Part shown: piece after piece, positions 1 to 64,000 of the stretch
Layout of the letters: each line of letters begins with the position of its first letter
How positions within the stretch are numbered: position 1 is the stretch's first letter
Origin: Sphaerochaeta associata
Lineage (GTDB): Bacteria; Spirochaetota; Spirochaetia; Sphaerochaetales; Sphaerochaetaceae
Reading direction: 5' to 3'
Assembly: GCF_022869165.1 (NCBI RefSeq)
Contig: NZ_CP094929.1
Coordinates: 310,001 to 374,000, forward strand
Length of the DNA stretch: 64,000 bases
The notes under the pieces: generated by a model
What the model saw: the letters and a program-made list of their open reading frames with translations, nothing else
Databases searched by the model: none
What the model was told of the DNA's origin: nothing
Position numbers and translations under genes: made by a program

Positions 1-1
1 C

Positions 2-994
2 GTATCAAAGCTGAAGAAGATAAAAAAGGAGTATGATCTCGAATCGGTAATCAGCTTTTTAGATGGGGCAAATATTGTCAATGTACTGGCTCGAGTAAAC
101 AAATCTCACGCATTTGTTTCCATTCGGAATCATCATAGTTCTGAGATTAGTTACTATGAGAAACGAATTCAATTCCTTCATAAACTGCTAATGGGCAATA
201 TTTATAGAAGAGCTGCAGGTGTTATTTGTGTTTCCAAGCTTATCGCATCCGATATACATAAGAACTATAACGTACCTCAAAATTTGATTTCAGTATTGTA
301 TAATCCATACAATACTGATGAGATTCTGAGATTTAGTCGATTCCCTACCGACCAATCATTTAAAAATTTTAAAAGCACCAAAACTAAACTGTTATGTAGT
401 ACAGGTCGGCTACAGCATCAAAAAGGGTTTTGGCATTTATTAAAGATTTTCAGTTTGCTCAATCCTGAACAAGAAAAACTGGGTCTTGTAATCATCGGAG
501 ATGGAGAACAGCAGAAAGAGTTATTAGGATTAGCAAAATCTCTTCGTATTGAAAACTCAGTTTTCTTCGCAGGGTATCAAAAAAATCCATTTCCCATTAT
601 TGCACAATGCGATTTATACATTTTGACCTCATTATTTGAAGGATTTCCAAATGCGATGGTCGAAGCAATGTGCTTAGGGCTACCAATTATAGCTGCTGAT
701 TGTCAGAGTGGACCACGAGAAATTCTTGCTCCTGAATTGGAGATTGAATTAGATTCTGTTATCGAGCCACTTTATGGATCATATGGCTTGTTGATGCCTC
801 CACTATCAAGTAATGAAGATTGGTTGACGCAGATTGATCCTATCGAAAGAAAATGGGCTGCAGAAATCATGAAATGGAATAAGGATTCTGATAAGCTTTC
901 CTCTTATGCGAATAAAAGTGTTGAGCGTGCTCGCGAGTTCTCTGAAGAGTCTTGTTATCAGCGGTTGGTAGAAATAGTTTTAAGTAATAAGTAG
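2..994 (+). CDS. Family 4 glycosyltransferase, 5' end outside window
   Basis: The reading frame is open from base 2, well before the first internal ATG at 191, so the gene enters from the left edge and lacks its N-terminus here. The visible part is the C-terminal half of a GT-B fold enzyme. It has a donor-binding segment (LLCSTGRLQHQKGFW) and the family hallmark FEGFPNAMVEAMCLGLPII, which holds the conserved glutamates that contact the nucleotide sugar. The likely role is transfer of a sugar to a lipid-linked repeat unit on the cytoplasmic face. It is the first of a run of co-directional polysaccharide genes, 11 bases before the next one. Donor and acceptor cannot be read from sequence. Confidence 0.9.
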   Translation, partial: VSKLKKIKKEYDLESVISFLDGANIVNVLARVNKSHAFVSIRNHHSSEISYYEKRIQFLHKLLMGNIYRRAAGVICVSKLIASDIHKNYNVPQNLISVLYNPYNTDEILRFSRFPTDQSFKNFKSTKTKLLCSTGRLQHQKGFWHLLKIFSLLNPEQEKLGLVIIGDGEQQKELLGLAKSLRIENSVFFAGYQKNPFPIIAQCDLYILTSLFEGFPNAMVEAMCLGLPIIAADCQSGPREILAPELEIELDSVIEPLYGSYGLLMPPLSSNEDWLTQIDPIERKWAAEIMKWNKDSDKLSSYANKSVERAREFSEESCYQRLVEIVLSNK

Positions 995-1005
995 TAGGTC
1001 ACTAA

Positions 1006-2223
1006 GTGATTAAGTCTTCCCAAACCAGTAAAAATAGAAAATTTTCAAATAGATTATATGATTTTGTAATGATATTGTTCCTTGTTTTTTTTATTGCATT
1101 TGCGAATGTAAGGCCTGCATATGTGATTATTGAAATTGTTTTTATTGGAGTATTTCTCATACGAGCGTTTACGAGAAACATGAGGCTTGAATTTTATGCT
1201 TATTGGAGTATTGCTTATCTACTGGTTGGATTGGTTTCAGCGATATTCTCGAGTTATATTACAGTCTCTTTTCAGATGCTAATTTCAACTATTCAAGTAC
1301 TTGTTGTTACAAACCTATTATTACCTTATATTCGAGACAATGAAAGAAATTGTGATTTATTTCAAATAGGGATTATCCTTGCGATTGCATCTTTAGGTAT
1401 ACGCTTAATTGTGACAACTCCTTTTTCTAGTTTAGGGCTCATGAGGGCAGGTTCATCAATTGGATATAATGCAAATGAATTTGGATTCATTTTCGCTTAT
1501 GGGACAACTGTTCTTTCATATCTATTCCTAGAAAATAGAAAAAAAATTTACCTCCCCATTATTGTTGTATTTTCCATTTTATGCTTGTTGTCTGGGTCGA
1601 GAACTGCTTTAGCAGTGATGCTGATATCATTTTCAATTCAAATCATCGGACATTATACCCAGCAAGGTGATATATTAAAATTCATTAAGGGAATATTCTT
1701 TCTTGGAGTAATTTTAATATTACTTATTATCCTAATTACTCAAAATGAGGTGCTATACGATATTCTTGGAAGAAGAGTAGTAACATTTTTTGAATCCTTA
1801 ACAGGTAGAGAAACTAGCGAAGGGAGCACACTCATCAGGTTATCGATGATAAGTGATGCATTAGATTTGTTTGTAAAAAAGCCGCTTCTAGGGTCAGGTC
1901 TGAATACTTTTAGGATATATAGTGGTTATGGAACATATTCACATAACAACTATACTGAACTTCTTGTATCTATTGGATTAGTTGGAATATTTATCTATTA
2001 TTCTCTTTTCATTTGGCTTTTAATAAAAGTAATAAGGCTATATAAAACAACTAAAGAGGGAAAATATATTTGTGTAGTAGCTTTAGTTTTTGCAGCATTG
2101 ATTGGAGATTTGGGTACTGTCTCATATTATAGTGAATCTTTGTATGTAATATGGCTTTTTTTTGTGTCTTTGATTGATAGAAAAAGCATTAACAGTAGGA
2201 AAATGCTAGGCGTCTCCTACTAG
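1006..2223 (+). CDS. Wzy/O-antigen ligase-like membrane protein
   Basis: A 405-residue, very hydrophobic protein with about ten predicted membrane spans. The large loop and the motif near the C-terminus (LLGSGLNTFRIYSGYG, then SHNNYTELL) match the Wzy_C/O-antigen ligase superfamily. Such proteins polymerise or ligate lipid-linked repeat units on the periplasmic side. The start is GTG at 1006, with only a weak ribosome site in the 11-base gap after the glycosyltransferase. Polymerase and ligase cannot be told apart from sequence. The presence of a flippase in the same locus favours polymerase. Confidence 0.8.
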   Translation: MIKSSQTSKNRKFSNRLYDFVMILFLVFFIAFANVRPAYVIIEIVFIGVFLIRAFTRNMRLEFYAYWSIAYLLVGLVSAIFSSYITVSFQMLISTIQVLVVTNLLLPYIRDNERNCDLFQIGIILAIASLGIRLIVTTPFSSLGLMRAGSSIGYNANEFGFIFAYGTTVLSYLFLENRKKIYLPIIVVFSILCLLSGSRTALAVMLISFSIQIIGHYTQQGDILKFIKGIFFLGVILILLIILITQNEVLYDILGRRVVTFFESLTGRETSEGSTLIRLSMISDALDLFVKKPLLGSGLNTFRIYSGYGTYSHNNYTELLVSIGLVGIFIYYSLFIWLLIKVIRLYKTTKEGKYICVVALVFAALIGDLGTVSYYSESLYVIWLFFVSLIDRKSINSRKMLGVSY

Positions 2224-2297
2224 GGCGAAGCGATTCCGAGTTTCTATAATGTATTCAATTATATATCTATTTTCTATAACGGGGTTCATAGTTCATT

Positions 2298-3218
2298 ATG
2301 AATTTTAAAACGTTTAAAAGAATCCGTAAAGGTATTGAGAATCCTTCATTGATTTGTTTATTCTTGTTGGATAAGAGACTGTCAAGGGTTTTGTCAGATA
2401 AGGCCCAAATATCTCTTCTTTATAGATTTCGAATAGGAAGAAAGCCCAATCTCAGTAATCCAATTACTTTCAATGAAAAACTCCAATGGCTCAAGCTACA
2501 TGATCGAAACCCGCAGTATACCAATTTAGTAGATAAATATACGGTCCGTGAGCATATTAGAAATACCATCGGTGATAAATATCTAGTCCCTTTGCTTGGA
2601 GTATATGATTCAGTGGATGAGATTGATTATGCCAAATTGCCAAATCAGTTTGTATTAAAACCAACCCATACTTCGGGAAATGTTATTATTTGTAGAGACA
2701 AGGATGCTCTTGATATTAAGGTAACTAATAAAACACTGAAAGAATGGATGAAACGAGAGTATTTCTGGTATCAGAGAGAATGGCCTTATAAAAATATAAA
2801 GCCAAGAATTATTTGTGAGGAATTGCTTGTTGATGACACACAAGTAGATTTGATGGATTATAAAATACTTTGTTTTAATGGAGAGCCTAAATGTCTATTC
2901 GTCTGCTTAGATCGAAGAAGTCCAAGTGGATTGAAAGTTGATTTCTATGATTTGAATTGGACCCCTCTTCCTTTTGAGCGGCATTATCCAAGAAGTGGAA
3001 AGTTCATTGAAAAGCCAGAGTGTTTTGAAGAATTATTGGAATTGTCAAAGATTTTGTCGAGAGGAATTTCGTTTGTAAGAGTCGATTTCTATATTGTAAA
3101 TAAGCAAATTAAATTTGGCGAACTGACTTTTTACCCTGGATCTGGTCTAGAAGAATTTACTCCTGAAGAATATGACAAAACTCTTGGAAATTGGCTAGAT
3201 CTATCCAAAGAAAAATAG
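2298..3218 (+). CDS. TupA-like ATP-grasp polysaccharide protein
   Basis: A 306-residue protein with the features of the TupA-like ATP-grasp family found in teichuronopeptide and capsule loci: an N-terminal NPITFNEKLQWLKLHDRNP block, an FVLKPTHTSGN lysine/glycine segment for ATP, and C-terminal FVRVDFYIV and GELTFYPGSG blocks. Members are thought to form amide bonds between a carboxylate and an amine on the polymer, but the substrate is not established. It sits 74 bases after the Wzy-like gene and 12 bases before the DUF362 gene. Confidence 0.8.
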   Translation: MNFKTFKRIRKGIENPSLICLFLLDKRLSRVLSDKAQISLLYRFRIGRKPNLSNPITFNEKLQWLKLHDRNPQYTNLVDKYTVREHIRNTIGDKYLVPLLGVYDSVDEIDYAKLPNQFVLKPTHTSGNVIICRDKDALDIKVTNKTLKEWMKREYFWYQREWPYKNIKPRIICEELLVDDTQVDLMDYKILCFNGEPKCLFVCLDRRSPSGLKVDFYDLNWTPLPFERHYPRSGKFIEKPECFEELLELSKILSRGISFVRVDFYIVNKQIKFGELTFYPGSGLEEFTPEEYDKTLGNWLDLSKEK

Positions 3219-3230
3219 GAGATACGAATA

Positions 3231-4679
3231 TTGAAAGAGGATGTTTATATTGGAGAAACTGATTTGATACAGTATCCCCAAAGTCAATATTATTCACCAG
3301 CTATTCAATATCCAGAATACTGTTATAGAGACGTAACATTGGAGAAAAATGAAGTATATGATACTATTCGGCAAGGATTCTTTGAATTAGGTTATGATTG
3401 TGAAAATTATGGGAAACCGAATTGGAATCCATTGGGGACGATTATTCAGAAAGGTGACACTGTATTAATTAAGCCAAATTGGGTGTTTCATAAAAACGTT
3501 GAACCTATAAGTCATGATATGGACTGTATGGTAACCCATCCATCAATTCTCAGGGTTGTAATTGATTATGTGTTAATTGCACTTGGGGGTACAGGAAGGG
3601 TCATTATTGGAGATTCTCCTATACAACTTTGTGATCTGAAAGAATTAATGGAAGTTCATGGATACAATCGATTATGGGATTTTTATAAAGAGAGAAATAT
3701 TAGTTTAGAGATTGTAGATTTCCGAGGTGTAATCGCAAGAATTGAGAAGGACCGAACTTTCACTGGAGAAGTAGATGATAATTTGGGTATACTGGTTAAG
3801 CTAAATGAAATGTCTGCATTTCATGAGAAGGCACATGCTGATAATTTCCGAATAACAAATTATCCTCCGGCAGAACTTCGCAAACATCATACACAATCAG
3901 TTCACGAGTACAATATTCATCCATTCGTCCTTGAAGCGAATGTAATAATCAATCTTCCAAAGCCGAAAGCTCATAGAAAGGCTGGTATCACGGCTTGTAT
4001 GAAGAATTTTGTTGGCATAAATTCAAGGAAAGAATGTCTTCCTCATCATACAAAATATTCAATTGATGAAGGTGGTGATGAGTACTATAGAAGAAGTTAT
4101 TTAAGATCTATATCATCAGACCTAAGAGATATTTATTTAACTCTAGCATATAATAAAAATAGATATACAAAATTTTTAAGCTTCTACACAAGTATCATAG
4201 ATAAGTTGGGAAGGATTCTTTCAAGAGATAATTATTCAGAAGGTAGTTGGTATGGTAATGATACAATTTGGAGAACCATAATCGATTTAAATCTAATACT
4301 AAAGTATTCTAATAAACTCGGGAAGATTCAGAATCAGCCGCAGCGAAGAGTTCTAAATATTTGTGATATGATTATAGTTGGAGAGAAAGAGGGGCCTATG
4401 GAACCTTCTCCTAAACCTATTGGCTTGATTCTGTTAGGAAATGATAGTCTCCTTTGTGATATTGTTATCAGCAAGATTTTCGGTTGTAATTATAAAAAGA
4501 TTAAGTACATCGATTATTTGATAAAGTTGGATGGAGCTCCGGATATTTCTAAACTGAATATCATGTATAATCAATCCAATATTTCATATGAAGAATTTTT
4601 ATCACCAATAGAATGGCAGATTGAGTTTTCTGCTGGTTGGAATAATTTTTTATCTACAAGATCTAAGCTTATATACTAA
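3231..4679 (+). CDS. DUF362 domain protein in polysaccharide locus
   Basis: A 482-residue protein starting at TTG 3231 behind an AATAGGAG ribosome site. It has the DUF362 blocks VLIKPNWV, THPSILRVVIDYVL and GDSPIQ early on, and NLPKPKAHRKAGITACMKN in the middle. The CX2CX2C ferredoxin segments found in some DUF362 proteins are not visible. DUF362 proteins recur in polysaccharide clusters, but their reaction is not established. It lies between the ATP-grasp gene and a GT2 gene and is probably co-transcribed with them. Confidence 0.75.
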   Translation: MKEDVYIGETDLIQYPQSQYYSPAIQYPEYCYRDVTLEKNEVYDTIRQGFFELGYDCENYGKPNWNPLGTIIQKGDTVLIKPNWVFHKNVEPISHDMDCMVTHPSILRVVIDYVLIALGGTGRVIIGDSPIQLCDLKELMEVHGYNRLWDFYKERNISLEIVDFRGVIARIEKDRTFTGEVDDNLGILVKLNEMSAFHEKAHADNFRITNYPPAELRKHHTQSVHEYNIHPFVLEANVIINLPKPKAHRKAGITACMKNFVGINSRKECLPHHTKYSIDEGGDEYYRRSYLRSISSDLRDIYLTLAYNKNRYTKFLSFYTSIIDKLGRILSRDNYSEGSWYGNDTIWRTIIDLNLILKYSNKLGKIQNQPQRRVLNICDMIIVGEKEGPMEPSPKPIGLILLGNDSLLCDIVISKIFGCNYKKIKYIDYLIKLDGAPDISKLNIMYNQSNISYEEFLSPIEWQIEFSAGWNNFLSTRSKLIY

Positions 4680-4693
4680 TTTGAAGAGATATT

Positions 4694-5722
4694 ATGAAAT
4701 TTAGCCTACTAATACCTGTTTATAATGTAGAGAATTATCTGAGAGATTGTTTAGACTCGGTTATTTCACAGGTATTTGATGATTTTGAGGTAATCTGTGT
4801 TGATGATGGTTCTACAGATTCTTCGGGTAAGATTTGTGACGAGTACAAAGCTCAATATCCTGAGAGGATATCAGTAATTCATAAAGTTAATGAAGGCTTG
4901 GTTAGTGCAAGACGGATTGGACTAAAAAATGCTATTGGTGAATATGTTTGTTTTTTGGATTCTGATGATTTCATTGTCCCATATTTTTTTGAAGTATTAT
5001 TTCAAGAAATTCAGAGCTGCAATCCTGATATTGTGATATTTGGATATAATAGAGTAGATTTGTTTGGGAAATTTGTTGAAGAGGTTTCTCCTCCGCTAAC
5101 TGGAGGTAGATATACTTTACAAGAAATGAGTAAAATAAGAGACATTGTAGTATCATCTGATAAGTTGAATAATTTGTGTTTTAAATGTATTAAGTCAGAA
5201 ATAGTTGATATCGATACTGACTATACAAAATATTACTCAATCAGAAATGGTGAGGATTTGATTCAAAGCCTTCCAATATTTGATAAAGCAACCACGATAT
5301 CTGTTATTAAGGATTGTTTATATTTATATAGGTCAAGCCCTAATAGTATGACTAATTCAAGAATTAGTATTAATAATATTAATTCATGGTTGGCAATGTA
5401 TTCTGTTCTGTGTGAGTATGCTGAGAGATGGGGATATCCAGAGAGTGTTTATCGTCAAAGATTTGGCATTATTTTGAAGAGTATTTTTTCAAGTCTGATA
5501 ATAAATAGATATGCAGACGCTATTCATAAAAAGAGTGAACAAAATGAATTGCTAAATAGGTTGATGGAGAATGATTTCCAGACTGCCTTACAATTATTTC
5601 GACCAAAAAAGTTATCAATAGAACAATTTTATAAATACATCCTAATTCCCAAGTCGCGTTTAATTGCAAGGATTTCTCTTGTTGTTTTGGGAGATTGTTA
5701 TAGGTGGTTGAAAAAGTATTGA
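4694..5722 (+). CDS. GT2 family glycosyltransferase
   Basis: A 342-residue protein with a canonical GT-A N-terminus: LLIPVYNVENYLRDCLDSV, then the nucleotide-binding VDDGSTD, and the metal-binding LDSDD near residue 92. The C-terminal 150 residues are helical and probably set acceptor choice. It likely adds one sugar to the repeat unit. It is followed after three bases by a second GT2 gene with a similar N-terminus, consistent with local duplication and divergence. Confidence 0.88.
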   Translation: MKFSLLIPVYNVENYLRDCLDSVISQVFDDFEVICVDDGSTDSSGKICDEYKAQYPERISVIHKVNEGLVSARRIGLKNAIGEYVCFLDSDDFIVPYFFEVLFQEIQSCNPDIVIFGYNRVDLFGKFVEEVSPPLTGGRYTLQEMSKIRDIVVSSDKLNNLCFKCIKSEIVDIDTDYTKYYSIRNGEDLIQSLPIFDKATTISVIKDCLYLYRSSPNSMTNSRISINNINSWLAMYSVLCEYAERWGYPESVYRQRFGIILKSIFSSLIINRYADAIHKKSEQNELLNRLMENDFQTALQLFRPKKLSIEQFYKYILIPKSRLIARISLVVLGDCYRWLKKY

Positions 5723-5725
5723 TTT

Positions 5726-6310
5726 ATGGGGATGCAACCAAAATTGAGTAAATATTTATTTTCTGTAATTCTACCAGTCTATAATGCGCAAAAATATCTT
5801 TGTTCTTGTTTGGACTCACTACTATCTCAATCATTTTCCAATTATGAGATTATTGCAGTCAATGATGGATCAACAGATGGTTCAAAAAAAATTCTTGATG
5901 ATTATACTAAAAAAGATGCTCGTATAAGGGTGATAGATAAACTAAATCAAGGCCCATTATTAGCAAGAGTTGATGCTATTCGCTTGGCGGATTCAGAGTA
6001 TTGCGTTTTTGTAGATTCTGATGATTGTGTCTCGCCTGATTTTTTCAGTACTCTTTTTAATGAGCTTTGTAGTAAAAGGCATGATATTTATATATATAAC
6101 TATGAATTAATTTCTATTGATAATACTATTATTGAAAAAGCTGATACATTGTTTATTGATCAGTCAATCTTCTATGGAGAAAGTAAAAAGGAATTATATA
6201 AAAAAGTCCTTGAAGCAAAACTAAATTCTCTATGCATTAAAGCGATAAAAACCAAATTGCTAACCATCGGTACCACGTACAACGTCCACAACTTCCACAG
6301 GAATCGCTGA
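5726..6310 (+). pseudogene. GT2 glycosyltransferase truncated by 109-bp repeat
   Basis: The frame encodes a GT2 N-terminus (SVILPVYNAQKYLCSCLDSL, VNDGSTDGS, VDSDD) but ends near residue 180, where repeat copy 1 begins at 6266. The last residues are read from repeat sequence until a stop at 6310. Related GT2 proteins in this locus are about 340 residues long, so roughly the C-terminal half is missing. The catalytic GT-A half is intact, so residual function cannot be excluded, but loss of function is likely. Confidence 0.8.
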
Positions 6311-6374
6311 AAGGGGCCTCCAGGGCCTGATTTCGGGAGAACCGGTACCGTGTACCTTGTCCACAAAATCCACA
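6266..6374 (+). repeat. 109-bp dispersed repeat, copy 1
   Basis: This is the first of five full copies in the window, all 109 bp and all in the same orientation. Each starts ATCGGTACC and consists of AT, a 32-bp direct repeat, a 43-bp core containing GGGGCCTCCAGGGCCT, and a second, diverged 32-bp direct repeat ending TCCACA or a close variant. Here the two 32-bp arms match at 25 of 32 positions. This copy cuts off the upstream GT2 gene and is followed 29 bases later by an intact GT2 gene. Confidence 0.92.
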
Positions 6375-6403
6375 GCAACGATAACAATTTTAAGGACTTT
6401 TAG

Positions 6404-7441
6404 ATGACAGACATGCACATAAATGAGCAAAATCTTACTGAACAAGTGATAAAAGAAAATTGGCAAAGCCCAGATATCCAAGTTAGTATTGTTTGTACTG
6501 CTTATAATCACGAACCGTTTATCAGAGATGCTATAGAAGGATTTCTATCTCAAAAAACCAATTTTGCATTTGAGATAATTATTCATGATGATGCATCTAC
6601 AGATGAAACTCCAAATATCATCATGGAGTATTATCCACGCTTCCCGGGTATTATAATCCCAATTCTTCAAAAAGAAAATCAATACTCAAAAGGGACTAGA
6701 ATTTTCTCAACATTTCTCAACCCAATAATTAGAGGAAAATACATAGCACATTGTGAAGGGGATGATTATTGGATTGATCCAGAAAAGTTACAGAAACAGT
6801 TTGATGCTTTAGAGGAAAACCAAACCTGTGATATCTGTTTTCATCCAGCAAAAGCATTGTACCCAAATGGTACTTCAAGAATTATGTGTCTACACAGCAA
6901 ATCCAAAAAAAAAATATTCTCTATAGGTGATGTGATTCTCGGTGGAGGTGGATTTATGCCAACCGCTTCTCTGTTTTATAGAAAGGAAATAAGAACTTCT
7001 GTTGATGCGTTTTTTGAAAAATATGGGAAATTTCCTGTTGGGGATGTAATGCTACAATTCCTTGCATCTAGAAGGGGGGGAGCCTTATACCTACCTATGA
7101 TTGGATCAGTTTATCGTGTAAGGTCACTAGGAAGCTGGTCTTCCAGAATGATGAATGATTCAAACTTTGCAAAAGAAGTTCAGAAGAAAAGTATATTATG
7201 GAATGAAAAACTCAACGAATTCACTAGTTATGAATATAATTATTACTTTAGAAAAAAAATTACTAGGATTCTTTTAAGCTACGTTACAAACCCATATATG
7301 GAGAAAGATGAAAGAATATATTTTTTACAAAATTATTCAAGCTATTTAGATAAAACGTTAAAAATTAGATGTAAAATATTATTCCTTTTAAGATACTTGA
7401 AAAAATTCGCCAAACAGAGTTTTTCTAGATATGCAAGATGA
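6404..7441 (+). CDS. GT2 family glycosyltransferase downstream of repeat
   Basis: A 345-residue GT2 enzyme starting 29 bases after repeat copy 1, with an AAGGAC ribosome site. Motifs are VSIVCTAYNHEPFIRDAIEG, IHDDASTDETP and CEGDDYW, the last being the metal-binding acidic pair. It overlaps the flippase start by four bases (ATGA), indicating translational coupling. A run of seven G (7074-7080) inside the coding frame is a possible slippage site. Because it begins right after the repeat, it may have arrived with it as a unit. Confidence 0.87.
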   Translation: MTDMHINEQNLTEQVIKENWQSPDIQVSIVCTAYNHEPFIRDAIEGFLSQKTNFAFEIIIHDDASTDETPNIIMEYYPRFPGIIIPILQKENQYSKGTRIFSTFLNPIIRGKYIAHCEGDDYWIDPEKLQKQFDALEENQTCDICFHPAKALYPNGTSRIMCLHSKSKKKIFSIGDVILGGGGFMPTASLFYRKEIRTSVDAFFEKYGKFPVGDVMLQFLASRRGGALYLPMIGSVYRVRSLGSWSSRMMNDSNFAKEVQKKSILWNEKLNEFTSYEYNYYFRKKITRILLSYVTNPYMEKDERIYFLQNYSSYLDKTLKIRCKILFLLRYLKKFAKQSFSRYAR

Positions 7442-8901
7442 ACAAGAATCCCAATTCCATAAATAACTCAATTATTGGCGGCTTGCTCTGGAAACTTCTC
7501 GAACGCTTCGGCACCCAAGGCCTCCAATTCATCATCCAAATCATTCTTGCTCGCCTCCTTCTTCCTTCTGACTACGGAATACTAGCTTTAGTAGTTATTT
7601 TCATTACTATTGCAAACGTTTTTGTTCAGAGTGGGTTGAGTACCTCACTCATTCAGAAGAAAGTTGTCGATCAAGTTGATTATTCTTCTGTATTTTATGT
7701 CAGTCTTGGAATAGCAGGAATTCTTTATATAATACTTTTTCTCGTAGCCCCATTTATTGGAGCATTCTACGAGAATGACAGTTTGGCTCTAGTTCTTCGA
7801 GTTCTTGCATTAACTCTCTTCCCTGGAGCCTTCAATTCTATTCAAAATGCGATTGTCTCCAGAACAATGCAATTTAAACGGTTATTTTACAGTAGTGTAG
7901 GAGCTGGTATAGTTTCAGGTATCATTGGAATATATCTCGCATATCATGGTTTTGGGATATGGGCACTTGTATGGCAGCAACTAATTAATCAAATAAATAT
8001 TACCTTGATACTTTGGTTTACTGTCAAATGGAGACCAACACTTCAGTTCTCTTTGGAACGAGTAAAAGTATTATTCTCCTTTGGGTGGAAACTTCTTGTT
8101 TCTTCCCTAATAGACACTACCTACCGTGATCTTAGAAGCTTAATAATTGGAAAAGTATATACTCCCGCAATGTTGGGCTACTACAATAGAGGTCAACAAT
8201 TTCCTCAATTAATTATTAGCAATATCAATGGCTCAATCCAATCAGTCATGCTCCCGGCATTAGCAGCACAGCAAGACTATGCAGATCGAGTCAAGTCCAT
8301 GATGCGTCGCTCCATTGTAACAAGTTGCTTTATCGTGTTTCCTATGATGGTAGGCCTCGCTGTTGTTGCTGAACCCTTAGTATTGCTACTTCTCACCGAG
8401 AAGTGGTTGCCTTCAGTTCCCTTTATACAGATTTTTTGTTTTTCCTACGCTTTGTGGCCAATACATACTGCTAACCTTCAAGCCATCAACGCAATGGGCA
8501 GAAGTGATATCTTCCTAAAGCTAGAGATCATCAAGAAGATCCTAGGACTAAGTATTCTTGCAGTTGCTCTTCCCTTTGGCGTGTACGTATTAGCACTGAG
8601 TGGGGTAATGAGTGGAATCATTTCATCCTTCATCAATGCATATCCCAATAAGAAACTCTTAAATTATGGTTATGGTGAACAAATCAAAGACATTTTGCCT
8701 TCTTTGTTCCTTTCTCTCGTTATGGGGGTAATTGTCTACCTGCTATTGTTCCTAGGGTTATCTCCACTCATTACCATGCTTCTACAGATAGGTGTTGGGA
8801 CCATTGTCTATGTGGGGCTTGCTCTTCTGTTTAAGTTAGAATGCTTTACCTACCTTGTACAAACACTTTTATCATTAGTTAAGGGTAAACATAACTCTTA
8901 A
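7438..8901 (+). CDS. Wzx-like polysaccharide flippase
   Basis: A 487-residue membrane protein with about 12-14 predicted spans and the MOP/PST-family N-terminus (GLLWKLLERFGTQGLQFIIQ). It most resembles the WzxC branch that flips lipid-linked repeat units across the inner membrane. Its start overlaps the upstream GT2 gene by four bases. With the Wzy-like protein at 1006-2223 it supports a Wzx/Wzy-dependent export pathway. The first 130 bases look more GC-rich than the rest of the gene, hinting at mosaic ancestry. Confidence 0.88.
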   Translation: MNKNPNSINNSIIGGLLWKLLERFGTQGLQFIIQIILARLLLPSDYGILALVVIFITIANVFVQSGLSTSLIQKKVVDQVDYSSVFYVSLGIAGILYIILFLVAPFIGAFYENDSLALVLRVLALTLFPGAFNSIQNAIVSRTMQFKRLFYSSVGAGIVSGIIGIYLAYHGFGIWALVWQQLINQINITLILWFTVKWRPTLQFSLERVKVLFSFGWKLLVSSLIDTTYRDLRSLIIGKVYTPAMLGYYNRGQQFPQLIISNINGSIQSVMLPALAAQQDYADRVKSMMRRSIVTSCFIVFPMMVGLAVVAEPLVLLLLTEKWLPSVPFIQIFCFSYALWPIHTANLQAINAMGRSDIFLKLEIIKKILGLSILAVALPFGVYVLALSGVMSGIISSFINAYPNKKLLNYGYGEQIKDILPSLFLSLVMGVIVYLLLFLGLSPLITMLLQIGVGTIVYVGLALLFKLECFTYLVQTLLSLVKGKHNS

Positions 8902-8953
8902 TCCTAATAGCAAACATTCGGTTTTCTGTTTCTGATATTTCCCGGAGGCGCTC

Positions 8954-10042
8954 ATGTCCATACTTGTCACTCGCTCCTCTCTTCCTCCTTTTAATGAATA
9001 CATTGAAGAATTGCGCTCAGTATGGGATACCCATTGGTTAACCAATATGGGATCCAAGCATAAGGAATTAGAAGCTTCCCTCTCTTCCTTTCTTGGTGCT
9101 GACTTTCTTTCACTTTTTACTAATGGGCACCTTGCTCTTGAAATGGTCTTGCAAGCATTGGGTCTTTCTGGTGAAGTTATAACCACTCCTTTCAGTTTTG
9201 CCTCTACCACCCATGCAATTGTTCGTAATGGATTGACTCCAGTCTTTTGTGACATAAAACCATCAGACTACACCCTCGACCCTTCCTTACTTGAATCATT
9301 CATTACGGATAAAACCTCTGCAATTCTCCCCGTCCATGTATACGGGAATATCTGTGATGTTGATGCAATTCAGAAGATTGCTGACAAGTATCATCTACGA
9401 GTTATCTATGACGCTGCCCATGCCTTTGCTGAAACCTATAAGGGCAAGGGTATTGGTTCCTTCGGGGATGCTTCCATGTTCAGCTTTCATGCCACCAAGG
9501 TGTTCAATACTATTGAAGGCGGTGCTATAGCTACTTCTGGTGTTGAACTTAAGAAGAAACTAGAAATGATCAAGAACTTTGGAATTAGTGGTCCTGAAGA
9601 TGTTATAGCTGTGGGTGGTAATGCCAAGATGAATGAGTTCCAGGCAGCTATGGGGCTCTGCAATCTTCGGCATTTGAATGAAGAAATTGAGAAACGAAAG
9701 CAGATTGTAGAACGATATCGTAATAACTTGGGTCGAATAGCAGGGATTAAACTTAATTCAATTCCAGTTGATGTAACTGAGAACTACGCTTATTTCCCTG
9801 TGGTCTTTGATCAGTATCGATATACCAGAGACCAGGTATTCGAAAAGCTTAAAGAACATGAAATCTATGCTCGCAAGTACTTCTATCCAACCATCAATAC
9901 CTTTGCATGTTATAGAGACAAGTATGATGCTGCAGAGACTCCTGTAGCTCAGTATATTGCTGAACGTGTTCTTACACTTCCTCTCTATGCAGACCTTTCC
10001 TTGGATGACGTAGATAGAATCTGCTCTATTATTACGAGGTGA
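8954..10042 (+). CDS. DegT/DnrJ/EryC1 family sugar aminotransferase
   Basis: A 362-residue PLP-dependent enzyme. The N-terminal block WDTHWLTNMGSKHKELE is typical of VioA-like dTDP-4-keto-6-deoxyglucose transaminases. DAAHAF supplies the PLP-contacting aspartate and SFHATKVFNTIEGG the lysine that forms the Schiff base. With RmlA and RmlB in the same locus, the likely product is a dTDP-4-amino-4,6-dideoxyhexose, but the exact sugar is inferred. A GGAGG ribosome site precedes the ATG. The stop region doubles as the ribosome site of the next gene. Confidence 0.88.
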   Translation: MSILVTRSSLPPFNEYIEELRSVWDTHWLTNMGSKHKELEASLSSFLGADFLSLFTNGHLALEMVLQALGLSGEVITTPFSFASTTHAIVRNGLTPVFCDIKPSDYTLDPSLLESFITDKTSAILPVHVYGNICDVDAIQKIADKYHLRVIYDAAHAFAETYKGKGIGSFGDASMFSFHATKVFNTIEGGAIATSGVELKKKLEMIKNFGISGPEDVIAVGGNAKMNEFQAAMGLCNLRHLNEEIEKRKQIVERYRNNLGRIAGIKLNSIPVDVTENYAYFPVVFDQYRYTRDQVFEKLKEHEIYARKYFYPTINTFACYRDKYDAAETPVAQYIAERVLTLPLYADLSLDDVDRICSIITR

Positions 10043-10076
10043 ATAGTTGTATGATAAGCAATTGTAGCCATCTGAA

Positions 10077-10082
10077 GGGGGG
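10077..10082 (+). other. G6 homopolymer tract, candidate phase switch
   Basis: Six consecutive G lie 26 bases after the well-placed ATG at 10051. Adding one G fuses that ATG to the acyltransferase frame. As sequenced, the frame from 10051 ends in TAG within 30 codons. Slipped-strand mispairing or a base-calling error could both explain this. Confidence 0.6.
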
Positions 10083-10142
10083 CTTCATCCTGACCCCACA
10101 AAGGAAAGAGACTCAAATCTAGAGCTCTTTCGAATTGTTTCA

Positions 10143-11207
10143 ATGCTGGGAATCATTGCTCATCATTACGTGGTGAATTCCGGTCTTACTTCACCTAATA
10201 GCCCCTTATGGCAAAATGTCTTGTCTGGACCATCACTCTTTCTTCTCGTGCTTGGAGCCTGGGGGAAGATAGGGATCAACTGCTTTGTTCTCATTACTGG
10301 TTACTTCATGTGTCAGTCACACATAACAGCTAGGAAGTTCATCAAACTCTTGGCAGAAGTGATGTTTTACAACATAGTGTTCTACCTCGTCTTCTTGTTG
10401 TCAGGCTATGAAGCCTTCTCCCTCAAAGCTCTTATCAAGGCCTTGATGCCGATAACAAGCATAGCTCAGAACTTCACTGGAACATATTTAGTCTTCTTCC
10501 TGTGCATCCCGTTTCTGAATATCCTGGTGCACAACATGACAGAAATGCAGCATGCCAGACTTTTATTGTTAAGCAGTTTTATGTACATCTTTTTCGGAAC
10601 CGTGAAGCTGCTACCAGTAACGATGAACTACGTGTCCTGGTACATAGTGCTTTTTTTCATTGCTTCTTACATTAGGCTCTATCCAAAGAAGCTTTTTGAT
10701 AGTACTCGTTTCTGGGGTTGGATGACATCGATAACAGTATTGCTTAGTGCTGCATCAGTTGTAGCTTGTGCTTGGATGGGAACTAAGATAGGACGTAACG
10801 CTCCATTCTTCTTTGTATCTGATTCCAATACTTTCTTAGCTGTTGCTACCGGTTTGAGTTCGTTTCTGTGGTTTAAGAATCTGAAGATTAGAAGCCGCTT
10901 CATCAACATAGTCGCATCTACATGCTTCGGAGTCCTGATGATTCATGCAAACAGTGACACGATGCGTCAATGGCTCTGGCGTGACACTTTGAATAACGTT
11001 GGTATGTATGGAAAGCCAATGATGGTTTATCATGCAATTGGCTCTATCGTGGGAATCTTCACTGTCTGCTGTCTTATTGATCTTCTCAGAATTCGCTTCA
11101 TCGAGAAGCCTTTTCTAAAGTTCTGGGATACGTGTTGGGATGGGATTAATAAATCCTTCACAAGTTTTGAGACCAAGTTCAGTACGAAGTTGAAAATACA
11201 AGGCTGA
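10143..11207 (+). CDS. Acyltransferase 3 family, probable N-terminal frameshift
   Basis: A polytopic membrane acyltransferase of the OafA/acyltransferase-3 group (AHHYVVNSG, CFVLITGYFM and about ten spans), expected to O- or N-acylate a surface sugar. The first ATG in frame is 10143, but conserved family sequence (KERDSNLELFRIVS) is encoded in the same frame upstream of it without a usual start codon. The ATG at 10051 has a good AGGTGA site at 10037-10042, inside the end of the aminotransferase gene. It would join this frame if the G6 run at 10077-10082 had seven G. The gene is therefore out of frame in this sequence or starts abnormally late. Confidence 0.8.
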   Translation: MLGIIAHHYVVNSGLTSPNSPLWQNVLSGPSLFLLVLGAWGKIGINCFVLITGYFMCQSHITARKFIKLLAEVMFYNIVFYLVFLLSGYEAFSLKALIKALMPITSIAQNFTGTYLVFFLCIPFLNILVHNMTEMQHARLLLLSSFMYIFFGTVKLLPVTMNYVSWYIVLFFIASYIRLYPKKLFDSTRFWGWMTSITVLLSAASVVACAWMGTKIGRNAPFFFVSDSNTFLAVATGLSSFLWFKNLKIRSRFINIVASTCFGVLMIHANSDTMRQWLWRDTLNNVGMYGKPMMVYHAIGSIVGIFTVCCLIDLLRIRFIEKPFLKFWDTCWDGINKSFTSFETKFSTKLKIQG

Positions 11208-11225
11208 AACCAAGGGAGAGAAAAC

Positions 11226-12098
11226 ATGAAAGGAATCATTCTTGCCGGCGGGAAGGGAACTAGGTTGTTCCCTATGACAAAAGCGGTTTCAAAGCAGCTC
11301 CTTCCAATCTACGACAAACCCCTTATATACTATCCGCTTTCAGTGCTGATGCTCGCAAGCATCCAAGAGATTCTCATCATCTCAACACCTGATGACACTC
11401 CGGTGTATCAGAGGTTGTTGGGAGATGGGGCAGAGATTGGATTAAGAATTTCTTTCAAAGTACAAGAAACTCCCCGAGGCTTGGCTGATGCCTTCATCCT
11501 TGGGGAGTCTTTTATTGGGAATGATTCCGTATGCCTGATTCTCGGTGACAATGTGTTTTATGGACAGGACCTTACTAAAGTACTTAATAAAGCGAAGAGT
11601 AGGAGTAGTGGAGCTACCATCTTCGGTTACCCCGTCCACGATCCCCGTTCTTTCGGTGTTGTAGCCTTTGATGAGAACCAGAAGGTAATCTCAATCGAGG
11701 AAAAGCCTCAGCATCCCAAGTCCAAGTATGCAGTACCAGGTTTGTATTTCTATGACAATCGCGTAATCGAGATCGCCAAGCAGGTAAAGCCTTCAGCCCG
11801 TGGAGAGATAGAAATCACGTCAGTCAATAATGCCTATCTCGAAATGGGGGAGCTCCATGTAGAGCTGCTCGGACGTGGCATGGCATGGCTAGATACGGGT
11901 ACTCCCGAGGGTATGCTCAAGGCGGCCGAGTATGTGGAAGCGGTACAATCGAGGCAGGGTTTCTATATCTCCTGCATTGAAGAGATAGCCTGGAGACGTG
12001 GGTTCATTACCACTGAACAACTAAAGAAGATTGGGGAGAGCTTAAGGATGACCGACTACGGCCAATACATTCTTTCCCTGGTTGATGAGTCTGTGTAG
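11226..12098 (+). CDS. rfbA: Glucose-1-phosphate thymidylyltransferase RmlA
   Basis: A 290-residue enzyme with the nucleotidyltransferase signature [20 protein letters not shown] near the start, [12 protein letters not shown], and ILGDNVFYG for metal and sugar-phosphate binding. Length and motifs match RmlA, which joins glucose-1-phosphate and dTTP to give dTDP-glucose in the cytoplasm. It begins behind GGGAGAG and is followed nine bases later by rfbB. RmlC and RmlD are absent, so the pathway probably leaves dTDP-rhamnose synthesis aside and feeds the upstream aminotransferase. Confidence 0.96.
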
Positions 12099-12107
12099 GA
12101 GGACTGA

Positions 12108-13166
12108 GTGAACACCAATCCAAGAACCATCCTGATAACCGGTGGCGCCGGTTTCATTGGAAGTAACTTTATTGCATATCTTTTGAAGTATCATTCCGCC
12201 GATACTATAGTGAATCTTGATGTTCTTACCTATGCAGGCAATCTTGAAAACCTGAAAGAGGTGGAGGACAATCCTCGTTATTCGTTTGTAAAAGGAGACA
12301 TCAGGGACAGGGAGCTGGTTCATAGCCTTTTTGTTGAGCATCACTTCACCCATGTGGTGAACTTTGCTGCAGAGAGCCATGTGGACCGAAGTATTGTTGA
12401 TCCCGAGCTGTTTCTTACTACCAACATCATAGGAACAGAGGTTCTGTTGGATGAAGCAAAGAAGAGTTGGAAGCTGCATCCCGATGACAAGTACAACAAA
12501 GACTTTCAGGAAGGGGTGAGATTTCATCAGGTATCCACCGATGAGGTGTATGGAGCACTTGGTAAGGAGGGCCTCTTCACTGAGACCCTGCCATTGCTTC
12601 CGAACAGCCCGTATTCCGCTTCCAAGGCAAGTGCTGACTTGATTGTCCGAGCATACCATGAGACCTATGGCCTTCCAGTGACCATTTCTCGCTGCTCGAA
12701 TAACTATGGCCCATTCCAGTTTCCGGAAAAGCTTATCCCCTTGATGATTAACAACTGCCTCAAGGACAAGAGTCTTCCTGTCTATGGAGATGGGATGCAG
12801 ATCAGGGACTGGCTACATGTTATCGACCATTGTTCAGCGATCGATACAATCTTGGATAAGGGAACGATTGGAGAAATCTACAACATTGGTGGCAATAATG
12901 AGAAGGCAAACATTGAGATAGTAAAGCTCATCATCAAGACAGTTGGGAAGTCAGAGGATTTGATTACCTATGTGAAAGATCGTCCCGGGCATGACCGTAG
13001 GTATGCAATCGACAATACGAAGATTACCAGCCAGCTGGGATGGAAGCCTTCCTACACTTTCGAACAGGGAATGGAAGAAACCATCCAATGGTATCTTGAT
13101 AACCAGCAGTGGATTGAAAGAGTGGTGAGTGGGGATTATCAGAGGTATTATGAGAGGATGTATTAA
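12108..13166 (+). CDS. rfbB: dTDP-glucose 4,6-dehydratase RmlB
   Basis: A 352-residue short-chain dehydrogenase with the NAD fold ITGGAGFIGSNF, the DVLTYAGN block, HQVSTDEVYG and the catalytic YSASKA. NYGPFQFPEKLIPLMI is also typical of RmlB. It converts dTDP-glucose to dTDP-4-keto-6-deoxyglucose. The start is GTG 12108 behind GGAGGAC. It forms a pair with rfbA and supplies the keto sugar on which the DegT-type aminotransferase at 8954-10042 would act. Confidence 0.96.
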   Translation: MNTNPRTILITGGAGFIGSNFIAYLLKYHSADTIVNLDVLTYAGNLENLKEVEDNPRYSFVKGDIRDRELVHSLFVEHHFTHVVNFAAESHVDRSIVDPELFLTTNIIGTEVLLDEAKKSWKLHPDDKYNKDFQEGVRFHQVSTDEVYGALGKEGLFTETLPLLPNSPYSASKASADLIVRAYHETYGLPVTISRCSNNYGPFQFPEKLIPLMINNCLKDKSLPVYGDGMQIRDWLHVIDHCSAIDTILDKGTIGEIYNIGGNNEKANIEIVKLIIKTVGKSEDLITYVKDRPGHDRRYAIDNTKITSQLGWKPSYTFEQGMEETIQWYLDNQQWIERVVSGDYQRYYERMY

Positions 13167-13181
13167 AACTAAGGGACTGAA

Positions 13182-14237
13182 ATGAAAGTAGGAATAATTG
13201 GCGGTGGAAATGGGGGGCTTGCTCTGGCAAGTCTCCTGTATAAAAGGGGAAATGAGATAAATCTATGGAACAGATCAATAAGCAGGATTGCTCCGATTAT
13301 TGAGCAGGATAATTCAATTATTGCAATAAATGGTGAAGAGAAAAGTTATGTGAAACTTAATAAAGTTTCAGATAATTTATCACTTATTGTTAATGATGTA
13401 GAAGTCATTTTTATAGTTACGACCAGCTCTGCCCATGAGGAATTAGGAAAGATTTTGCCACCTTACGTTCCACCGAATGTACCAATCTTATTGATGCCAG
13501 GGAGAACCTATGGTTGCGTTGCATATCTAGAGAATGCAGAAGAATTATTTCCGAATAATAAAAATATTTGTCTTGAAGCTCAAACACTTTTACATGCTTG
13601 TAGAGCAGAAGGAAATAAGGTTACAATTTACGGAACTAAAAAAGAAGTCACGTATTCTGGGGTTAACCAAGTTTCAGATGATACCATAATGAAACTAAAA
13701 AAATTATTACCAGAGTTGCATTATTCTCCAAATTACTTGGACATTGCGCTTAATAATGTGGGTGCATTTTTTCATCCAATCCCAACTCTATTAAATGCTG
13801 GAGTGATTGAAGGAAGGCTCTTTTTTAAGTATTACTCCACAGGTATTAGTAAGCATGTTGCTGCCTATATCCAGCGTATGGATGATGAGAAAGGTGAATT
13901 ATGCAAATTTCTTGGTGTTTATCATTGTTCATTGGTGGATTGGTTAAAAATTGAGTATTGTGCAGAAGGAGAAGATTTATACACATGTCTGCAAAGTGTA
14001 TCTGCATACAAGGAGATTGATGCCCCAAATACCCTAAATCATAGATATGTTTATGATGATTTACTGACTGGCTTAATCCCAATTCTAAATACTGCAAAAT
14101 ATTTTAGAGTTGCTGTGCCAACTATTGAGACATTTATACATTTTGCTTGTGATTTTATGGATGTGGATTATCTTGCTAATGGTAGGAATTTCCCAAAAAT
14201 GCTTCAAGCAAAATTCTCAACTTCTATTTTTGTATGA
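13182..14237 (+). CDS. Octopine/nopaline dehydrogenase family protein
   Basis: A 351-residue protein with an N-terminal Rossmann motif (GIIGGGNGGLALASLL) and a helical C-terminal domain carrying NNVGAFFHPIPTLLNAG, where the conserved His matches the opine dehydrogenase catalytic site. The family reductively condenses an amino acid with a 2-oxo acid to give an opine. In some enteric O-antigens, opine-type N-(1-carboxyethyl) amino acids decorate sugars, which makes that role plausible here. It is followed after 13 bases by the B12-type gene. A six-G run (13212-13217) lies in the coding sequence. Confidence 0.82.
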   Translation: MKVGIIGGGNGGLALASLLYKRGNEINLWNRSISRIAPIIEQDNSIIAINGEEKSYVKLNKVSDNLSLIVNDVEVIFIVTTSSAHEELGKILPPYVPPNVPILLMPGRTYGCVAYLENAEELFPNNKNICLEAQTLLHACRAEGNKVTIYGTKKEVTYSGVNQVSDDTIMKLKKLLPELHYSPNYLDIALNNVGAFFHPIPTLLNAGVIEGRLFFKYYSTGISKHVAAYIQRMDDEKGELCKFLGVYHCSLVDWLKIEYCAEGEDLYTCLQSVSAYKEIDAPNTLNHRYVYDDLLTGLIPILNTAKYFRVAVPTIETFIHFACDFMDVDYLANGRNFPKMLQAKFSTSIFV

Positions 14238-14250
14238 TAAGGAATATACT

Positions 14251-16110
14251 GTGATACATGCAACAGATGTTTTCGGTTTAGTTAAAACATCAATAGATGT
14301 TCATACCCTTGGGATGGTAACCTGTCAATCAATACTCAAATCATGTGGATTTTCGGTTGTGCTTGCAGATGTTGTGATTGAGAGAGTTATTGAAAAAATT
14401 GAGAGAGATGAAAATAGAGAAATTTTCACTGAGTGGATTAAAAGGAATCACATTGATCATATCAGTTTTAGTTATCGTCTTGATCCAACAACAGGATTTT
14501 CAATATTTTCTGAATTCTATATGACTTTACGTAAAGCACAACTACTCAAAGAACAAGGAGGTCCGATTAAGATAATTTCTTTTGCAGGTCTGTCTGAAAC
14601 ATGCATGCTAATACGTGAAAGATTTGGGGATAGAATTAAATATTTCAAAGGTGAGGAATCTCCATTGGAGTTGATTTGCGAACTCGGAATACCTGAAACA
14701 CTCTTTCCTTCAGGATTACGTGTTGAATCGATTTATGATAAGAAACGTGATGAGTTTGCTACCAGTATCCTCACTTCTGATGAGTATCTTGTTACACCAC
14801 ATCCATCAGCATTGAACTATCAAGGATATGGGACATTTAGGGATACGATGTTGAATAGAATTATAAGCAGGAAGAAAGTTGATAACTTACCAATCTTGCG
14901 CACTCATATTGGCCCATATCTTGATAACCGATTTGAGGCACTGAAGTTATACAAAGAATGGGTTAGAACGATTGCTAAGTCAGGATACCTTGATGTCTTG
15001 TCTATTGGAACTTCACAATTGTCACAAAGTATGTTTGAAGAGAATTGGAACACAAATTTGAATGGGGGAGGTGTCCCAATTAATTCACGCGAAGAATTTT
15101 TTGAAATTGCTCAATTGGCAAGCCCGATGTTAGTTCGGTCTTACGCTGGGACAAATAATCTTTTGAAGATGGCTAAGATTCATGAACAGTATCTAAATAT
15201 TGCATGGCATGCGTTTTCTTTTTGGTGGTTTAATATTCTTGATGGAAGAGGACCCCTAAAGCTTGAGGAAAATTTAATCCATACATTTCAAGCTCTTCAG
15301 TATGCTGCAGAGACTGGGAAACCTGTTGAAGCAAACGTTTCACATCATTTCGCCTTTAGGGGTTCTGACGATCTCACATATATAATTACTAATTATCTTA
15401 CTGCTGTAGCATGTAAAAATGCAGGGATTAAGACATATATTGTACAAAATATGTTAAATACTCCACGATTTACTTGGGGTGTACAAGATATTGCCAAATC
15501 AAGAGCAATGATGTCTATCACAAGAAAATTGGAAGATAGAAACTTTAAGGTAATATTCGAAACCCGTGCTGGACTTTCTCTGTTCTCATCGGATATTGAT
15601 AAAGCTAAAAAACAATTGGTTGCTACGACTTTGCTAATGGATGATTTAGCAAAGGCTCCAAAATTTAATCCCGATATCATCCATGTAGTTAATTATTCGG
15701 AAGGTAAGTTTTTAGCGGATCCTGATGTTGTTATTGAAAGTATCAAGTTAACTCTCCATTCATTAAAATCATATCAAACATTTAAAAAGAAAGAAGGGAG
15801 CTTAGTTTCTAGAGATGAGAAAGAATGGATAGAGAACAAAGAATTTGAACTAGTTAGCGAAGCTAATAGTGTTATTACTGCTATGGAGCAAAGCATTCCC
15901 AATTTATACTCTCCTGAGGGATTTAATATTGCTTTCAAACAAGGATGGTTTCCTGTACCCCATCTATGGGTTGGAAGAGATGAGTATAGTAATGCAGTTA
16001 ATTGGGATGTCCAGTATATTAATGGTGGATATTACTTGGTTAATGAACTAGGAAAACCATTGTCAGCGGTAGAACGAACTAATAAAATCAGATACGGTGG
16101 GACAGTATGA
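14251..16110 (+). CDS. Cobalamin-dependent mutase-like protein
   Basis: The preferred start is GTG 14251, which has AAGGA seven bases upstream; a longer frame back to 14110 overlaps the upstream gene and reads as non-native. The protein (about 619 residues) begins with a B12-binding Rossmann domain whose DVHTLGM segment fits the DxHxxG base-off motif. A long region resembling the TIM barrel of glutamate mutase and related aminomutases follows (for example GTNNLLKMAKIHEQ and HVVNYSEGKFLADP). A carbon-skeleton or amino-group migration is the likely chemistry. The substrate is unknown. It overlaps the ATP-grasp gene by four bases. Confidence 0.72.
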   Translation: MIHATDVFGLVKTSIDVHTLGMVTCQSILKSCGFSVVLADVVIERVIEKIERDENREIFTEWIKRNHIDHISFSYRLDPTTGFSIFSEFYMTLRKAQLLKEQGGPIKIISFAGLSETCMLIRERFGDRIKYFKGEESPLELICELGIPETLFPSGLRVESIYDKKRDEFATSILTSDEYLVTPHPSALNYQGYGTFRDTMLNRIISRKKVDNLPILRTHIGPYLDNRFEALKLYKEWVRTIAKSGYLDVLSIGTSQLSQSMFEENWNTNLNGGGVPINSREEFFEIAQLASPMLVRSYAGTNNLLKMAKIHEQYLNIAWHAFSFWWFNILDGRGPLKLEENLIHTFQALQYAAETGKPVEANVSHHFAFRGSDDLTYIITNYLTAVACKNAGIKTYIVQNMLNTPRFTWGVQDIAKSRAMMSITRKLEDRNFKVIFETRAGLSLFSSDIDKAKKQLVATTLLMDDLAKAPKFNPDIIHVVNYSEGKFLADPDVVIESIKLTLHSLKSYQTFKKKEGSLVSRDEKEWIENKEFELVSEANSVITAMEQSIPNLYSPEGFNIAFKQGWFPVPHLWVGRDEYSNAVNWDVQYINGGYYLVNELGKPLSAVERTNKIRYGGTV

Positions 16111-17342
16111 AAGCAATTGTATTAGCAGGTGGAAATGATCAAATTGCGCTATTAAAATTGTTGCGTGAAAGGGATATCTACACGATTTTAATTGATTTTA
16201 ATAAAGAACCGATTGCAAAACCTTTTGCAGACAAGCATTTTGAAGTAAGTACGATGGACTACAGTGCAGTTGTATCAATCGCCAAATCTGAGAAAGTTGA
16301 TTTTATATTAACTGTATGCACAGACCAAGCATTGTTAATTGCTGCAAAGGCATCAGAACAGTTAGGATTATATTTTCCAATTAGCTTTAAAATGGCACAG
16401 AACCTTACAAATAAGAAATGGATGAAGCAAGTACTTACTGAAGCGCAGCTTCCTACTGCAAAATATTCGGTCTCTAGTGATGTGAAAAACCTTGAGCTAG
16501 ATAGATTGTCATTTCCTCTTGTTTTTAAACCAGTTGATAGCAATAGTTCAAAAGGTGTAATTAAAGCAAAATCAATGGAGGATGTACATGCGGCTTTTAC
16601 ATATGCAAAATCTTTCAGTCGATCTGGTGTTGTCATTTGTGAGGAATTCATAAGCGGAGAGGAGATTTCAATAGATGCATTTATTGTTAAGTCAAGAGCT
16701 CATCTATTGTTGGTTTCTAAATCAGAAAAACTGCAGGGTATTGAGAGACGGGATTTCCCGATACATCGGAGTATTGCTCCTTACTCCTTGAGTAATAAAC
16801 TAGAAATTATGCTTGTTGATATTTTACAGAAAATTGCTGATGCATTTTGCATCATAGATTCTCCTTTATTGGTACAAGCAATTGTCAATGAGGATGGAAT
16901 TAATATAATTGAGTTGAGTGCAAGGACAGGGGGGGGGTCGAAATACGCCTTAATTGAAGAAATAACTGGTTTTAATGTGATACAAGGGTTTCTGAAAATA
17001 ATTTTCCATGAAAATCTTTCTATCAGGTTGATACAAAATCCTAGAAATTATGTGATGCAATATATCTATACAATTCCTGGGATGTATTTGGGTCAGGAGG
17101 GATTTGATTACTGTTTGGAAAAAAAAATTATCGACAATGTTTTCTTCTATAAGAAAGAAGGAACACATATTTCTGGTAACACTAACAGTAGCGATCGTAT
17201 TGCAGGTGTATTGTTTTCAGGAAAAACTACAAGCGAATTGAATGAAAAAATTGCCCAATTTGACAATTCTATTAAAATTCTGAATGATTCACAAGCTGAT
17301 ATTTTTATACATGGGCTGCCTCTGCTAGGCGAAGAGTCGTAA
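16107..17342 (+). CDS. ATP-grasp carboxylate-amine ligase-like protein
   Basis: A 411-residue ATP-grasp protein. The N-terminal pre-ATP domain is AIVLAGGNDQIALLKLLRE, followed by FPLVFKPVDSNSSKGVIK (ATP lysine and glycine loop), EEFISGEEISIDAF, and IIELSARTGGGSKY with the metal-binding residues. The family ligates a carboxylate to an amine using ATP. The four-base overlap with the B12-type gene implies a shared translation unit and pathway with the opine dehydrogenase. A run of nine G (16929-16937) encodes part of the RTGGG active-site loop, so any slippage would destroy the enzyme. Confidence 0.82.
   Translation: MKAIVLAGGNDQIALLKLLRERDIYTILIDFNKEPIAKPFADKHFEVSTMDYSAVVSIAKSEKVDFILTVCTDQALLIAAKASEQLGLYFPISFKMAQNLTNKKWMKQVLTEAQLPTAKYSVSSDVKNLELDRLSFPLVFKPVDSNSSKGVIKAKSMEDVHAAFTYAKSFSRSGVVICEEFISGEEISIDAFIVKSRAHLLLVSKSEKLQGIERRDFPIHRSIAPYSLSNKLEIMLVDILQKIADAFCIIDSPLLVQAIVNEDGINIIELSARTGGGSKYALIEEITGFNVIQGFLKIIFHENLSIRLIQNPRNYVMQYIYTIPGMYLGQEGFDYCLEKKIIDNVFFYKKEGTHISGNTNSSDRIAGVLFSGKTTSELNEKIAQFDNSIKILNDSQADIFIHGLPLLGEES
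16929..16937 (+). other. G9 homopolymer inside ATP-grasp gene
   Basis: Nine consecutive G lie in an AT-rich gene, coding for glycines of the conserved active-site segment. Runs of this length are known contingency tracts in other bacteria. The current length keeps the frame open. Confidence 0.75.
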
Positions 17343-17467
17343 ATGTCTGAAAATTTAATGTCTTTGTGAATAGGCTATCTTGAAGATTGGAAGCCAATAC
17401 TGATAATAAAGAAAGGGTATAGATTTACAAGAAAAATATTTGGTAGTAATATCAGAAATCTGGGTTA
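17343..17467 (+). pseudogene. Gene start truncated by insertion sequence
   Basis: An ATG directly after the ATP-grasp stop begins MSENLMSL, followed by TGA, then continues in the same frame as protein-like sequence (IGYLEDWKPILII, then FTRKIFGSNIRNLGY) until the insertion sequence end at 17468. This looks like the first 40 codons of a further locus gene with a nonsense codon, cut off by the transposon. The family is not recognisable. Confidence 0.45.
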
Positions 17468-17658
17468 TGAGGCTCTTGCAAAATGAGGATTCATTGAGAA
17501 TTTGAATCCATCCGACGACACTAATACCATTGATTAAGAGGAGCGATCCGTCCAATCAAGGGCTTCAAACGAGTAAATACGCCCGGTCCATCGATAATCG
17601 AGTGCAAGAAGACACACCTACCCCACGATAGGAGAATGCGTCATTGCTCTTTGTGGTG

Positions 17659-17880
17659 TTACGCAGTTTTCTGGATGCCCGGCAGGATGCAGTACTGCAG
17701 TATCTTGATTGCAGCAAGGCACAGCACGCCGGTCATCAGGCAGTGGGAGACCTTCTCCGTCCCCCTGACCATGATCTTCGGCGGAATAAGCCAATCCTTC
17801 AGGTGGGAGTTGGACCTCTCCACGGTCGAACGGATCCTGAACCGCTGCTTTTCAGAGGGGGTGTGTTTTGTCAAGCAAAA
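17659..17880 (-). pseudogene. IS5/IS1182-like transposase, C-terminal part
   Basis: This is the distal part of the DDE transposase interrupted by the nested element. It contains RFRIRSTVERSNSHLKDW, the conserved block with the third catalytic acidic residue (the E in STVERSNSHLKD). Upstream codons (DFCLTKHTPSEKQ) run to the IS21 end at about 17885, so the original protein continued here from the piece at 20736-21662. Confidence 0.8.
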
Positions 17881-17974
17881 ATCCTTGGTCTAATCACCAG
17901 GGAATCCCGTGTCTAATCACGGGAAATTCCCGGGTTTTATCATCTGCACAGGAATCTATGCAGATATCCAGAAA

Positions 17975-18349
17975 CTATGGCTTGTAATCAGGGACATCCT
18001 CATATTCATCCTCAATCACAAAGATCACGTTTGGATCCGTTTCCCCATGCAGCTGATGTGCAATTTTACCTTTCAGGTAGGCAAGCTTGTTGCCCAGGTA
18101 AGCCATCTCGTTCTCGATCTTGTCCAAGCCGTACAACAGTCGAAGCCTTCCTTCAGGGCTTTGGTACTGCATTACTATCTTTCTGGCCTGCTCATGCAGG
18201 TCCTGTTCCGAGTATTCATGCGGGCTGGGTTCTATCCCCAACCGGTCCAATATGATCTGCTCGAGCTCCTCGGTGAATTTTGTACCGTCGTATCGGTAAC
18301 ACGAACGCAATTCACGCAAGTATTGTTTGTCAACGACCATGTTCGTCAC
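17975..18349 (-). CDS. Accessory small protein of the IS21-type element
   Basis: A 124-residue acidic, helical protein that overlaps the 3' end of istB by 20 bases and lies inside the element's ends. The N-terminal half (LRSCYRYDGTKFTEELEQII) and the coiled-coil-like middle show no catalytic motif. I do not recognise a function. Its position suggests a passenger or accessory gene co-transcribed with istAB. Confidence 0.6.
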   Translation of the reverse strand: MTNMVVDKQYLRELRSCYRYDGTKFTEELEQIILDRLGIEPSPHEYSEQDLHEQARKIVMQYQSPEGRLRLLYGLDKIENEMAYLGNKLAYLKGKIAHQLHGETDPNVIFVIEDEYEDVPDYKP

Positions 18350-19121
18350 CCCCTTTCGACCGCTCGGATGCGGTCTTCCGCATCAATGCATGCTCCATCC
18401 GGTAGCTCTGCCCCTCGAACACAAGCAGGTGCCCATGGTGGATGAGCCTGTCGATCATTGCTGCAGCCATCTGCTGGTCGGTGAAGATGCCACCCCACTT
18501 GGAAAACTCGAGGTTCGTCGTAAGAATGAGGCTTTTGCTCTCGTAGCTGTCGCTGATGATGCGGAACAGGAGCTGGGACCCCTCCTTGTCCACCGGTACG
18601 TACCCCCACTCATCAAGAATGAGCAGATCCAGTCTGCGTATGTCCGACACCAAGCGTTCCAAGACTCCGTTCTTCCGTGCCTCGGCCAGTTTCAGCACCA
18701 GCTCGGTCACCGTATAGAACCGGGCTGCAAGGCCCATCTCGCAGGCCTTCATCCCCAGTGCTATGGCCATATGCGTTTTCCCGGTTCCCACCGGTCCATA
18801 GCAGACCAGGTTGGTCTTCCTGCCAATGAATTCGCAGCCTTCCAGTTCCACCCTGGTAATGGAAGGCGGCAGGCGCACATGAGAATAGTCGTAGCCTTCC
18901 ATGCTCTTGGGCATGGGAAACCGGGCCCGGTTGAGCAGCCTGGAGCGTTTTGAGCGTTCCCGGCTCTCCACCTCCATTGACAGCACGTCATGCAGGAACT
19001 CTTCCTGCCTCGGCGTTGCCTGCTGGCACAACGCTACCAGTTGTTGGGAAAGGAACAGTTTCCGGCACATGTCCGATATCTCTTCCCTACGTTGGATGCG
19101 GATGGTTGAAGTCATCATCAT
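18330..19121 (-). CDS. istB: IS21-family helper ATPase IstB
   Basis: A 263-residue DnaC-like AAA+ protein with Walker A GPVGTGKTHMAIALG, Walker B LLILDEWGY and sensor sequence LILTTNLEFSKW. IstB assists the IstA transposase by binding target DNA and regulating strand transfer. Its start overlaps the istA stop by four bases, the usual arrangement. Length and motifs are normal, so it appears functional. Confidence 0.95.
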   Translation of the reverse strand: MMMTSTIRIQRREEISDMCRKLFLSQQLVALCQQATPRQEEFLHDVLSMEVESRERSKRSRLLNRARFPMPKSMEGYDYSHVRLPPSITRVELEGCEFIGRKTNLVCYGPVGTGKTHMAIALGMKACEMGLAARFYTVTELVLKLAEARKNGVLERLVSDIRRLDLLILDEWGYVPVDKEGSQLLFRIISDSYESKSLILTTNLEFSKWGGIFTDQQMAAAMIDRLIHHGHLLVFEGQSYRMEHALMRKTASERSKGGDEHGR

Positions 19122-20590
19122 GGCTGCACCCTCCGTTGTTCCAGAAGCTGGTCGTACAACGAAAGGTCGGGACCGGCGTCCAGGTCGGTTTGGTCCCCGA
19201 ACTCCGCCATCCTCGCCGCAAACACCATTGCATCGCTGAACGGGGCGTTGCCGGGGTTCCTCAGCACCAGGTCGAACGCATCAAGTGCTCTTTCGAAGCT
19301 GTAGCGCTCGCTCAGCAGGTTCATCGTTCGCAGGGCATCCTTCAGCGATTCCCTGTCCAGCGCATCGAGATAATCGCGTACGGGGGAGGACACCATCTCC
19401 CTCACACCGCTGTTGGGCCACGCTCCCACATTTCTCATGAGTACGGCCATGGAGGTTCTTGGGTCGACGCTGTCGGACCGCTCCTTGCCGAATTTGCGGA
19501 CGTGGCTCACCAGGATCTTGCGCTTCTCGTCATAGATGTCGACGGTGTGGGCCCGGATGCCCACCAGCACTTCGCTTCCCCGGTATTCGGGACGGGTTGA
19601 GTAATGGTGGTTGCCGTCAATCTCCACCTTCCCGTACCCGTCGGCCTTGGCGTACACATACCGACAGACATCAAAACGGTGTCGGGGCAGCGGCAGCAGT
19701 GCCTCGCGGTCCTGTTCGAAAAGCTCGCCTATGATTGTGTTCTTCTTGTAATGGGTATTTCCCTGAAAGCTCGTCGCCTGCTCCAGCAAGCCCTTGTTGT
19801 ATTGCTGCAGGTCGTCGAACTCGGGCAGGGGAACGAACCGGTTCCTGCGGACCGTGCCGATTTTATTCTCGACGCACCCCTTTTCCCATCCACTACCCGG
19901 ACTGCAGAATCGTATGGAGAAGCCGTAGTGAGCCCTGAATTGGGCGAAGAGCTTCGCTTCCCGTATCTCCTGCCCGATGCGACGACCTGCTCCGGTGGCA
20001 TTGTCTATCACAACCAGGGGGAAGACTCCGCCGATGAACTCAAAGACGTCCTGAAAGCCCTGGCAGATGCATTCGCTGGTCTCTCCGTTGAACATCTGGG
20101 GAAAATCCGCATTTGAATTCGGAAACACGCAGACAAGATAATGCTTGCGCTGCTTGACGCCTCTTTCATAGCAGTCCGCCTCGCCGAAGTCCCCCTGGGC
20201 CTCACCCGGATGCCATACCAGCTCCTGGCAGGCCCTGTAACTCGAGCGTTGTGCACGTGTTTTCCTCACATACCGCGATACCGTTGGGTAGGAGCAACCG
20301 AATTCCGGATGCAGCTCCACCAACCTGTCATAGACGCGCTGGGCGGTATGGCGCTGTTTCGAATTCTCCTTTTCATCGTTGGAAAGCCATCCGTCTATCT
20401 GCGGCTTGTAGGGGTCCAGCTTGCTGGGCAACCCCTCCTTCTTTTGAGGCGGCTTCGGTGAGAAGTCTTCCATGCAGAGGTACTTCCTCGCCGTCTTCTC
20501 ATCGACCGATACTTCCCTGGCAATCCTTGCCACTGAGTATCCCTCTTTCCTCAAATCTCTGATACAATTGATTTGGGACATGTTGAGCAC
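19118..20590 (-). CDS. istA: IS21-family transposase IstA
   Basis: A 490-residue transposase with an N-terminal helix-turn-helix (IRDLRKEGYSVARIAREVSV), a second DNA-binding region (FGCSYPTVSRYVRK), and the DDE core beginning GEAQGDFGEAD. LVVIDNATGAG and FCSPGSGWEKGCVENKIG carry the second and third acidic residues. It transposes the element at 17886-20705 by a cut-and-paste route with IstB. The gene is full length. Confidence 0.94.
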   Translation of the reverse strand: MLNMSQINCIRDLRKEGYSVARIAREVSVDEKTARKYLCMEDFSPKPPQKKEGLPSKLDPYKPQIDGWLSNDEKENSKQRHTAQRVYDRLVELHPEFGCSYPTVSRYVRKTRAQRSSYRACQELVWHPGEAQGDFGEADCYERGVKQRKHYLVCVFPNSNADFPQMFNGETSECICQGFQDVFEFIGGVFPLVVIDNATGAGRRIGQEIREAKLFAQFRAHYGFSIRFCSPGSGWEKGCVENKIGTVRRNRFVPLPEFDDLQQYNKGLLEQATSFQGNTHYKKNTIIGELFEQDREALLPLPRHRFDVCRYVYAKADGYGKVEIDGNHHYSTRPEYRGSEVLVGIRAHTVDIYDEKRKILVSHVRKFGKERSDSVDPRTSMAVLMRNVGAWPNSGVREMVSSPVRDYLDALDRESLKDALRTMNLLSERYSFERALDAFDLVLRNPGNAPFSDAMVFAARMAEFGDQTDLDAGPDLSLYDQLLEQRRVQP

Positions 20591-20735
20591 TTCTCCTTTC
20601 TCCTTTAATGTATTTGTTTCTACATCAAAGGTTACTTTCCAAAGGGCAGCTTCTCAACTGTCCCTTTGAACAATCCCGGGAATTTCCCGTGATCAGACCA
20701 AGGAAGATGAAGTGATCTTTCTAGGGATTTTTAGT

Positions 20736-21662
20736 TTACGCTACACAGGGGGAGAGGACCCGTTGCTGCTTGCGCCGCTTGTTCGGGTCGATGATGGGCA
20801 CCCTGCCGTTTCCGATGATGAAGTCCTTGATGGGCTTTGCGTCGTAGGCGCTGTCCATCAGCGAGTACAGGTGTTTGATCCGCTGCCCGGTCATCCGCTC
20901 CAAGGGAATCGCCGCTTGGCTGTCATGTACGTTGGCACCCGTGACGATGGTGCTGACGGGAATGCCGCTGTCGGTGACATCCAGGTGAAGCTTGTAGCCC
21001 TTCCAATAGTTGCGGTTGCCCTGGCTGTTGCGCTTGCATCCCCAGCTGCACTGGGAGTTCAATTCCTCGACTGCCTGTTCGGCAGTCTGGCCAAGTTGCT
21101 TCTGCAGAACGTTTTGCTTCTTGGTTTTCGACTCAGAGCCTTTCTTGGGCCTGCCGGGTTTCCCCCTCGGGATCACTTCCTTCTTCTTGTTCACGGCCTT
21201 CTCGCGCGCCTCGATGGCTGTGGAGTCCCGGCTGACATGACCCACGATGCGGCCGTCCAGATAGGAGCTTACCAAGGGGCCCAGCGCCTTCTCCATGAGT
21301 CTTTGGCGTGCATGGGATGCAAATTTCCTGCTGAAGGTGGCCTCACTCGGTACGGAGGTGAACCCGCAGACCTGCCGCAGCGACGGATCGCTGAGCAGGC
21401 GGTTGCGAAGCGAGGTGACGGTGGGAATCTTGAAAAACTGCTTGGCCAGGGCCGAACGGATCATCGCCGTCTCATCATAGCCCTTGCGTCCGAGCAGGCT
21501 TTCCTTGCGTTCGCATGCAGGCATAAATTCCTCTATCACCTGCAGCATCTGGATGAACATACGATGTTCGGCGGTCACATATCCTTCGAAAACCTCTTGG
21601 ATGTCGAAAGAAATTCCGAATACCATCTGGCAACCGCCGAGGATTTCTGCTATGCTTTTCAT
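20736..21662 (-). pseudogene. IS5/IS1182-like transposase, N-terminal part
   Basis: The first 308 residues of a DDE transposase: an N-terminal helical region (GRKGYDETAMIRSALAKQFF), GHVSRDSTAIEAREK with the first catalytic aspartate, and GANVHDSQAAIPL with the second. The frame runs off after KRRKQQ into unrelated codons and a stop beside the nested IS21 element. The missing tail is at 17659-17880. The ATG at 21662 has a GGAGAGC site. Confidence 0.85.
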
Positions 21663-21905
21663 GGACCTGCTCTCCTTCTAATTGTTTGTAGTTAATCATA
21701 TTATAAAGGATTGTCAGGTCCATTTCTATACAAATCTTCAAATTACATGCTTGTTTTCATCTAGGCTGGGCTTCTGAAGCTGCCTCAGGCAGCCCGGAAG
21801 CATGGAAATGTCAGGCTTTTGCTATTTTGCAAGAGCCTCGTTTAATAAAGTTATAATTAAGTCGTGGAGCTTAAAATGGAATGTATTATACCGGAAGTAT
21901 TGATT

Positions 21906-22241
21906 ATGAGCATGTTCGATACTGCCAAGGACAGCCTTACTATTGATGTTTCAAAATTCCAAAAAGCATTCTACCATTTAAAGAAAAAGCCAGAATTCAA
22001 AGATATTATGAGAGAAATTAGATTCCGTGGTTCTCCCGCAAGCCCTTATTCTGAAGACCTTGATGAGGCATTGTCAAATCTTCAATATATCCATGTCTTA
22101 AGCAGGAAGAACCCGGATCTGGTGGAGTACATGAAGGCCGAGAAGTTTACTGAAACATGGAAAAAGTTAAATAGTAAATATGATACTGCTATTCAAAGCC
22201 TAATTAGTGAAATAGGCAAAAAAATCGTAACCTCTCTATGA
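21906..22241 (+). CDS. Small hypothetical protein upstream of HD fragment
   Basis: About 111 residues, charged and helical, with no family I recognise. I chose ATG 21906 (MSMFDTAKDSL) over GTG 21864 because it has CGGAAG at the right distance. The stop overlaps the next gene's ATG by four bases, so the two were probably translated together and act as partners. The partner is a truncated HD-domain protein, so the pair is no longer complete. Confidence 0.55.
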   Translation: MSMFDTAKDSLTIDVSKFQKAFYHLKKKPEFKDIMREIRFRGSPASPYSEDLDEALSNLQYIHVLSRKNPDLVEYMKAEKFTETWKKLNSKYDTAIQSLISEIGKKIVTSL

Positions 22242-22528
22242 ATTTTGAAGATTTTAAAACACATATTGAGATTTATTGTAATGAGAATCTACCAACAAAG
22301 CATGAGATAAAACCTTCATCAAAAATCATACATGATACAACTTGGGGGACGAATCTATACAGACCTCATGAGGTCTCAATAATTAATACACAGCTGTTTC
22401 AACGATTGCGTCATGTAAGCCAAATGGGATTTGCGAATTACGTTTATCCTTCAGCACGTCATTCAAGATTCGAGCATAGTCTTGGTGTTGCGATTCTTGT
22501 GGAGAGAATGTGTAAGCACATTAATTAA
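22238..22528 (+). pseudogene. HD-domain phosphohydrolase, truncated
   Basis: A 96-residue N-terminal fragment of an HD hydrolase. QLFQRLRHVSQMG and SARHSRFEHSLGVAILVERM are diagnostic of the dGTPase/HD superfamily, and FEHSLG holds the first metal histidine. The HD dipeptide itself and everything after it are missing; the frame stops six codons after the motif, beside transposase debris. A nucleotide- or cyclic-nucleotide-cleaving role can be assumed only for the intact ancestor. Confidence 0.75.
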
Positions 22529-22558
22529 TGATTTCCCAAATTCCAACACTATATACGC

Positions 22559-22735
22559 CTAAGAAGGGTTCTTCCTTGGCCTCCCACGTTTCCTTTTCGG
22601 TGCATTAGGGTCCACTACCTTCTTGGGTCTTCCCCTTTTCTTTTTGGCAGGCTTCTCCATCTTGGGAAGCAGGCCGAGCCTTAGTAGGGTTTCCTCGGTT
22701 GCTCTCGTAGTTCTGACGTACTCCCATAACCATCG
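22559..22735 (-). pseudogene. C-terminal fragment with twin AT-hook motifs
   Basis: A minus-strand frame read out of repeat copy 2 encodes WEYVRTTRATEETLLRLGLL, then two basic AT-hook-like blocks (KKRGRPKK and KRKRGRPRK), and stops at 22559. It is the tail of a DNA-binding protein, probably a transposase, whose 5' part is missing at the repeat boundary. No start remains. Confidence 0.5.
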
Positions 22736-22840
22736 GTACCAGTTAAAACGTCCACAAATTCCACAGGAATCGCTAATTGGGGCCTCCAGGGCCTGATTTC
22801 GGGAGAACCGGTACCGTGTACCCTGTCCACAAAATCCACA
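22732..22840 (+). repeat. 109-bp dispersed repeat, copy 2
   Basis: Full copy. The 32-bp arms start at 22734 and 22809 (75 bases apart). It abuts the truncated AT-hook gene on the left and precedes the DUF4917 gene on the right. Confidence 0.92.
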
Positions 22841-23001
22841 ACAACTTCTATTTTACGAGGTTCCTTACCAGACCATGCAGTGTCATCTCTCAGAAAGTCA
22901 ACCAAATCGGACTCAGATCTCTAATAAATGTTTAGTACAGGCCGGCTGGAAAGGTTTTTTAAATAATCAGTGAGCTGATGTAAAATGGAGGAAGAAGGTA
23001 A

Positions 23002-24075
23002 ATGGCTAAGAAAGTAATACTAGATGGCGAGTATTTTGATGATTACTTAAAAGTAATTGATAAATTGAAAAGACGTGCTGACAAAGATTCTTCTCCATTT
23101 CATCTGCTACTAGGTAATGGTTTTAGCATTGCATATGATAAAGAGATTTTTTCATATAATGCCCTTTTTAAAGAGATGGAAAGAGGTAAAAACCCTGATC
23201 TAGTCAAATTATTCAAGGTTACTAATACTTCGAATTTTGAGATAGTGATGCAGCAACTTGATACTTTAATAAAGTTGGGGGAGAGTTTTGGAGCAAATGA
23301 TGACTTCTTGGAAGAATTGAGAAAAATACGAACTCAGCTAAAACTAGAATTAATTAATACGATAGACCGATTACATCCTGAATGCGTTTTTGACATTCCT
23401 GAAGGATCAATACAAAAATGTGGTGATTTTTTAAAACCATATTCTTCTAAGCCAAATTCAATAATTTCAACTAATTACGATTTATTACTTTATTGGGTAT
23501 TAATGAGATACAATGGGCTTTCGTCCATCGCTAATGATGGCTTTTCATATCCCTATGAAGAACGGATGAATGAGGATGATTTTATTCGTTCTAACGATAC
23601 ATTGGTTTGGGGTGGGATGACCGATGAGCAAACTGTATTTTATCTTCATGGAGCTCTTCATTTGTTTGATGATAATAGTGATATAATCAAAGAAAAATAT
23701 AGAGATGGTCAGTATATTAAGCAAGAAATTGAGAAAAGAATCAATAATAATCAATATCCTATTTTCGTGACAGAAGGGGATGGTGACCAGAAATTGCAAC
23801 ATATCATGCATAATGGTTATCTATCAAACTGTTATACACATCTAAAACAAATCAAAGGTAGTCTAATTACTTTAGGATTTAGCTTTGGTGAGTCAGATAG
23901 ACATATTCTTAAAGCATTGAATGAAGCGGCTAGAGGTGATGTGAGAAATAGATTGAATAGTGTATATGTGGGAGTATTTTCTGCTGAAGATAAAGAAAGA
24001 ATCGAAAAAATCAGGGGGCAATGTTTTTTCAAGGTAAATACATTCGATGCAAGAACTGTCCCTCTTTGGAAATGA
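23002..24075 (+). CDS. DUF4917 / SIR2-like protein
   Basis: A 357-residue protein that fits DUF4917, a SIR2-like group. The N-terminal HLLLGNGFSIAYD, the central SIISTNYDLLLYW and the downstream FYLHGALHLF match the nucleotide-binding, Asn/Asp and catalytic-His positions of SIR2-type NAD-consuming folds. GFSFGESDRHILKAL closes the fold. Related proteins are found in phage-defence loci, where NAD depletion is the usual outcome. That role is inferred here. It has a strong GGAGGAAGAAGG ribosome site and sits between repeat copies 2 and 3 as a single-gene unit. Confidence 0.75.
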   Translation: MAKKVILDGEYFDDYLKVIDKLKRRADKDSSPFHLLLGNGFSIAYDKEIFSYNALFKEMERGKNPDLVKLFKVTNTSNFEIVMQQLDTLIKLGESFGANDDFLEELRKIRTQLKLELINTIDRLHPECVFDIPEGSIQKCGDFLKPYSSKPNSIISTNYDLLLYWVLMRYNGLSSIANDGFSYPYEERMNEDDFIRSNDTLVWGGMTDEQTVFYLHGALHLFDDNSDIIKEKYRDGQYIKQEIEKRINNNQYPIFVTEGDGDQKLQHIMHNGYLSNCYTHLKQIKGSLITLGFSFGESDRHILKALNEAARGDVRNRLNSVYVGVFSAEDKERIEKIRGQCFFKVNTFDARTVPLWK

Positions 24076-24086
24076 TTCGTCGAACT

Positions 24087-24106
24087 ATCGGTACCAGTTA
24101 CAACGT
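24087..24106 (+). repeat. 109-bp repeat, copy 3, interrupted by IS66
   Basis: Only the first 18-20 bases of the repeat remain (ATCGGTACCAGTTACAAC) before the IS66 end GTAAGCGG. It lies 11 bases after the DUF4917 stop, so that gene is bracketed by two repeat starts. Confidence 0.8.
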
Positions 24107-25772
24107 AAGCGGACTATAAATCGCTCTGCCAAGTCTGCATGAAACCCTCTATTCTATGCCCATGAAGGAGGCAATAGATGGAGATCAACCTTGAGGCTTA
24201 ATATTTTTTCATTAAACCCGGCATAACAGACATGAGGAAAGGGTCACCCAGCCTGGCATACATCGTTCAGAACGAGATGAAGCTCGAACCCTTTTCCAAG
24301 GCGGTCTTCCTGTTCTGCGGCGGAACCAAGCGAACAATCAAAGCGATCGTTTGGGACCGTAACGGCTGGATTGAGATCATCAAGCGGCTTGAATGCGGCT
24401 CGGCATTCAAATGGCCAAACACGGAAGAAGAAGCTTTGCAGATTGAAATCTCCGACATTCTGTTGTTGCTCAAGGGCTATGATGTCTTCAGGCGGTTCCC
24501 GGTTCTCAGCCCGAGGTATGTAGGCTAAAATGATGGCCCAAAAGACAATAATTCTTCCAGAATAGTTGAGTAAAACCTCGTTTTGTGCTATCATTACTCC
24601 ATGAAAGACAAGAAGTTAAGGAAAGAAGATCTAGTAAAAATGCAGCCGGATGAACTGGCTGCGCTGGTGCTCAACCTTACTTCAATTGTCCAGACACAGA
24701 ACGAGGAAATAGCAGAGCTCAAGGAGCTGGTCAAGCTCAAGACAGCCGAGCGCTACTGCCCCTCATCCGAACAGATAGGCTGGTTGTTCCAGGAGCTGGA
24801 GATTCTCGACACAGTGCTCTCCAGTCAGCCCGAGCCGGATCAGACCACCGAGGTCGCAGCCCACAGCCGAAAGGTCAGGGAGAGAGTCAATGCCTGCAGC
24901 GCCCCCGCCGATGCACCAATATGCGATGTGTTCCATACGGAAGGCGCCGCAGACACCATCGTAGGCAAGGACGGCATCGTCCTGACCAGGGTCGAGGACA
25001 AGATCATCGACAAGCTGGCGATGATTCCGCGCAAGATGGTAGTCGAACGCCATCACTACCCCCAGTACAAGGCCTTGGATGTGGATGCGGGCAAGGACGG
25101 CAAAAAAGTCCTGCTGCCTGCCAAGACATCGGCACTCGGGGCGTCCCCGAGCCTGGTGGCCGGCGTGGTGGTGAGCAAGTTCGACGACCACCTGCCCCTG
25201 TACCGGCAGGAGGAAATCTTCCGCAGGGAAGGCTACTTCCTCTCGAGGCAGAAGCTGGCCTCCTGGGTGATAACCTACTACGAGCAGCTGCTGCCCTTCA
25301 TAGATTACCTGAAGAAACGGATCTACCGCTCGGCATTCATAAGCAAGGATGAGACCAGGGTGTCAGTGCTGAATGTGAAGGGCCCTTCGGGCAAGGTATC
25401 GAAAAACGGATTCATGTATATCACCATAGGCGACACCTACGACGTACAGACACGCAAGACCCACAGTCTCGTGCTGCTGGACTACATCCAGGGGCGTTCA
25501 CGTGAGGTGCTGTTCGAGGATATGGGCAAGTACGGCTATACGTTCCACCTGATGACCGACGGACTGAAAGGCTATCTCTCCTACGACAAGCATTGCGTCT
25601 GCTGGGTCCATGCAGTACGCCAGCTGAAAAAGATACTCAAGCTCAACAAGCACGACATACACGCGCTGGCCATCCTCAAGGAAGCGGCCAAGCTTTATGA
25701 CATCGATGAGCAGTACAGGAAGATGCTCCGTTGCGGGGAAATCCCTGTTGGACAGTTCCTTGCCACCAGGAA
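24105..25772 (+). mobile_element. IS66-family element, truncated
   Basis: The left end GTAAGCGGACTATAAATCGC fits IS66 terminal repeats. It contains tnpB and a tnpC that is cut by a second IS21-type element at about 25773. No intact tnpA is seen between the left end and tnpB. A short remnant (24130-24230) without a usable frame is all that remains. The right end is missing. Confidence 0.85.
24232..24528 (+). CDS. tnpB: IS66 accessory protein TnpB
   Basis: A 98-residue protein with the IS66 Orf2 signature: CGGTKRTIKAIVWDRNGW, then IKRLECGSAFKWPNTEEEA. TnpB is needed for IS66 transposition, but its mechanism is not established. It is full length. It precedes tnpC by about 70 bases in the usual order. 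Confidence 0.88.
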   Translation: MRKGSPSLAYIVQNEMKLEPFSKAVFLFCGGTKRTIKAIVWDRNGWIEIIKRLECGSAFKWPNTEEEALQIEISDILLLLKGYDVFRRFPVLSPRYVG

Positions 25773-25896
25773 TGTGAGAGGTAAGATGTTTTTACCGGAG
25801 TGCGGTAGGGATGTTTTGCTCTCTCACGGTAATGATGTTTTTCACCAGTGCGGTAATGATGTTTTTCTTGACTACGGTAAGAAGGTTTTTCAATAA
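24601..25896 (+). pseudogene. IS66 transposase TnpC, truncated
   Basis: The start MKDKKLRKEDL at 24601 is preferred to the frame's first ATG at 24583. Present are the N-terminal coiled coil (QTQNEEIAELKELVKLKTAE), RYCPSSEQ, the Zn/linker region and the start of the DDE core (SKFDDHLPLYRQEEIF, ISKDETRVSVL). Homologous sequence ends near QFLATR. After that the frame reads the terminal repeats of the following IS21-type element to a stop at 25896. The C-terminal catalytic part is missing, so the gene is inactive. Confidence 0.85.
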
Positions 25897-26580
25897 CAGC
25901 CAATCCCTGCCAGTAAACCGGCTAATAATTTAAGCCAAGCATTGGCGACTCCTAGTATAGTGATAGGTAGCAATACATTATCACCAGAAGGAGGCCGCCA
26001 ATGGCAACGTTGCTGAAGCAGGTAGAAGTAATGAACACAATCATCGAACTGAAACGGCAGGGCATAGCCCAATCGGACATCGCGAAAGTGCTGCGGAACA
26101 TGAATCTCAAGCCACCGTCAGCGCCTACGATCCGCAAGTACTACACCAAGGATGATGCCCCATCGGCAAGCCAGTTGGCAAGTCCCTACCAGAAGGAAAA
26201 AGCCTTCGACGATCCGATGTGCAGGGAAATCATCATCAGCACCCTGCAAGCCAACTGCAACAACAAGCAGCTGCGGATAAGCTCGTTGTACGACCTGCTG
26301 GAAGAGATGCTGGTGGATACGGGAAAGATGCAATCCCTGCCCGGCAACCAGCAGACGCTTCGCAATTATTGCGCACACCTGAGAAAAACCGAACAGGTCA
26401 CGAGCCCTCCCGTCGAGGCAAGGCTCTGCAATTACATCGAGTCGCCTCCCCCTGGAGTGCAGATCCAGCTAGACTACGGCGTCCAGGAAATCAACGGGGG
26501 GGAGCATGTGCACTTCCTCTGCATCAGGATGCGTTACAGCCGGCTCTTGTTCGTTCGGGCCCAGGACCATCGGTTCAACT
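25773..26580 (+). mobile_element. Second IS21-type element, 3' part missing
   Basis: The left end begins TGTGAGAGGTAAGATG at 25773 inside the IS66 tnpC gene. Five spaced copies of a GCGGTAATGATGTTTTT-like motif lie between 25780 and 25895, as expected for the multiple transposase sites of IS21 ends. A truncated istA follows. The element stops where repeat copy 4 starts at 26581, and istB and the right end are missing. Confidence 0.75.
26001..26580 (+). pseudogene. IS21-type IstA transposase, truncated by repeat
   Basis: The N-terminal helix-turn-helix (IIELKRQGIAQSDIAKVL) and the first DDE block (PPPGVQIQLDYGVQEI, with the first catalytic Asp) are present. The frame is lost at RAQDHRFNY, where the 109-bp repeat begins, so the second and third acidic residues are missing. 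The start is supported by GGAGGCCGCC just upstream. It is diverged from the complete IstA at 19118-20590. Confidence 0.8.
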
Positions 26581-26689
26581 ATCGGTACCAGGTACAACGT
26601 CCACAAATTCCACAGGAATCGCTGAAAGGGGCTTCCAGGGCCTGATTTCGGGAGAACCGGTACCGTGTACCCTGTCCACAAATTCAACA
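26581..26689 (+). repeat. 109-bp dispersed repeat, copy 4
   Basis: Full copy. Its left edge truncates the IS21-type istA. A sugar nucleotidyltransferase starts 30 bases after its right edge. A short extension TTTTTAACGAGGTTTCTT after the repeat resembles the sequence after copy 2. Confidence 0.92.
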
Positions 26690-26719
26690 ATAAACTCTTT
26701 TTAACGAGGTTTCTTATTC

Positions 26720-27472
26720 ATGATCTGCCTCATCCTCGCAGCCGGCTATGCAACCCGGCTTTATCCTTTGACCGAGAACTTTCCCAAGCCCCTCTTGGAT
26801 GTACAGGGAAGGACCGTCCTTGACTGGCTCCTCTCTGATGTCGATCGCATCGAAGGGATCGGGAAGTATGTGGTTGTCTCCAACCACAAGTTCTATGATC
26901 ACTTCACTGCTTGGAAAGAGAGCTGTTCTCTCTCCCATCCTGTCGTCGTTCTCGATGACGGCTCTACCGACAACCCCAACAGGCTTGGTGCGGTGAAGGA
27001 CATTCTCTTCGCCATAGAAGAGCAGGAAATCGACGAGGACCTGCTCGTCCTGGCAGGGGACAACCTCCTCGACTTCTCCCTCTCCGGTTTCGTCCCCTTC
27101 TTTAGAGAGAAGCAGGCCACGTGCATCATGCGCCACTATGAACCGTCCTTGGCTGCACTGCAGAGAACAGGGGTGGCAACCATTGATTCTTCGGACAAGG
27201 TGTTGTTGATGGAGGAGAAACCCAAGGAGCCCAAGAGCAACTGGGCAGTCCCTCCCTTCTATGTCTACAAGAGGGAGGACCTTCCTCTTATACGCAAGGC
27301 CATAGAATCAGGGTGCAACACCGACGCCCCCGGCTCCTTCATAGCATGGCTGTGCAGCCATACTCCGGTCTATGCCTATCCCATGCCTGGAAAGCGCTGG
27401 GACATAGGAAACCTGCAAAGCTACGAGCAGGTCAAACAGGAGTTCGACGGCTCCCGTCTTCCCAAGCAATAA
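26720..27472 (+). CDS. Sugar-phosphate nucleotidyltransferase
   Basis: A 250-residue NTP_transferase protein with ILAAGYATRLYPLTENFPKPLL at the N-terminus (the G-x-G-T-R-like loop and the conserved lysine) and LAGDNLLDFSL for metal binding. It activates a sugar-1-phosphate or similar. The next gene encodes a GHMP sugar kinase, which could supply that sugar-1-phosphate, so the two probably form a salvage route. Substrate unknown. The ATG follows an AACGAGGT site 30 bases after repeat copy 4. Confidence 0.85.
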   Translation: MICLILAAGYATRLYPLTENFPKPLLDVQGRTVLDWLLSDVDRIEGIGKYVVVSNHKFYDHFTAWKESCSLSHPVVVLDDGSTDNPNRLGAVKDILFAIEEQEIDEDLLVLAGDNLLDFSLSGFVPFFREKQATCIMRHYEPSLAALQRTGVATIDSSDKVLLMEEKPKEPKSNWAVPPFYVYKREDLPLIRKAIESGCNTDAPGSFIAWLCSHTPVYAYPMPGKRWDIGNLQSYEQVKQEFDGSRLPKQ

Positions 27473-27486
27473 CGTTGATTCATCTG

Positions 27487-27530
27487 CAACGCCCGGTTTT
27501 GGTGATACAAGACCGGGCGTTGTTATTTGT
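27487..27530 (+). terminator. Rho-independent terminator
   Basis: A perfect 11-bp stem (CAACGCCCGGT and its complement) with a 14-base loop, followed by TTATTTG. It lies between the nucleotidyltransferase stop and the kinase and probably attenuates or ends the first transcript. Confidence 0.7.
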
Positions 27531-27604
27531 AATGGATTATGCCACTTTTTTGTACCATCGGCCTTTAGTCTGTAGTATCATGCAGGAATAAGGAATCACT
27601 TCAC

Positions 27605-28789
27605 ATGCCGCAGACATTGGAAAAACACTTCAAGACACTGTACCCCTGGGCTGAAAGCTCTGACATTCATACCTCCTATGCTCCTTACCGGGTCTGTCCC
27701 CTTGGAGCCCACATCGATCACCAATACGGCATCATCACCGGCTTTGCTTTGGACAAGGGCGTAACCCTCCGATTCCTTCTCTCCACCGATGGTGCGGTGA
27801 ACCTCGACAGCCTGAACTTTCCCGAGCATGTTTCCTTCGATCTGGGAAACATCGGGGAGAAGCAGGGAAACTGGGGGGACTATGCAAAGGGTGCAGCCTT
27901 TGCCTTATCCCAGAAGTACCAGCTGAGAAACGGTATCAAGGGCGTGGTGAGGGGAACCCTCCCGGTGGGAGGGCTCTCCTCCTCTGCTGCAGTGGTTCTC
28001 TGCTACCTCAACGCTCTCTGTCTTGCAAACGATATTACCCTTACTCCTTCCGAGTTGATCAAGACAGCCTTGTTTGCAGAGAACGGGTATGTGGGAATCA
28101 ACGTGGGCAAGCTTGATCAGTCGTGCGAGGTGTTGTGCAAAAAGCAGCACCTCCTCGCCCTTGATACCAAGGACGATTCCTATACACTCATTCCCGCCCC
28201 GGACACCCTGGGCAGGTTTGAGATAGCAATCTTCTACTCAGGTGTCTCCCGTGTCCTGGGTAGTGGATACAACACCAGGGTGGATGAGGCCAAGAGTGCT
28301 GCATACAGCCTCAAGGCTCTCTCGGGTATGGAGTACGGCTTGTACAAGGATACAAGGCTCAGGGATGTCCCTCCCTTGGTGTATGAAGAGTACAGGGACA
28401 GGCTTCCTGAAGTATTTGCCAAGAGGGCACAGCACTACTATACGGAGATGGACAGGGTAGAGAAGGGTATAGAGGCATGGAAGAGGGGAGACCTGAGGGA
28501 GTTCGGAAAGCTTGTGTTTGCCTCAGGGTACAGTTCCATCCATGCATGGGAGACGGGCTCTCCCGAGCTCAGGGCCATCTATGAGATAACAGAGCATGTG
28601 CAGGGTATCTATGGATGCAGGTTCAGTGGAGCAGGCTTCAAGGGATGCTGCATGGCTCTTGTAGATCCTGCTTGTAAGAAAGAGATAGAGGAACAAGTAA
28701 CAAGAGAATACCTACAGCAGTTCCCCCAATACAAGGACTTGTTCTCCGTCCATTTCTGCAGTACTGATGATGGGGTGAGGGTGGAGTGA
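27605..28789 (+). CDS. GHMP sugar kinase, galactokinase-like
   Basis: A 394-residue GHMP kinase. CPLGAHIDHQYG is equivalent to the galactokinase substrate motif, LPVGGLSSSAAVV is the ATP-binding glycine-serine loop, and RFSGAGFKGCC is the third motif. Length and layout resemble galactokinases, but motif 1 departs from the usual GEHTDY, so the sugar may be different (for example a uronic acid or pentose). It is preceded by the nucleotidyltransferase gene and a terminator hairpin. Confidence 0.85.
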   Translation: MPQTLEKHFKTLYPWAESSDIHTSYAPYRVCPLGAHIDHQYGIITGFALDKGVTLRFLLSTDGAVNLDSLNFPEHVSFDLGNIGEKQGNWGDYAKGAAFALSQKYQLRNGIKGVVRGTLPVGGLSSSAAVVLCYLNALCLANDITLTPSELIKTALFAENGYVGINVGKLDQSCEVLCKKQHLLALDTKDDSYTLIPAPDTLGRFEIAIFYSGVSRVLGSGYNTRVDEAKSAAYSLKALSGMEYGLYKDTRLRDVPPLVYEEYRDRLPEVFAKRAQHYYTEMDRVEKGIEAWKRGDLREFGKLVFASGYSSIHAWETGSPELRAIYEITEHVQGIYGCRFSGAGFKGCCMALVDPACKKEIEEQVTREYLQQFPQYKDLFSVHFCSTDDGVRVE

Positions 28790-28939
28790 GGAGAACGGTT
28801 TTTACTATCTATTGACGGCTGAAATACAAAAAAGATTTACCTATGTGGAATGGTTTTCATGCATCTTTTAGAAGAAAATGATTTTATGGGGCCGAATGGA
28901 GTGGAAGAATAAGCTTTGTTGTTTAAGGAGGAAAGAAGG

Positions 28940-29518
28940 ATGGGCTATAAATATTGGGATTATTATTTAGTTTTAGAGAATGATCTTATAGATACGTCTC
29001 GTTATGTCGAGTTCAACAAAACGAATATGAATACATATTCCATAGAGTTCGCAAGAATTATATTAACTGCCTGTGCTGAAATAGATATGGTTTTCAAGGA
29101 AGTTTGCCGCCAGCTGACAAATACAGTTTGTAGGAATATTTCGAATTACAGAGAAATCATTCTCACTCATAGGCCAGGATTCAATTTTCGTGAAAGAAAA
29201 ATTTCATACACTCAAGAGGTTGTAAAACCGTTTGAAATTTGGAGTACTCAACATGGAAATAATCCAGAATGGTGGAGATCTTACAATTCAATCAAGCATG
29301 AGCGCTCAGGGAATTTTGATCGAGCATCATTGAAAAATGCGTTAGCATCACTTGCTGGATTACAAATAGTGTTGTTTGAATTATACAAGTTTACAGAAGG
29401 AGGTGATGAATTGTTATTTGAATACAGACAAATCCCCAAGTTGATTCTACCGGAAGGAAGAGGAACCAGAATGGATGGAACAGGTATATATATTCGTTAC
29501 CCAAACGATTTGAATTAA
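28940..29518 (+). CDS. Hypothetical protein with NxxKHxR motif
   Basis: About 192 residues. The start is set at ATG 28940, which follows AAGGAGGAAAGAAGG; an in-frame codon at 28916 lies upstream of that site. The protein is helical and ends with WWRSYNSIKHERSGNFDRA, a block seen in several uncharacterised HEPN-like families. That resemblance is suggestive only. It stands alone between the kinase and an IS66 remnant. Function not known. Confidence 0.6.
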   Translation: MGYKYWDYYLVLENDLIDTSRYVEFNKTNMNTYSIEFARIILTACAEIDMVFKEVCRQLTNTVCRNISNYREIILTHRPGFNFRERKISYTQEVVKPFEIWSTQHGNNPEWWRSYNSIKHERSGNFDRASLKNALASLAGLQIVLFELYKFTEGGDELLFEYRQIPKLILPEGRGTRMDGTGIYIRYPNDLN

Positions 29519-29540
29519 ATAATTTCACCACGATATAAAT

Positions 29541-29690
29541 AAGCGGACTATAAATCGCTATTTATGAGCAGTCTCTCTGTCTATAGACTGAAGGCAAAAC
29601 CAAAGACGGAGACGCTGCAATGCACCGCACCATGTATACAATGAAAGAAAAATTGGCCCATTTGGATAAGGCCAAGGCCGCCATGAAACC
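29541..29690 (+). mobile_element. IS66 left-end remnant with truncated tnpA
   Basis: AAGCGGACTATAAATCGCT repeats the left end of the IS66 element at 24105. A short tnpA start at 29620-29690 (YTMKEKLAHLDKAKAAMK) follows and is cut by repeat copy 5 at 29691. Nothing else of the element remains. Confidence 0.75.
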
Positions 29691-29799
29691 ATCGGTACCA
29701 GTTAAGAAATCCACATTGTCCACAGGAATCGCTGAAAGGGGTCTCCAGGGCCTGATTTCGAGAAAACCGGTACCGTGTACCCTGTCCGCAAAATCCACA
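29691..29799 (+). repeat. 109-bp dispersed repeat, copy 5
   Basis: Full copy joined to the broken IS66 tnpA on the left and followed by a DUF1413 gene. Together with the gene it forms one unit of a 462-bp tandem duplication whose second unit begins at copy 6. Confidence 0.92.
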
Positions 29800-29903
29800 G
29801 AAATAGGTTTGAATTTTTTGTTTTCTCGTATAATATCAATATTAATAACAATAACAAAATTATAAAACAGAATCAGTACTATCTATGATGGAGGTATCGC
29901 CTT

Positions 29904-30137
29904 ATGGGAGACATGAATTCCTTGTTGAAGACTGCGATCGATGAAACCAAGCACGTTCGGGAAGGGGAGATCTTTTTGGTAAAGGATCTGTTCAAGGGAT
30001 ATGAGTGGAACCGCATTCCCAAACGGGACCGGCTCATGCTGGGTTCCCTGTTCCTCAGCTATATCGGCACCCAAGACTGCAAGGTGACAGTTGCCGATAA
30101 GGGAGCTTCGGGACAGCAGAGATACCTGAAGCAGTGA
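29904..30137 (+). CDS. DUF1413 protein, copy A
   Basis: A 77-residue protein of the DUF1413 type: FLVKDLFKGYEWNRIPKRDR, then LGSLFLSYIG, and a C-terminal GASGQQRYLK. These small proteins often occur on mobile elements, and their role is not established. A GGAGGTAT site precedes the ATG. It differs from copy B at only a few residues (KHV/QQV and L/F), so the duplication is recent. Confidence 0.75.
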   Translation: MGDMNSLLKTAIDETKHVREGEIFLVKDLFKGYEWNRIPKRDRLMLGSLFLSYIGTQDCKVTVADKGASGQQRYLKQ

Positions 30138-30152
30138 CTAAAAGGATGAACT

Positions 30153-30261
30153 ATCGGTACCAGTTAAGAAATCCACATCGTCCACAGGAATCGCAGAACA
30201 GGGCTTCCAGGGCCTGATTTCGAGAAAACCGGTACCGTGTACCCTGTCCACAAAATCCGCA
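30153..30261 (+). repeat. 109-bp dispersed repeat, copy 6
   Basis: Full copy, inserted 16 bases after the stop of DUF1413 copy A and replacing the flank seen after copy B. A promoter (30268-30296) begins seven bases after its end. Confidence 0.92.
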
Positions 30262-30267
30262 GAATTG

Positions 30268-30296
30268 TTGGCGATTTTTTTATTTTCTCGTATAAT
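30268..30296 (+). promoter_or_regulatory. Sigma-70-type promoter for DUF1413 copy B
   Basis: TTGGCG at 30268-30273 and TATAAT at 30291-30296 are separated by 17 bases. The promoter lies immediately downstream of repeat copy 6, so the gene after the repeat has its own transcription signal. The equivalent stretch before copy A keeps the TATAAT. Confidence 0.65.
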
Positions 30297-30362
30297 ATCA
30301 ATATTAATAACAATAACGATATAATAAAACAAAATTAGTTCTATCTATGATGGAGGTATCGT

Positions 30363-30596
30363 ATGGGAGACATGAATTCCTTGTTGAAGACTGCGATCGA
30401 TGAAACCCAGCAGGTTCGGGAAGGGGAGATCTTTTTTGTAAAGGATCTGTTCAAGGGATATGAGTGGAACCGAATTCCCAAACGGGACCGGCTCATGCTG
30501 GGTTCTCTGTTCCTCAGCTATATCGGCACCCAAGACTGCAAGGTGACAGTTGCCGATAAGGGAGCTTCGGGACAGCAGAGATACCTGAAGCAGTGA
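30363..30596 (+). CDS. DUF1413 protein, copy B
   Basis: A 77-residue near-twin of the gene at 29904-30137, with the same GGAGGTAT ribosome site. After its stop the sequence continues AAAAGGATTGCAGG toward comM. A third, broken copy with the same downstream flank is at 35837-35987. This context suggests that copy B is the original and copy A the added one. Confidence 0.75.
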   Translation: MGDMNSLLKTAIDETQQVREGEIFFVKDLFKGYEWNRIPKRDRLMLGSLFLSYIGTQDCKVTVADKGASGQQRYLKQ

Positions 30597-30881
30597 CTAA
30601 AAGGATTGCAGGTTAGGTGCCTGGGCTTTTACGGTAGGGATATCTTTCTCTCTTACGACAACAATCTTTTCTGGACTATTGCAGACAGTATTACTCATGA
30701 AATCACCAACAATCAGATATCCGTCACATGGCACCACGTGAAAATCATTACCCTGCCAATGATAGGAGTCTACAGCTTTGACATCAATGGCCCATTCATG
30801 CAGGTTTTCTACATTTCTTTCTTGATTGTTGAAGCAACTTCTCCTTTGTTCTTCCTTTGGTAGGTAGATAGGAGGATTGTT

Positions 30882-32420
30882 ATGGCCTCAGTGATCAGGA
30901 GCTTGGGAATTACAGGCATCAGCGGGTACCCGCTTTCAGTGGAAGTGGCGATCATCGCAGGCCTTCAGACAACCACCATCGTCGGGTTGGGGGACAGTGC
31001 CGTCAAGGAGGCCAAGGACAGGATGGAAGCCTGCACCGAAGAGATGGGATATGCCTACCCGACCAGGAAAGTCGTGGTCAACCTCAGTCCCAGCGACATC
31101 AAGAAGCGGGGTGCATACCTCGATCTTCCCATGCTCATCGGCATGCTTGTGGAATCGGGGCAAGTCAAGCCAAGGAAGAAGGGGTGGGATGAAATTGCGT
31201 TTGTCGGAGGCATCAGCACCACTGGCTCTCTCGTCGGGTTCGACGGAGTGCTGCCCATGGCCATCCAAGCCCGCAAGCTTGGTTGGAATCACCTGATCGT
31301 CCCCCTCGATTGTGCCGATGAAGCCTCACTGGTAACAGGACTTTCCATCATCGCCTGCAGCACCGTCTCCCAGGTTGTCGCCTATCTGGAAGAACGGCTG
31401 CATATTCCCGATCACCAGCGCAGCCCTCTCGCCAATGAGAACAAGGGCCGGGGAAAGGACGGCGACTACAGCGACGTCGTCGGCCATGAGGAGATTCTCC
31501 CCTACCTTGCGGCAGCGGTGGCAGGCAACCACAATCTCCTGCTGGTAGGAGTTCCCGGTTGCGGCAAGTCACTGATGGCAAAGCTGCTTCCCACCATCCT
31601 CCCTCCCATGAGCGAAGAGGAAATCCTGGAGGTCTCCTCCATCTACAGCATCGCAGGGGAGCTTGACGGCCATGAGCTGAAGAGTACACGACCCTTTCGT
31701 TCGCCCCACTACAACATGTCCTCCCACGCCCTCATCGGCGGCGGTCCCTATGCAAAACCCGGGGAGGTTACCCTTGCCCATCGGGGTATTCTTTTTCTGG
31801 ACGAGCTTCCCGAGTTCGGAAGAAAGACCCTTGAATCACTGCGACTGCCGCTTGAGGACAAGAAGGTGACCATCAGCCGCGTCAGCCAGACCAACCGATA
31901 CCCCTCCGACTTCATGCTCGTCGCCGCGATGAATCCCTGCCCCTGCGGGTATGCAGGGACCAGTAAGTGCGAATGCACGCCTTATACCATCAAGACCTAC
32001 CGTCAACGCATATCAGGGCCCATCCTCGACCGCATCGACATGCAGAAGTACGTAGGACGGGTGGATTTCAGCGACGGTCACCTCATGAGCGGAACCATCA
32101 GCTCGGCCTCCCTACGCAATACCGTGATGCTGACGCGTGAGCGCCAGCGTCATCGGTTCCGAAAGGCAGGTGAGGGAATAACCACGAATTCGGAGATGAA
32201 CAGCACCCAGATGCGCAAGTACTGCATTCTCGACGACGAATGTGCAGCCCTCTTGCAGAAGACGTATGAACGAGACAGCCTTTCGGTTCGTGCCCGCTAC
32301 AAGACGATCAAGCTTGCAAGGACGTTCGCCGACATTGATGCAAGCGAGCGCATCCAGAAAACACACCTCCTGAAGGCCCTCTTTTCCCGCGACCTGGAAC
32401 GGGAGATGCGCCATGCATGA
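30882..32420 (+). CDS. comM: YifB/ComM-family Mg-chelatase-like AAA ATPase
   Basis: A 512-residue protein with the N-terminal Lon-protease-like ChlI domain (GYPLSVEVAIIAGL, VVVNLSPSDIKKRGAYLDLP), Walker A GVPGCGKSLMAKLLP, Walker B ILFLDELPEF and the C-terminal Mg-chelatase helix domain. MNPCPCGY is diagnostic. ComM is a branch-migration helicase that extends heteroduplex during natural transformation. It overlaps dprA by eight bases. AGGAGG lies before ATG 30882. Fragments of its 5' end recur at 36243 and 38960. Confidence 0.95.
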   Translation: MASVIRSLGITGISGYPLSVEVAIIAGLQTTTIVGLGDSAVKEAKDRMEACTEEMGYAYPTRKVVVNLSPSDIKKRGAYLDLPMLIGMLVESGQVKPRKKGWDEIAFVGGISTTGSLVGFDGVLPMAIQARKLGWNHLIVPLDCADEASLVTGLSIIACSTVSQVVAYLEERLHIPDHQRSPLANENKGRGKDGDYSDVVGHEEILPYLAAAVAGNHNLLLVGVPGCGKSLMAKLLPTILPPMSEEEILEVSSIYSIAGELDGHELKSTRPFRSPHYNMSSHALIGGGPYAKPGEVTLAHRGILFLDELPEFGRKTLESLRLPLEDKKVTISRVSQTNRYPSDFMLVAAMNPCPCGYAGTSKCECTPYTIKTYRQRISGPILDRIDMQKYVGRVDFSDGHLMSGTISSASLRNTVMLTRERQRHRFRKAGEGITTNSEMNSTQMRKYCILDDECAALLQKTYERDSLSVRARYKTIKLARTFADIDASERIQKTHLLKALFSRDLEREMRHA

Positions 32421-33501
32421 CACTACGCTTTATTGGATCTGGCTCAGTGAACTGGCCGGACTCTCCTTGAAAAAGAAACGAACACTCCTTGCCGCCCTCG
32501 GCAACCCCGAACAGATATTCAGAGCAAGTGCAACGACGGTTGACGATGTATTGCATGGCTCCGGCTCTTCATCGTCTGTCGCCGAGGGGGCAAAGGGTTT
32601 TTCTCTCGAATCCAGCTGGAAAGCACGAAACTTGGAAATTGCTGAAACGATACTGGCAAACAATGAGAAATCCTCCATCATGGTGCTCGATGCAACCTCG
32701 CCATACTACCGCCATATCTATGAAGCCGATGAGAAAGCTCCACTTGTTCTCTACTACCGCGGAAGGCTATGCGATCCCTCCATCCCCGTGGTTGGAGTCG
32801 TCGGTTCACGGGCCTGTACCTCTTATGGACGTCTGGTGACCAAGGCCGCGGTATCGGATCTGGTAGGTGAGGGCAGCATTGTTGCCTCGGGTCTCTCTTT
32901 CGGTATCGACGCTCTCGCGCACGAAACCACCCTTGCCTGTGGTGGTATTACGTATGCATTTCTTCCCTGCGGCCTGCACAAGGCCCAGCCGGCCTCGCAT
33001 GCCGATCTGATGGAACGCATCGCCGATACCGGGGCTGTCATCACCCCCTATGCCTATGGCAGGGAGGCATTGCGCTTCCGCTTCATCGGGCGAAACGACC
33101 TGCTCGCCTCCTGGTGCAACACCCTCCTTGTTATTGAAGCAGGAATGAAGAGCGGCAGCATGCATACCGCGCGCAGTGCCCTCTCCAAGGCCAAGCAGGT
33201 TCTTGCAGTTCCCAACAGCCTGCTTGAACCCAAGAGCAGCGGTACAAACCTGCTGTTGAGTGAAGGGGCCCATGCCTACCTCAACGACCGGCTTGTAGTG
33301 AATGATTCTTTTGTTCAGACGTGCTCAGGTGAAGAGGTGGTGGCCAAAGCCCTTGCTTCACGGCCCCTTTCAACCACGGAATTGGAAGCCTGGGTGCAGA
33401 TCGGTGACGGACCGGTCATGGAGTGCCTGGCATCGATGGAACTTGCCGGAAAAGTCTCGTTTCTCAGTGACGGCAAATGGCACCTGGTCGGAGGCCTCTG
33501 A
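32413..33501 (+). CDS. dprA: DNA-processing protein DprA
   Basis: A 362-residue protein. The Rossmann-like core has VGVVGSRACTSYGR, VASGLSFGIDALAH and GSMHTARSALSKAKQVLAVP, typical of DprA/Smf. An N-terminal helical region and a short C-terminal winged-helix-like part flank it. DprA protects incoming single-stranded DNA and loads RecA in transformation. It is translationally coupled to comM (eight-base overlap) and is followed after four bases by a RAYT gene. Confidence 0.95.
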   Translation: MHDTTLYWIWLSELAGLSLKKKRTLLAALGNPEQIFRASATTVDDVLHGSGSSSSVAEGAKGFSLESSWKARNLEIAETILANNEKSSIMVLDATSPYYRHIYEADEKAPLVLYYRGRLCDPSIPVVGVVGSRACTSYGRLVTKAAVSDLVGEGSIVASGLSFGIDALAHETTLACGGITYAFLPCGLHKAQPASHADLMERIADTGAVITPYAYGREALRFRFIGRNDLLASWCNTLLVIEAGMKSGSMHTARSALSKAKQVLAVPNSLLEPKSSGTNLLLSEGAHAYLNDRLVVNDSFVQTCSGEEVVAKALASRPLSTTELEAWVQIGDGPVMECLASMELAGKVSFLSDGKWHLVGGL

Positions 33502-33505
33502 ACAT

Positions 33506-34315
33506 ATGCCCAGACGCAAGAGAAATGCAGAGCCGCATACCCTCCAGCATGTCATCCAGCGGGGTAACAACCGCACCTACATCTATGAGGACAACCGTGA
33601 CAAGAAGGAGTTTCTCTCCCTCCTTGGTACTGCTCTCACCCTCTATGAAGCGACGCTGTTGCAGTACGTACTCATGGATAATCACTACCATCTACTGCTC
33701 AAGGTGGGGGAGAAACCCCTCTCTTCCCTGGTATGGTTTCTGAACCGCAGCTATACGCTGTATTACAATCAGCGATACCACCGAATTGGAACCATCTATG
33801 GCGGACGGTACAAGAGCTACCTGATCACCGAGGACCAGAAGCTCTACAGCATCGTCCGCTACATCGTGCAGAATCCGGTCAAGGCGGGTTTGGTCGACTC
33901 TCCCGGTAAGTATCGGTACAGCGGCCATGCCGCCGTTCTGAAGCGGGAAGACGGTCTTGTTGATCGAGCAATGCTCCTTGGGTATTTCTCCCCTGATGCA
34001 AAGCTGGCCTTGTCTCGGTACCGCCAGTGCACCGAGCACGAGAACTGGTCGTCCCAGGTAGGATTTGCCACCATCATTGACCGCAAGGTCGAGACTGAAG
34101 AGAGGCTGGCTTTTCTGCTGGACAGGCTGCTTGGTGAGAAGCATCAGACGGATAAGAGAACCATGCTCGTAGCAGGTTCCTCTTCCTCCCTGGTACGGGA
34201 CCTTCGCACTGAGTTTGTTCAGCTTGCCATCACAGACGGCCATGCCCTTAAGGACATAGCGTCTTTTCTGCATGTCAGCCATGAGACGGTGAGGAGGATT
34301 GGGAAGGGAAGGTGA
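33506..34315 (+). CDS. REP-associated tyrosine transposase (RAYT)
   Basis: The start is ATG 33506, just after dprA; an earlier frame start inside dprA is spurious. The 269-residue protein has an IS200/Y1-type HUH core: HVIQRGNNRTYIYED, MDNHYHLLLKV (the HxH metal site) and the catalytic tyrosine in VRYIVQNPVKAGLV. The C-terminus adds a helix-turn-helix (LKDIASFLHVSHETVRRIG). Such proteins act on single-stranded palindromic REP sequences. No REP cluster is evident here. A broken copy of its 3' end is at 39097-39289. Confidence 0.88.
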   Translation: MPRRKRNAEPHTLQHVIQRGNNRTYIYEDNRDKKEFLSLLGTALTLYEATLLQYVLMDNHYHLLLKVGEKPLSSLVWFLNRSYTLYYNQRYHRIGTIYGGRYKSYLITEDQKLYSIVRYIVQNPVKAGLVDSPGKYRYSGHAAVLKREDGLVDRAMLLGYFSPDAKLALSRYRQCTEHENWSSQVGFATIIDRKVETEERLAFLLDRLLGEKHQTDKRTMLVAGSSSSLVRDLRTEFVQLAITDGHALKDIASFLHVSHETVRRIGKGR

Positions 34316-34324
34316 AATCTGTAT

Positions 34325-34423
34325 GTGAACACGCTCATCGACATGCTGTTCTCCCGGATTATCAAGAACAAGCCGGATGAGTACATCCAGACTATCAAGA
34401 AGACCTATGAGGTGTTTGAGTAG
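34325..34423 (+). pseudogene. C-terminal remnant of unknown protein
   Basis: A 32-codon frame from a GTG encodes FSRIIKNKPDEYIQTIKKTY and ends in TAG. It looks like the tail of a larger helical protein. There is no proper start signal and no family call. The rest of 34424-34860 shows no coding or structural signal that I can support. Confidence 0.3.
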
Positions 34424-34860
34424 GGGGCTATCCCAAGAGAATTCCAGCGTCACGATACCGGCAGAAAAATCTTACATCCCATGCCACAAGAGGAAGGATA
34501 TTCTCCGACATTTGAACCCTTCACAGTCCATCTTTGCCCTGAGGCATGACCAGTATACCTATCCTTACAGGATTTGGTAGGAGAAATTGTTTTCTCGCTT
34601 TTCTCTTGAAATCTTCATTTGGTGGTTATATTCAGCCTTTTTGGCCGATTTCTCTTTCCGTAAGTCCGAAAGTCAGGAAAGAGTCCTTGAAACTAGCAGA
34701 AAGAGGCCTTCAGGGCTGATGCTTCCTGAATCAATCGTGCTGCTGCCCTTCCTTTGATTGATGTAAGTACCTTCAAGTATGGCTACGGTGTTCTGGATCC
34801 TTGGCAACAACGCAATCAGATATCCCTTGACGATGAAGATGTCCATACTGGATTGGTCGA

Positions 34861-34888
34861 TTGACTTATCTTATACATAATGTATAAT
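34861..34888 (+). promoter_or_regulatory. Toxin-antitoxin promoter with palindromic operator
   Basis: TTGACT at 34861-34866 and TATAAT at 34883-34888 (16-base spacer) form a good promoter. A perfect palindrome, TTATACATAATGTATAA (34871-34887), fills the spacer and -10 region. This is the layout expected for autorepression by the DNA-binding antitoxin encoded downstream. Confidence 0.75.
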
Positions 34889-34901
34889 ATGAGATGCCGA
34901 A

Positions 34902-35321
34902 GTGCCAAAACCACAACCGGAATACGATATCAAGGATTTTCTTCGGGCATGCAAGGGTAATGGGCGTCAACCATCGAACGTGGTGCTCATGGGAGGAGTT
35001 CTTGAAACAGCAGCAAGCCATTTCTCTCTCAAGACAAAGGAAGCCATTTTTGCATTCATCAATGCAGGAGGTTTGGAAGATCTTGAATTTGTCAATTCGA
35101 TTGAGTATAGACGCAGTTTTGAGGTACCCCCTCCGATTTGCGATGCCTATCATTTCAAGTCAGGATTTTCCGTCGGCTATATCTCCTTCTTTTTCAGTGA
35201 GTCGAACAGGAAGTGGATTATCAAATCGTTTCATCGTGATGCTGCATGCGGGCCTACAATAATGGAATTCGCGTTAAGGAAGGCAGGATTGCTGCCTGCT
35301 AGTTTAGAAGGAAGTGAGTAA
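34902..35321 (+). CDS. Putative toxin of an MqsRA-like pair
   Basis: A 139-residue protein from GTG 34902, with the promoter and operator just upstream. The C-terminal half (GFSVGYISFFF, then RKWIIKSFH) and its partner suggest an MqsR-like RNA-cleaving toxin, but it is longer than classical MqsR (98 residues) and similarity is judged by eye. The antitoxin gene starts two bases after the stop. Toxin-first order fits the MqsRA type. Confidence 0.6.
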   Translation: MPKPQPEYDIKDFLRACKGNGRQPSNVVLMGGVLETAASHFSLKTKEAIFAFINAGGLEDLEFVNSIEYRRSFEVPPPICDAYHFKSGFSVGYISFFFSESNRKWIIKSFHRDAACGPTIMEFALRKAGLLPASLEGSE

Positions 35322-35323
35322 GT

Positions 35324-35806
35324 ATGGAAAAAGTCATATGTTCATATTGTGGAAAGGACACTGTATCAATCAAGGATCATGAGATTGAGATCAGCGAACC
35401 CTATGCTGAATCCTCCACAATCAAGATACAAGAAAGAGTATGCAGCCATTGTGGATTTTCCGAGGATGATGGCAGCAATGATCTCGTGATTCAGAAAGAG
35501 CTTGCAGCGCTCAAACGAGTCTCGATGGTGAACGTGCTTGATGAGCTCAATGCCATGGGTCACGCGACTGCATCCATGGAACGCGCCTTGGGGCTGCCCG
35601 CTCGGACTATTGCAAGGTGGAAGAATGAGCGATCCATGTATCCCTCGGCAGCAGCACTCGCATTGATGAGGATGATTCGGACCTTCCCGTGGCTGCTTGC
35701 TGTCGCAGACATGCACTTTGAAGGCGAAGCAGCCAGGAATATTCTTCTTCAGCATGCAGCAAAAGAACTTGAGGATATCCGTTTTGAGCACCCGGATATT
35801 TTGTAG
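35324..35806 (+). CDS. MqsA-like zinc-finger antitoxin
   Basis: A 160-residue protein with an N-terminal zinc knuckle (ICSYCGKDT and VCSHCGFSED, two CxxC pairs about 38 residues apart) and a C-terminal helix-turn-helix (MERALGLPARTIARWKNE). This is the MqsA layout: the zinc domain binds the toxin and the HTH binds the operator. The palindrome at 34871-34887 is the likely site. Stop at 35806. Confidence 0.75.
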   Translation: MEKVICSYCGKDTVSIKDHEIEISEPYAESSTIKIQERVCSHCGFSEDDGSNDLVIQKELAALKRVSMVNVLDELNAMGHATASMERALGLPARTIARWKNERSMYPSAAALALMRMIRTFPWLLAVADMHFEGEAARNILLQHAAKELEDIRFEHPDIL

Positions 35807-35836
35807 TGACCGATATCTCCAAACCATTTTGAATAC

Positions 35837-35987
35837 TTGTGAAGGACCTGTTCAAGGGCTATGAGTGAAACCGTATTCCTAAGCAGGACCGGCTCATGCT
35901 GTTCCTCAGCTATATCGGCACCCAAGACTGTAAGGTGACAGTTGCCGATAAGGGACCTTCGGGACAGCAGAGATATCTGAAGCATTG
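35837..35987 (+). pseudogene. DUF1413 copy C, broken
   Basis: Sequence matching DUF1413 copies A and B from the KDLFKGYEW region to the stop, but with a TGA in place of Trp (GYE then stop), a small deletion before LFLSYIG, and no 5' end. It begins a degenerate duplicate of the block 30363-31120. Confidence 0.8.
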
Positions 35988-36242
35988 ACCAAAAGGATTG
36001 CCGGTTGGCTCTATGGAACGACTCTGGTGATTAAGCACTGCAACAGGCAGTAGTTCTCAAGAAAACACCAGCAATCCGACATTGGTCACATGGTACCACG
36101 TGAAAATCATTACCCCGCCTATGATAGGAGTCTACAGCTTTGACTTCAATGGCCCATTCATGCAGGTTTTCTACTTTTCTTTCTTGATTGCTGAAGCAAC
36201 TCCTCCTTTGTTCCACCTTTGATGGGTAGGTAGGAGGATTGT

Positions 36243-36357
36243 TGTGGCCACAGTGATCAGGAGCTTGGGAATTACGGGCATCAGCGGGTACCCGCTTGTA
36301 GTGGAAGTCGTAGTCAACCTCAGTCCCGGCGACATCAAGAAACGGGGTGCAAAGTGA
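36243..36357 (+). pseudogene. comM 5' fragment with internal deletion
   Basis: Begins like comM (SLGITGISGYPL) with a similar upstream GGAGG region, then jumps from VEV directly to VVNLSPGDIKKRGAK, losing about 120 bases. The spacer before it (35996-36240) also matches the sequence before the intact comM. It ends beside an IS66 tnpB remnant at 36358-36420. Confidence 0.8.
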
Positions 36358-36420
36358 GTGGCCAAGTCTACATGAAACCCGGCATGACAAGATGAAGGGT
36401 TCCCAGTCTGGTATACAGCG
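36358..36420 (+). pseudogene. IS66 tnpB start remnant
   Basis: GCCAAGTCTACATGAAACCC and the following ATGAAGGGTTCCCAG match the region just before and at the start of tnpB at 24232 with small deletions. About 60 bases remain, with no function. Confidence 0.55.
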
Positions 36421-36558
36421 TTAAAAGAAATCGCACAGTCTCAAGAATTGATGTACAATCAGACAACACCAGTGAATCGAAGGATCTTCAGATTGGATTG
36501 CGGTGTATTATTCCATGAAGGATTATATGCTCATGTTGGGAGCACGAGGGGACGATAG

Positions 36559-37212
36559 GTGAACAGAGAACGAGACAAGCTGAGAATTATGGTGTCTTCG
36601 ACTGTATATGGAATAGAAGAGTTGCTTGATCGCGTGTATACACTCTTAACCTCCTTTGGTTACGAGGTCTGGATGTCCCATAAAGGAACCGTTCCCGTAT
36701 TTTCCAATCGAACTGCTTTTGGGAACTGTCTGCAAGCTGTGAAGGATTGTGATTTGTTTCTCGGAATCATTACACCCAATTATGGGAGTGGTCAGGATCC
36801 CAAAGACTCATCAAGTCTCTCCATCACACACCAGGAGATCCTCAAAGCAATTGAGCTTAATAAACCTCGGTGGCTGTTGGCTCACGATAATGTGGTATTT
36901 GCCCGTTCACTACTTAACAATTTGGGGTATAAAGGTAGGGCTGGACGAGCTGATTTAAGGCTGAAGAAGAATCAGATTTTTACAGATTTACGCATCAGCG
37001 ACCTCTATGAAGACGCCACCATTGACCATGAATCACCTGAGACCGTTCCTTTGGATGAACGAAAAGGCAATTGGGTGCAGAAGTATCACTCCAACAATGA
37101 TGGATCAATTTTTATAGGTTCCCAGTTCTTCAGGTACCAGGAGGTTGAGGAATTCATCAAGGAAAACTTCCAGAACGGAGAGCCGCTTCAGAAAAATGGA
37201 GGGGCTTCATGA
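36559..37212 (+). CDS. DUF4062 domain protein
   Basis: A 217-residue protein from GTG 36559 behind GAGGGG. The N-terminus (LRIMVSSTVYGIEELLDRVY) and DCDLFLGIITPNYGSG are typical of DUF4062, a Rossmann-like domain often found at the start of large signalling or defence proteins. Here it stands alone and overlaps the downstream ATPase-like gene by four bases (ATGA), implying a two-component system. A defence role is inferred from the domain pair and the accessory setting. Confidence 0.78.
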   Translation: MNRERDKLRIMVSSTVYGIEELLDRVYTLLTSFGYEVWMSHKGTVPVFSNRTAFGNCLQAVKDCDLFLGIITPNYGSGQDPKDSSSLSITHQEILKAIELNKPRWLLAHDNVVFARSLLNNLGYKGRAGRADLRLKKNQIFTDLRISDLYEDATIDHESPETVPLDERKGNWVQKYHSNNDGSIFIGSQFFRYQEVEEFIKENFQNGEPLQKNGGAS

Positions 37213-38696
37213 ATCTGAAACAGATAAAGACACTGCTTTCTCTTGGAGAAAATCAACGTGTTGAGTTCAAGTCCTCCATCCGAAATCTTGAGGAATTGGG
37301 GAGAACCGTATGTGGATTTTTGAATAGCGCTGGGGGCTATTTGATTTGCGGGGTGAGCGAGAGTGAAGGTGTCATCGGCATTGAGAGTTCTCATGACGCA
37401 GTAACCAAGCTTGAGCGGTATTTGCTTGAGCATATCTCTCCAAAGGCTTTCGTTGCGGTTCAGGCTGAGGAATTGGATAAGAAACTGGTGATTTCCATTG
37501 AGGTTCCCGCAGGGAGTGATGTCCCGTATGCCTTCAAAGATGTCATTTACATACGAACGGGTGAACTCACTCAAGTAGCAAAATCACAAACCATTCGTGA
37601 TATTGTGATGCGACATCAAGTTGAACCTGAGCGTTGGGAGCGCCGCTTCTCTTTCGCTGATATAGAGAGAGATCTTGATGTACAAGAAATACGAACCACT
37701 ATAGCAGAAGCAGGAAATGTGCGCAGGGTGTTGTTTCGGGATGCAAAAGATATCTCCATGGTATTGGAAGACTTCTCGGTTGCTCGATACGGACGGTTGA
37801 CCAATGGTGGTGATGTTCTTTTTTCAACAAATCCGGCCATCCGATTGCCACAAACCCGAATCAGGGCTATGTGCTACAGCTCGGATAAAGCAGGTGATAC
37901 ATTCATTGACATGAAATCCTTCGAAGGCCCGTTGCATCGCATCTTCGAGGATGCCTATGCATTCATCATTCGTAATACTTCCAGCAGCTCCAAATTCATC
38001 AAAGGTAATCCCAAACGTCTGGATGCCCCGTTATATCCTGAAGAAGCGGTTCGCGAGGCATTGATAAACGCGTTGGCACATAGGGACTATAGTGCAGCAT
38101 CCGGAGGTGTCAGCATCCATGTATATCCTCATCGACTGGAGATATGGAACTCAGGAGCACTCCCGGAAGGGGTTACCGAGCAGAGCCTGCTGAAAGGGCA
38201 AATTTCAATTCTTCGCAATCCTGATATAGCCCATGTATTGTATCTTCGGGGGTTTATGGAAAAAGCAGGGCGCGGTAGCGTGCTGATGGTACAGAAATGC
38301 CTTGACAGTGGCCTGCCTTCTCCGTTTTGGAAGTCAGATCCAAAGTTGGGAGTCACCGTAACCTTTTCTACCCCGGAAGTTACCCCGGAAGTTACCCCGG
38401 AAGTTACCCCGGAAGTTACCCCGGAAGTTACCCCGGAAGTTACCCCGGAAGTTACCCCGGAAGTTATAAAGCTATTGAAACATCTCACAAGTGAAATGAG
38501 CCGGGGGGATTTACAAGAGGTTATTGGCCTCCGGGATGCAGAGCACTTCCGAAAATCCTATATAATTCCAGCGCTCGAAATCAAAGCTATAGAAATGACA
38601 ATCCCAGAGAAACCTACAAGCAGCAAACAAAAGTACCGGATCAGTTCAGTTGGTGAACGAATATTGGCAGGCTTAGCCAATAACAGCGCAAGGTAG
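37209..38696 (+). CDS. AlbA_2/Schlafen-type ATP-binding protein with TPEV repeats
   Basis: A 495-residue protein. The N-terminal AlbA_2 (Schlafen-like) domain has QRVEFKSSIRN and FLNSAGGYLICGV. A HATPase_c_4-type region follows (YPEEAVREALINALAHRDYS, RGFMEKAGRGSVLM), then a repeated TPEV linker and a C-terminal winged helix. Such proteins are usually called putative transcriptional regulators. Some act in defence. The linker is coded by eight perfect 12-bp units, so its length could vary in steps of four residues. Confidence 0.82.
   Translation: MNLKQIKTLLSLGENQRVEFKSSIRNLEELGRTVCGFLNSAGGYLICGVSESEGVIGIESSHDAVTKLERYLLEHISPKAFVAVQAEELDKKLVISIEVPAGSDVPYAFKDVIYIRTGELTQVAKSQTIRDIVMRHQVEPERWERRFSFADIERDLDVQEIRTTIAEAGNVRRVLFRDAKDISMVLEDFSVARYGRLTNGGDVLFSTNPAIRLPQTRIRAMCYSSDKAGDTFIDMKSFEGPLHRIFEDAYAFIIRNTSSSSKFIKGNPKRLDAPLYPEEAVREALINALAHRDYSAASGGVSIHVYPHRLEIWNSGALPEGVTEQSLLKGQISILRNPDIAHVLYLRGFMEKAGRGSVLMVQKCLDSGLPSPFWKSDPKLGVTVTFSTPEVTPEVTPEVTPEVTPEVTPEVTPEVTPEVIKLLKHLTSEMSRGDLQEVIGLRDAEHFRKSYIIPALEIKAIEMTIPEKPTSSKQKYRISSVGERILAGLANNSAR
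38371..38466 (+). repeat. 12-bp tandem repeat, eight units, in coding frame
   Basis: The unit CCCCGGAAGTTA is repeated eight times without error, encoding (T)PEV units. Unit changes would keep the reading frame. Confidence 0.95.
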
Positions 38697-38812
38697 AAAA
38701 TAGGCAAGCTTGTATACAATCTTGATGATTCCATCGGGTTACCTCTCGTGGACAGAGAATATTGATTTGTTCTAAGCGCTTCCAACAACAAAACGATTAA
38801 GGTGTATACCAA

Positions 38813-38847
38813 GGAAACCCAACAGATGGGAAGTCTGTTGGGTTTCC
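38813..38847. terminator. Strong bidirectional terminator-like hairpin
   Basis: A perfect 14-bp stem (GGAAACCCAACAGA and complement) with a seven-base loop, followed by CTGTTCTT. It lies 116 bases after the AlbA_2-type gene. Confidence 0.7.
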
Positions 38848-38959
38848 CTGTTCTTAATCGTCATGTATAAAATCCTTTCAAGGTTTTCTGCTTTTCTTTC
38901 CCGACACCTGCAGTAAACCTGCCATTTACTTCTTTTTGATGATTAGTAGGAGGTTTGTT

Positions 38960-39289
38960 GTGGCTACAGTAATCAGGAGCTTGGGAATTACGGGCATCAG
39001 CGGGTACCCGCTTGCAGTGGAAATGGCGATCATCGCAGGTCTGCAGACAACCACCATCGTCGGGTTGGGGGACAGTGCCATCAAGGTGGCTAAGGACAGG
39101 CTGCTCTCTGAGAAGCATTAAAACGATAAGAGAACCATGCTGGTTTCAGGTTCTTCTTCCTCGCTGGTACGGGACCTTCGCACTGAGTTTGTTCAGCTCG
39201 CCATTGCAGACGGCCATGCCTTGAAGGACATCGCGTCCTTTCTGCATGTCAGCCATGAGACGGTCAGGAGAATCGGGAAGGGAAGGTGA
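38960..39289 (+). pseudogene. comM 5' end fused to RAYT 3' end
   Basis: From 38960 the sequence matches comM codons 1-47 (SLGITGISGYPL to AKDR). At GGACAGG (39094-39100) it switches to the 3' end of the RAYT gene and runs to its stop at 39287-39289. GGACAGG occurs at both parental positions, so the junction fits a deletion at a 7-bp microhomology inside a duplicated comM-dprA-RAYT block. dprA is entirely missing. Confidence 0.88.
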
Positions 39290-39370
39290 AATCTATGTGG
39301 CCAGCCCTCTCCGAGGATGCCTTCTTCTCCAATTGTCTTTGGATAAAATTTCAGATACAGTCTCCCTATC

Positions 39371-41806
39371 ATGGAAACCATCGGTGACGGGGATTTCTCC
39401 GTTTGCATCGTCCGCCTTTCTCCCTTCAACGATATTGAACGCTCCAGTCCCCATCTTTTCCTTTACCACGAGTGCCGTGCCGTCCTCCCGGCTGCTTCCA
39501 TCGATTTCGCTTGGTTCCCCACCTCGCGTGAACGGCAACTCCACGAGGGTGATCATGACTGTTGGATCACCTCAGTCTTCACCAAGCGTCCGTTGGCACA
39601 GTTCGACCTGCTCCTCATCTCCAATGCATATGCGCTTGAGCTGGTCAATCTTCCCTACCTGCTTGCACATGCCGGTATTGCCCTGTCTGCTTCAGAGCGC
39701 CGACAGGCAAAATCCAAAACACTGATTATCTTGGGAGGATCGAATTCACTGGCATCCCAAAGCCTTGTATTCAGCGACAATGACGCCCTAGTCGACGCCA
39801 TCCATTTCGGAGAGGGGGAAATGTTGGTCTCTGCATTGGTCGCAGCCCTTACGACAAGGCCGTGTGCTGAGCGTCGCACTGCACTGGAAGAACATGCTGC
39901 TTCGGTCGACGGCTTGGTGGTATTCACAAGCACCCGGACCCCCAGTCGGGTTGTAAAGGCCGTCTACCGATCGATGGACTGTTATCCAATCAGATGTGCC
40001 GACAATCCACCGTTGTTCGATTCTGATGAAGCCTCGACGATTCGGTTGCAAATCGCGGCCGGGTGCCCCTCTTTTTGCACGTTCTGCTTTGAAGGATGGG
40101 AACGCAAGCCATACCGGGAAGTGCCCTTTCGGAAGCTGGTGGAAAATGCATTGCTCCTGAAACAGACCACCGGTGCCGATTCGGTCGAGTTGACTTCGTT
40201 CAACTTCAATACCCACTCAGATATCGTCGCCTTGATTGTTGAATTACAGCGGTACTTCAAACAGGTTGATTTCATGAGCCAACGGGCGGACGTCCTGGCC
40301 GTTATGCCTGCTTTAGTCGATTTTGAGGTGGCAGCCGGTAAACGGGTGTTCACCGTCGGCATCGAGGGCATCAGCGAGCGCATGCGTGCCTACTACCACA
40401 AGGAATTGAGTCGCGACCAGATCATGGGGGCGATTGAAGCGATTATACAAGCCAAAGCGAAGGAAATTAAACTCTTTTTCATTTTGAGCGGGAACGAGGA
40501 CTCCGTCGATGGTGAGGAATTCAGGCGCTTGTTGATCTCAATCGATTCCTTGCGTTCACACCATGGCAGCCATACCCGTATCGTTTGCTCATTCGGACTG
40601 TTGGTGCGCATGCCGTTCACTCCGTTGCGCTATGAACGGTTGCTGCTCGACAGGGCACAATGGGAACAGTCGTTGCAAGCCGTGCAGAGTGCAGTCCAGT
40701 CGGCACGTTTTGAATTCCGCTTGGCCGAGCAATTTGACGAGTACTTCATTTCGCAGACGCTGGTGATGACGCCTTATCCCATCGCTCCTGCTTTAGTGGC
40801 CATGGCCGAGAACGGCTATGTCTACGATTGCAAATTCCCCAAAGGAGCTTGGCAGTTCTTCTCTTCATTGTTGGGACGACAGGGCTGGCTGCCCGGCTCA
40901 TTCACCCAACTCAAGGACCGGCATGCTCGATTTGCCTTCGATTTCCTCGATACCGGCATCGACAGTGGGTTTCTGTACAACCGCTTCATCGATGCCCGAA
41001 ACCATGTCCAACAAAGCTCGTGCATGCCCGTCTCGCATGAGATAACGCGTTGTTCGGCTTGCGGTGCTTGCTCTGGCGCAACCGAACGGCAATTTCTTAT
41101 CGGGCATGCCATCAAGGCTCCCACAAAGGCCGACATGGAAACTGTCGAAGCGTTGCGTAAGGCCAAAGCTGCAATGCAGCCGCTGTATATCCGCTTCACC
41201 ATGCCGTTATCATTGCGTACAGCCAAGGCTGCAACCCGCTCTTCCTATATCATGAGGACATTGGCTGAACGCCTCCCAGGGGCAGCGACATCTATCATGC
41301 AGGTCCAGGATGTCTTGTTCGGTTCACCCGAATGGCAGGATCGGATGATCGCGTGGTATGGAAGAACCGCCATTGCAGTCTATCCATTGCCGAGGGCAGA
41401 CCGGGAAGCACTGCAAAAGGACTTGCAAGAAATCGGTTACACGGTCTTGTCACGTGAGCAGGCCATCGGGTCGCGTTATGCCGTGTGCATCGAGCCGGCC
41501 GAAGGCAAACACCTCACTATGGTCATGATGGAACGCTCGATTGAGAAATTACTGGATCAACGCTTTCTGCCGGCCTCGCTGTTATGGCGAGGCAACGATG
41601 CTGTTTTCAACTTTTCTGAAAAAGCCCGAAAAAAGAGGGAAATCTTCGAGGCAATCATCCGGACGGCTGTCGACGGGAAGGTTTTCGTTGAGCTCCAAGG
41701 CAGTCCGAAATTGGACCTTTCTCCGCTGGCTAAAGCGACAAGCGGGCTTCCCGAAGACTCGATAACCGCTTGTATGCGGTTCATCGATGACTCAGAGAAA
41801 CGATGA
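39371..41806 (+). CDS. Large radical SAM protein
   Basis: An 811-residue protein. The N-terminal 200 residues resemble a B12-binding-like domain (LIISNAYALELVNLPYLL, LIILGGSNSL). AAGCPSFCTFCFEGW supplies the CX3CX2C iron-sulphur motif, followed by a TIM-barrel core (DSVELTSFNFNTHSD, GIEGISERMRAYYHKEL). CSACGACSGA farther on may bind another cluster. The C-terminal part resembles the DUF2344-like tail of TIGR03960-type proteins. The reaction is unknown. The gene stands alone after the decayed RAYT copy. Confidence 0.75.
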   Translation: METIGDGDFSVCIVRLSPFNDIERSSPHLFLYHECRAVLPAASIDFAWFPTSRERQLHEGDHDCWITSVFTKRPLAQFDLLLISNAYALELVNLPYLLAHAGIALSASERRQAKSKTLIILGGSNSLASQSLVFSDNDALVDAIHFGEGEMLVSALVAALTTRPCAERRTALEEHAASVDGLVVFTSTRTPSRVVKAVYRSMDCYPIRCADNPPLFDSDEASTIRLQIAAGCPSFCTFCFEGWERKPYREVPFRKLVENALLLKQTTGADSVELTSFNFNTHSDIVALIVELQRYFKQVDFMSQRADVLAVMPALVDFEVAAGKRVFTVGIEGISERMRAYYHKELSRDQIMGAIEAIIQAKAKEIKLFFILSGNEDSVDGEEFRRLLISIDSLRSHHGSHTRIVCSFGLLVRMPFTPLRYERLLLDRAQWEQSLQAVQSAVQSARFEFRLAEQFDEYFISQTLVMTPYPIAPALVAMAENGYVYDCKFPKGAWQFFSSLLGRQGWLPGSFTQLKDRHARFAFDFLDTGIDSGFLYNRFIDARNHVQQSSCMPVSHEITRCSACGACSGATERQFLIGHAIKAPTKADMETVEALRKAKAAMQPLYIRFTMPLSLRTAKAATRSSYIMRTLAERLPGAATSIMQVQDVLFGSPEWQDRMIAWYGRTAIAVYPLPRADREALQKDLQEIGYTVLSREQAIGSRYAVCIEPAEGKHLTMVMMERSIEKLLDQRFLPASLLWRGNDAVFNFSEKARKKREIFEAIIRTAVDGKVFVELQGSPKLDLSPLAKATSGLPEDSITACMRFIDDSEKR

Positions 41807-41878
41807 TCCGAAGGAAACCCAACATTGTTACTTTGCTGGGCTCCATTTTGCCTTACCATCAAGAATCACTTGATGTGC

Positions 41879-42709
41879 CTAACCCTTGATTCCCGCATTC
41901 GTAATTCCTTCAACAAAGTATTTCTGAGTGAAGATGAACAAGAGAACTATCGGAATGATCGCAATGGCAGAACCAGCAAGCTGTACAGGAACATTGGCAC
42001 CGCCACGCTCCTGGAAGTACTTCAGGGCAGGGGTCAGCATCTGGCGATCGATCGAAGTGATGAATAAGTATGGGTCGAGGAAGTTATTCCAGATATTGAT
42101 GAATGAGAAGAGCACCGCCGTTGCAATGGCAGGGCCGGAAAGCGGGACATAGATTCTTGCAAGGATGCACAGCTGTGATGCACCGTCTATGCAGGCAGCC
42201 TCATTGAGGTCTCTCGGAATTGCCTGGAAGAATTGGATGAGCAACATCAGATAGAAGACTTCACTCAACTCAGGAAGGATTACAACCCACAGGGAGTCGA
42301 ACAATCCAAGAGATTTATAGTACAGATATCGAGGCACCATGGTAGTTTCACTTGGTACTACGAGCGTGAGCATGAAAACCAAGAGAAGCAGCTTGCTTCC
42401 ACGGAACTTGAGCCGTGCGAAAGCATACGAAGCAGGCAACGTGACCATAAGACGCAGGACGATTGATACGACAACAGTGACTATGGTGTTCTGACTCCAA
42501 TTCAGGAAATTGGGATGAGAAATCACTGTAATGAAGTTGTCCGCTATGGGAACGGTTGGGTAGAAAAGCGGACGATAGGCCAACCCGGCAGGACGAAAGG
42601 CTATTACCACCATGGAAACAAACGGATAGACCATGAGCAGCCCGAAAATCCACATCACCATCGTAAAGAAAACCTGCTTGGGATTTTTTGTTTGCAGTTC
42701 AATATTCAT
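41879..42709 (-). CDS. Carbohydrate ABC transporter permease (MalG type)
   Basis: A 276-residue inner-membrane permease with six spans and the EAA loop (EAACIDGASQLCILARIYVPLS), which contacts the ATPase. LPASYAFARLKFRG is typical of the MalG/UgpE branch. It overlaps the first permease gene by 11 bases and ends the operon. No ATPase gene is in the operon, so a shared MsiK-like ATPase encoded elsewhere is likely. The sugar is unknown. Confidence 0.92.
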   Translation of the reverse strand: MNIELQTKNPKQVFFTMVMWIFGLLMVYPFVSMVVIAFRPAGLAYRPLFYPTVPIADNFITVISHPNFLNWSQNTIVTVVVSIVLRLMVTLPASYAFARLKFRGSKLLLLVFMLTLVVPSETTMVPRYLYYKSLGLFDSLWVVILPELSEVFYLMLLIQFFQAIPRDLNEAACIDGASQLCILARIYVPLSGPAIATAVLFSFINIWNNFLDPYLFITSIDRQMLTPALKYFQERGGANVPVQLAGSAIAIIPIVLLFIFTQKYFVEGITNAGIKG

Positions 42710-43592
42710 AGGTTTTCCTTTGTATCAGTGAACTGATGATGAATATGATCAGAGCGAGCAACGTACCCTCAGCAGAAGCAATTCCCAATTTGAAGTATTT
42801 GAACGCATCGGCATATATCTGCATCGATGCAACCTGGGTGGCTGTCCCTGGTCCTCCTTCGGTCAATGCCATGATCACCGTGTAGTTCTTGAACGAATTG
42901 ATGATGGTAATTGTCAGGATGAACAGTATGGCGGGTTTGAGCGAAGGCAGTATCACAAATCTGAGACGCTGCAGCGGGCCGGCCCCTTCCAGGTCGGCTA
43001 CCTCGATCAAGGAACGCGGTACCTGCTGAAGGGCGGCAAGCAACGTAATGACCGGGAAAGCCAAGCCGACCCATGTATGGATCAAAGCCGCCACAGGCAA
43101 GGCGCTGTTGTTCCCACTAAGCCAAAGCGGCAGGTTCTGCTCAGCTATTCCCAAGGAAAGAAGCAGGCGATTGACCGGACCCTTGTACGGATTCAGGATG
43201 TAATTCCATACGACACCGATTGCGATCAAGTTGGTAACGTACGGCATGTAGAACATGGTCCGGGTTGCCGTACGCCCACGAAATTCCTTATTCAATAAAA
43301 TTGCGGCCAGGATGGAGAAAGTCATAGTAAAAACGGTGTACATCGCAGAAAACTGAAATGTTCGGACAAAGGCTTGCATGGTGGTCTTATTTGAAAAAAC
43401 CTTCAAATAATTAGAAAACAATACAAATTTGTCTGAATACACATTCTTCAGGGAGTTCCTGTCAAGAAAGCTTATCGCTACTCCATACACGAGCGGGTAG
43501 AGCTTGAAAATGATGAACAACAGTGTAAAGAGAGACAGAAACAACCACGCAGTGCGTTCTTCAGCTTTCAGTCTTCCACTTGTACGATGCAT
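42699..43592 (-). CDS. Carbohydrate ABC transporter permease (MalF type)
   Basis: The start is ATG 43592 (MHRTSGRLKAEER), directly behind GGAGGAAAAT; an extension to 43772 overlaps the solute-binding gene and looks spurious. The protein has about 297 residues, six spans and the EAA-type loop (EVADLEGAGPLQRLRFVILP). It pairs with the MalG-type permease encoded next. It lies between the binding-protein gene and the second permease, the standard order. Confidence 0.92.
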   Translation of the reverse strand: MHRTSGRLKAEERTAWLFLSLFTLLFIIFKLYPLVYGVAISFLDRNSLKNVYSDKFVLFSNYLKVFSNKTTMQAFVRTFQFSAMYTVFTMTFSILAAILLNKEFRGRTATRTMFYMPYVTNLIAIGVVWNYILNPYKGPVNRLLLSLGIAEQNLPLWLSGNNSALPVAALIHTWVGLAFPVITLLAALQQVPRSLIEVADLEGAGPLQRLRFVILPSLKPAILFILTITIINSFKNYTVIMALTEGGPGTATQVASMQIYADAFKYFKLGIASAEGTLLALIIFIISSLIQRKTYEY

Positions 43593-43626
43593 ATTTTCCT
43601 CCACCTGGCCACAGCTGCTTTGTTGT

Positions 43627-44937
43627 TTATAGACTCTTGAGAGCTTCATCCATCCTCTGCTTGACGCGTTGGACTGTCTCGGAGAGTGTCTGCTGATCGA
43701 TGCAATACCGCTCTGCTTCTTCCTTGATGATCTGATTATATTGTGCAGCAGCAGGACCGACGATGTCGACATTGATGATGCTCAAGCCATTGTCGATCAA
43801 GGCATTGTTCATGTCCTCGACAGTGATGCTTCCGTTCGAAGCGTCTGCGGTGCTCTTGAATACATTGGCAACGTCCTCCTTGCTCATGTTCTCCAGGGCA
43901 GGGATTCCCTTTTCGAATCTCCACTGGTTCTGTCCGAGCCAGAGGATATATGTCAGGGCATCTTCGGGGTGGGCTGCATTCTTGTTGATGCTTGCATACG
44001 CCATTGATACAAAGTTGTTGGCACTTCCCTTTTTTCCTGTCGTAGGAATTGCTGCAACACCGTAGTTCCAATCACGAGGATAATCTGCAGGGCTGTTCAG
44101 CAATCTGGTGAACCAATTGCCTTGAATGAACATAGCCATGTTGTCCACTGTCGCCCAATAGTTCCACGATGCCTTTTCAGCCAACAGCTGCTTCACGTCC
44201 AACTGATACTTCTTGGCACTTCCCAGCTCCTTGAACCATTTGAGGCTTTCAGCGAATGCCGGGTCATCGAAATTGCTGGTTCCGTCTGCCTTGTAGAGAG
44301 GGACCTGTTCCTGCAATGCCTTGATGATGATATGAGGAGTTTCGAGGCGCATCAATGCACCGTACTGGTCCTGTTGTGCATTTGTCAGCATTTTTGCCGT
44401 TTTCTCGAAGTCATCCCATGTCCATGGAGCCTGGGGATAAGCCACTCCAGCCTTGTCGAACATGGTCTTATTGTAATAGAGGCAGTAGATTTCTTGTTTG
44501 GTCGGGATGGAATAGAACTCACCCTTTTCATCGTACACAATGTATTTGCCCCAAATGGATTTGACATCCGTCCCCGAGCTGAGGGCGAGGTCTTTCAACG
44601 GAGCAAGGAAGCCGGCTTCCAATCGGGTATTCAAGTCGCGGGGCCCGAGAGTCGGGATTACATCGATCCTGCTGCCGGCAAGCAGGTCAAGGTTTACCTT
44701 TGAGACCTGTTCATCGTTGGTTCCGGGGGTCACCTGTACATCTACACGGATACCGGTCTCGGCTGTGAACGCATCGTTCATAGCCTTGTACCATGCTTCG
44801 GTGGCATATGATGACAAAGGAATCGTAGTGACAACCCGTTCTTTGGGAGTACTTTTCTTTTGTTCCGAACCTCCGGCTGCAAACAGCATGCCCCCGATAA
44901 GAAGGGATCCCAGTACACAGACAAGCAGCTTTTTCAT
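43627..44937 (-). CDS. Sugar ABC transporter solute-binding protein
   Basis: A 436-residue family-1 extracellular solute-binding protein. A signal peptide (MKKLLVCVLGSLLIGGMLFA) is followed by AGGSEQ without a lipobox cysteine, a style common in Sphaerochaeta-type spirochaetes. Conserved blocks include WTWDDFEKTAKML and NWFTRLL. It captures the transported sugar in the periplasm. It is the third gene of the minus-strand operon, 34 bases before the MalF-type permease. Confidence 0.92.
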   Translation of the reverse strand: MKKLLVCVLGSLLIGGMLFAAGGSEQKKSTPKERVVTTIPLSSYATEAWYKAMNDAFTAETGIRVDVQVTPGTNDEQVSKVNLDLLAGSRIDVIPTLGPRDLNTRLEAGFLAPLKDLALSSGTDVKSIWGKYIVYDEKGEFYSIPTKQEIYCLYYNKTMFDKAGVAYPQAPWTWDDFEKTAKMLTNAQQDQYGALMRLETPHIIIKALQEQVPLYKADGTSNFDDPAFAESLKWFKELGSAKKYQLDVKQLLAEKASWNYWATVDNMAMFIQGNWFTRLLNSPADYPRDWNYGVAAIPTTGKKGSANNFVSMAYASINKNAAHPEDALTYILWLGQNQWRFEKGIPALENMSKEDVANVFKSTADASNGSITVEDMNNALIDNGLSIINVDIVGPAAAQYNQIIKEEAERYCIDQQTLSETVQRVKQRMDEALKSL

Positions 44938-44995
44938 ACTTTTGCTCCTTTATAATTGCATCCATTGTGGTTTTGAAGCCACAAAATTGATTACA

Positions 44996-45544
44996 TCAGT
45001 TGATGCCCAACAGGTCTTGCACCCTCTTAAGGTACGTTGTATCGCGATCTTTACATTCAGGGGATACTACCGCACTCTCGTCGTAGAAGTTCTTGTCGCC
45101 ACGGTCCATCTGCTGCCCGGCGAGTGTATGTTTATCCAAGGCATAGTCAGGAATCTGCGGTACAAGCTTGCTTTTCTTGATCCAGTTCAACATCTCGTCC
45201 GATGAACGATCCTTCATTCTCGAGCATAGATATCGGACAGCATGGATTGCAAACAGATAGCGGTCATTGGTTTCAGGTTTGGCACTGAGGCGCATCTGTT
45301 CAAGAGAATGAATGAGAATGGGGGCCGAGCAGTCCCCGAATCCTACATCTTCAACACTGATGACTTGCAGCCGGAACCAAAGGAATTCCTCGAGTTCCCG
45401 ACTCGTAGTCAGCATTTCATATGCCAGCAGGGCGGCATTATCGACATTGTTTCGACGGATTTCCTTCTGAAGGGCGGAAATTACCTGGTCGGCAGGTAGC
45501 CCGTTTTTGGTTTTGCATTGTTGCCATGGGTCGTATGACGACAA
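44996..45544 (-). CDS. Stand-alone MgsA/RarA C-terminal-like protein
   Basis: A 182-residue protein matching the C-terminal helical domain of the MgsA/RarA replication-repair AAA proteins (NNVDNAALLAYEML, VEDVGFGDCSAPILI, RDTTYLKRVQDLLGI), without an ATPase domain. Why it precedes a sugar transporter is not known. It starts the operon 58 bases before the binding-protein gene. Confidence 0.65.
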   Translation of the reverse strand: MSSYDPWQQCKTKNGLPADQVISALQKEIRRNNVDNAALLAYEMLTTSRELEEFLWFRLQVISVEDVGFGDCSAPILIHSLEQMRLSAKPETNDRYLFAIHAVRYLCSRMKDRSSDEMLNWIKKSKLVPQIPDYALDKHTLAGQQMDRGDKNFYDESAVVSPECKDRDTTYLKRVQDLLGIN

Positions 45545-45773
45545 GATAATCCTCCAATTTCAGCTGAATGTTAGAGTACTTGATGATTGATCTCTGGAAC
45601 AACCATAAGTTTCATGCAAGCGAGTTGTCAATATAGCTGATTTTTTTATTTGCATAAAAGATTAAATATATACAAATAAAAAGAAAGAAATAAAGAATTA
45701 TCTGTGATATAATCGAGATATAAAGGTAATTTTATACAAAATTATACCTAATCAGTCTCAGGAGAATTGCTCT

Positions 45774-47360
45774 ATGCATCGGGTGAAGTTCAAAGCAAAG
45801 AACGGAACGACGTACATCTACGAAGGTACAACCGTATGGGACGAAGAGAGCAAGAAATATAAGACCAAGCGCATCTGCATCGGCAAACTCGACCCTGAAA
45901 GCGGTGAGCTCATCCCCTCGAAACGGCTGGATATGACAGAGAAAATTGCCCGGGACATCAATAAGAACAATCTTGGAGTCATGCATGCCGGCCATGATAT
46001 GCTTCTTTGGAGCATCACGCAGCGAATTAACCTCGACAGGATCATGAAGAGTGCCATCCCCTCTGATTGGAGGGCTGTCCTTGCGATGGTTTGGTACTTG
46101 GTTGTTGAAAGCGCTCCTCTCAGCTCTTGCGGCAATTGGATGGCATTCAATCAAACACCATTCGTTGGGAAGTTTTCCAGCAGATACATAGTGGAAGTCC
46201 TGGATAGACTGTCTGAGGAAGTCCAGACTCAATTCTACAGACTATGGAACGATACTGTGGCCGATTCTTCCAAAATGCTGTATGATCTCCGTTCCGTGTC
46301 CAGCTACAATACCTGTTATCCCTCCCTTGCTTGGGGAGTGAACATGGTGGGATGCAGCCCGAGACAGCTGCGTTACATCATGGTCGCAGGTAAAAACTCC
46401 ATGCTTCCCTTGTATATGGAATCGACTGAAACGGAACTCCATGAAACAACGCAAGTAGCAAATCTCCTCAGGATGATGAAGAAGGAAGGCTTTTGTGTTG
46501 AGGCTCTGAACATGGATCAGGAATTTTACAGCATAGAAAACATTACGGCCATGTTTGTACGCAGATACTCGTTCCTGCAAGCTGTTCGCATTCAGGATGC
46601 ATGGATTTGTAATCTCATTGAACAGAATCGCGATATGATGGGTGATCCTTCATCGCTCTTTTTACTGGATGGAAGGAACTACTATACCAGGACAATCGCA
46701 TATACGTGGGAGGAAGAAAAGAAGAATCGGACGGTACACCATCCCTGTACCGTTCATCTCTTCTACTCCCAGGATATCATCGGCAAAGACAGGGACCGTT
46801 TTATGCATAGGATCGAGCAGGAACGGGAGAGGCTTGAACAACATCAGGGAGACAGCCCTGAACCGCACCTGTCAAAGTTCTTCATATTTGGACAGCATAA
46901 GTACACAGGCCGAAGGACTGTCGGAATCAACGTTGAGGAACTGGAGCTTCATGAGAAGACGTATGCTGGCTTCTTTGCATTCCTCACCAACGACCCTGAT
47001 TTGCTGGATCCTGTGAAGGTGCTTGAAAGCCATCGGATGCAGAGGACTATAGAACGTGCTTTTGACGACCTGAGAAATGATCAGGATTTGCTGCGGATCA
47101 GAATTCATGAAGGCAACAGGCTGTCCCCGCGTCTGTTCCTGCAATTCATTGCTTCCATTTATATCTGTGAATTGCGCAAACAACTGAAGGAAACCGGCCT
47201 TGATGGCGAATACACCTACAAAGAGGTGTTATCGCAGTTGAAACAAGTATTTGTCTTGTCCAACCGTGACCATGGCGGCGGCTCGATCCTGCCTGTGAGC
47301 GAGACGCAACGAAGGCTGATGCATATCTTGCTTCCACAAGTCAATCTTGATGGATGCTGA
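45774..47360 (+). CDS. IS1634/IS4-like transposase
   Basis: A 528-residue DDE transposase. The N-terminus (TYIYEGTTVWDEESKKYKTK), NMDQEFYSIENITAMF and FFAFLTNDPDL fit the IS1634-type family, and the C-terminal ESHRMQRTIERAFDDLRND holds the last acidic residue. A GGAGAATTG site precedes the ATG. Only two bases separate its stop from the stop of the convergent nucleotidase gene, so the right terminal repeat is missing or lies inside that gene. A TATAAT at 45709-45714 may drive it. Confidence 0.82.
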   Translation: MHRVKFKAKNGTTYIYEGTTVWDEESKKYKTKRICIGKLDPESGELIPSKRLDMTEKIARDINKNNLGVMHAGHDMLLWSITQRINLDRIMKSAIPSDWRAVLAMVWYLVVESAPLSSCGNWMAFNQTPFVGKFSSRYIVEVLDRLSEEVQTQFYRLWNDTVADSSKMLYDLRSVSSYNTCYPSLAWGVNMVGCSPRQLRYIMVAGKNSMLPLYMESTETELHETTQVANLLRMMKKEGFCVEALNMDQEFYSIENITAMFVRRYSFLQAVRIQDAWICNLIEQNRDMMGDPSSLFLLDGRNYYTRTIAYTWEEEKKNRTVHHPCTVHLFYSQDIIGKDRDRFMHRIEQERERLEQHQGDSPEPHLSKFFIFGQHKYTGRRTVGINVEELELHEKTYAGFFAFLTNDPDLLDPVKVLESHRMQRTIERAFDDLRNDQDLLRIRIHEGNRLSPRLFLQFIASIYICELRKQLKETGLDGEYTYKEVLSQLKQVFVLSNRDHGGGSILPVSETQRRLMHILLPQVNLDGC

Positions 47361-47362
47361 TG

Positions 47363-48892
47363 CTATCTGCATCCTCTGACGGTGAATGTGGACGAGGGTA
47401 TCGAAGGTAGTACTGCGTGATTGCGGAAGTATTCACGCAACAGCAACGGTATTTCCAGTTGCGAATCCAGTACTAGTGGGCACCCGATGTAGCATGTGAA
47501 ACCTCCTCCTCCGGTCGCACGGTAGCTGTTGAGGGCAAGCCGGAAGAGTTGGTCGTCTGCAATGGGTCTTCCTTTGAATTCCAAGGACGTGACACGGCAG
47601 CCGACAGGGCGGGTGATGTCGAATTCGTAGGTGATGCCGTAGAAATAGTCATAATTGAAATGCTGGCGTTCGTTCTGCAGAAATTCAGGGTTGATTACCA
47701 CTTTTCCATCTGCATCGCAATCGAAATAGGATGCGCATTGCTCCAAAGCAGTACGCAGGATGGATCCTGTTATTTCAAGAACCTTCAGGGTGTTCGGAAA
47801 TTCATAGGCGATGAGGACATCCCTTGCCGTAAGGTTCTCCGGAAGATCCCTGGAGACTGTGTACAGACACGTTGCAGAGATATCAGCATTACCGGTTTCC
47901 ATCTGGACCTGGTTGATCAACGTTGCAAATGCATTTCCATGCAATGCTGTGTCCAGGCGTCCGGAAAACCTTATGGGTTCAGGTAATGTTCCCAGAGGTT
48001 CATCGAGCTTGCGCTGGATGTCATGTTCCATATTGAACAGGTTGGGAAGGGAAGGAATGGCGCGTTTGATCGACCCGTCGGGTTTCAGCCATTTCGTATC
48101 GAGATGCAGCGCATGCTCGTCATCGGCAGTGATTGTGACTTTACAAATTTCCGAGGCATATGCTCCAGGTTGAACCGTATAGGTGCCCCTGATATAGGTA
48201 CCTTCGGTATGTTTGTGCTGATGGCCGGTGAACACAATGTCGAAATCGAGTTCTGCTGCCAATTTGCAGGCGATGTCTTCCTTGGTTTCCGATAGTTTTT
48301 TCCCCGTAGACATATCGTACTCATACCCGCCATGGTAGAGGCATATCAGGATGTCTGTTTTTCCCTTGAGTTCGTTGCAGGCTTGTTCGGCAGCTTCGAA
48401 TGAGTCTGTTATGGTGAACTTCTCAAGATTCTGGGGAGGTTCCCAGACGGGGACGAAATCGGTGACGATTCCGACGATCCCGATTCGTAAGCCGTTCTCC
48501 AATACTCTGACGACATAGGGGACGATAGGGAGTTTCCCACTATGATCTATGACATTTGCACAGACGCATTGTGCGCTAAGGGCACCAAGGAATTCCTTCA
48601 TTCCTTCGTATCCATAATTAAAATCGTGGTTGCCTAGTGTTATGTAGTCATATCCAAGCTCATTCATGACTTGTGTTATCGGGAAGCGGTTTTCTTTGTT
48701 GCTTCGAAGGAAATCAAGAAAGGGGGATCCTTGGATGGTGTCACCACCGTCAAGGGCCAAGGTATTTCCATCTTTTTCGAAAAAATGGGAGCACGACAGA
48801 AGCCCCATTGCCCTCACTGAATCATTTGCATAATTTGTGGGAAACAGATAGCCATGGATATCGGATGTGTAGAGTATGGTACAAGATTTCAT
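47363..48892 (-). CDS. 5'-nucleotidase/metallophosphatase
   Basis: The start is ATG 48892 (MKSCTILYTSDIHG), with AAGG upstream; the earlier TTG at 48913 is less likely. The protein has about 509 residues. The calcineurin-type metal motifs are SDIHG, GGDTIQG, LGNHDFNYG, YHGGYEYD and FTGHQHKH, and a 5'-nucleotidase C-terminal domain follows. It hydrolyses nucleotides or related phosphoesters. No clear export signal is visible. The last residues lie against a transposase gene. Confidence 0.88.
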   Translation of the reverse strand: MKSCTILYTSDIHGYLFPTNYANDSVRAMGLLSCSHFFEKDGNTLALDGGDTIQGSPFLDFLRSNKENRFPITQVMNELGYDYITLGNHDFNYGYEGMKEFLGALSAQCVCANVIDHSGKLPIVPYVVRVLENGLRIGIVGIVTDFVPVWEPPQNLEKFTITDSFEAAEQACNELKGKTDILICLYHGGYEYDMSTGKKLSETKEDIACKLAAELDFDIVFTGHQHKHTEGTYIRGTYTVQPGAYASEICKVTITADDEHALHLDTKWLKPDGSIKRAIPSLPNLFNMEHDIQRKLDEPLGTLPEPIRFSGRLDTALHGNAFATLINQVQMETGNADISATCLYTVSRDLPENLTARDVLIAYEFPNTLKVLEITGSILRTALEQCASYFDCDADGKVVINPEFLQNERQHFNYDYFYGITYEFDITRPVGCRVTSLEFKGRPIADDQLFRLALNSYRATGGGGFTCYIGCPLVLDSQLEIPLLLREYFRNHAVLPSIPSSTFTVRGCR

Positions 48893-49064
48893 ATCGGTGC
48901 CCTTAGGCAACAAAGTCTAAAGGCATGATTGCATATTGTCAACGAAGAGGTTTTGATACCTGTTACAACACTGGCCGACACTTGCTTAAAGTTTTTCTAA
49001 AGTTGCTTTAGCCTATAGAAGACTCTCTTGTTGAATGTGCATACGTAACTGCCTTGATCGGACT

Positions 49065-49078
49065 TTATACTTTGCAAG
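49065..49078. mobile_element. Solo insertion-sequence end
   Basis: TTTGCAAGAGCCTC is identical to the right inverted repeat of the insertion sequence ending at 21838. No transposase accompanies it, so this is a relic. Confidence 0.55.
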
Positions 49079-49115
49079 AGCCTCTGAATAGATACATTTG
49101 AAAAGGAGGTGAGGT

Positions 49116-49289
49116 ATGGCAACAAGTTCATTCACAACTGTTTTTAAAATACCCAAGAAGGCCTTGCGTGAAATAGCCAAGACCGTTAATAAACCTGCCG
49201 TTAGATTCAAGTTATCCGAGAAAGAAAAATAATCTCTCGCCACCAGTGGAGAGAGATTCCAAAAATGGTTGGAGAGCAACAAGAACTGA
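49116..49289 (+). pseudogene. Antitoxin with in-frame stop
   Basis: A strong AAAGGAGGTG site precedes ATG 49116. The frame reads ATSSFTTVFKIPKKALREIA, meets TAA at 49230-49232, then continues as SLATSGERFQKWLESNKN to TGA 49289. One nonsense change in a 58-codon gene is the simplest reading. It overlaps the start of the following GNAT gene, the arrangement of a toxin-antitoxin pair. Confidence 0.6.
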
Positions 49290-49832
49290 ATCTGGAACAG
49301 CTGGGTTCATGGCTAGGATATGCTGAAGATTCAGTAATCGAGCAAATCCTAGCCCGATTTTCCTGCAGTCGTAACAAAGAGGTGGAAGAAATTCCTTCAT
49401 GCCTCGGCTATAGCATTTGAAAGGTCCTCGAGTGCTAGAACCTATCTTCTTGCAACAGAAAATAAGGACATTGCTGGATATTTCACAATCTCCATCGGGT
49501 TCGCCGATATAAGCAATAGTGAAGGTCTTTCCGAAGAAGAAAAGAATACATTGAAAATGAGCAAATGTCCCGATCATAGAATTCCCTGTTTCCTTATTGG
49601 CCAAATTGGGAGAAATGATTCCTTTTCACATGCTGAATTACCGGGAAATCAGATTTTGGAAAACGCATTGGCAGTTCTGGGTGAGGTAAAGAATCTGATT
49701 GGCGGAAAGTTTGTGATTGTCGAATGCGAAGATCATCTTGTTCCAATGTATCAATCCGAGCGATTTGGATTCCGATTATTCAACACACCTAATAAAAAAC
49801 GGAAATACAACCAATTGTTTCGGATTATCTAG
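49265..49832 (+). pseudogene. GNAT toxin-like acetyltransferase, frameshifted
   Basis: Frame 1 from ATG 49265 encodes SVIEQILARFSCSRNKEVEE. From about 49388 the homologous sequence continues in another frame (FLHASAIAFERSSSARTYLL, GYFTISIGFADIS, LIGGKFVIVECEDHLVPMY, FRLF). Removing one A from the AAA at 49388-49390 restores a continuous protein of about 188 residues. This is the size and layout of GNAT-family toxins, the usual partner of a small antitoxin such as the one upstream. Both genes of the pair are broken. Confidence 0.7.
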
Positions 49833-50012
49833 AGATCATTTTGGCTCAATTATGCATCATGCGGGTGCAGTAGGACTTCGTTTTAGGCATGTACAAGGTT
49901 TGCTCGGAACCAATAAATGGCCAATTCATTTGAAACCACTTGAGTCTGTGTAGAAACATCTCCCAATTTCCTGCAGAATCCACTCTATAGCTCACCCCTA
50001 TTGGAGAGACGT

Positions 50013-51368
50013 ATGCCCGATACCCGTAAACAGCTGCTGATGGACCTTGGTCTTGAGACCCTTGCCGATACCCTGTTGGAATTGGCAGGCCATAATGAGC
50101 AGGTCAATGACAAGATCAACAGCCTTACCTCAGCTGAGAAAGTCAATATCAAACGATACAGACAGAAGTTGGCCGGCTTGAGAAAATCCAATAGATACAT
50201 CAGCCTTGAGTTGAGCTCTTCCTTTGCCGATCAACTGGAGAGAATGCTTCTAGACTTGCAAACTTGGGTAACGGACCCCTCTACCGGCTTGGACCTTGTT
50301 GCCGAATTCATCGAAACAGACGATGTGGTTTTCGAGATCTGTGACGATTCCGACGGTACGGTCGGTCAAGTATATCTCTCTACTGCAAGAAACCTGTTCT
50401 TCCAGTATGCTTCGCTTTGCCAGGATAAAGAGAAGGTAGCCACCTTGTTTATCAGGTTGGCCACCAAAGATGACTATGGCGCACGTTCTTCCCTTATGAA
50501 GGACCTTCCCGAAACTCTTGGGGAACCTGTATTGTCTCTCGTATTGAAAAAGATACAGGCATTGGAAGCTACCGAGAAAGAAGCGAAGAACAAGAAATCC
50601 TATACTTGGATGCTTGAGTCCATAACCAGTCAACAGCGGGAAGCGCAGCTTTTTGCAGCAGCCCTGCAAGGCAAACAGGTGGAACTTCCAGTGCCAAGGA
50701 TGTTTGCAGCAGCCCGTGCTTTTTTGAAGAAGCAGGATGCCGAATCGGCACTTGCCTGGATACAGAGGATTCCTGAGGATCATGTATCATACGGATATGA
50801 GATTGAGGAAATCCTGAAGGAAATCTATATTATGCAAGGTGACAGGGAAAGCCTTGTCGCCCTGCAGTATAAACGATTTCGGTTCTTTCGCACCCTCGAA
50901 CGCTTTGAGGAGCTGTTGCTTGCAACAGGTCAGGAAAAACGGGATGAGATTCTGGCTAATGAATGGGCTCATATATCCCAAAGTTCTTCCTTCGATGATG
51001 ACGATGCACAGTTTCTCTCAGAGATTGGGATGATTGATGAACTGGAAGTCTATATATTTGCCAGGGTGGAGACGTTGAATAAAGGTTCTTACTACACGGT
51101 ACCTAAAATAGCAGCTGTGCTGGCTAAGCATGGGCGCTATCTCGCCGCCTCCTTGCTCTATAGAAGCCTGTTGGACTGTATGATGGAGCGTGCATACGCA
51201 AAAAGCTATCATCACGGGGTGGACTATCTCAATGCCCTGGACACCTTTGCACCCCTGATCAAGGACTGGAGGAGTTATCCCACCCATAACTCGTACAAAG
51301 TGAATCTCCTGCTGGAGAACAAGCGGAAAACCAGCTTCTGGAACCAATATCGCATAAGCAAAGGATGA
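50013..51368 (+). CDS. DUF6880-like hypothetical protein
   Basis: About 451 residues from ATG 50013 behind TTGGAGAG. A helical, repeat-like protein with TPR-style pieces (ALAWIQRIPEDHVSYGYEIE, HGRYLAASLLYRSLLDCMME) resembling DUF6880 proteins. The C-terminal SYHHGVDYLNALDTFAPLI is well conserved in that group. It has no catalytic motif and its function is unknown. It lies alone between decayed TA genes and a small kinase gene. Confidence 0.7.
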   Translation: MPDTRKQLLMDLGLETLADTLLELAGHNEQVNDKINSLTSAEKVNIKRYRQKLAGLRKSNRYISLELSSSFADQLERMLLDLQTWVTDPSTGLDLVAEFIETDDVVFEICDDSDGTVGQVYLSTARNLFFQYASLCQDKEKVATLFIRLATKDDYGARSSLMKDLPETLGEPVLSLVLKKIQALEATEKEAKNKKSYTWMLESITSQQREAQLFAAALQGKQVELPVPRMFAAARAFLKKQDAESALAWIQRIPEDHVSYGYEIEEILKEIYIMQGDRESLVALQYKRFRFFRTLERFEELLLATGQEKRDEILANEWAHISQSSSFDDDDAQFLSEIGMIDELEVYIFARVETLNKGSYYTVPKIAAVLAKHGRYLAASLLYRSLLDCMMERAYAKSYHHGVDYLNALDTFAPLIKDWRSYPTHNSYKVNLLLENKRKTSFWNQYRISKG

Positions 51369-51436
51369 AACTTTGCTTTGTTACATGATTATTCCGCGAT
51401 ATACTAGGGAACAATACTGTATCTGAGGAGAAGTCC

Positions 51437-52003
51437 ATGATCATCTATCTAGTAGGCATGGCGTGTGTTGGGAAGACAACAATCGGCAGGATGTTGGCTG
51501 AGAGGCTGGGCTACACGTTCATTGACTTGGATGAGGAGGTGATGAAGCATTATCAGAAGTCAATTGAAAGACTTCAGAGTGAGCACCTTACGATGTATGG
51601 GTTCAGGGAGAAAGCCGGTGTCGTCCTGGACCATCTGCTCTCCAAAAATATTGACTGTGTAATTGCGGGAACTCCGGCAGGTTTGAAATTCGCCTATAAC
51701 AAGGTCTTCAAGCGCCATAAGAAGGACAAGGAGCTCTACTCGCTCTACCTGTACGATACCTGTGAGAACGTGCTGGGCAGGCTGACGTTCTACGACGTCG
51801 ATTCAAACCCTATCGAGGAGCCCATGAGTCCAGCGAAACGTTTGAGATACCTTCGAGACGTCAAGGCCGACTTCAACTATTTCAAAAGCTCCTACGACCG
51901 TGCCGATGTTCAGGTAAGCATCGAAAACATCCCGCTGTCCGACATCCCTGAAAAGATTTGCAACATCCTTGTCGAACAGCATGTGTTGCCGGCCGGGGTG
52001 TGA
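51437..52003 (+). CDS. Shikimate-kinase-like P-loop protein
   Basis: A 188-residue P-loop kinase with Walker A GMACVGKTTIGRMLAERLGY and FIDLDEEV, as in shikimate kinase. The shikimate-binding motifs after that are not obvious (IAGTPAG replaces the usual GGG segment), so the substrate may differ. A GAGGAG site precedes the ATG. Monocistronic. Confidence 0.7.
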   Translation: MIIYLVGMACVGKTTIGRMLAERLGYTFIDLDEEVMKHYQKSIERLQSEHLTMYGFREKAGVVLDHLLSKNIDCVIAGTPAGLKFAYNKVFKRHKKDKELYSLYLYDTCENVLGRLTFYDVDSNPIEEPMSPAKRLRYLRDVKADFNYFKSSYDRADVQVSIENIPLSDIPEKICNILVEQHVLPAGV

Positions 52004-52209
52004 TCCATCCTGTTCCCCTGATTGGCGATCGGATGGTTCTTGGTGGTCATGTAAAACAAATCGCCATGCGTTACGGTTATGATCAGTCTCAGCTGAAGTG
52101 TTTTTGGACAACCTTGGAAACGAGCACCTGACTTGATAGTCAACCACATCCCATACACACATTGTACCAAGGGAAGACTCATTGGAAGCAGCTTTCATTA
52201 CAAAGCCTT

Positions 52210-52230
52210 CTTTCACCACGGTGGTGAAAG
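52210..52230. other. Perfect 10-bp-stem palindrome in long intergenic gap
   Basis: CTTTCACCAC and its exact complement flank a single G. There is no T-run, so it is not a standard terminator. The 600-base gap 52004-52611 has no other feature that I can support. Confidence 0.5.
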
Positions 52231-52611
52231 CTCATAAAATAATGAAACAATACTATCGTTAAACAGAACTATCGGCATCTACCAACAGCAAAACGATGCA
52301 ATTCCATACAAGGAAACCTGACACCTGGACGGGCTGTATAGAATGCATCACATCCCTGCAGGATTGCCTGTCTGTTCAGACCAGCAATGCCGTCACTGAG
52401 TTACTGGTATGGAGAGTATTCTGGTTCCAACCTCGTCATATTGCTTTGGAGGCAGAATGTACGCCTTTTTGCAAAAAGCCTGTAATGGATAATCGTTATA
52501 CATCATTATACCGATATTGTAATAAAAGTGACATAAAATAATTATTTATGTTTACATACCTACAATCATAATAATATTATCAGTACTATACTCCTTTTAT
52601 GAGGCTTTCCT

Positions 52612-54120
52612 ATGCAAATACAAGATTTTGACCATCGATTGGCAGGGTACGCATATCTACTTGAGAAACTGGAAATCACCGGCATTCCCAACTGGCACAA
52701 ATCTGCTGTCGCCACTACCGGCATACACTCCGTAACCAGGCAGGACGGGTTTGTCGATGAAGTATTCAGAGCCCAATACTGGCCTGGAGAAACGATTGGT
52801 GCGCATCTTGAGTTTGCGCTGAAATATGATGGGGTGAATCTTGCATTGTTGGCTAAGATTTTCGAAAAGATTGCCATGCAGGAACTCGTCGAATTCATCG
52901 AATCCAAACCAACCGGGAAGTATGTCAGAAGAATCTGGTTCTTCTATGAGTTTCTGACAGAAAAACAACTGCCTATCGACGACATGACCACCTCCAACTA
53001 TATCGATGCCTTGGAGACCAAAGACTATTACACTGTGCAGAAAGGGGAGAGGTCCCCTCGTCACCGCGTTGTGAACAATCTTCTCGGCCCTCGGACCTTC
53101 TGTCCTGTCGTCAGGAAAACGGAAAGGCTTTTGGAGTTGGATTCTGCATCACTGCAAAGGCGGTGTGAGGAGATTGTCACAGACTATCCCCCGCAACTAC
53201 TCCGTCATGCACTGCGATCTCTCTACAACATAGAAGCCAGATCGTCCTTTGAGATAGAAAACATTACGAGCAATACCTCTCGAACCGAGAAATTCATAGC
53301 ATCCTTGCAACTTGCCGAAAAAGAAGATTTCTGTGAAAAGGCAAGACTGATCGAGCTGCAGAACCGAATTGTCGACCCACGGTTTAGTGACAGTGATTAT
53401 CGCTTGAGTCAACAGTATGTAGGTCAATCGATTGCGTATCAGAAGGAGATCATCCATTACATCTGCCCGAAGCCTGATGATCTGCCAAGCTTGATGGAGG
53501 GGCTGCTTGCCTCTCATGCAAGGATGAAAACAGGGGGGATCCCCCCTGTCATCCATGCTGCGGTCATAGCCTATGGCTTTGTGTTTCTGCACCCGTTTGA
53601 GGATGGGAACGGACGGGTACACCGATTTCTCATCCATAACATTCTTGCGATGCAGAATATGGTTCCACGTGGACTCATGTTCCCCGTCTCAGCCGTTATG
53701 CTAAAGAACCCGGATGCGTATGACCGGTCATTGGAAGCCTTCTCCCGACCCTTGCTCCAGGTCATTGACTATAGCATGGATGCTATGGGCAGGATGACTG
53801 TGGAGAGTGAGAGTGCATGCTGGTATTCCTATATGGATATGACAGCACAGGCAGAAGCCTTGTCCGAGTTTATACTTAAAACGATCGAAGAAGAACTCGT
53901 ACAAGAGCTCAACTTCCTGGCCAACTATGACACCGCCAAGCAGGCGATTCAGCATATCATCGATATGCCCGACCGTCTGATCGACTTGTTCATCCATGTA
54001 TGCCTGCAGAACAACGGGCACCTATCTGAAAAGAAAAGAACCGCACATTTCGACTTTCTGACCGATGATGAGCTTACAGCCATGCAGCAGGCGGTTCGAA
54101 ACTCCTACAAGCAGGTATAA
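52612..54120 (+). CDS. Fic-family protein with built-in inhibitory motif
   Basis: A 502-residue Fic protein. The catalytic motif HPFEDGNGRVHRF is intact, and SFEIENI upstream fits the (S/T)xxxE(G/N) inhibitory helix, so activity (usually AMPylation) is probably self-restrained. The C-terminal 100 residues are an accessory helical/winged domain. A 20-bp perfect palindrome, rich in G then C, lies in the coding region at 53530-53549. Part of its 3' end is duplicated at 57153-57251. Confidence 0.9.
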   Translation: MQIQDFDHRLAGYAYLLEKLEITGIPNWHKSAVATTGIHSVTRQDGFVDEVFRAQYWPGETIGAHLEFALKYDGVNLALLAKIFEKIAMQELVEFIESKPTGKYVRRIWFFYEFLTEKQLPIDDMTTSNYIDALETKDYYTVQKGERSPRHRVVNNLLGPRTFCPVVRKTERLLELDSASLQRRCEEIVTDYPPQLLRHALRSLYNIEARSSFEIENITSNTSRTEKFIASLQLAEKEDFCEKARLIELQNRIVDPRFSDSDYRLSQQYVGQSIAYQKEIIHYICPKPDDLPSLMEGLLASHARMKTGGIPPVIHAAVIAYGFVFLHPFEDGNGRVHRFLIHNILAMQNMVPRGLMFPVSAVMLKNPDAYDRSLEAFSRPLLQVIDYSMDAMGRMTVESESACWYSYMDMTAQAEALSEFILKTIEEELVQELNFLANYDTAKQAIQHIIDMPDRLIDLFIHVCLQNNGHLSEKKRTAHFDFLTDDELTAMQQAVRNSYKQV

Positions 54121-54193
54121 CAGATTTGTCAGAGGAACTTCCAAGCAGCCCAAGAGAGGGTGTGGCTGTAGCGATACTTGAAAGGATGAGTAT

Positions 54194-54469
54194 ATGGATA
54201 ATGCAACCGCACCTATTACATTTCATATGAATGCAGAGCTGGCGTTCAATTTTGAGAAAGCTTGTCAGGAACTGGGTTTGACTACTTCCGAGGCATTCAC
54301 GATTTTTGCAACCAAAGTAGCAAGGGAGAGACGCATTCCCTTCGAGGTTGCGGTCGATCCATTCTATAGCAAACAGAATATTGCTCGGCTTAAGAAATCC
54401 ATAGCGCAGATGGAAGCCACCGGCGGTATAATTCACGAGGTGGATGTACGTGATTCAGGCGTGGACTGA
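54194..54469 (+). CDS. RelB/DinJ-type antitoxin, copy 1
   Basis: A 91-residue protein with the ribbon-helix-helix N-terminus (ITFHMNAELAFNFEKACQEL) and GLTTSEAFTIFATKVARER, typical of RelB/DinJ, followed by a toxin-binding tail. It overlaps the YoeB-like gene by 20 bases. The antitoxin is intact while its toxin carries a stop codon. A near-identical copy is at 57325-57597. Confidence 0.88.
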   Translation: MDNATAPITFHMNAELAFNFEKACQELGLTTSEAFTIFATKVARERRIPFEVAVDPFYSKQNIARLKKSIAQMEATGGIIHEVDVRDSGVD

Positions 54470-54713
54470 TGATGCATGGAATGATTTTGAGTACTGGACT
54501 CGACAAGACAGGAAGACTTTAAAGCGAATATTGACGATTCTTAAGGATATTGACCGCAATGGCTATGAAGGGATTGGAAAACCATAGCGGTTGTCTGGCG
54601 ATTTGTCGCAGTATTGGAGTCGGAGAATTGATGATTGTAATCGGATTGTTTACCGCATTGATGGAGATGTGATCCGTATCGTTCAATGTGGTTCCCACTC
54701 CAGAGATACCTAG
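54450..54713 (+). pseudogene. YoeB-like toxin with nonsense codon
   Basis: From GTG 54450 the frame reads QAWTDDAWNDFEYWTRQDRK and GYEGIGKP, then TAG at 54585-54587, then continues RLSGDLSQYWSRRIDDCNRI, IVYRIDGD and CGSHSRD to the stop at 54713. This is the YoeB fold, with its typical GKP and YWSRRI motifs. One base change (GAG to TAG would fit) inactivates the ribosome-dependent RNase. Confidence 0.82.
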
Positions 54714-54828
54714 TAGTTGATCTGAAGTGTAGAGACTTTTCTGACTTTTAGCTACGAGACGATGAGATGGATGGGCAGGCTATCTTGAAACCCAGTATGA
54801 TTATCTGTGGTCTGTAAATCCTATTTCT

Positions 54829-55074
54829 TTAATTTTCTTCGGCCCAAACGCTGGGTAGCTGTGTTCTCGTCGGATCGGATATCGTAGATATCTGATCCTC
54901 CTTGGCCTTGCTACTCACCATGTTCGCTCGAAGCAAATATTCAAGTCTAGTCTTAACAGCCCACTCGTGTGTATCTGTAGAAGGTGTAGGGACAGGAAAC
55001 AGCGCACCTGCACAAACCGTTCGATCAGGGTCGATCAGCTTCTGAAGACCCTCTCGGAGACGAGAGGAAAACAA
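54829..55074 (-). pseudogene. Displaced C-terminus of the TOPRIM-like gene
   Basis: The frame encodes LREGLQKLIDPDRTVCAGAL, ALFPVPTPSTDTHEWAVKTR and RLEYLLRANMVSS, which reads as natural protein and follows directly on the TOPRIM-like gene in another frame. Adding one T to the T4 run (complement of 55068-55071) joins the two into a protein of about 295 residues. Confidence 0.5.
54872..54898. other. Hairpin near end of ATPase/TOPRIM operon
   Basis: GGATCGGATATC and GATATCTGATCC form a 12-bp stem with one mismatch and a three-base loop. It lies inside the displaced C-terminal frame, so its role is unclear. Confidence 0.35.
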
Positions 55075-55715
55075 CGCTCATCAACCAGGTGCAATTGTAT
55101 CTCAGCGCTGGCAACAATCAGATCCATATCCAAGCCCCATATTATATCCGCAGCTCGCTCCCCTTCGTGATACACCTTGCCAAATTTGCGGAAGAACTGC
55201 TTAAGGGTAGTCTTGCCGTTTCCTTCGCGAGGGATGGTCTGATCCGGAACTTCCAGGTAGTTGCAGATTCCCTCCTTATCATAGAGAAAAAGATCTTCGA
55301 TCATCGCTCGTGAGGCTAAATCAATGACCTCCACGTTCTTTCCCTTCAACTTCCTCCGTAAGGTGAGCCAGTCACCTTCATAGAATTTTGTGATATCAGC
55401 AAGATGGGAGTCGGTGTCATAGCACAAAAAGACGGTCCATTTGATACCAGGATGTTTTTTCTTGCAAGAGTTGTTGAACCAATCGGCAGAATGAGCTACT
55501 TGAGTGATCGTCTTCATGGAATTCATGCGAATAATTACAGAATGAGATCCACAGCTCGACTCGGAGATGACTTCATTGACTACATCATCAAAGCTGACCG
55601 AGTACGAATATTCTGGGTGTTTTCCGCTGAATTGGCTTATCAATATCTCATAGAAAGTTTGTTCCGTATCTCCTTCGAAAATGAACGCAACACCGCTGGA
55701 ATAGGTTTTCTTCAT
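55035..55715 (-). CDS. TOPRIM-like nuclease partner of OLD-type ATPase
   Basis: A 226-residue frame as sequenced. The N-terminus GVAFIFEGDTEQTFYEIL and FLCYDTDSHLADITKFYEGD fit TOPRIM-like glutamate and DxD positions, and VIDLASRAMIEDLFLY follows. The ATPase gene lies six bases upstream. A small TOPRIM-like protein after an OLD-like ATPase is the layout of several phage-defence systems (PARIS or Rlo-like). The true C-terminus appears to be displaced into another frame (54829-55074), so the gene may be damaged or use frameshifting. Confidence 0.6.
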   Translation of the reverse strand: MKKTYSSGVAFIFEGDTEQTFYEILISQFSGKHPEYSYSVSFDDVVNEVISESSCGSHSVIIRMNSMKTITQVAHSADWFNNSCKKKHPGIKWTVFLCYDTDSHLADITKFYEGDWLTLRRKLKGKNVEVIDLASRAMIEDLFLYDKEGICNYLEVPDQTIPREGNGKTTLKQFFRKFGKVYHEGERAADIIWGLDMDLIVASAEIQLHLVDERCFPLVSERVFRS

Positions 55716-55721
55716 ATTGGC

Positions 55722-57035
55722 TCAACCCTTGATGAAGTGCTTGAGGATGAGGCTGGACTTGGAATCGCCCGCCATCAAGTCAAACAGGTACTCTCCCACA
55801 GAGAGCCCAAGATCTTGGGATGTGCCGACTAAAGATTTTGCTTTGCTTTTGGCAATGTTCTGAAAGGAGGCCAGACCTGTCTCATCGGGGAGGCCGATAT
55901 AGATTCTCTCCAATTTCAAGTATTGGACAAGATAGGGTGAATGGCTTGTGATGAGAAGGGAGATGTCGCCTAAGTGCTCGTTGAGAAGTTCCAGGGTCTG
56001 CTTCAAGAGTCTCGGATGGATGCTGGTCTCCAGTTCCTCAATGCCTATCAGATGGGTATCCGAGTTGCTGGAAAACAGTATGGTCATGATCCAGAACAGG
56101 CGCTTGGTCCCTGCTGACAACATGGTGATGTCCATAGGCTGGTTCATATGTTTGTTTGTCACAAAGATCTTTTGGATTTCATTTTTCCATTTGAATGGGG
56201 GGACTTCTTTATCGTTGCTTTGAAGCCCCTCTCCATTCTTCATGGAGAACATCTTGATCAATCCTTGAGGGGCATCGAATCTTGCCTTCACCACTTCCAC
56301 ATCGGTGATCTCAGGGAAGAGTGTTGTGATGGCTTCCTTGAACAAAGAAAATCTTTCTGGATTGGTTTCCTTGAGAGCGTTGAGCAGTTTAGGGATATCG
56401 TTGGTGTAAGAGAGAGGAATGCCCGGCTCATCCAGTTCGAATGGAACATCCTGATAGTGAGTATCCATATCCAGGGATGAGCATGTCTTGAACGAGAGAT
56501 GCTTGATGCGATCGAGCACAAGAGTGTAAGCGATGTCATCGATGGAAGACAGGGTGTCGACCGCCAACTGATAATCACCAAGGGTGATGTTCCTGAAGGC
56601 GTTTGTGGATTTTGCTTTCCGGTAGTGGCCTTCATTTCGCTTCAGATACCTTGTATATTTGACACTCTCGCTTTCTCTCATTTCCAGCCATTCATCGGTA
56701 ATCCGTTGGCCTGATGCATCATCTCGCATCCATATGAATGAGAAACCATACCGGACATATTGGTATTCCCCCAATGAAGGTTCATGGAACTCAACCTCAA
56801 AGAAGAACGGATCATCCGCGGAGTTCGGGTTCAATGGAATCCCTTTCTTCCAAGAAGTCATCTTCTTTCGGCTTTTCTCCCCGGCACTCAAGAACGTCAA
56901 TGCAAAGTCAATTCCCTGGAGAAAATTGGATTTACCATAATTATTCGGTGAAACCAGCGCGATTATGCGATCGACCTCGATTCTTGTCTGTTTCAGATTC
57001 TTGAATCCACCTATGGATATGCTTTTTATTTTCAT
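55722..57035 (-). CDS. OLD-like AAA (ABC-type) ATPase
   Basis: A 437-residue AAA_15/AAA_21 protein. Walker A is ALVSPNNYGKSNFLQG, the signature is MLSAGTKRLFW, Walker B is LIGIEELETSIHPRLL, and the H-loop is LLITSHSPYLVQYL. No nuclease domain is fused. The next gene supplies a TOPRIM-like one. The pair forms a candidate anti-phage module. It lies between two copies of the RelB antitoxin gene. Confidence 0.85.
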   Translation of the reverse strand: MKIKSISIGGFKNLKQTRIEVDRIIALVSPNNYGKSNFLQGIDFALTFLSAGEKSRKKMTSWKKGIPLNPNSADDPFFFEVEFHEPSLGEYQYVRYGFSFIWMRDDASGQRITDEWLEMRESESVKYTRYLKRNEGHYRKAKSTNAFRNITLGDYQLAVDTLSSIDDIAYTLVLDRIKHLSFKTCSSLDMDTHYQDVPFELDEPGIPLSYTNDIPKLLNALKETNPERFSLFKEAITTLFPEITDVEVVKARFDAPQGLIKMFSMKNGEGLQSNDKEVPPFKWKNEIQKIFVTNKHMNQPMDITMLSAGTKRLFWIMTILFSSNSDTHLIGIEELETSIHPRLLKQTLELLNEHLGDISLLITSHSPYLVQYLKLERIYIGLPDETGLASFQNIAKSKAKSLVGTSQDLGLSVGEYLFDLMAGDSKSSLILKHFIKG

Positions 57036-57152
57036 TCTACAGTCTCACCTTCAAATATCGTTTTCAACCTATATATGTATTTTAATACCAAAAAGTAACA
57101 AAATCAAACAATTTATCAAACGAGATGCAGTAAATAGTTATACTCGTCTGAT

Positions 57153-57251
57153 TTTATACTCAAAACGATTGAAGAAGAACAAGAGCTCAACTTCCTGGCC
57201 AACTATGACACCACCAAACAGGCGGTTCGAGACTTCTACAAGCAGGTATAA
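57153..57251 (+). pseudogene. fic 3' end duplicate with deletions
   Basis: The sequence repeats the fic stretch coding ELNFLANYDTAKQA and jumps straight to its last codons and stop, losing about 130 bases. It is followed by the same intergenic DNA and a RelB gene as at 54120-54469. Confidence 0.85.
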
Positions 57252-57324
57252 CAGATTTGTCAGAGGAACTTCCAAGCAGCCCAAGTGAGGGTGTGTTTGT
57301 AGCGATACTTGAAAGGATGAGTAA

Positions 57325-57597
57325 ATGGATAATGCAACCGTACCTGTTTTATTTCATATGAATGCAGAGCTGGCGTTCAATTTTGAGAAAGCTTGTCAGG
57401 AACTGGGTTTGACTACTTCCGAGGCATTCACGATTTTTGCAACCAAAGTAGCAAGGGAGAGACGCATTCCCTTCGAGGTTGCGGTCGATCCATTCTATAG
57501 CAAACAGAATATTGCTCGGCTTAAGAAATCCATAGCGCAGATGGAAGCCACCGGCGATGCAGTTGGCGAAGTGGATGTACGTGATGCTCTTTGTTGA
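57325..57597 (+). CDS. RelB/DinJ-type antitoxin, copy 2, no toxin
   Basis: A 90-residue near-copy of the protein at 54194-54469 (the ribbon-helix-helix part is identical), but with a different C-terminus (GEVDVRDALC) where the toxin gene would overlap. No YoeB-like sequence follows. An orphan antitoxin, formed by duplication. It could still bind the shared operator or neutralise related toxins. The region 57598-58084 has no supported gene. Confidence 0.85.
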   Translation: MDNATVPVLFHMNAELAFNFEKACQELGLTTSEAFTIFATKVARERRIPFEVAVDPFYSKQNIARLKKSIAQMEATGDAVGEVDVRDALC

Positions 57598-58084
57598 AGC
57601 TTGTATGTGTCTACCCAAAGAAGGCACGCTAGTCATCCTGGTAAATGAGTAGCCCGCCACTTATTCAATGTATTACTACAACAAACAGATGTGGACGGGC
57701 ATTGATGTGTGAAGGGTACCGTGCATCCACAGTTCTGTCTACCTAAAGTTGGCTGACACTTGCTTACCACTGGCCCGAATATGATTTCTCCCAATCATCC
57801 CTCAAATGGTGTATTCCTGCCTGTTTGTGATATGTGGTTTAATGAGGAGAAGACCAGGGGAGAGGATCCCTGAAGGAGAAATGAAGAGGAAGCCCTTTGT
57901 CTTTGTTGGCACACAGCAAAGACTTCCCCTTCATCAAAAACACCATAGAAACAGTACCATCGAAGCGGCTTAGGTTCAAGAGCAATACAATCCATCCTTG
58001 AGAAAGGGCAACCATCGCTCATGAACATACAGGAGAAGGTTGCATACATTCGCCCTTGTCCGATGTAATCTCACCCCGCACACC

Positions 58085-58936
58085 TCAGCGTCGGCTTTTC
58101 TTCAAGGCGTTCGCATTGATGGGAATGGCGGCAGGAATTTCCGCCTTGATTGATAAATCACCCATGCGATAAACCATCGAATCGGAGTTCGTTTTATCTT
58201 TTCTGAACTCCGACGGAGTCGTGCAATACTGCTCCCTGAAACGGTGATAGAAGTAACTGAGGGATTCAAAACCGCAATCCTGACTGATCTCGATGATCGG
58301 AATATCGGTTGTGACAAGCAGCATGGCCGCATGCTCCAAGCGGATGCCGTTCACCAGTTGCGATGGTGTTTTCCCCAGGTACTTCTTGCAAGCTCTCGAA
58401 ACATACTCCGGGCTCTTGCCCGATAGTTTATACAACGTCGGAAGGCCTTTGGTGAAATTCTCTTTGGTCAGCATCTGCAGCGAAAGCAATTTAAGCCACT
58501 GTGGGATGGAAGCAGAAGTTTTTTGCACCTGCTGAAGCGGAAAATACTTGGTAAGAAGATTGAAAATGGCAATCCGGTACATCGTATCGCTTTTTTCCTT
58601 GAGGATCTTCTTATACAGGATGAGCTGCTCGAAATCCCGGATAAGTGAAGACAAATCACGATAATCCAAACTGACGCAGGGAGGGGTTTGGGAGTGGCAC
58701 AGCCGCTCTGCATCGTAATTGCTCCCAAGAAAAGCGAACAGGTTGGAGATGATCTGCTCGGGAATGATGATGTTGATGATCCGAAAATCCTCGGATGCCT
58801 CGACATAGCAGTGCACATCGTCCGGGCGGACAAAACACAGGCACCCTGCGTACAAGGGGAGCCGGAGATTATTTACCTGATGGATTGCATTGCCCCGGTC
58901 GACCAGGAAAATCTCGTAAAAGTCATGAGAATGCAA
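58085..58936 (-). CDS. AraC-family transcriptional regulator
   Basis: The visible start is TTG 58936, giving 283 residues: an N-terminal cupin-like part (HSHDFYEIFLVDRG) and two C-terminal helix-turn-helices (IIEISQDCGFESLSYFYHRF and TPSEFRKDK). Protein-like codons (YIQQFPSFIHFPGRGYAS) run in frame upstream of 58936 without an ATG, GTG or TTG until a TAG, so the real start is uncertain. The downstream targets are unknown. Confidence 0.82.
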   Translation of the reverse strand: MHSHDFYEIFLVDRGNAIHQVNNLRLPLYAGCLCFVRPDDVHCYVEASEDFRIINIIIPEQIISNLFAFLGSNYDAERLCHSQTPPCVSLDYRDLSSLIRDFEQLILYKKILKEKSDTMYRIAIFNLLTKYFPLQQVQKTSASIPQWLKLLSLQMLTKENFTKGLPTLYKLSGKSPEYVSRACKKYLGKTPSQLVNGIRLEHAAMLLVTTDIPIIEISQDCGFESLSYFYHRFREQYCTTPSEFRKDKTNSDSMVYRMGDLSIKAEIPAAIPINANALKKSRR

Positions 58937-59110
58937 AAATTTAAGTTGTTTCTTGTCAAAGATGTATGAGGCGTACCCTCTCCCGGGAAAATGAATGAAT
59001 GAAGGAAACTGCTGAATGTAAGGGTAATAATACCAAACTAAGTGCTAAATATAAGGGTAAAAAATGTAAGTAGAGTGAGAAAATAATGGGTAAAAAAGAC
59101 GAGTTGTTGC

Positions 59111-59665
59111 TTATTCTCTCTGTATCGAGTACCTCAGCTCAACCATGTTCTTTCCCGGTTGCTGCACTGAGGTAAGCTGCAAGACCGGACTCAGCACCCT
59201 TCTGGGAAACAAAGGCTTCCCGCTTCCAAGCGTAGCCGAACCAATCTGAATAATGAGCTCGTCGAGCAGGCCAGCGTCATGGAATTGTCCGGCAAGGTCT
59301 CCACCGCCGACAATCCAAATGTTCTTTTCTCCAGCAATGTTGCGCATAGCCTCATGTACTGCTCGTACATCGCCCTGTACAAAGTGAATATCGGCACCCT
59401 CAACTGTTGGAAGTGTTCGGGTGGTGAATACCCATACCGGTTGTGTGTAGGGCCAAGCTTCTCCGGTTTCCTCGCGTACCTGCTCGATATTGTCAAGCAT
59501 CCACTCATAGGTGGAGGAGCCCATCGCCAAGGCTCCCACCTCGGCAATAAAGGCCGGATAGCTGCTGCTGTCCAACTCTCCTAGTGGGAACAACCACGCA
59601 AGGGAGTCGTCTTCAGTGGCGAGAAAGCCATCGAGGGTTGCAGCGGTATAGTACTGGGTTTTCAT
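59111..59665 (-). CDS. RibD C-terminal/dihydrofolate-reductase-family protein
   Basis: The start is ATG 59665, behind GGGAGGAACC. The protein has 184 residues and the RibD_C/DHFR-like layout: YYTAATLDGFLATEDDSLAWL, MGSSTYEWML, NIWIVGGGDLAGQFHDAGLL and DELIIQIGSATLGSGKPLFP. The family reduces pyrimidine- or pteridine-like substrates with NADPH, but the substrate here is unknown. Divergent from pcm. Confidence 0.85.
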   Translation of the reverse strand: MKTQYYTAATLDGFLATEDDSLAWLFPLGELDSSSYPAFIAEVGALAMGSSTYEWMLDNIEQVREETGEAWPYTQPVWVFTTRTLPTVEGADIHFVQGDVRAVHEAMRNIAGEKNIWIVGGGDLAGQFHDAGLLDELIIQIGSATLGSGKPLFPRRVLSPVLQLTSVQQPGKNMVELRYSIQRE

Positions 59666-59763
59666 CACAGAGGTTCCTCCCTGATTCTTTTCTTCTACTA
59701 TAGCGAAGCATGGCATCACGAGCCAATCTTTCATCCTGATGATTTGAGTAGTATCATTATTCC

Positions 59764-60339
59764 ATGGACGAAGCCTTGCTCCAGTTCTTCACCTCGCTCG
59801 ACCGCTCCCTCTTTCTGGGTATGCAGTACAAAGGCCTTGCAAAGCTTGATAGGCCTTTGCCTATAGGGCTGGGACAGACGATCAGTCAACCAAGCCTTGT
59901 CCTGTATATGACACAACAGCTTGATCTCAAGAAAAACCAAAAGGTACTTGAGATTGGTACCGGAAGCGGATACCAAAGTGCATTTCTCGCTGAGTTCTGT
60001 GCTGAGCTCTATACCGTTGAGCTGCTTGCAGAGCTGCAGAAGCAGGCAAAAGAACGTCTTCGTGGATTAGGCTACCACAACATCCACTACAAGGTTGGAG
60101 ACGGGAGCCTCGGCTGGGCCGAGCATGCTCCCTATGACCGGATCATGGTGACTGCTGCTGCCAAACGGATGCCGCTTCCTTTGATTGAGCAACTTGCTCC
60201 CGGAGGCATCATGATCATCCCTGTAGGTCCCTTGGGTTGGCAGGAATTGATGCAGGTCACCAAAGACAGTGAAGGCAACATAGAGCAGAAAAAGCTGCTG
60301 GATGTTGCCTTTGTGGAGTTGGTCGGCAAGTATAGCTGA
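59764..60339 (+). CDS. pcm: Protein-L-isoaspartate O-methyltransferase
   Basis: A 191-residue SAM methyltransferase. GLGQTISQPSLVLYMTQQL is the Pcm substrate-loop motif, and VLEIGTGSGYQSAFLAE is motif I. It repairs isoaspartyl residues in damaged proteins. The C-terminal PVGPLGWQEL is also usual. It converges on the membrane-protein gene ending at 60349. Confidence 0.9.
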   Translation: MDEALLQFFTSLDRSLFLGMQYKGLAKLDRPLPIGLGQTISQPSLVLYMTQQLDLKKNQKVLEIGTGSGYQSAFLAEFCAELYTVELLAELQKQAKERLRGLGYHNIHYKVGDGSLGWAEHAPYDRIMVTAAAKRMPLPLIEQLAPGGIMIIPVGPLGWQELMQVTKDSEGNIEQKKLLDVAFVELVGKYS

Positions 60340-60348
60340 TTGTTCTTG

Positions 60349-61080
60349 CTACTTTTCTTCGTTCCACATCGTTGCTGTCGCCAAGGCAAACATGGCCACA
60401 TTGCCCTTGTTGATCGAACCCGGTGCCAGATAGACAAACAGCTTGGGGTACACCAGAAGGCCGACTACTCCGACAAGCAGAAAGGCCAAGGGATTGAGCA
60501 GTGCCGTCCAGCGTTTGAACACGCTCTTGCCCCCGATGATGTGGATGAACAACAACAGGGGAGCTATGACCCAGGTGACCAGGTAATGGACAAGAAATAC
60601 CGGCAGGATGGTTTTTGTCAGTGTCCCCTCGATAAATCCAACCAGAGCTTCGTGACGTAATCCGTTTTGCATGCCAAAGCGGTAGATGAATGGGTTGATG
60701 CTCATCACTCCATGGATGAAGGGAGAGCCCATCACCGTTCCGAAAGAGAAGAGGATGAAAATAAGTATGCCCAGGGTTTTATTAGTCTTGCTCACCGCCT
60801 TGTAGACCAACCAAAAGCCCATGAGGTAGAAGGGTATTGCGAACATGCAGAAGTACATGGAAACGGTAAAGCGCCAGGGGGGCATTTCCAGCCATGCGGT
60901 CTCTACAATCGATGAAGAGACTCCGTACTCCTTGTGAAATTCCAAAAGATAATCAGCAGCGGTAAGCAATACTGCTGCGATGATTGCGCTGATACCCATG
61001 AAGCGATTGAGTTTTGTTGTTCCTGGCATGAGTTTCGTTGTATGCCTGTACAAGGAATCTGTCAAGTTCTCTTCTCTCAT
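60349..61080 (-). CDS. DUF6796-like membrane protein
   Basis: A 243-residue protein with about six or seven spans (for example ISAIIAAVLLTAADYLL and ILIFILFSFGTVMGSPFIHG). It resembles DUF6796 proteins. Its function is unknown. Divergent from the GNAT gene beginning at about 61102. Confidence 0.65.
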   Translation of the reverse strand: MREENLTDSLYRHTTKLMPGTTKLNRFMGISAIIAAVLLTAADYLLEFHKEYGVSSSIVETAWLEMPPWRFTVSMYFCMFAIPFYLMGFWLVYKAVSKTNKTLGILIFILFSFGTVMGSPFIHGVMSINPFIYRFGMQNGLRHEALVGFIEGTLTKTILPVFLVHYLVTWVIAPLLLFIHIIGGKSVFKRWTALLNPLAFLLVGVVGLLVYPKLFVYLAPGSINKGNVAMFALATATMWNEEK

Positions 61081-61101
61081 GGTATGCTTGCCTTTAAGCC
61101 G

Positions 61102-61596
61102 ATGATTACCCTACGACCAGCTGAGACCAAGGACGTTGAAATACTATGGACGCTCCAAAAAGAAGCGTTCCTCCCATTATGGGAAAGACATCACGATGCA
61201 GGCAATCCGTACCTGCGTGGGCCTGAGGACATAAGGACGAGGCTTTTCTCCCCTCAATATCATTGCTTCTGTATTCTTGACGATGCTCAGATTATCGGAG
61301 GCATCCTCTATGCAACCATGACCAATGAAATAGAGCGTGAGTACTATCTGCAGAGACTTTTTATCGCCCCTGAGAGGCAGAACCAAGGTATTGGTCGCAA
61401 GGCGATAGCACTGTGCGAGCATGAGCTTGCAGATGCAACGCTTTTCTCCGTTGAGTTCCCTCAGGATTTGGAAAAGAATCGTACTTGCTATACCAAAGCT
61501 GGATTCAAGGATACCGGCAGACGTGTGAAAACTGAAGAGGGAATTGTACTCGCAAGATTTGAGAAACGAATTATCCATCCTTGCTCTGGCACGTGA
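61102..61596 (+). CDS. GNAT family N-acetyltransferase
   Basis: A 164-residue acetyltransferase. ITLRPAETKDVEILWTLQ opens the fold, and LFIAPERQNQGIGRKAIAL is the acetyl-CoA loop. ATG 61102 is preferred; ATG 61084 is possible, and neither has a strong ribosome site. The substrate is unknown. A second GNAT gene follows 38 bases later. Confidence 0.82.
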   Translation: MITLRPAETKDVEILWTLQKEAFLPLWERHHDAGNPYLRGPEDIRTRLFSPQYHCFCILDDAQIIGGILYATMTNEIEREYYLQRLFIAPERQNQGIGRKAIALCEHELADATLFSVEFPQDLEKNRTCYTKAGFKDTGRRVKTEEGIVLARFEKRIIHPCSGT

Positions 61597-61633
61597 GAAA
61601 TACCCGTGGTATGCTCGCTTTCGGAGGTGTTTC

Positions 61634-62098
61634 ATGATAGGTATTCGAACGATGGAAGAGCAGGATATCAGTGCTGTCCGCTCTCTGATCCTGCAACTGG
61701 CTTCCAATTTGGGTGAAGAGTTTGATCTTGATCATGCACACTATCTGCTGCAGTACCAAGCGATGCAGCGATACCCCGATATCTACCAGAACTATGTCTA
61801 TAGCTTTGAGGGCGAGGTGGTGGGTTTCCTCTCCTTGGTGTTCTACCGTTCGTTCTTCCACAAGAAAGGTACAGTCTTGGTCAACGAACTGGTGGTGAGC
61901 CAGGAATATCGGAATCAGAAGATAGGCAAGGCATTGATCGAGTACGCGATGCAGGTGGCGCGAGAGCTGGGTTTCAATGAGATTGAAGTCGGGGTGATGA
62001 AAGAGAACACCCGAGCCCTTGCATTCTACCGCCACAATGGATTCGACGAGGAGTACCTGCTGCTGGGAAGGGAGTTTTCAACCAGGGAAGCTAAGTGA
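61634..62098 (+). CDS. GNAT family N-acetyltransferase
   Basis: The start is ATG 61634 behind GGAGGTG. The protein has 154 residues, with VNELVVSQEYRNQKIGKALI as the acetyl-CoA loop and MKENTRALAFYRHNGFDEEY at the C-terminus. The DNA for that tail is duplicated at 63651-63740, on the far side of the ATPase gene. The substrate is unknown. Confidence 0.85.
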   Translation: MIGIRTMEEQDISAVRSLILQLASNLGEEFDLDHAHYLLQYQAMQRYPDIYQNYVYSFEGEVVGFLSLVFYRSFFHKKGTVLVNELVVSQEYRNQKIGKALIEYAMQVARELGFNEIEVGVMKENTRALAFYRHNGFDEEYLLLGREFSTREAK

Positions 62099-62134
62099 CT
62101 CCGACCTTGGTGATGAGTGTTCAGACCATTACGC

Positions 62135-63532
62135 TTACATGACAAGGAATAAATCATCAAGATTGACGAGTATGACCCCTTCATTTTGAGCTCTGGTCGT
62201 CACCGATTCAGAAAAACCTGATTTGCTGAACAGATAATAGAATCGATGCTCGGCTTTGGTGTGAATTTCGGTAGCACGCATGAAATCATTGTATTCATCC
62301 ATGGCAAAGGGCTTGTTTCGGAATTTGCATTCACAAAATATGGCATTCTGATGATGTTTGTCCCAAGCGAGGATATCGATGTCATTCTCCTTCTTCGTCC
62401 TCGGATCGCTTCCCCACCATCTACCGATAGTATGGGGTATGAAGGGAAGTTTCTTGAGTTTTGCGAGCCTGACCAGGTATTCTGTGCAAATTTTCTCAAA
62501 AATTCCGCCCATATAAAGCGGGAGCTGTTCCATGATTTCTTGGGCTGATTCATTTTCTCCGAGTAACTCATAATAGCTTCTATTCGAGAAGATGAAATGA
62601 TACCAGAACATAAAGAAGTTGTCGGAAATCATATAGATGCTCTTTTTGCTCGATGCCTTCTCACCTGAAGGAGTAATTTTCTCAATCAGCTTCATGGTTT
62701 TGAGTGTTCCGATATACTTGGAACATTTCGATTGTTCTTCATGAATTTTTTGTGCAATATCATTGAGACGGCTCGAACCAGTTGCAATAGCCTCGAAAAT
62801 GCTGTTGTAGACAGCAGGCTCTCGAAGTTCCATTTTTAATAAGTTTTGCGTCTCATCTTTCAAGAACGAGCCCATACTGAGGATGTTCTGCGCTATGTTT
62901 TGTGCCAAGGGTGATGCATCACTAAAGGCTTGAAGGTAACATGGGATGCCTCCGAGTATTCCATAGCTGAGTAATTTCTCTTCGTTTGAGTAATTCGGAA
63001 AGAAAGCGGCACTCTGCAGGTAGTCAAAGCTTTGCAGTTCCAAATTACTTGTACTGCGACCATATAGCGGGCTCTTTGAACCCATTACCTCCGTTTCCAT
63101 AAAACTCACGCTTGATCCACAAAGAATGAGGAAGAGGTTCTTTTCTTTCCACTGGTGATCGATTGTATGCTGCAGAATTGATTTGATAGTTGGATTGACC
63201 TCTGCGATGAATGGAAACTCATCAATAATGAGTGTTATTCGTTTCTCTGATACTTGACTGGTTATGTATGTGAAAGCAGCCTTCCAATCCGAGAAAGTAC
63301 CAAACGTAGTCCCGGTGAAATACATCTGTAGTGTTTTGGAAAAATCAGCAAGATTCAGGCTATCGTTTTTTGCCTGGGCCGAATAGAAGATCACCGAGTG
63401 GCTCTTGGAAAATTCCTTTAGCAGGGATGTTTTTCCTATACGCCTTCTTCCATACAGCACCAAGTAGGCGAATTTACTTGAGGAATGCAGTGTTTCAAGC
63501 AAGGATAGTTCTTTTTCTCGTCCGATAAACAT
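62135..63532 (-). CDS. DUF234-type archaeal ATPase (MNS clade)
   Basis: A 465-residue STAND-like ATPase. FIGREKELSLLETL, Walker A LYGRRRIGKTSLLKEF and ITLIIDEFPFIAE (Walker B) open the protein. A winged helix follows, and the C-terminal DUF234 part has ENDIDIL and ECKFRNKP, a PD-(D/E)xK-like nuclease pattern. Members are mobile and sometimes defence-linked, and their function is not established. It is bracketed by a GNAT gene and a duplicate of that gene's tail. GGAGATT precedes the ATG. Confidence 0.82.
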   Translation of the reverse strand: MFIGREKELSLLETLHSSSKFAYLVLYGRRRIGKTSLLKEFSKSHSVIFYSAQAKNDSLNLADFSKTLQMYFTGTTFGTFSDWKAAFTYITSQVSEKRITLIIDEFPFIAEVNPTIKSILQHTIDHQWKEKNLFLILCGSSVSFMETEVMGSKSPLYGRSTSNLELQSFDYLQSAAFFPNYSNEEKLLSYGILGGIPCYLQAFSDASPLAQNIAQNILSMGSFLKDETQNLLKMELREPAVYNSIFEAIATGSSRLNDIAQKIHEEQSKCSKYIGTLKTMKLIEKITPSGEKASSKKSIYMISDNFFMFWYHFIFSNRSYYELLGENESAQEIMEQLPLYMGGIFEKICTEYLVRLAKLKKLPFIPHTIGRWWGSDPRTKKENDIDILAWDKHHQNAIFCECKFRNKPFAMDEYNDFMRATEIHTKAEHRFYYLFSKSGFSESVTTRAQNEGVILVNLDDLFLVM

Positions 63533-63650
63533 AGCAATCTCCTGAATCTTATATATTATACTTATGAGTATTATACTCGTAATTCCCTAAAAATAAAGCA
63601 TTTTATTCATCCATTTTGCGATAGACACCTTGGAAAATTTGTTTGGGGAA

Positions 63651-63740
63651 ATGAAAGAGAATGAAGGCGCCCTTGCTTTCTCCCGCCGCAATGGGTTCGA
63701 CGAGGAGTGCCTTTTGTTGGGAAAGGATTTCTCGCAAAAA
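63651..63740 (+). pseudogene. GNAT 3' tail duplicate
   Basis: MKENEGALAFSRRNGFDEEC repeats the end of the acetyltransferase at 61634-62098 with a few changes. No upstream gene part remains. It marks the far side of the inserted ATPase gene. Confidence 0.8.
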
Positions 63741-63834
63741 AGTATAGCTTTAGGACTTTATTCAATCTCTTGGTGGCGAAAGCTCATGTTATACTGTTGA
63801 AAATTTCTCCGTATTCGGCCTGGAGGCGAGCCAA

Positions 63835-64000
63835 GTGTCTGAACAGAAGAGGATCATCATTGTAGGTGCAGGTATTTCCGGTCTGACTGCAGCAACCTCG
63901 CTTGCCATGCGCGGCCACAAGGTGCTGGTGCTGGAAAAGCATGCAACCTCCGGCGGTCTGGTCAACAGCTTCGAGCGGGATGGATTCCTCTTTGACGGGG
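63835..64000 (+). CDS. FAD-dependent oxidoreductase, cut by window end
   Basis: The start is GTG 63835 behind TGGAGGCGAG. The first 55 residues show the dinucleotide motif IIIVGAGISGLTAATSLA and LEKHATSGGLVNSFERDGF, typical of phytoene-desaturase-like NAD(P)/FAD oxidoreductases. The rest lies outside the window, so the substrate cannot be judged. Confidence 0.8.
   Translation, partial: MSEQKRIIIVGAGISGLTAATSLAMRGHKVLVLEKHATSGGLVNSFERDGFLFDG

Follow-up and report, generated by a model that had tools for sequence, protein, structure and literature searches.

A gene pair encoding an opine dehydrogenase (ODH) and a putative AdoCbl-type mutase is the conserved unit of the locus described here; the ATP-grasp ligase that accompanies the pair and the destination of the product vary from locus to locus. 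In the window—the whole 64-kb stretch of DNA analysed, positions 310001–374000 of the single contig of a 3.55-Mb host genome—we lean towards a reading in which mutase and ODH make a rearranged opine-type amino acid that the ligase joins to a 4-amino-6-deoxy sugar. More tentatively, we propose a new AdoCbl carbon-skeleton mutase whose substrate may itself be an opine, or whose product may be the amino-acid half of one. With its dedicated ODH it would serve a multi-phylum pathway, in which exchangeable ligases would direct the rearranged opine onto amino sugars of surface glycans or into free metabolites of a peptide-like kind. In the open-access literature we found neither a description of a mutase–ODH–ATP-grasp set nor biochemistry for any member of the mutase family.

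The three genes and their neighbourhood

An earlier note on this DNA had described three tightly coupled genes, and their spacing bears this out: all three frames are open and intact, ODH and mutase genes are 13 bases apart, and mutase and ligase genes overlap by four (ATGA). These figures assume the most likely mutase start, GTG 14251, with AAGGA at 14239–14243, seven bases 5′ of the GTG. The genes rmlA, rmlB, ODH, mutase and ligase are consecutive and belong to a long polysaccharide locus that also holds glycosyltransferases and genes for Wzy-like, TupA-like ATP-grasp, Wzx, DegT and membrane acyltransferase proteins. The features referred to below are as follows.

1006..2223, plus strand: membrane protein resembling Wzy_C / O-antigen ligases, within the same polysaccharide locus
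6404..7441, plus strand: GT2 glycosyltransferase, of the same type as at mutase loci L002, L046, L072 and L073
7438..8901, plus strand: Wzx-type flippase (profile matches; counterpart in L072)
8954..10042, plus strand: DegT/DnrJ sugar aminotransferase (best model DesI-type, below cut-off); predicted product a 4-amino-4,6-dideoxyhexose nucleotide
10143..11207, plus strand: membrane acyltransferase (PF01757), with a 28% identical counterpart in the L072 locus
11226..12098, plus strand: RmlA, glucose-1-phosphate thymidylyltransferase (TIGR01207, 469.9 bits; cut-off 361)
12108..13166, plus strand: RmlB, dTDP-glucose 4,6-dehydratase (TIGR01181, 499.8 bits; cut-off 365), ending 15 bases before the ODH gene
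13182..14237, plus strand: ODH, PF02317 (Pfam, likeness to PDB 1bg6, invariant residues)
14251..16110, plus strand: predicted AdoCbl-dependent mutase with fused domains, about 619 aa from its GTG start; family undescribed (ORF, predicted structure, family alignment)
14251..14695, plus strand: predicted N-terminal B12-binding Rossmann domain of the mutase (structural matches cover model residues 6–153)
14824..16080, plus strand: predicted mutase barrel resembling glutamate mutase E, with the C-terminal extension (model residues 197–614 on 1cb7_B 40–443)
16107..17342, plus strand: ATP-grasp ligase, L-amino-acid-ligase type (PF13535; closest solved structure 3vot, BL00235)

Neither rmlC nor rmlD was seen in the interval from the DegT gene to the trio, so dTDP-4-keto-6-deoxyglucose would most simply go to the aminotransferase. 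The GT2 enzyme is a candidate transferase of the decorated sugar. Elsewhere in the polysaccharide locus, a TupA-type ATP-grasp gene (PF14305) and then one for a DUF362 protein occupy 2298–4679. Directly downstream of the trio, 18330–21662 carries an IstB/IstA-like pair (IS21 type, minus strand) and another transposase; beyond these, a short HD-like ORF (22238–22528) precedes an ORF at 23002–24075 that is SIR2-like by eye. No Rfam element, for instance a cobalamin riboswitch, was found in the 64-kb window.

The outer two genes are of the classes originally given to them, octopine/nopaline-type dehydrogenase and ATP-grasp ligase. The ODH matches PF02317 (Octopine_DH) at 110 bits (cut-off 30) and, in its NAD-binding N-terminus, PF01210 at 30 bits (cut-off 23). 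Its closest solved structure, by full-length sequence homology, is N-(1-D-carboxylethyl)-L-norvaline dehydrogenase (1bg6; E 8.7e-39). H198, R288 and D293 are invariant among 20 relatives, and both 1bg6 and octopine dehydrogenase (3c7a) share the histidine, arginine and aspartate; we take H198 to be the catalytic histidine and R288/D293 the Arg/Asp pair of opine dehydrogenases, and on this conservation the enzyme is predicted to be active. For the ligase, PF13535 scores 45 bits (cut-off 27), and the nearest solved structure is the L-amino acid ligase BL00235 (3vot; E 6.8e-18).

Linkage and settings of mutase and ODH

All 18 genomes with the mutase carry PF02317 at the mutase locus, and 17 of them nowhere else (counting two G650 rows as one gene); G1122 has one extra copy away from that locus, and G407 has two mutase loci, each with its own ODH. 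PF02317 was found in 0/14 control genomes. Further Bacteroidales loci (L069–L072, L074–L076) also pair mutase and ODH, the only exceptions to the pairing being loci cut at contig ends and a short fragment (L051, 210 aa). This truncated mutase (L051:3479–4111), which has no ODH and comes from a genome of the same class, is possibly a decaying copy. The link is strong and two-way, in counts that are not phylogenetically independent, and the pair's recurrence in several phyla lies well beyond chance. Unlike the enzymes represented by 1bg6 and 3c7a, the window's type of ODH was tied to a B12 mutase throughout the genomes tested. The earlier note had taken the trio as its unit: the set does recur elsewhere, but its constant core is mutase plus ODH, and the ligase is exchangeable, being L-amino-acid-ligase-like, Ddl-like, ATPgrasp_Ter-like or sometimes AsnB-like.

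Mutase relatives are sparse in Spirochaetota, Bacteroidota, Lentisphaerota/Verrucomicrobiota and Cloacimonadota. Among sampled genomes, carriers numbered 9/393 in the window's phylum, 5/338 in the phylum of L004, 3/395 in the class and 10/393 in the order of L002, and 0/25 among congeners of the host. G037 has the same sequence as L005, and G422 the same as L006. Of the plasmids searched, none carries a mutase. With this sparse distribution and the transposase genes downstream of the window's trio, the cassette is mobile and patchy. Trees of mutase and ODH did not resolve the window's branch (a long branch, in no starred clade), and we therefore name no transfer donor.

Three settings recur. 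The first comprises polysaccharide loci: seven with the window's ligase type (the window, L002, L045, L046, L047, L072 and L074), together with L070, L071 and L076, in which the pair lies among other polysaccharide genes; L071 and L076 have ATPgrasp_Ter-type ligases, and L047 adjoins a NeuB-family gene. A DegT aminotransferase gene was present in the stretch at all seven loci with the window's ligase type, versus 0/17 loci (of at least 9 kb) lacking that ligase. The window and L072, from a Bacteroidales genome, have seven genes in common (GT2, 43% identity; Wzx, 39%; DegT, 48%; acyltransferase, 28%; ligase, 40%; ODH, 30%; mutase, 45%). From the association with DegT at 7/7 loci, we predict a sugar amine as the acceptor of this ligase type. 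As a separate observation, L074:2218–10333 contains two ODH genes that are flanked and separated by BKACE, AtuA-like and MmgE/PrpD-like genes, possibly for the supply of an unusual 2-oxo acid or for further steps.

In the second setting, ODH and mutase are joined by a Ddl-like ligase and a gene resembling ornithine racemase (386 bits, Orr cut-off 480), at L003, L004, L005, L007/L050 and L069. The cassettes of L003, L004, L005, L007 and L069 are near-identical (ligases about 80%) across Cloacimonadota, Lentisphaerota, Spirochaetota and Bacteroidales, which argues for a recent exchange among phyla; at L004, two Ddl-like domains are fused in one ligase. The third setting, in Spirochaetota and the phylum of L004, often has mutase and ODH together with a Ddl-like ligase and a conserved membrane protein. 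A protein of this kind, about 228 aa long with an MscS first-helix domain (PF05552), adjoins the ODH at 11 loci of non-glycan type (L006, L036–L041, L043, L044, L048 and L049) and could serve the product as a channel or exporter. Genes for AsnB-like glutamine amidotransferases/synthetases occur between or near ODH and mutase at L044, L038 and L048. Since the pair is also found outside polysaccharide loci, a glycan is not its sole destination. For the glycan decoration that the earlier note had envisaged, this leaves a polysaccharide setting that recurs with an aminotransferase able to supply the sugar amine, but not an exclusive one.

A predicted mutase with its own active site

The mutase has no Pfam or NCBIfam match above cut-off; its best Pfam trace is B12-binding PF02310 (E 0.1, below cut-off), and its B12 domain weakly matches an NCBIfam model of methyltransferase corrinoid protein (E 0.011). 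Searches against PDB sequences (phmmer/hmmsearch) returned nothing relevant, and the protein has no match to the glutamate mutase epsilon family PF06368 at E up to 10, a family for which its own genome also yielded none. Profile–profile comparison (hhalign) of the mutase family with three MutE sequences gave E 0.098 only, although the register was plausible, and forcing a global alignment with MutE gave nothing usable; homology to known mutases thus rests on predicted structure. Relatives at 40–46% identity over the whole length come from Bacteroidota, Cloacimonadota, Lentisphaerota and Spirochaetota; a more distant group (L044, L046, L075 and L076) has 26–32%. ODHs are more diverged, at 24–34% identity versus 40–46% for the main group of mutases. 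Mutase residues are numbered below with codon 14236 as the first; numbers from the GTG 14251 start are lower by 5.

The DxHxxG-type B12 domain and TIM-barrel-like region noted at first sight were both recovered in AlphaFold models. The motif reads D21-V-H23-T-L-G26, with H23 and G26 present in 25/25 family members. AlphaFold2 modelled the whole protein at pTM 0.84, and the N-terminal domain, modelled separately (pTM 0.77), is predicted to be a B12-type Rossmann domain. Its best structural match was the B12 subunit of 2-hydroxyisobutyryl-CoA mutase (Z 13.2), followed by methylmalonyl-CoA mutase, IcmF, methionine synthase and others, and nearly all of the best 20 matches were B12-binding domains. 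Response-regulator receiver domains, which have the same flavodoxin-like arrangement, also match at Z about 10.9, so the DxHxxG motif is needed besides the fold to assign this domain.

The barrel gave the best eight structural matches all to AdoCbl mutases or aminomutases (Z 21–25). Glutamate mutase E (1cb7_B) was the nearest (Z 24.9, 373 residues, 3.5 Å), lysine 5,6-aminomutase (Z 23.0) and ornithine 4,5-aminomutase (Z 21.0) came next, and CoA mutases of the MCM, IcmF and HCM class were below glutamate mutase at Z 14–17. The structural modelling is thus in line with the original guess of a B12 mutase. Neither of the two outcomes that the earlier note had named as fatal to its idea, a trio not kept together elsewhere or a second protein modelled outside the B12 mutases, was seen. 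By architecture, the protein would be an AdoCbl-type mutase of a new family with a conserved substrate. A BtuR-type cobalamin adenosyltransferase encoded in the host genome makes AdoCbl supply plausible; the PduO type (PF01923) is absent from that genome.

Glutamate mutase grips its substrate through an arginine claw, R66, R100 and R149, assisted by E171 (PMC10947579). After checking this numbering against the 1cb7_B sequence, we mapped the mutase onto MutE with three seeded alignments, a strand-by-strand mapping that is partly alignment-dependent: R66 falls on H224 in 3/3 alignments (the robust part of the comparison), R100 on Q264 or its neighbour, and R149 on Y303 in two alignments and on R301 in one. 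H224, Q264 and Y303 are invariant in all 25 family members, as are R222, D336, R338, E365, N367, R375, K421, R444, H483 and E489; R301 is invariant or nearly so. E330 of MutE falls on the invariant E489 in 3/3 alignments. The residue eleven positions after the motif histidine, which we take to be the PLP-lysine position of lysine 5,6- and ornithine 4,5-aminomutases, is Leu, Val, Ile or Ala in 25/25 members.

The protein thus resembles glutamate mutase (MutS/MutE; 1cb7, 6h9e) in its predicted barrel with C-terminal extension, its class of DxHxxG B12 domain and its glutamate at the E330 position, but differs from it in being a single fused chain with the B12 domain first, in lacking a PF06368 match and in its replaced claw. 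To the lysine 5,6- and D-ornithine 4,5-aminomutases (1xrs, 8t0v, 3kow) it is related in barrel (Z 21–23) and B12 domain (Z about 10.9), and one mutase sub-group adjoins the ornithine-racemase-like gene, but the family lacks their lysine at His+11. By the defining features of these enzymes, it would be neither a glutamate mutase nor a PLP aminomutase. Glutamate mutase and lysine 5,6-aminomutase, offered in the earlier note as models, accordingly fail as guides to the substrate: with the claw arginines replaced by H224, Q264 and Y303, glutamate cannot be assumed, and with an aliphatic residue or alanine at the PLP-lysine position, neither can lysine or ornithine. Loss of the claw together with many invariant arginines is compatible with an opine or another polyacid as the substrate.

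A possible route, its alternatives and what it would mean

Starting from these enzyme classes and their gene linkage, we infer a substrate, reaction steps and an acceptor. The N-terminal domain of the mutase would hold a corrin with its cobalt liganded by His23, and the barrel would bind a polar compound, probably one with several carboxylates, and rearrange its carbon skeleton by AdoCbl radical chemistry. The ODH would join an amino acid by reductive condensation to a 2-oxo acid that is probably pyruvate. Placed in one short pathway, with either enzyme possibly acting first, the two would give an N-(1-carboxyalkyl) amino acid that is rearranged or branched, a carboxylate of which the ligase would activate and link to an amine. 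In the window, RmlA, RmlB and DegT would make a 6-deoxyhexose whose 4-amino group is the likeliest amine, before or after loading onto a lipid carrier; incorporation of the decorated sugar into a surface glycan would then fall to the GT2 enzyme and the Wzx flippase. The mutase–ODH pair would supply a common building block and the ligase would act as adaptor. The earlier note had put isomerisation before condensation and had named a sugar or carrier as acceptor; this order and the sugar acceptor are best treated as presumptive.

The opposite order is a sub-case of this route: the ODH would first make an N-(1-carboxyalkyl) amino acid, in which the mutase would migrate a group to give a rearranged opine. 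A claw replaced at all three positions, alongside R222, R301, R338, R375 and R444, would fit such a different, larger polyacid, and no mutase was seen without an ODH apart from the contig-end loci and the L051 fragment. Reaction order, however, is not readable from sequence, and the greater divergence of the ODHs gives no pointer to a fixed ODH product, so that we consider this order possible but somewhat unlikely.

The same enzymes could instead make a free small molecule—a dipeptide-like or opine-type metabolite, an osmolyte, a metallophore or an antibiotic—with the polysaccharide neighbours reflecting shared cassette mobility. Outside glycan loci the pair does keep company with a Ddl-like ligase and the ornithine-racemase-like gene (L003, L004, L005 and L069) or, at 11 loci, with the protein resembling an MscS N-terminus; the window's ligase is closest to an L-amino acid ligase, and IS21-like and other transposase genes lie just downstream. 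The acceptor of this ligase could be a free amino acid instead of a sugar. However, the window's ligase type occurs only with DegT and polysaccharide genes, at 7/7 loci in at least two phyla, and the window has seven genes in common with L072. For the window we judge a free product unlikely, albeit with real weight.

A variant glutamate mutase making 3-methylaspartate would explain why the best structural match is glutamate mutase E, C-terminal extension included, and why E330 coincides with E489, but it sits badly with the lack of PF06368 matches in protein and genome and with invariant H224, Q264 and Y303 in place of the three claw arginines (PMC10947579), and we regard it as improbable. Binding of the corrinoid for methyl transfer or sensing, without AdoCbl radical chemistry, is hinted at by the weak methyltransferase corrinoid protein match (E 0.011) and is highly improbable given a fused, mutase-like barrel and a B12 domain whose best structural matches are AdoCbl mutase domains.

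The end steps of the favoured route, to an opine-decorated amino sugar, have chemical precedent. The O-antigen of Providencia alcalifaciens O35 is known to carry alanopine amide-linked to Qui4N (4-amino-4,6-dideoxyglucose; PMC10609480), which, compared by product, is the same kind of compound as predicted for the window; in the text consulted, no B12 mutase is mentioned for this glycan. An amide-linked opine on a 4-amino-4,6-dideoxy sugar being already known, the mutase would be the new element in an opine-glycan route. Nikkomycin offers a second parallel, an unusual amino acid amide-linked to an amino sugar. Its sanU/sanV (SanUV/NikUV) are reported to be a glutamate mutase, as named in a reference cited by PMC4021061, and so offer a precedent in which an enzyme of glutamate-mutase type helps to make an unusual amino acid for an amino-sugar amide. 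Unlike the window's mutase, sanU/sanV form two subunits and belong to an actinomycete antibiotic. We know of no opine dehydrogenase in the nikkomycin system.

To our knowledge, there are few kinds of AdoCbl mutase, and every addition has given access to a reaction that neither chemistry nor biology could otherwise perform. This family has an invariant active site of its own, no Pfam or NCBIfam model and real prospects of a new reaction, and its obligate ODH partner limits the candidate substrates to compounds that suit an opine dehydrogenase. The ODH–mutase pair is, in addition, a clean genome-mining handle for a new class of metabolite. If the glycan reading is true, it would link B12 supply to bacterial surface structure.
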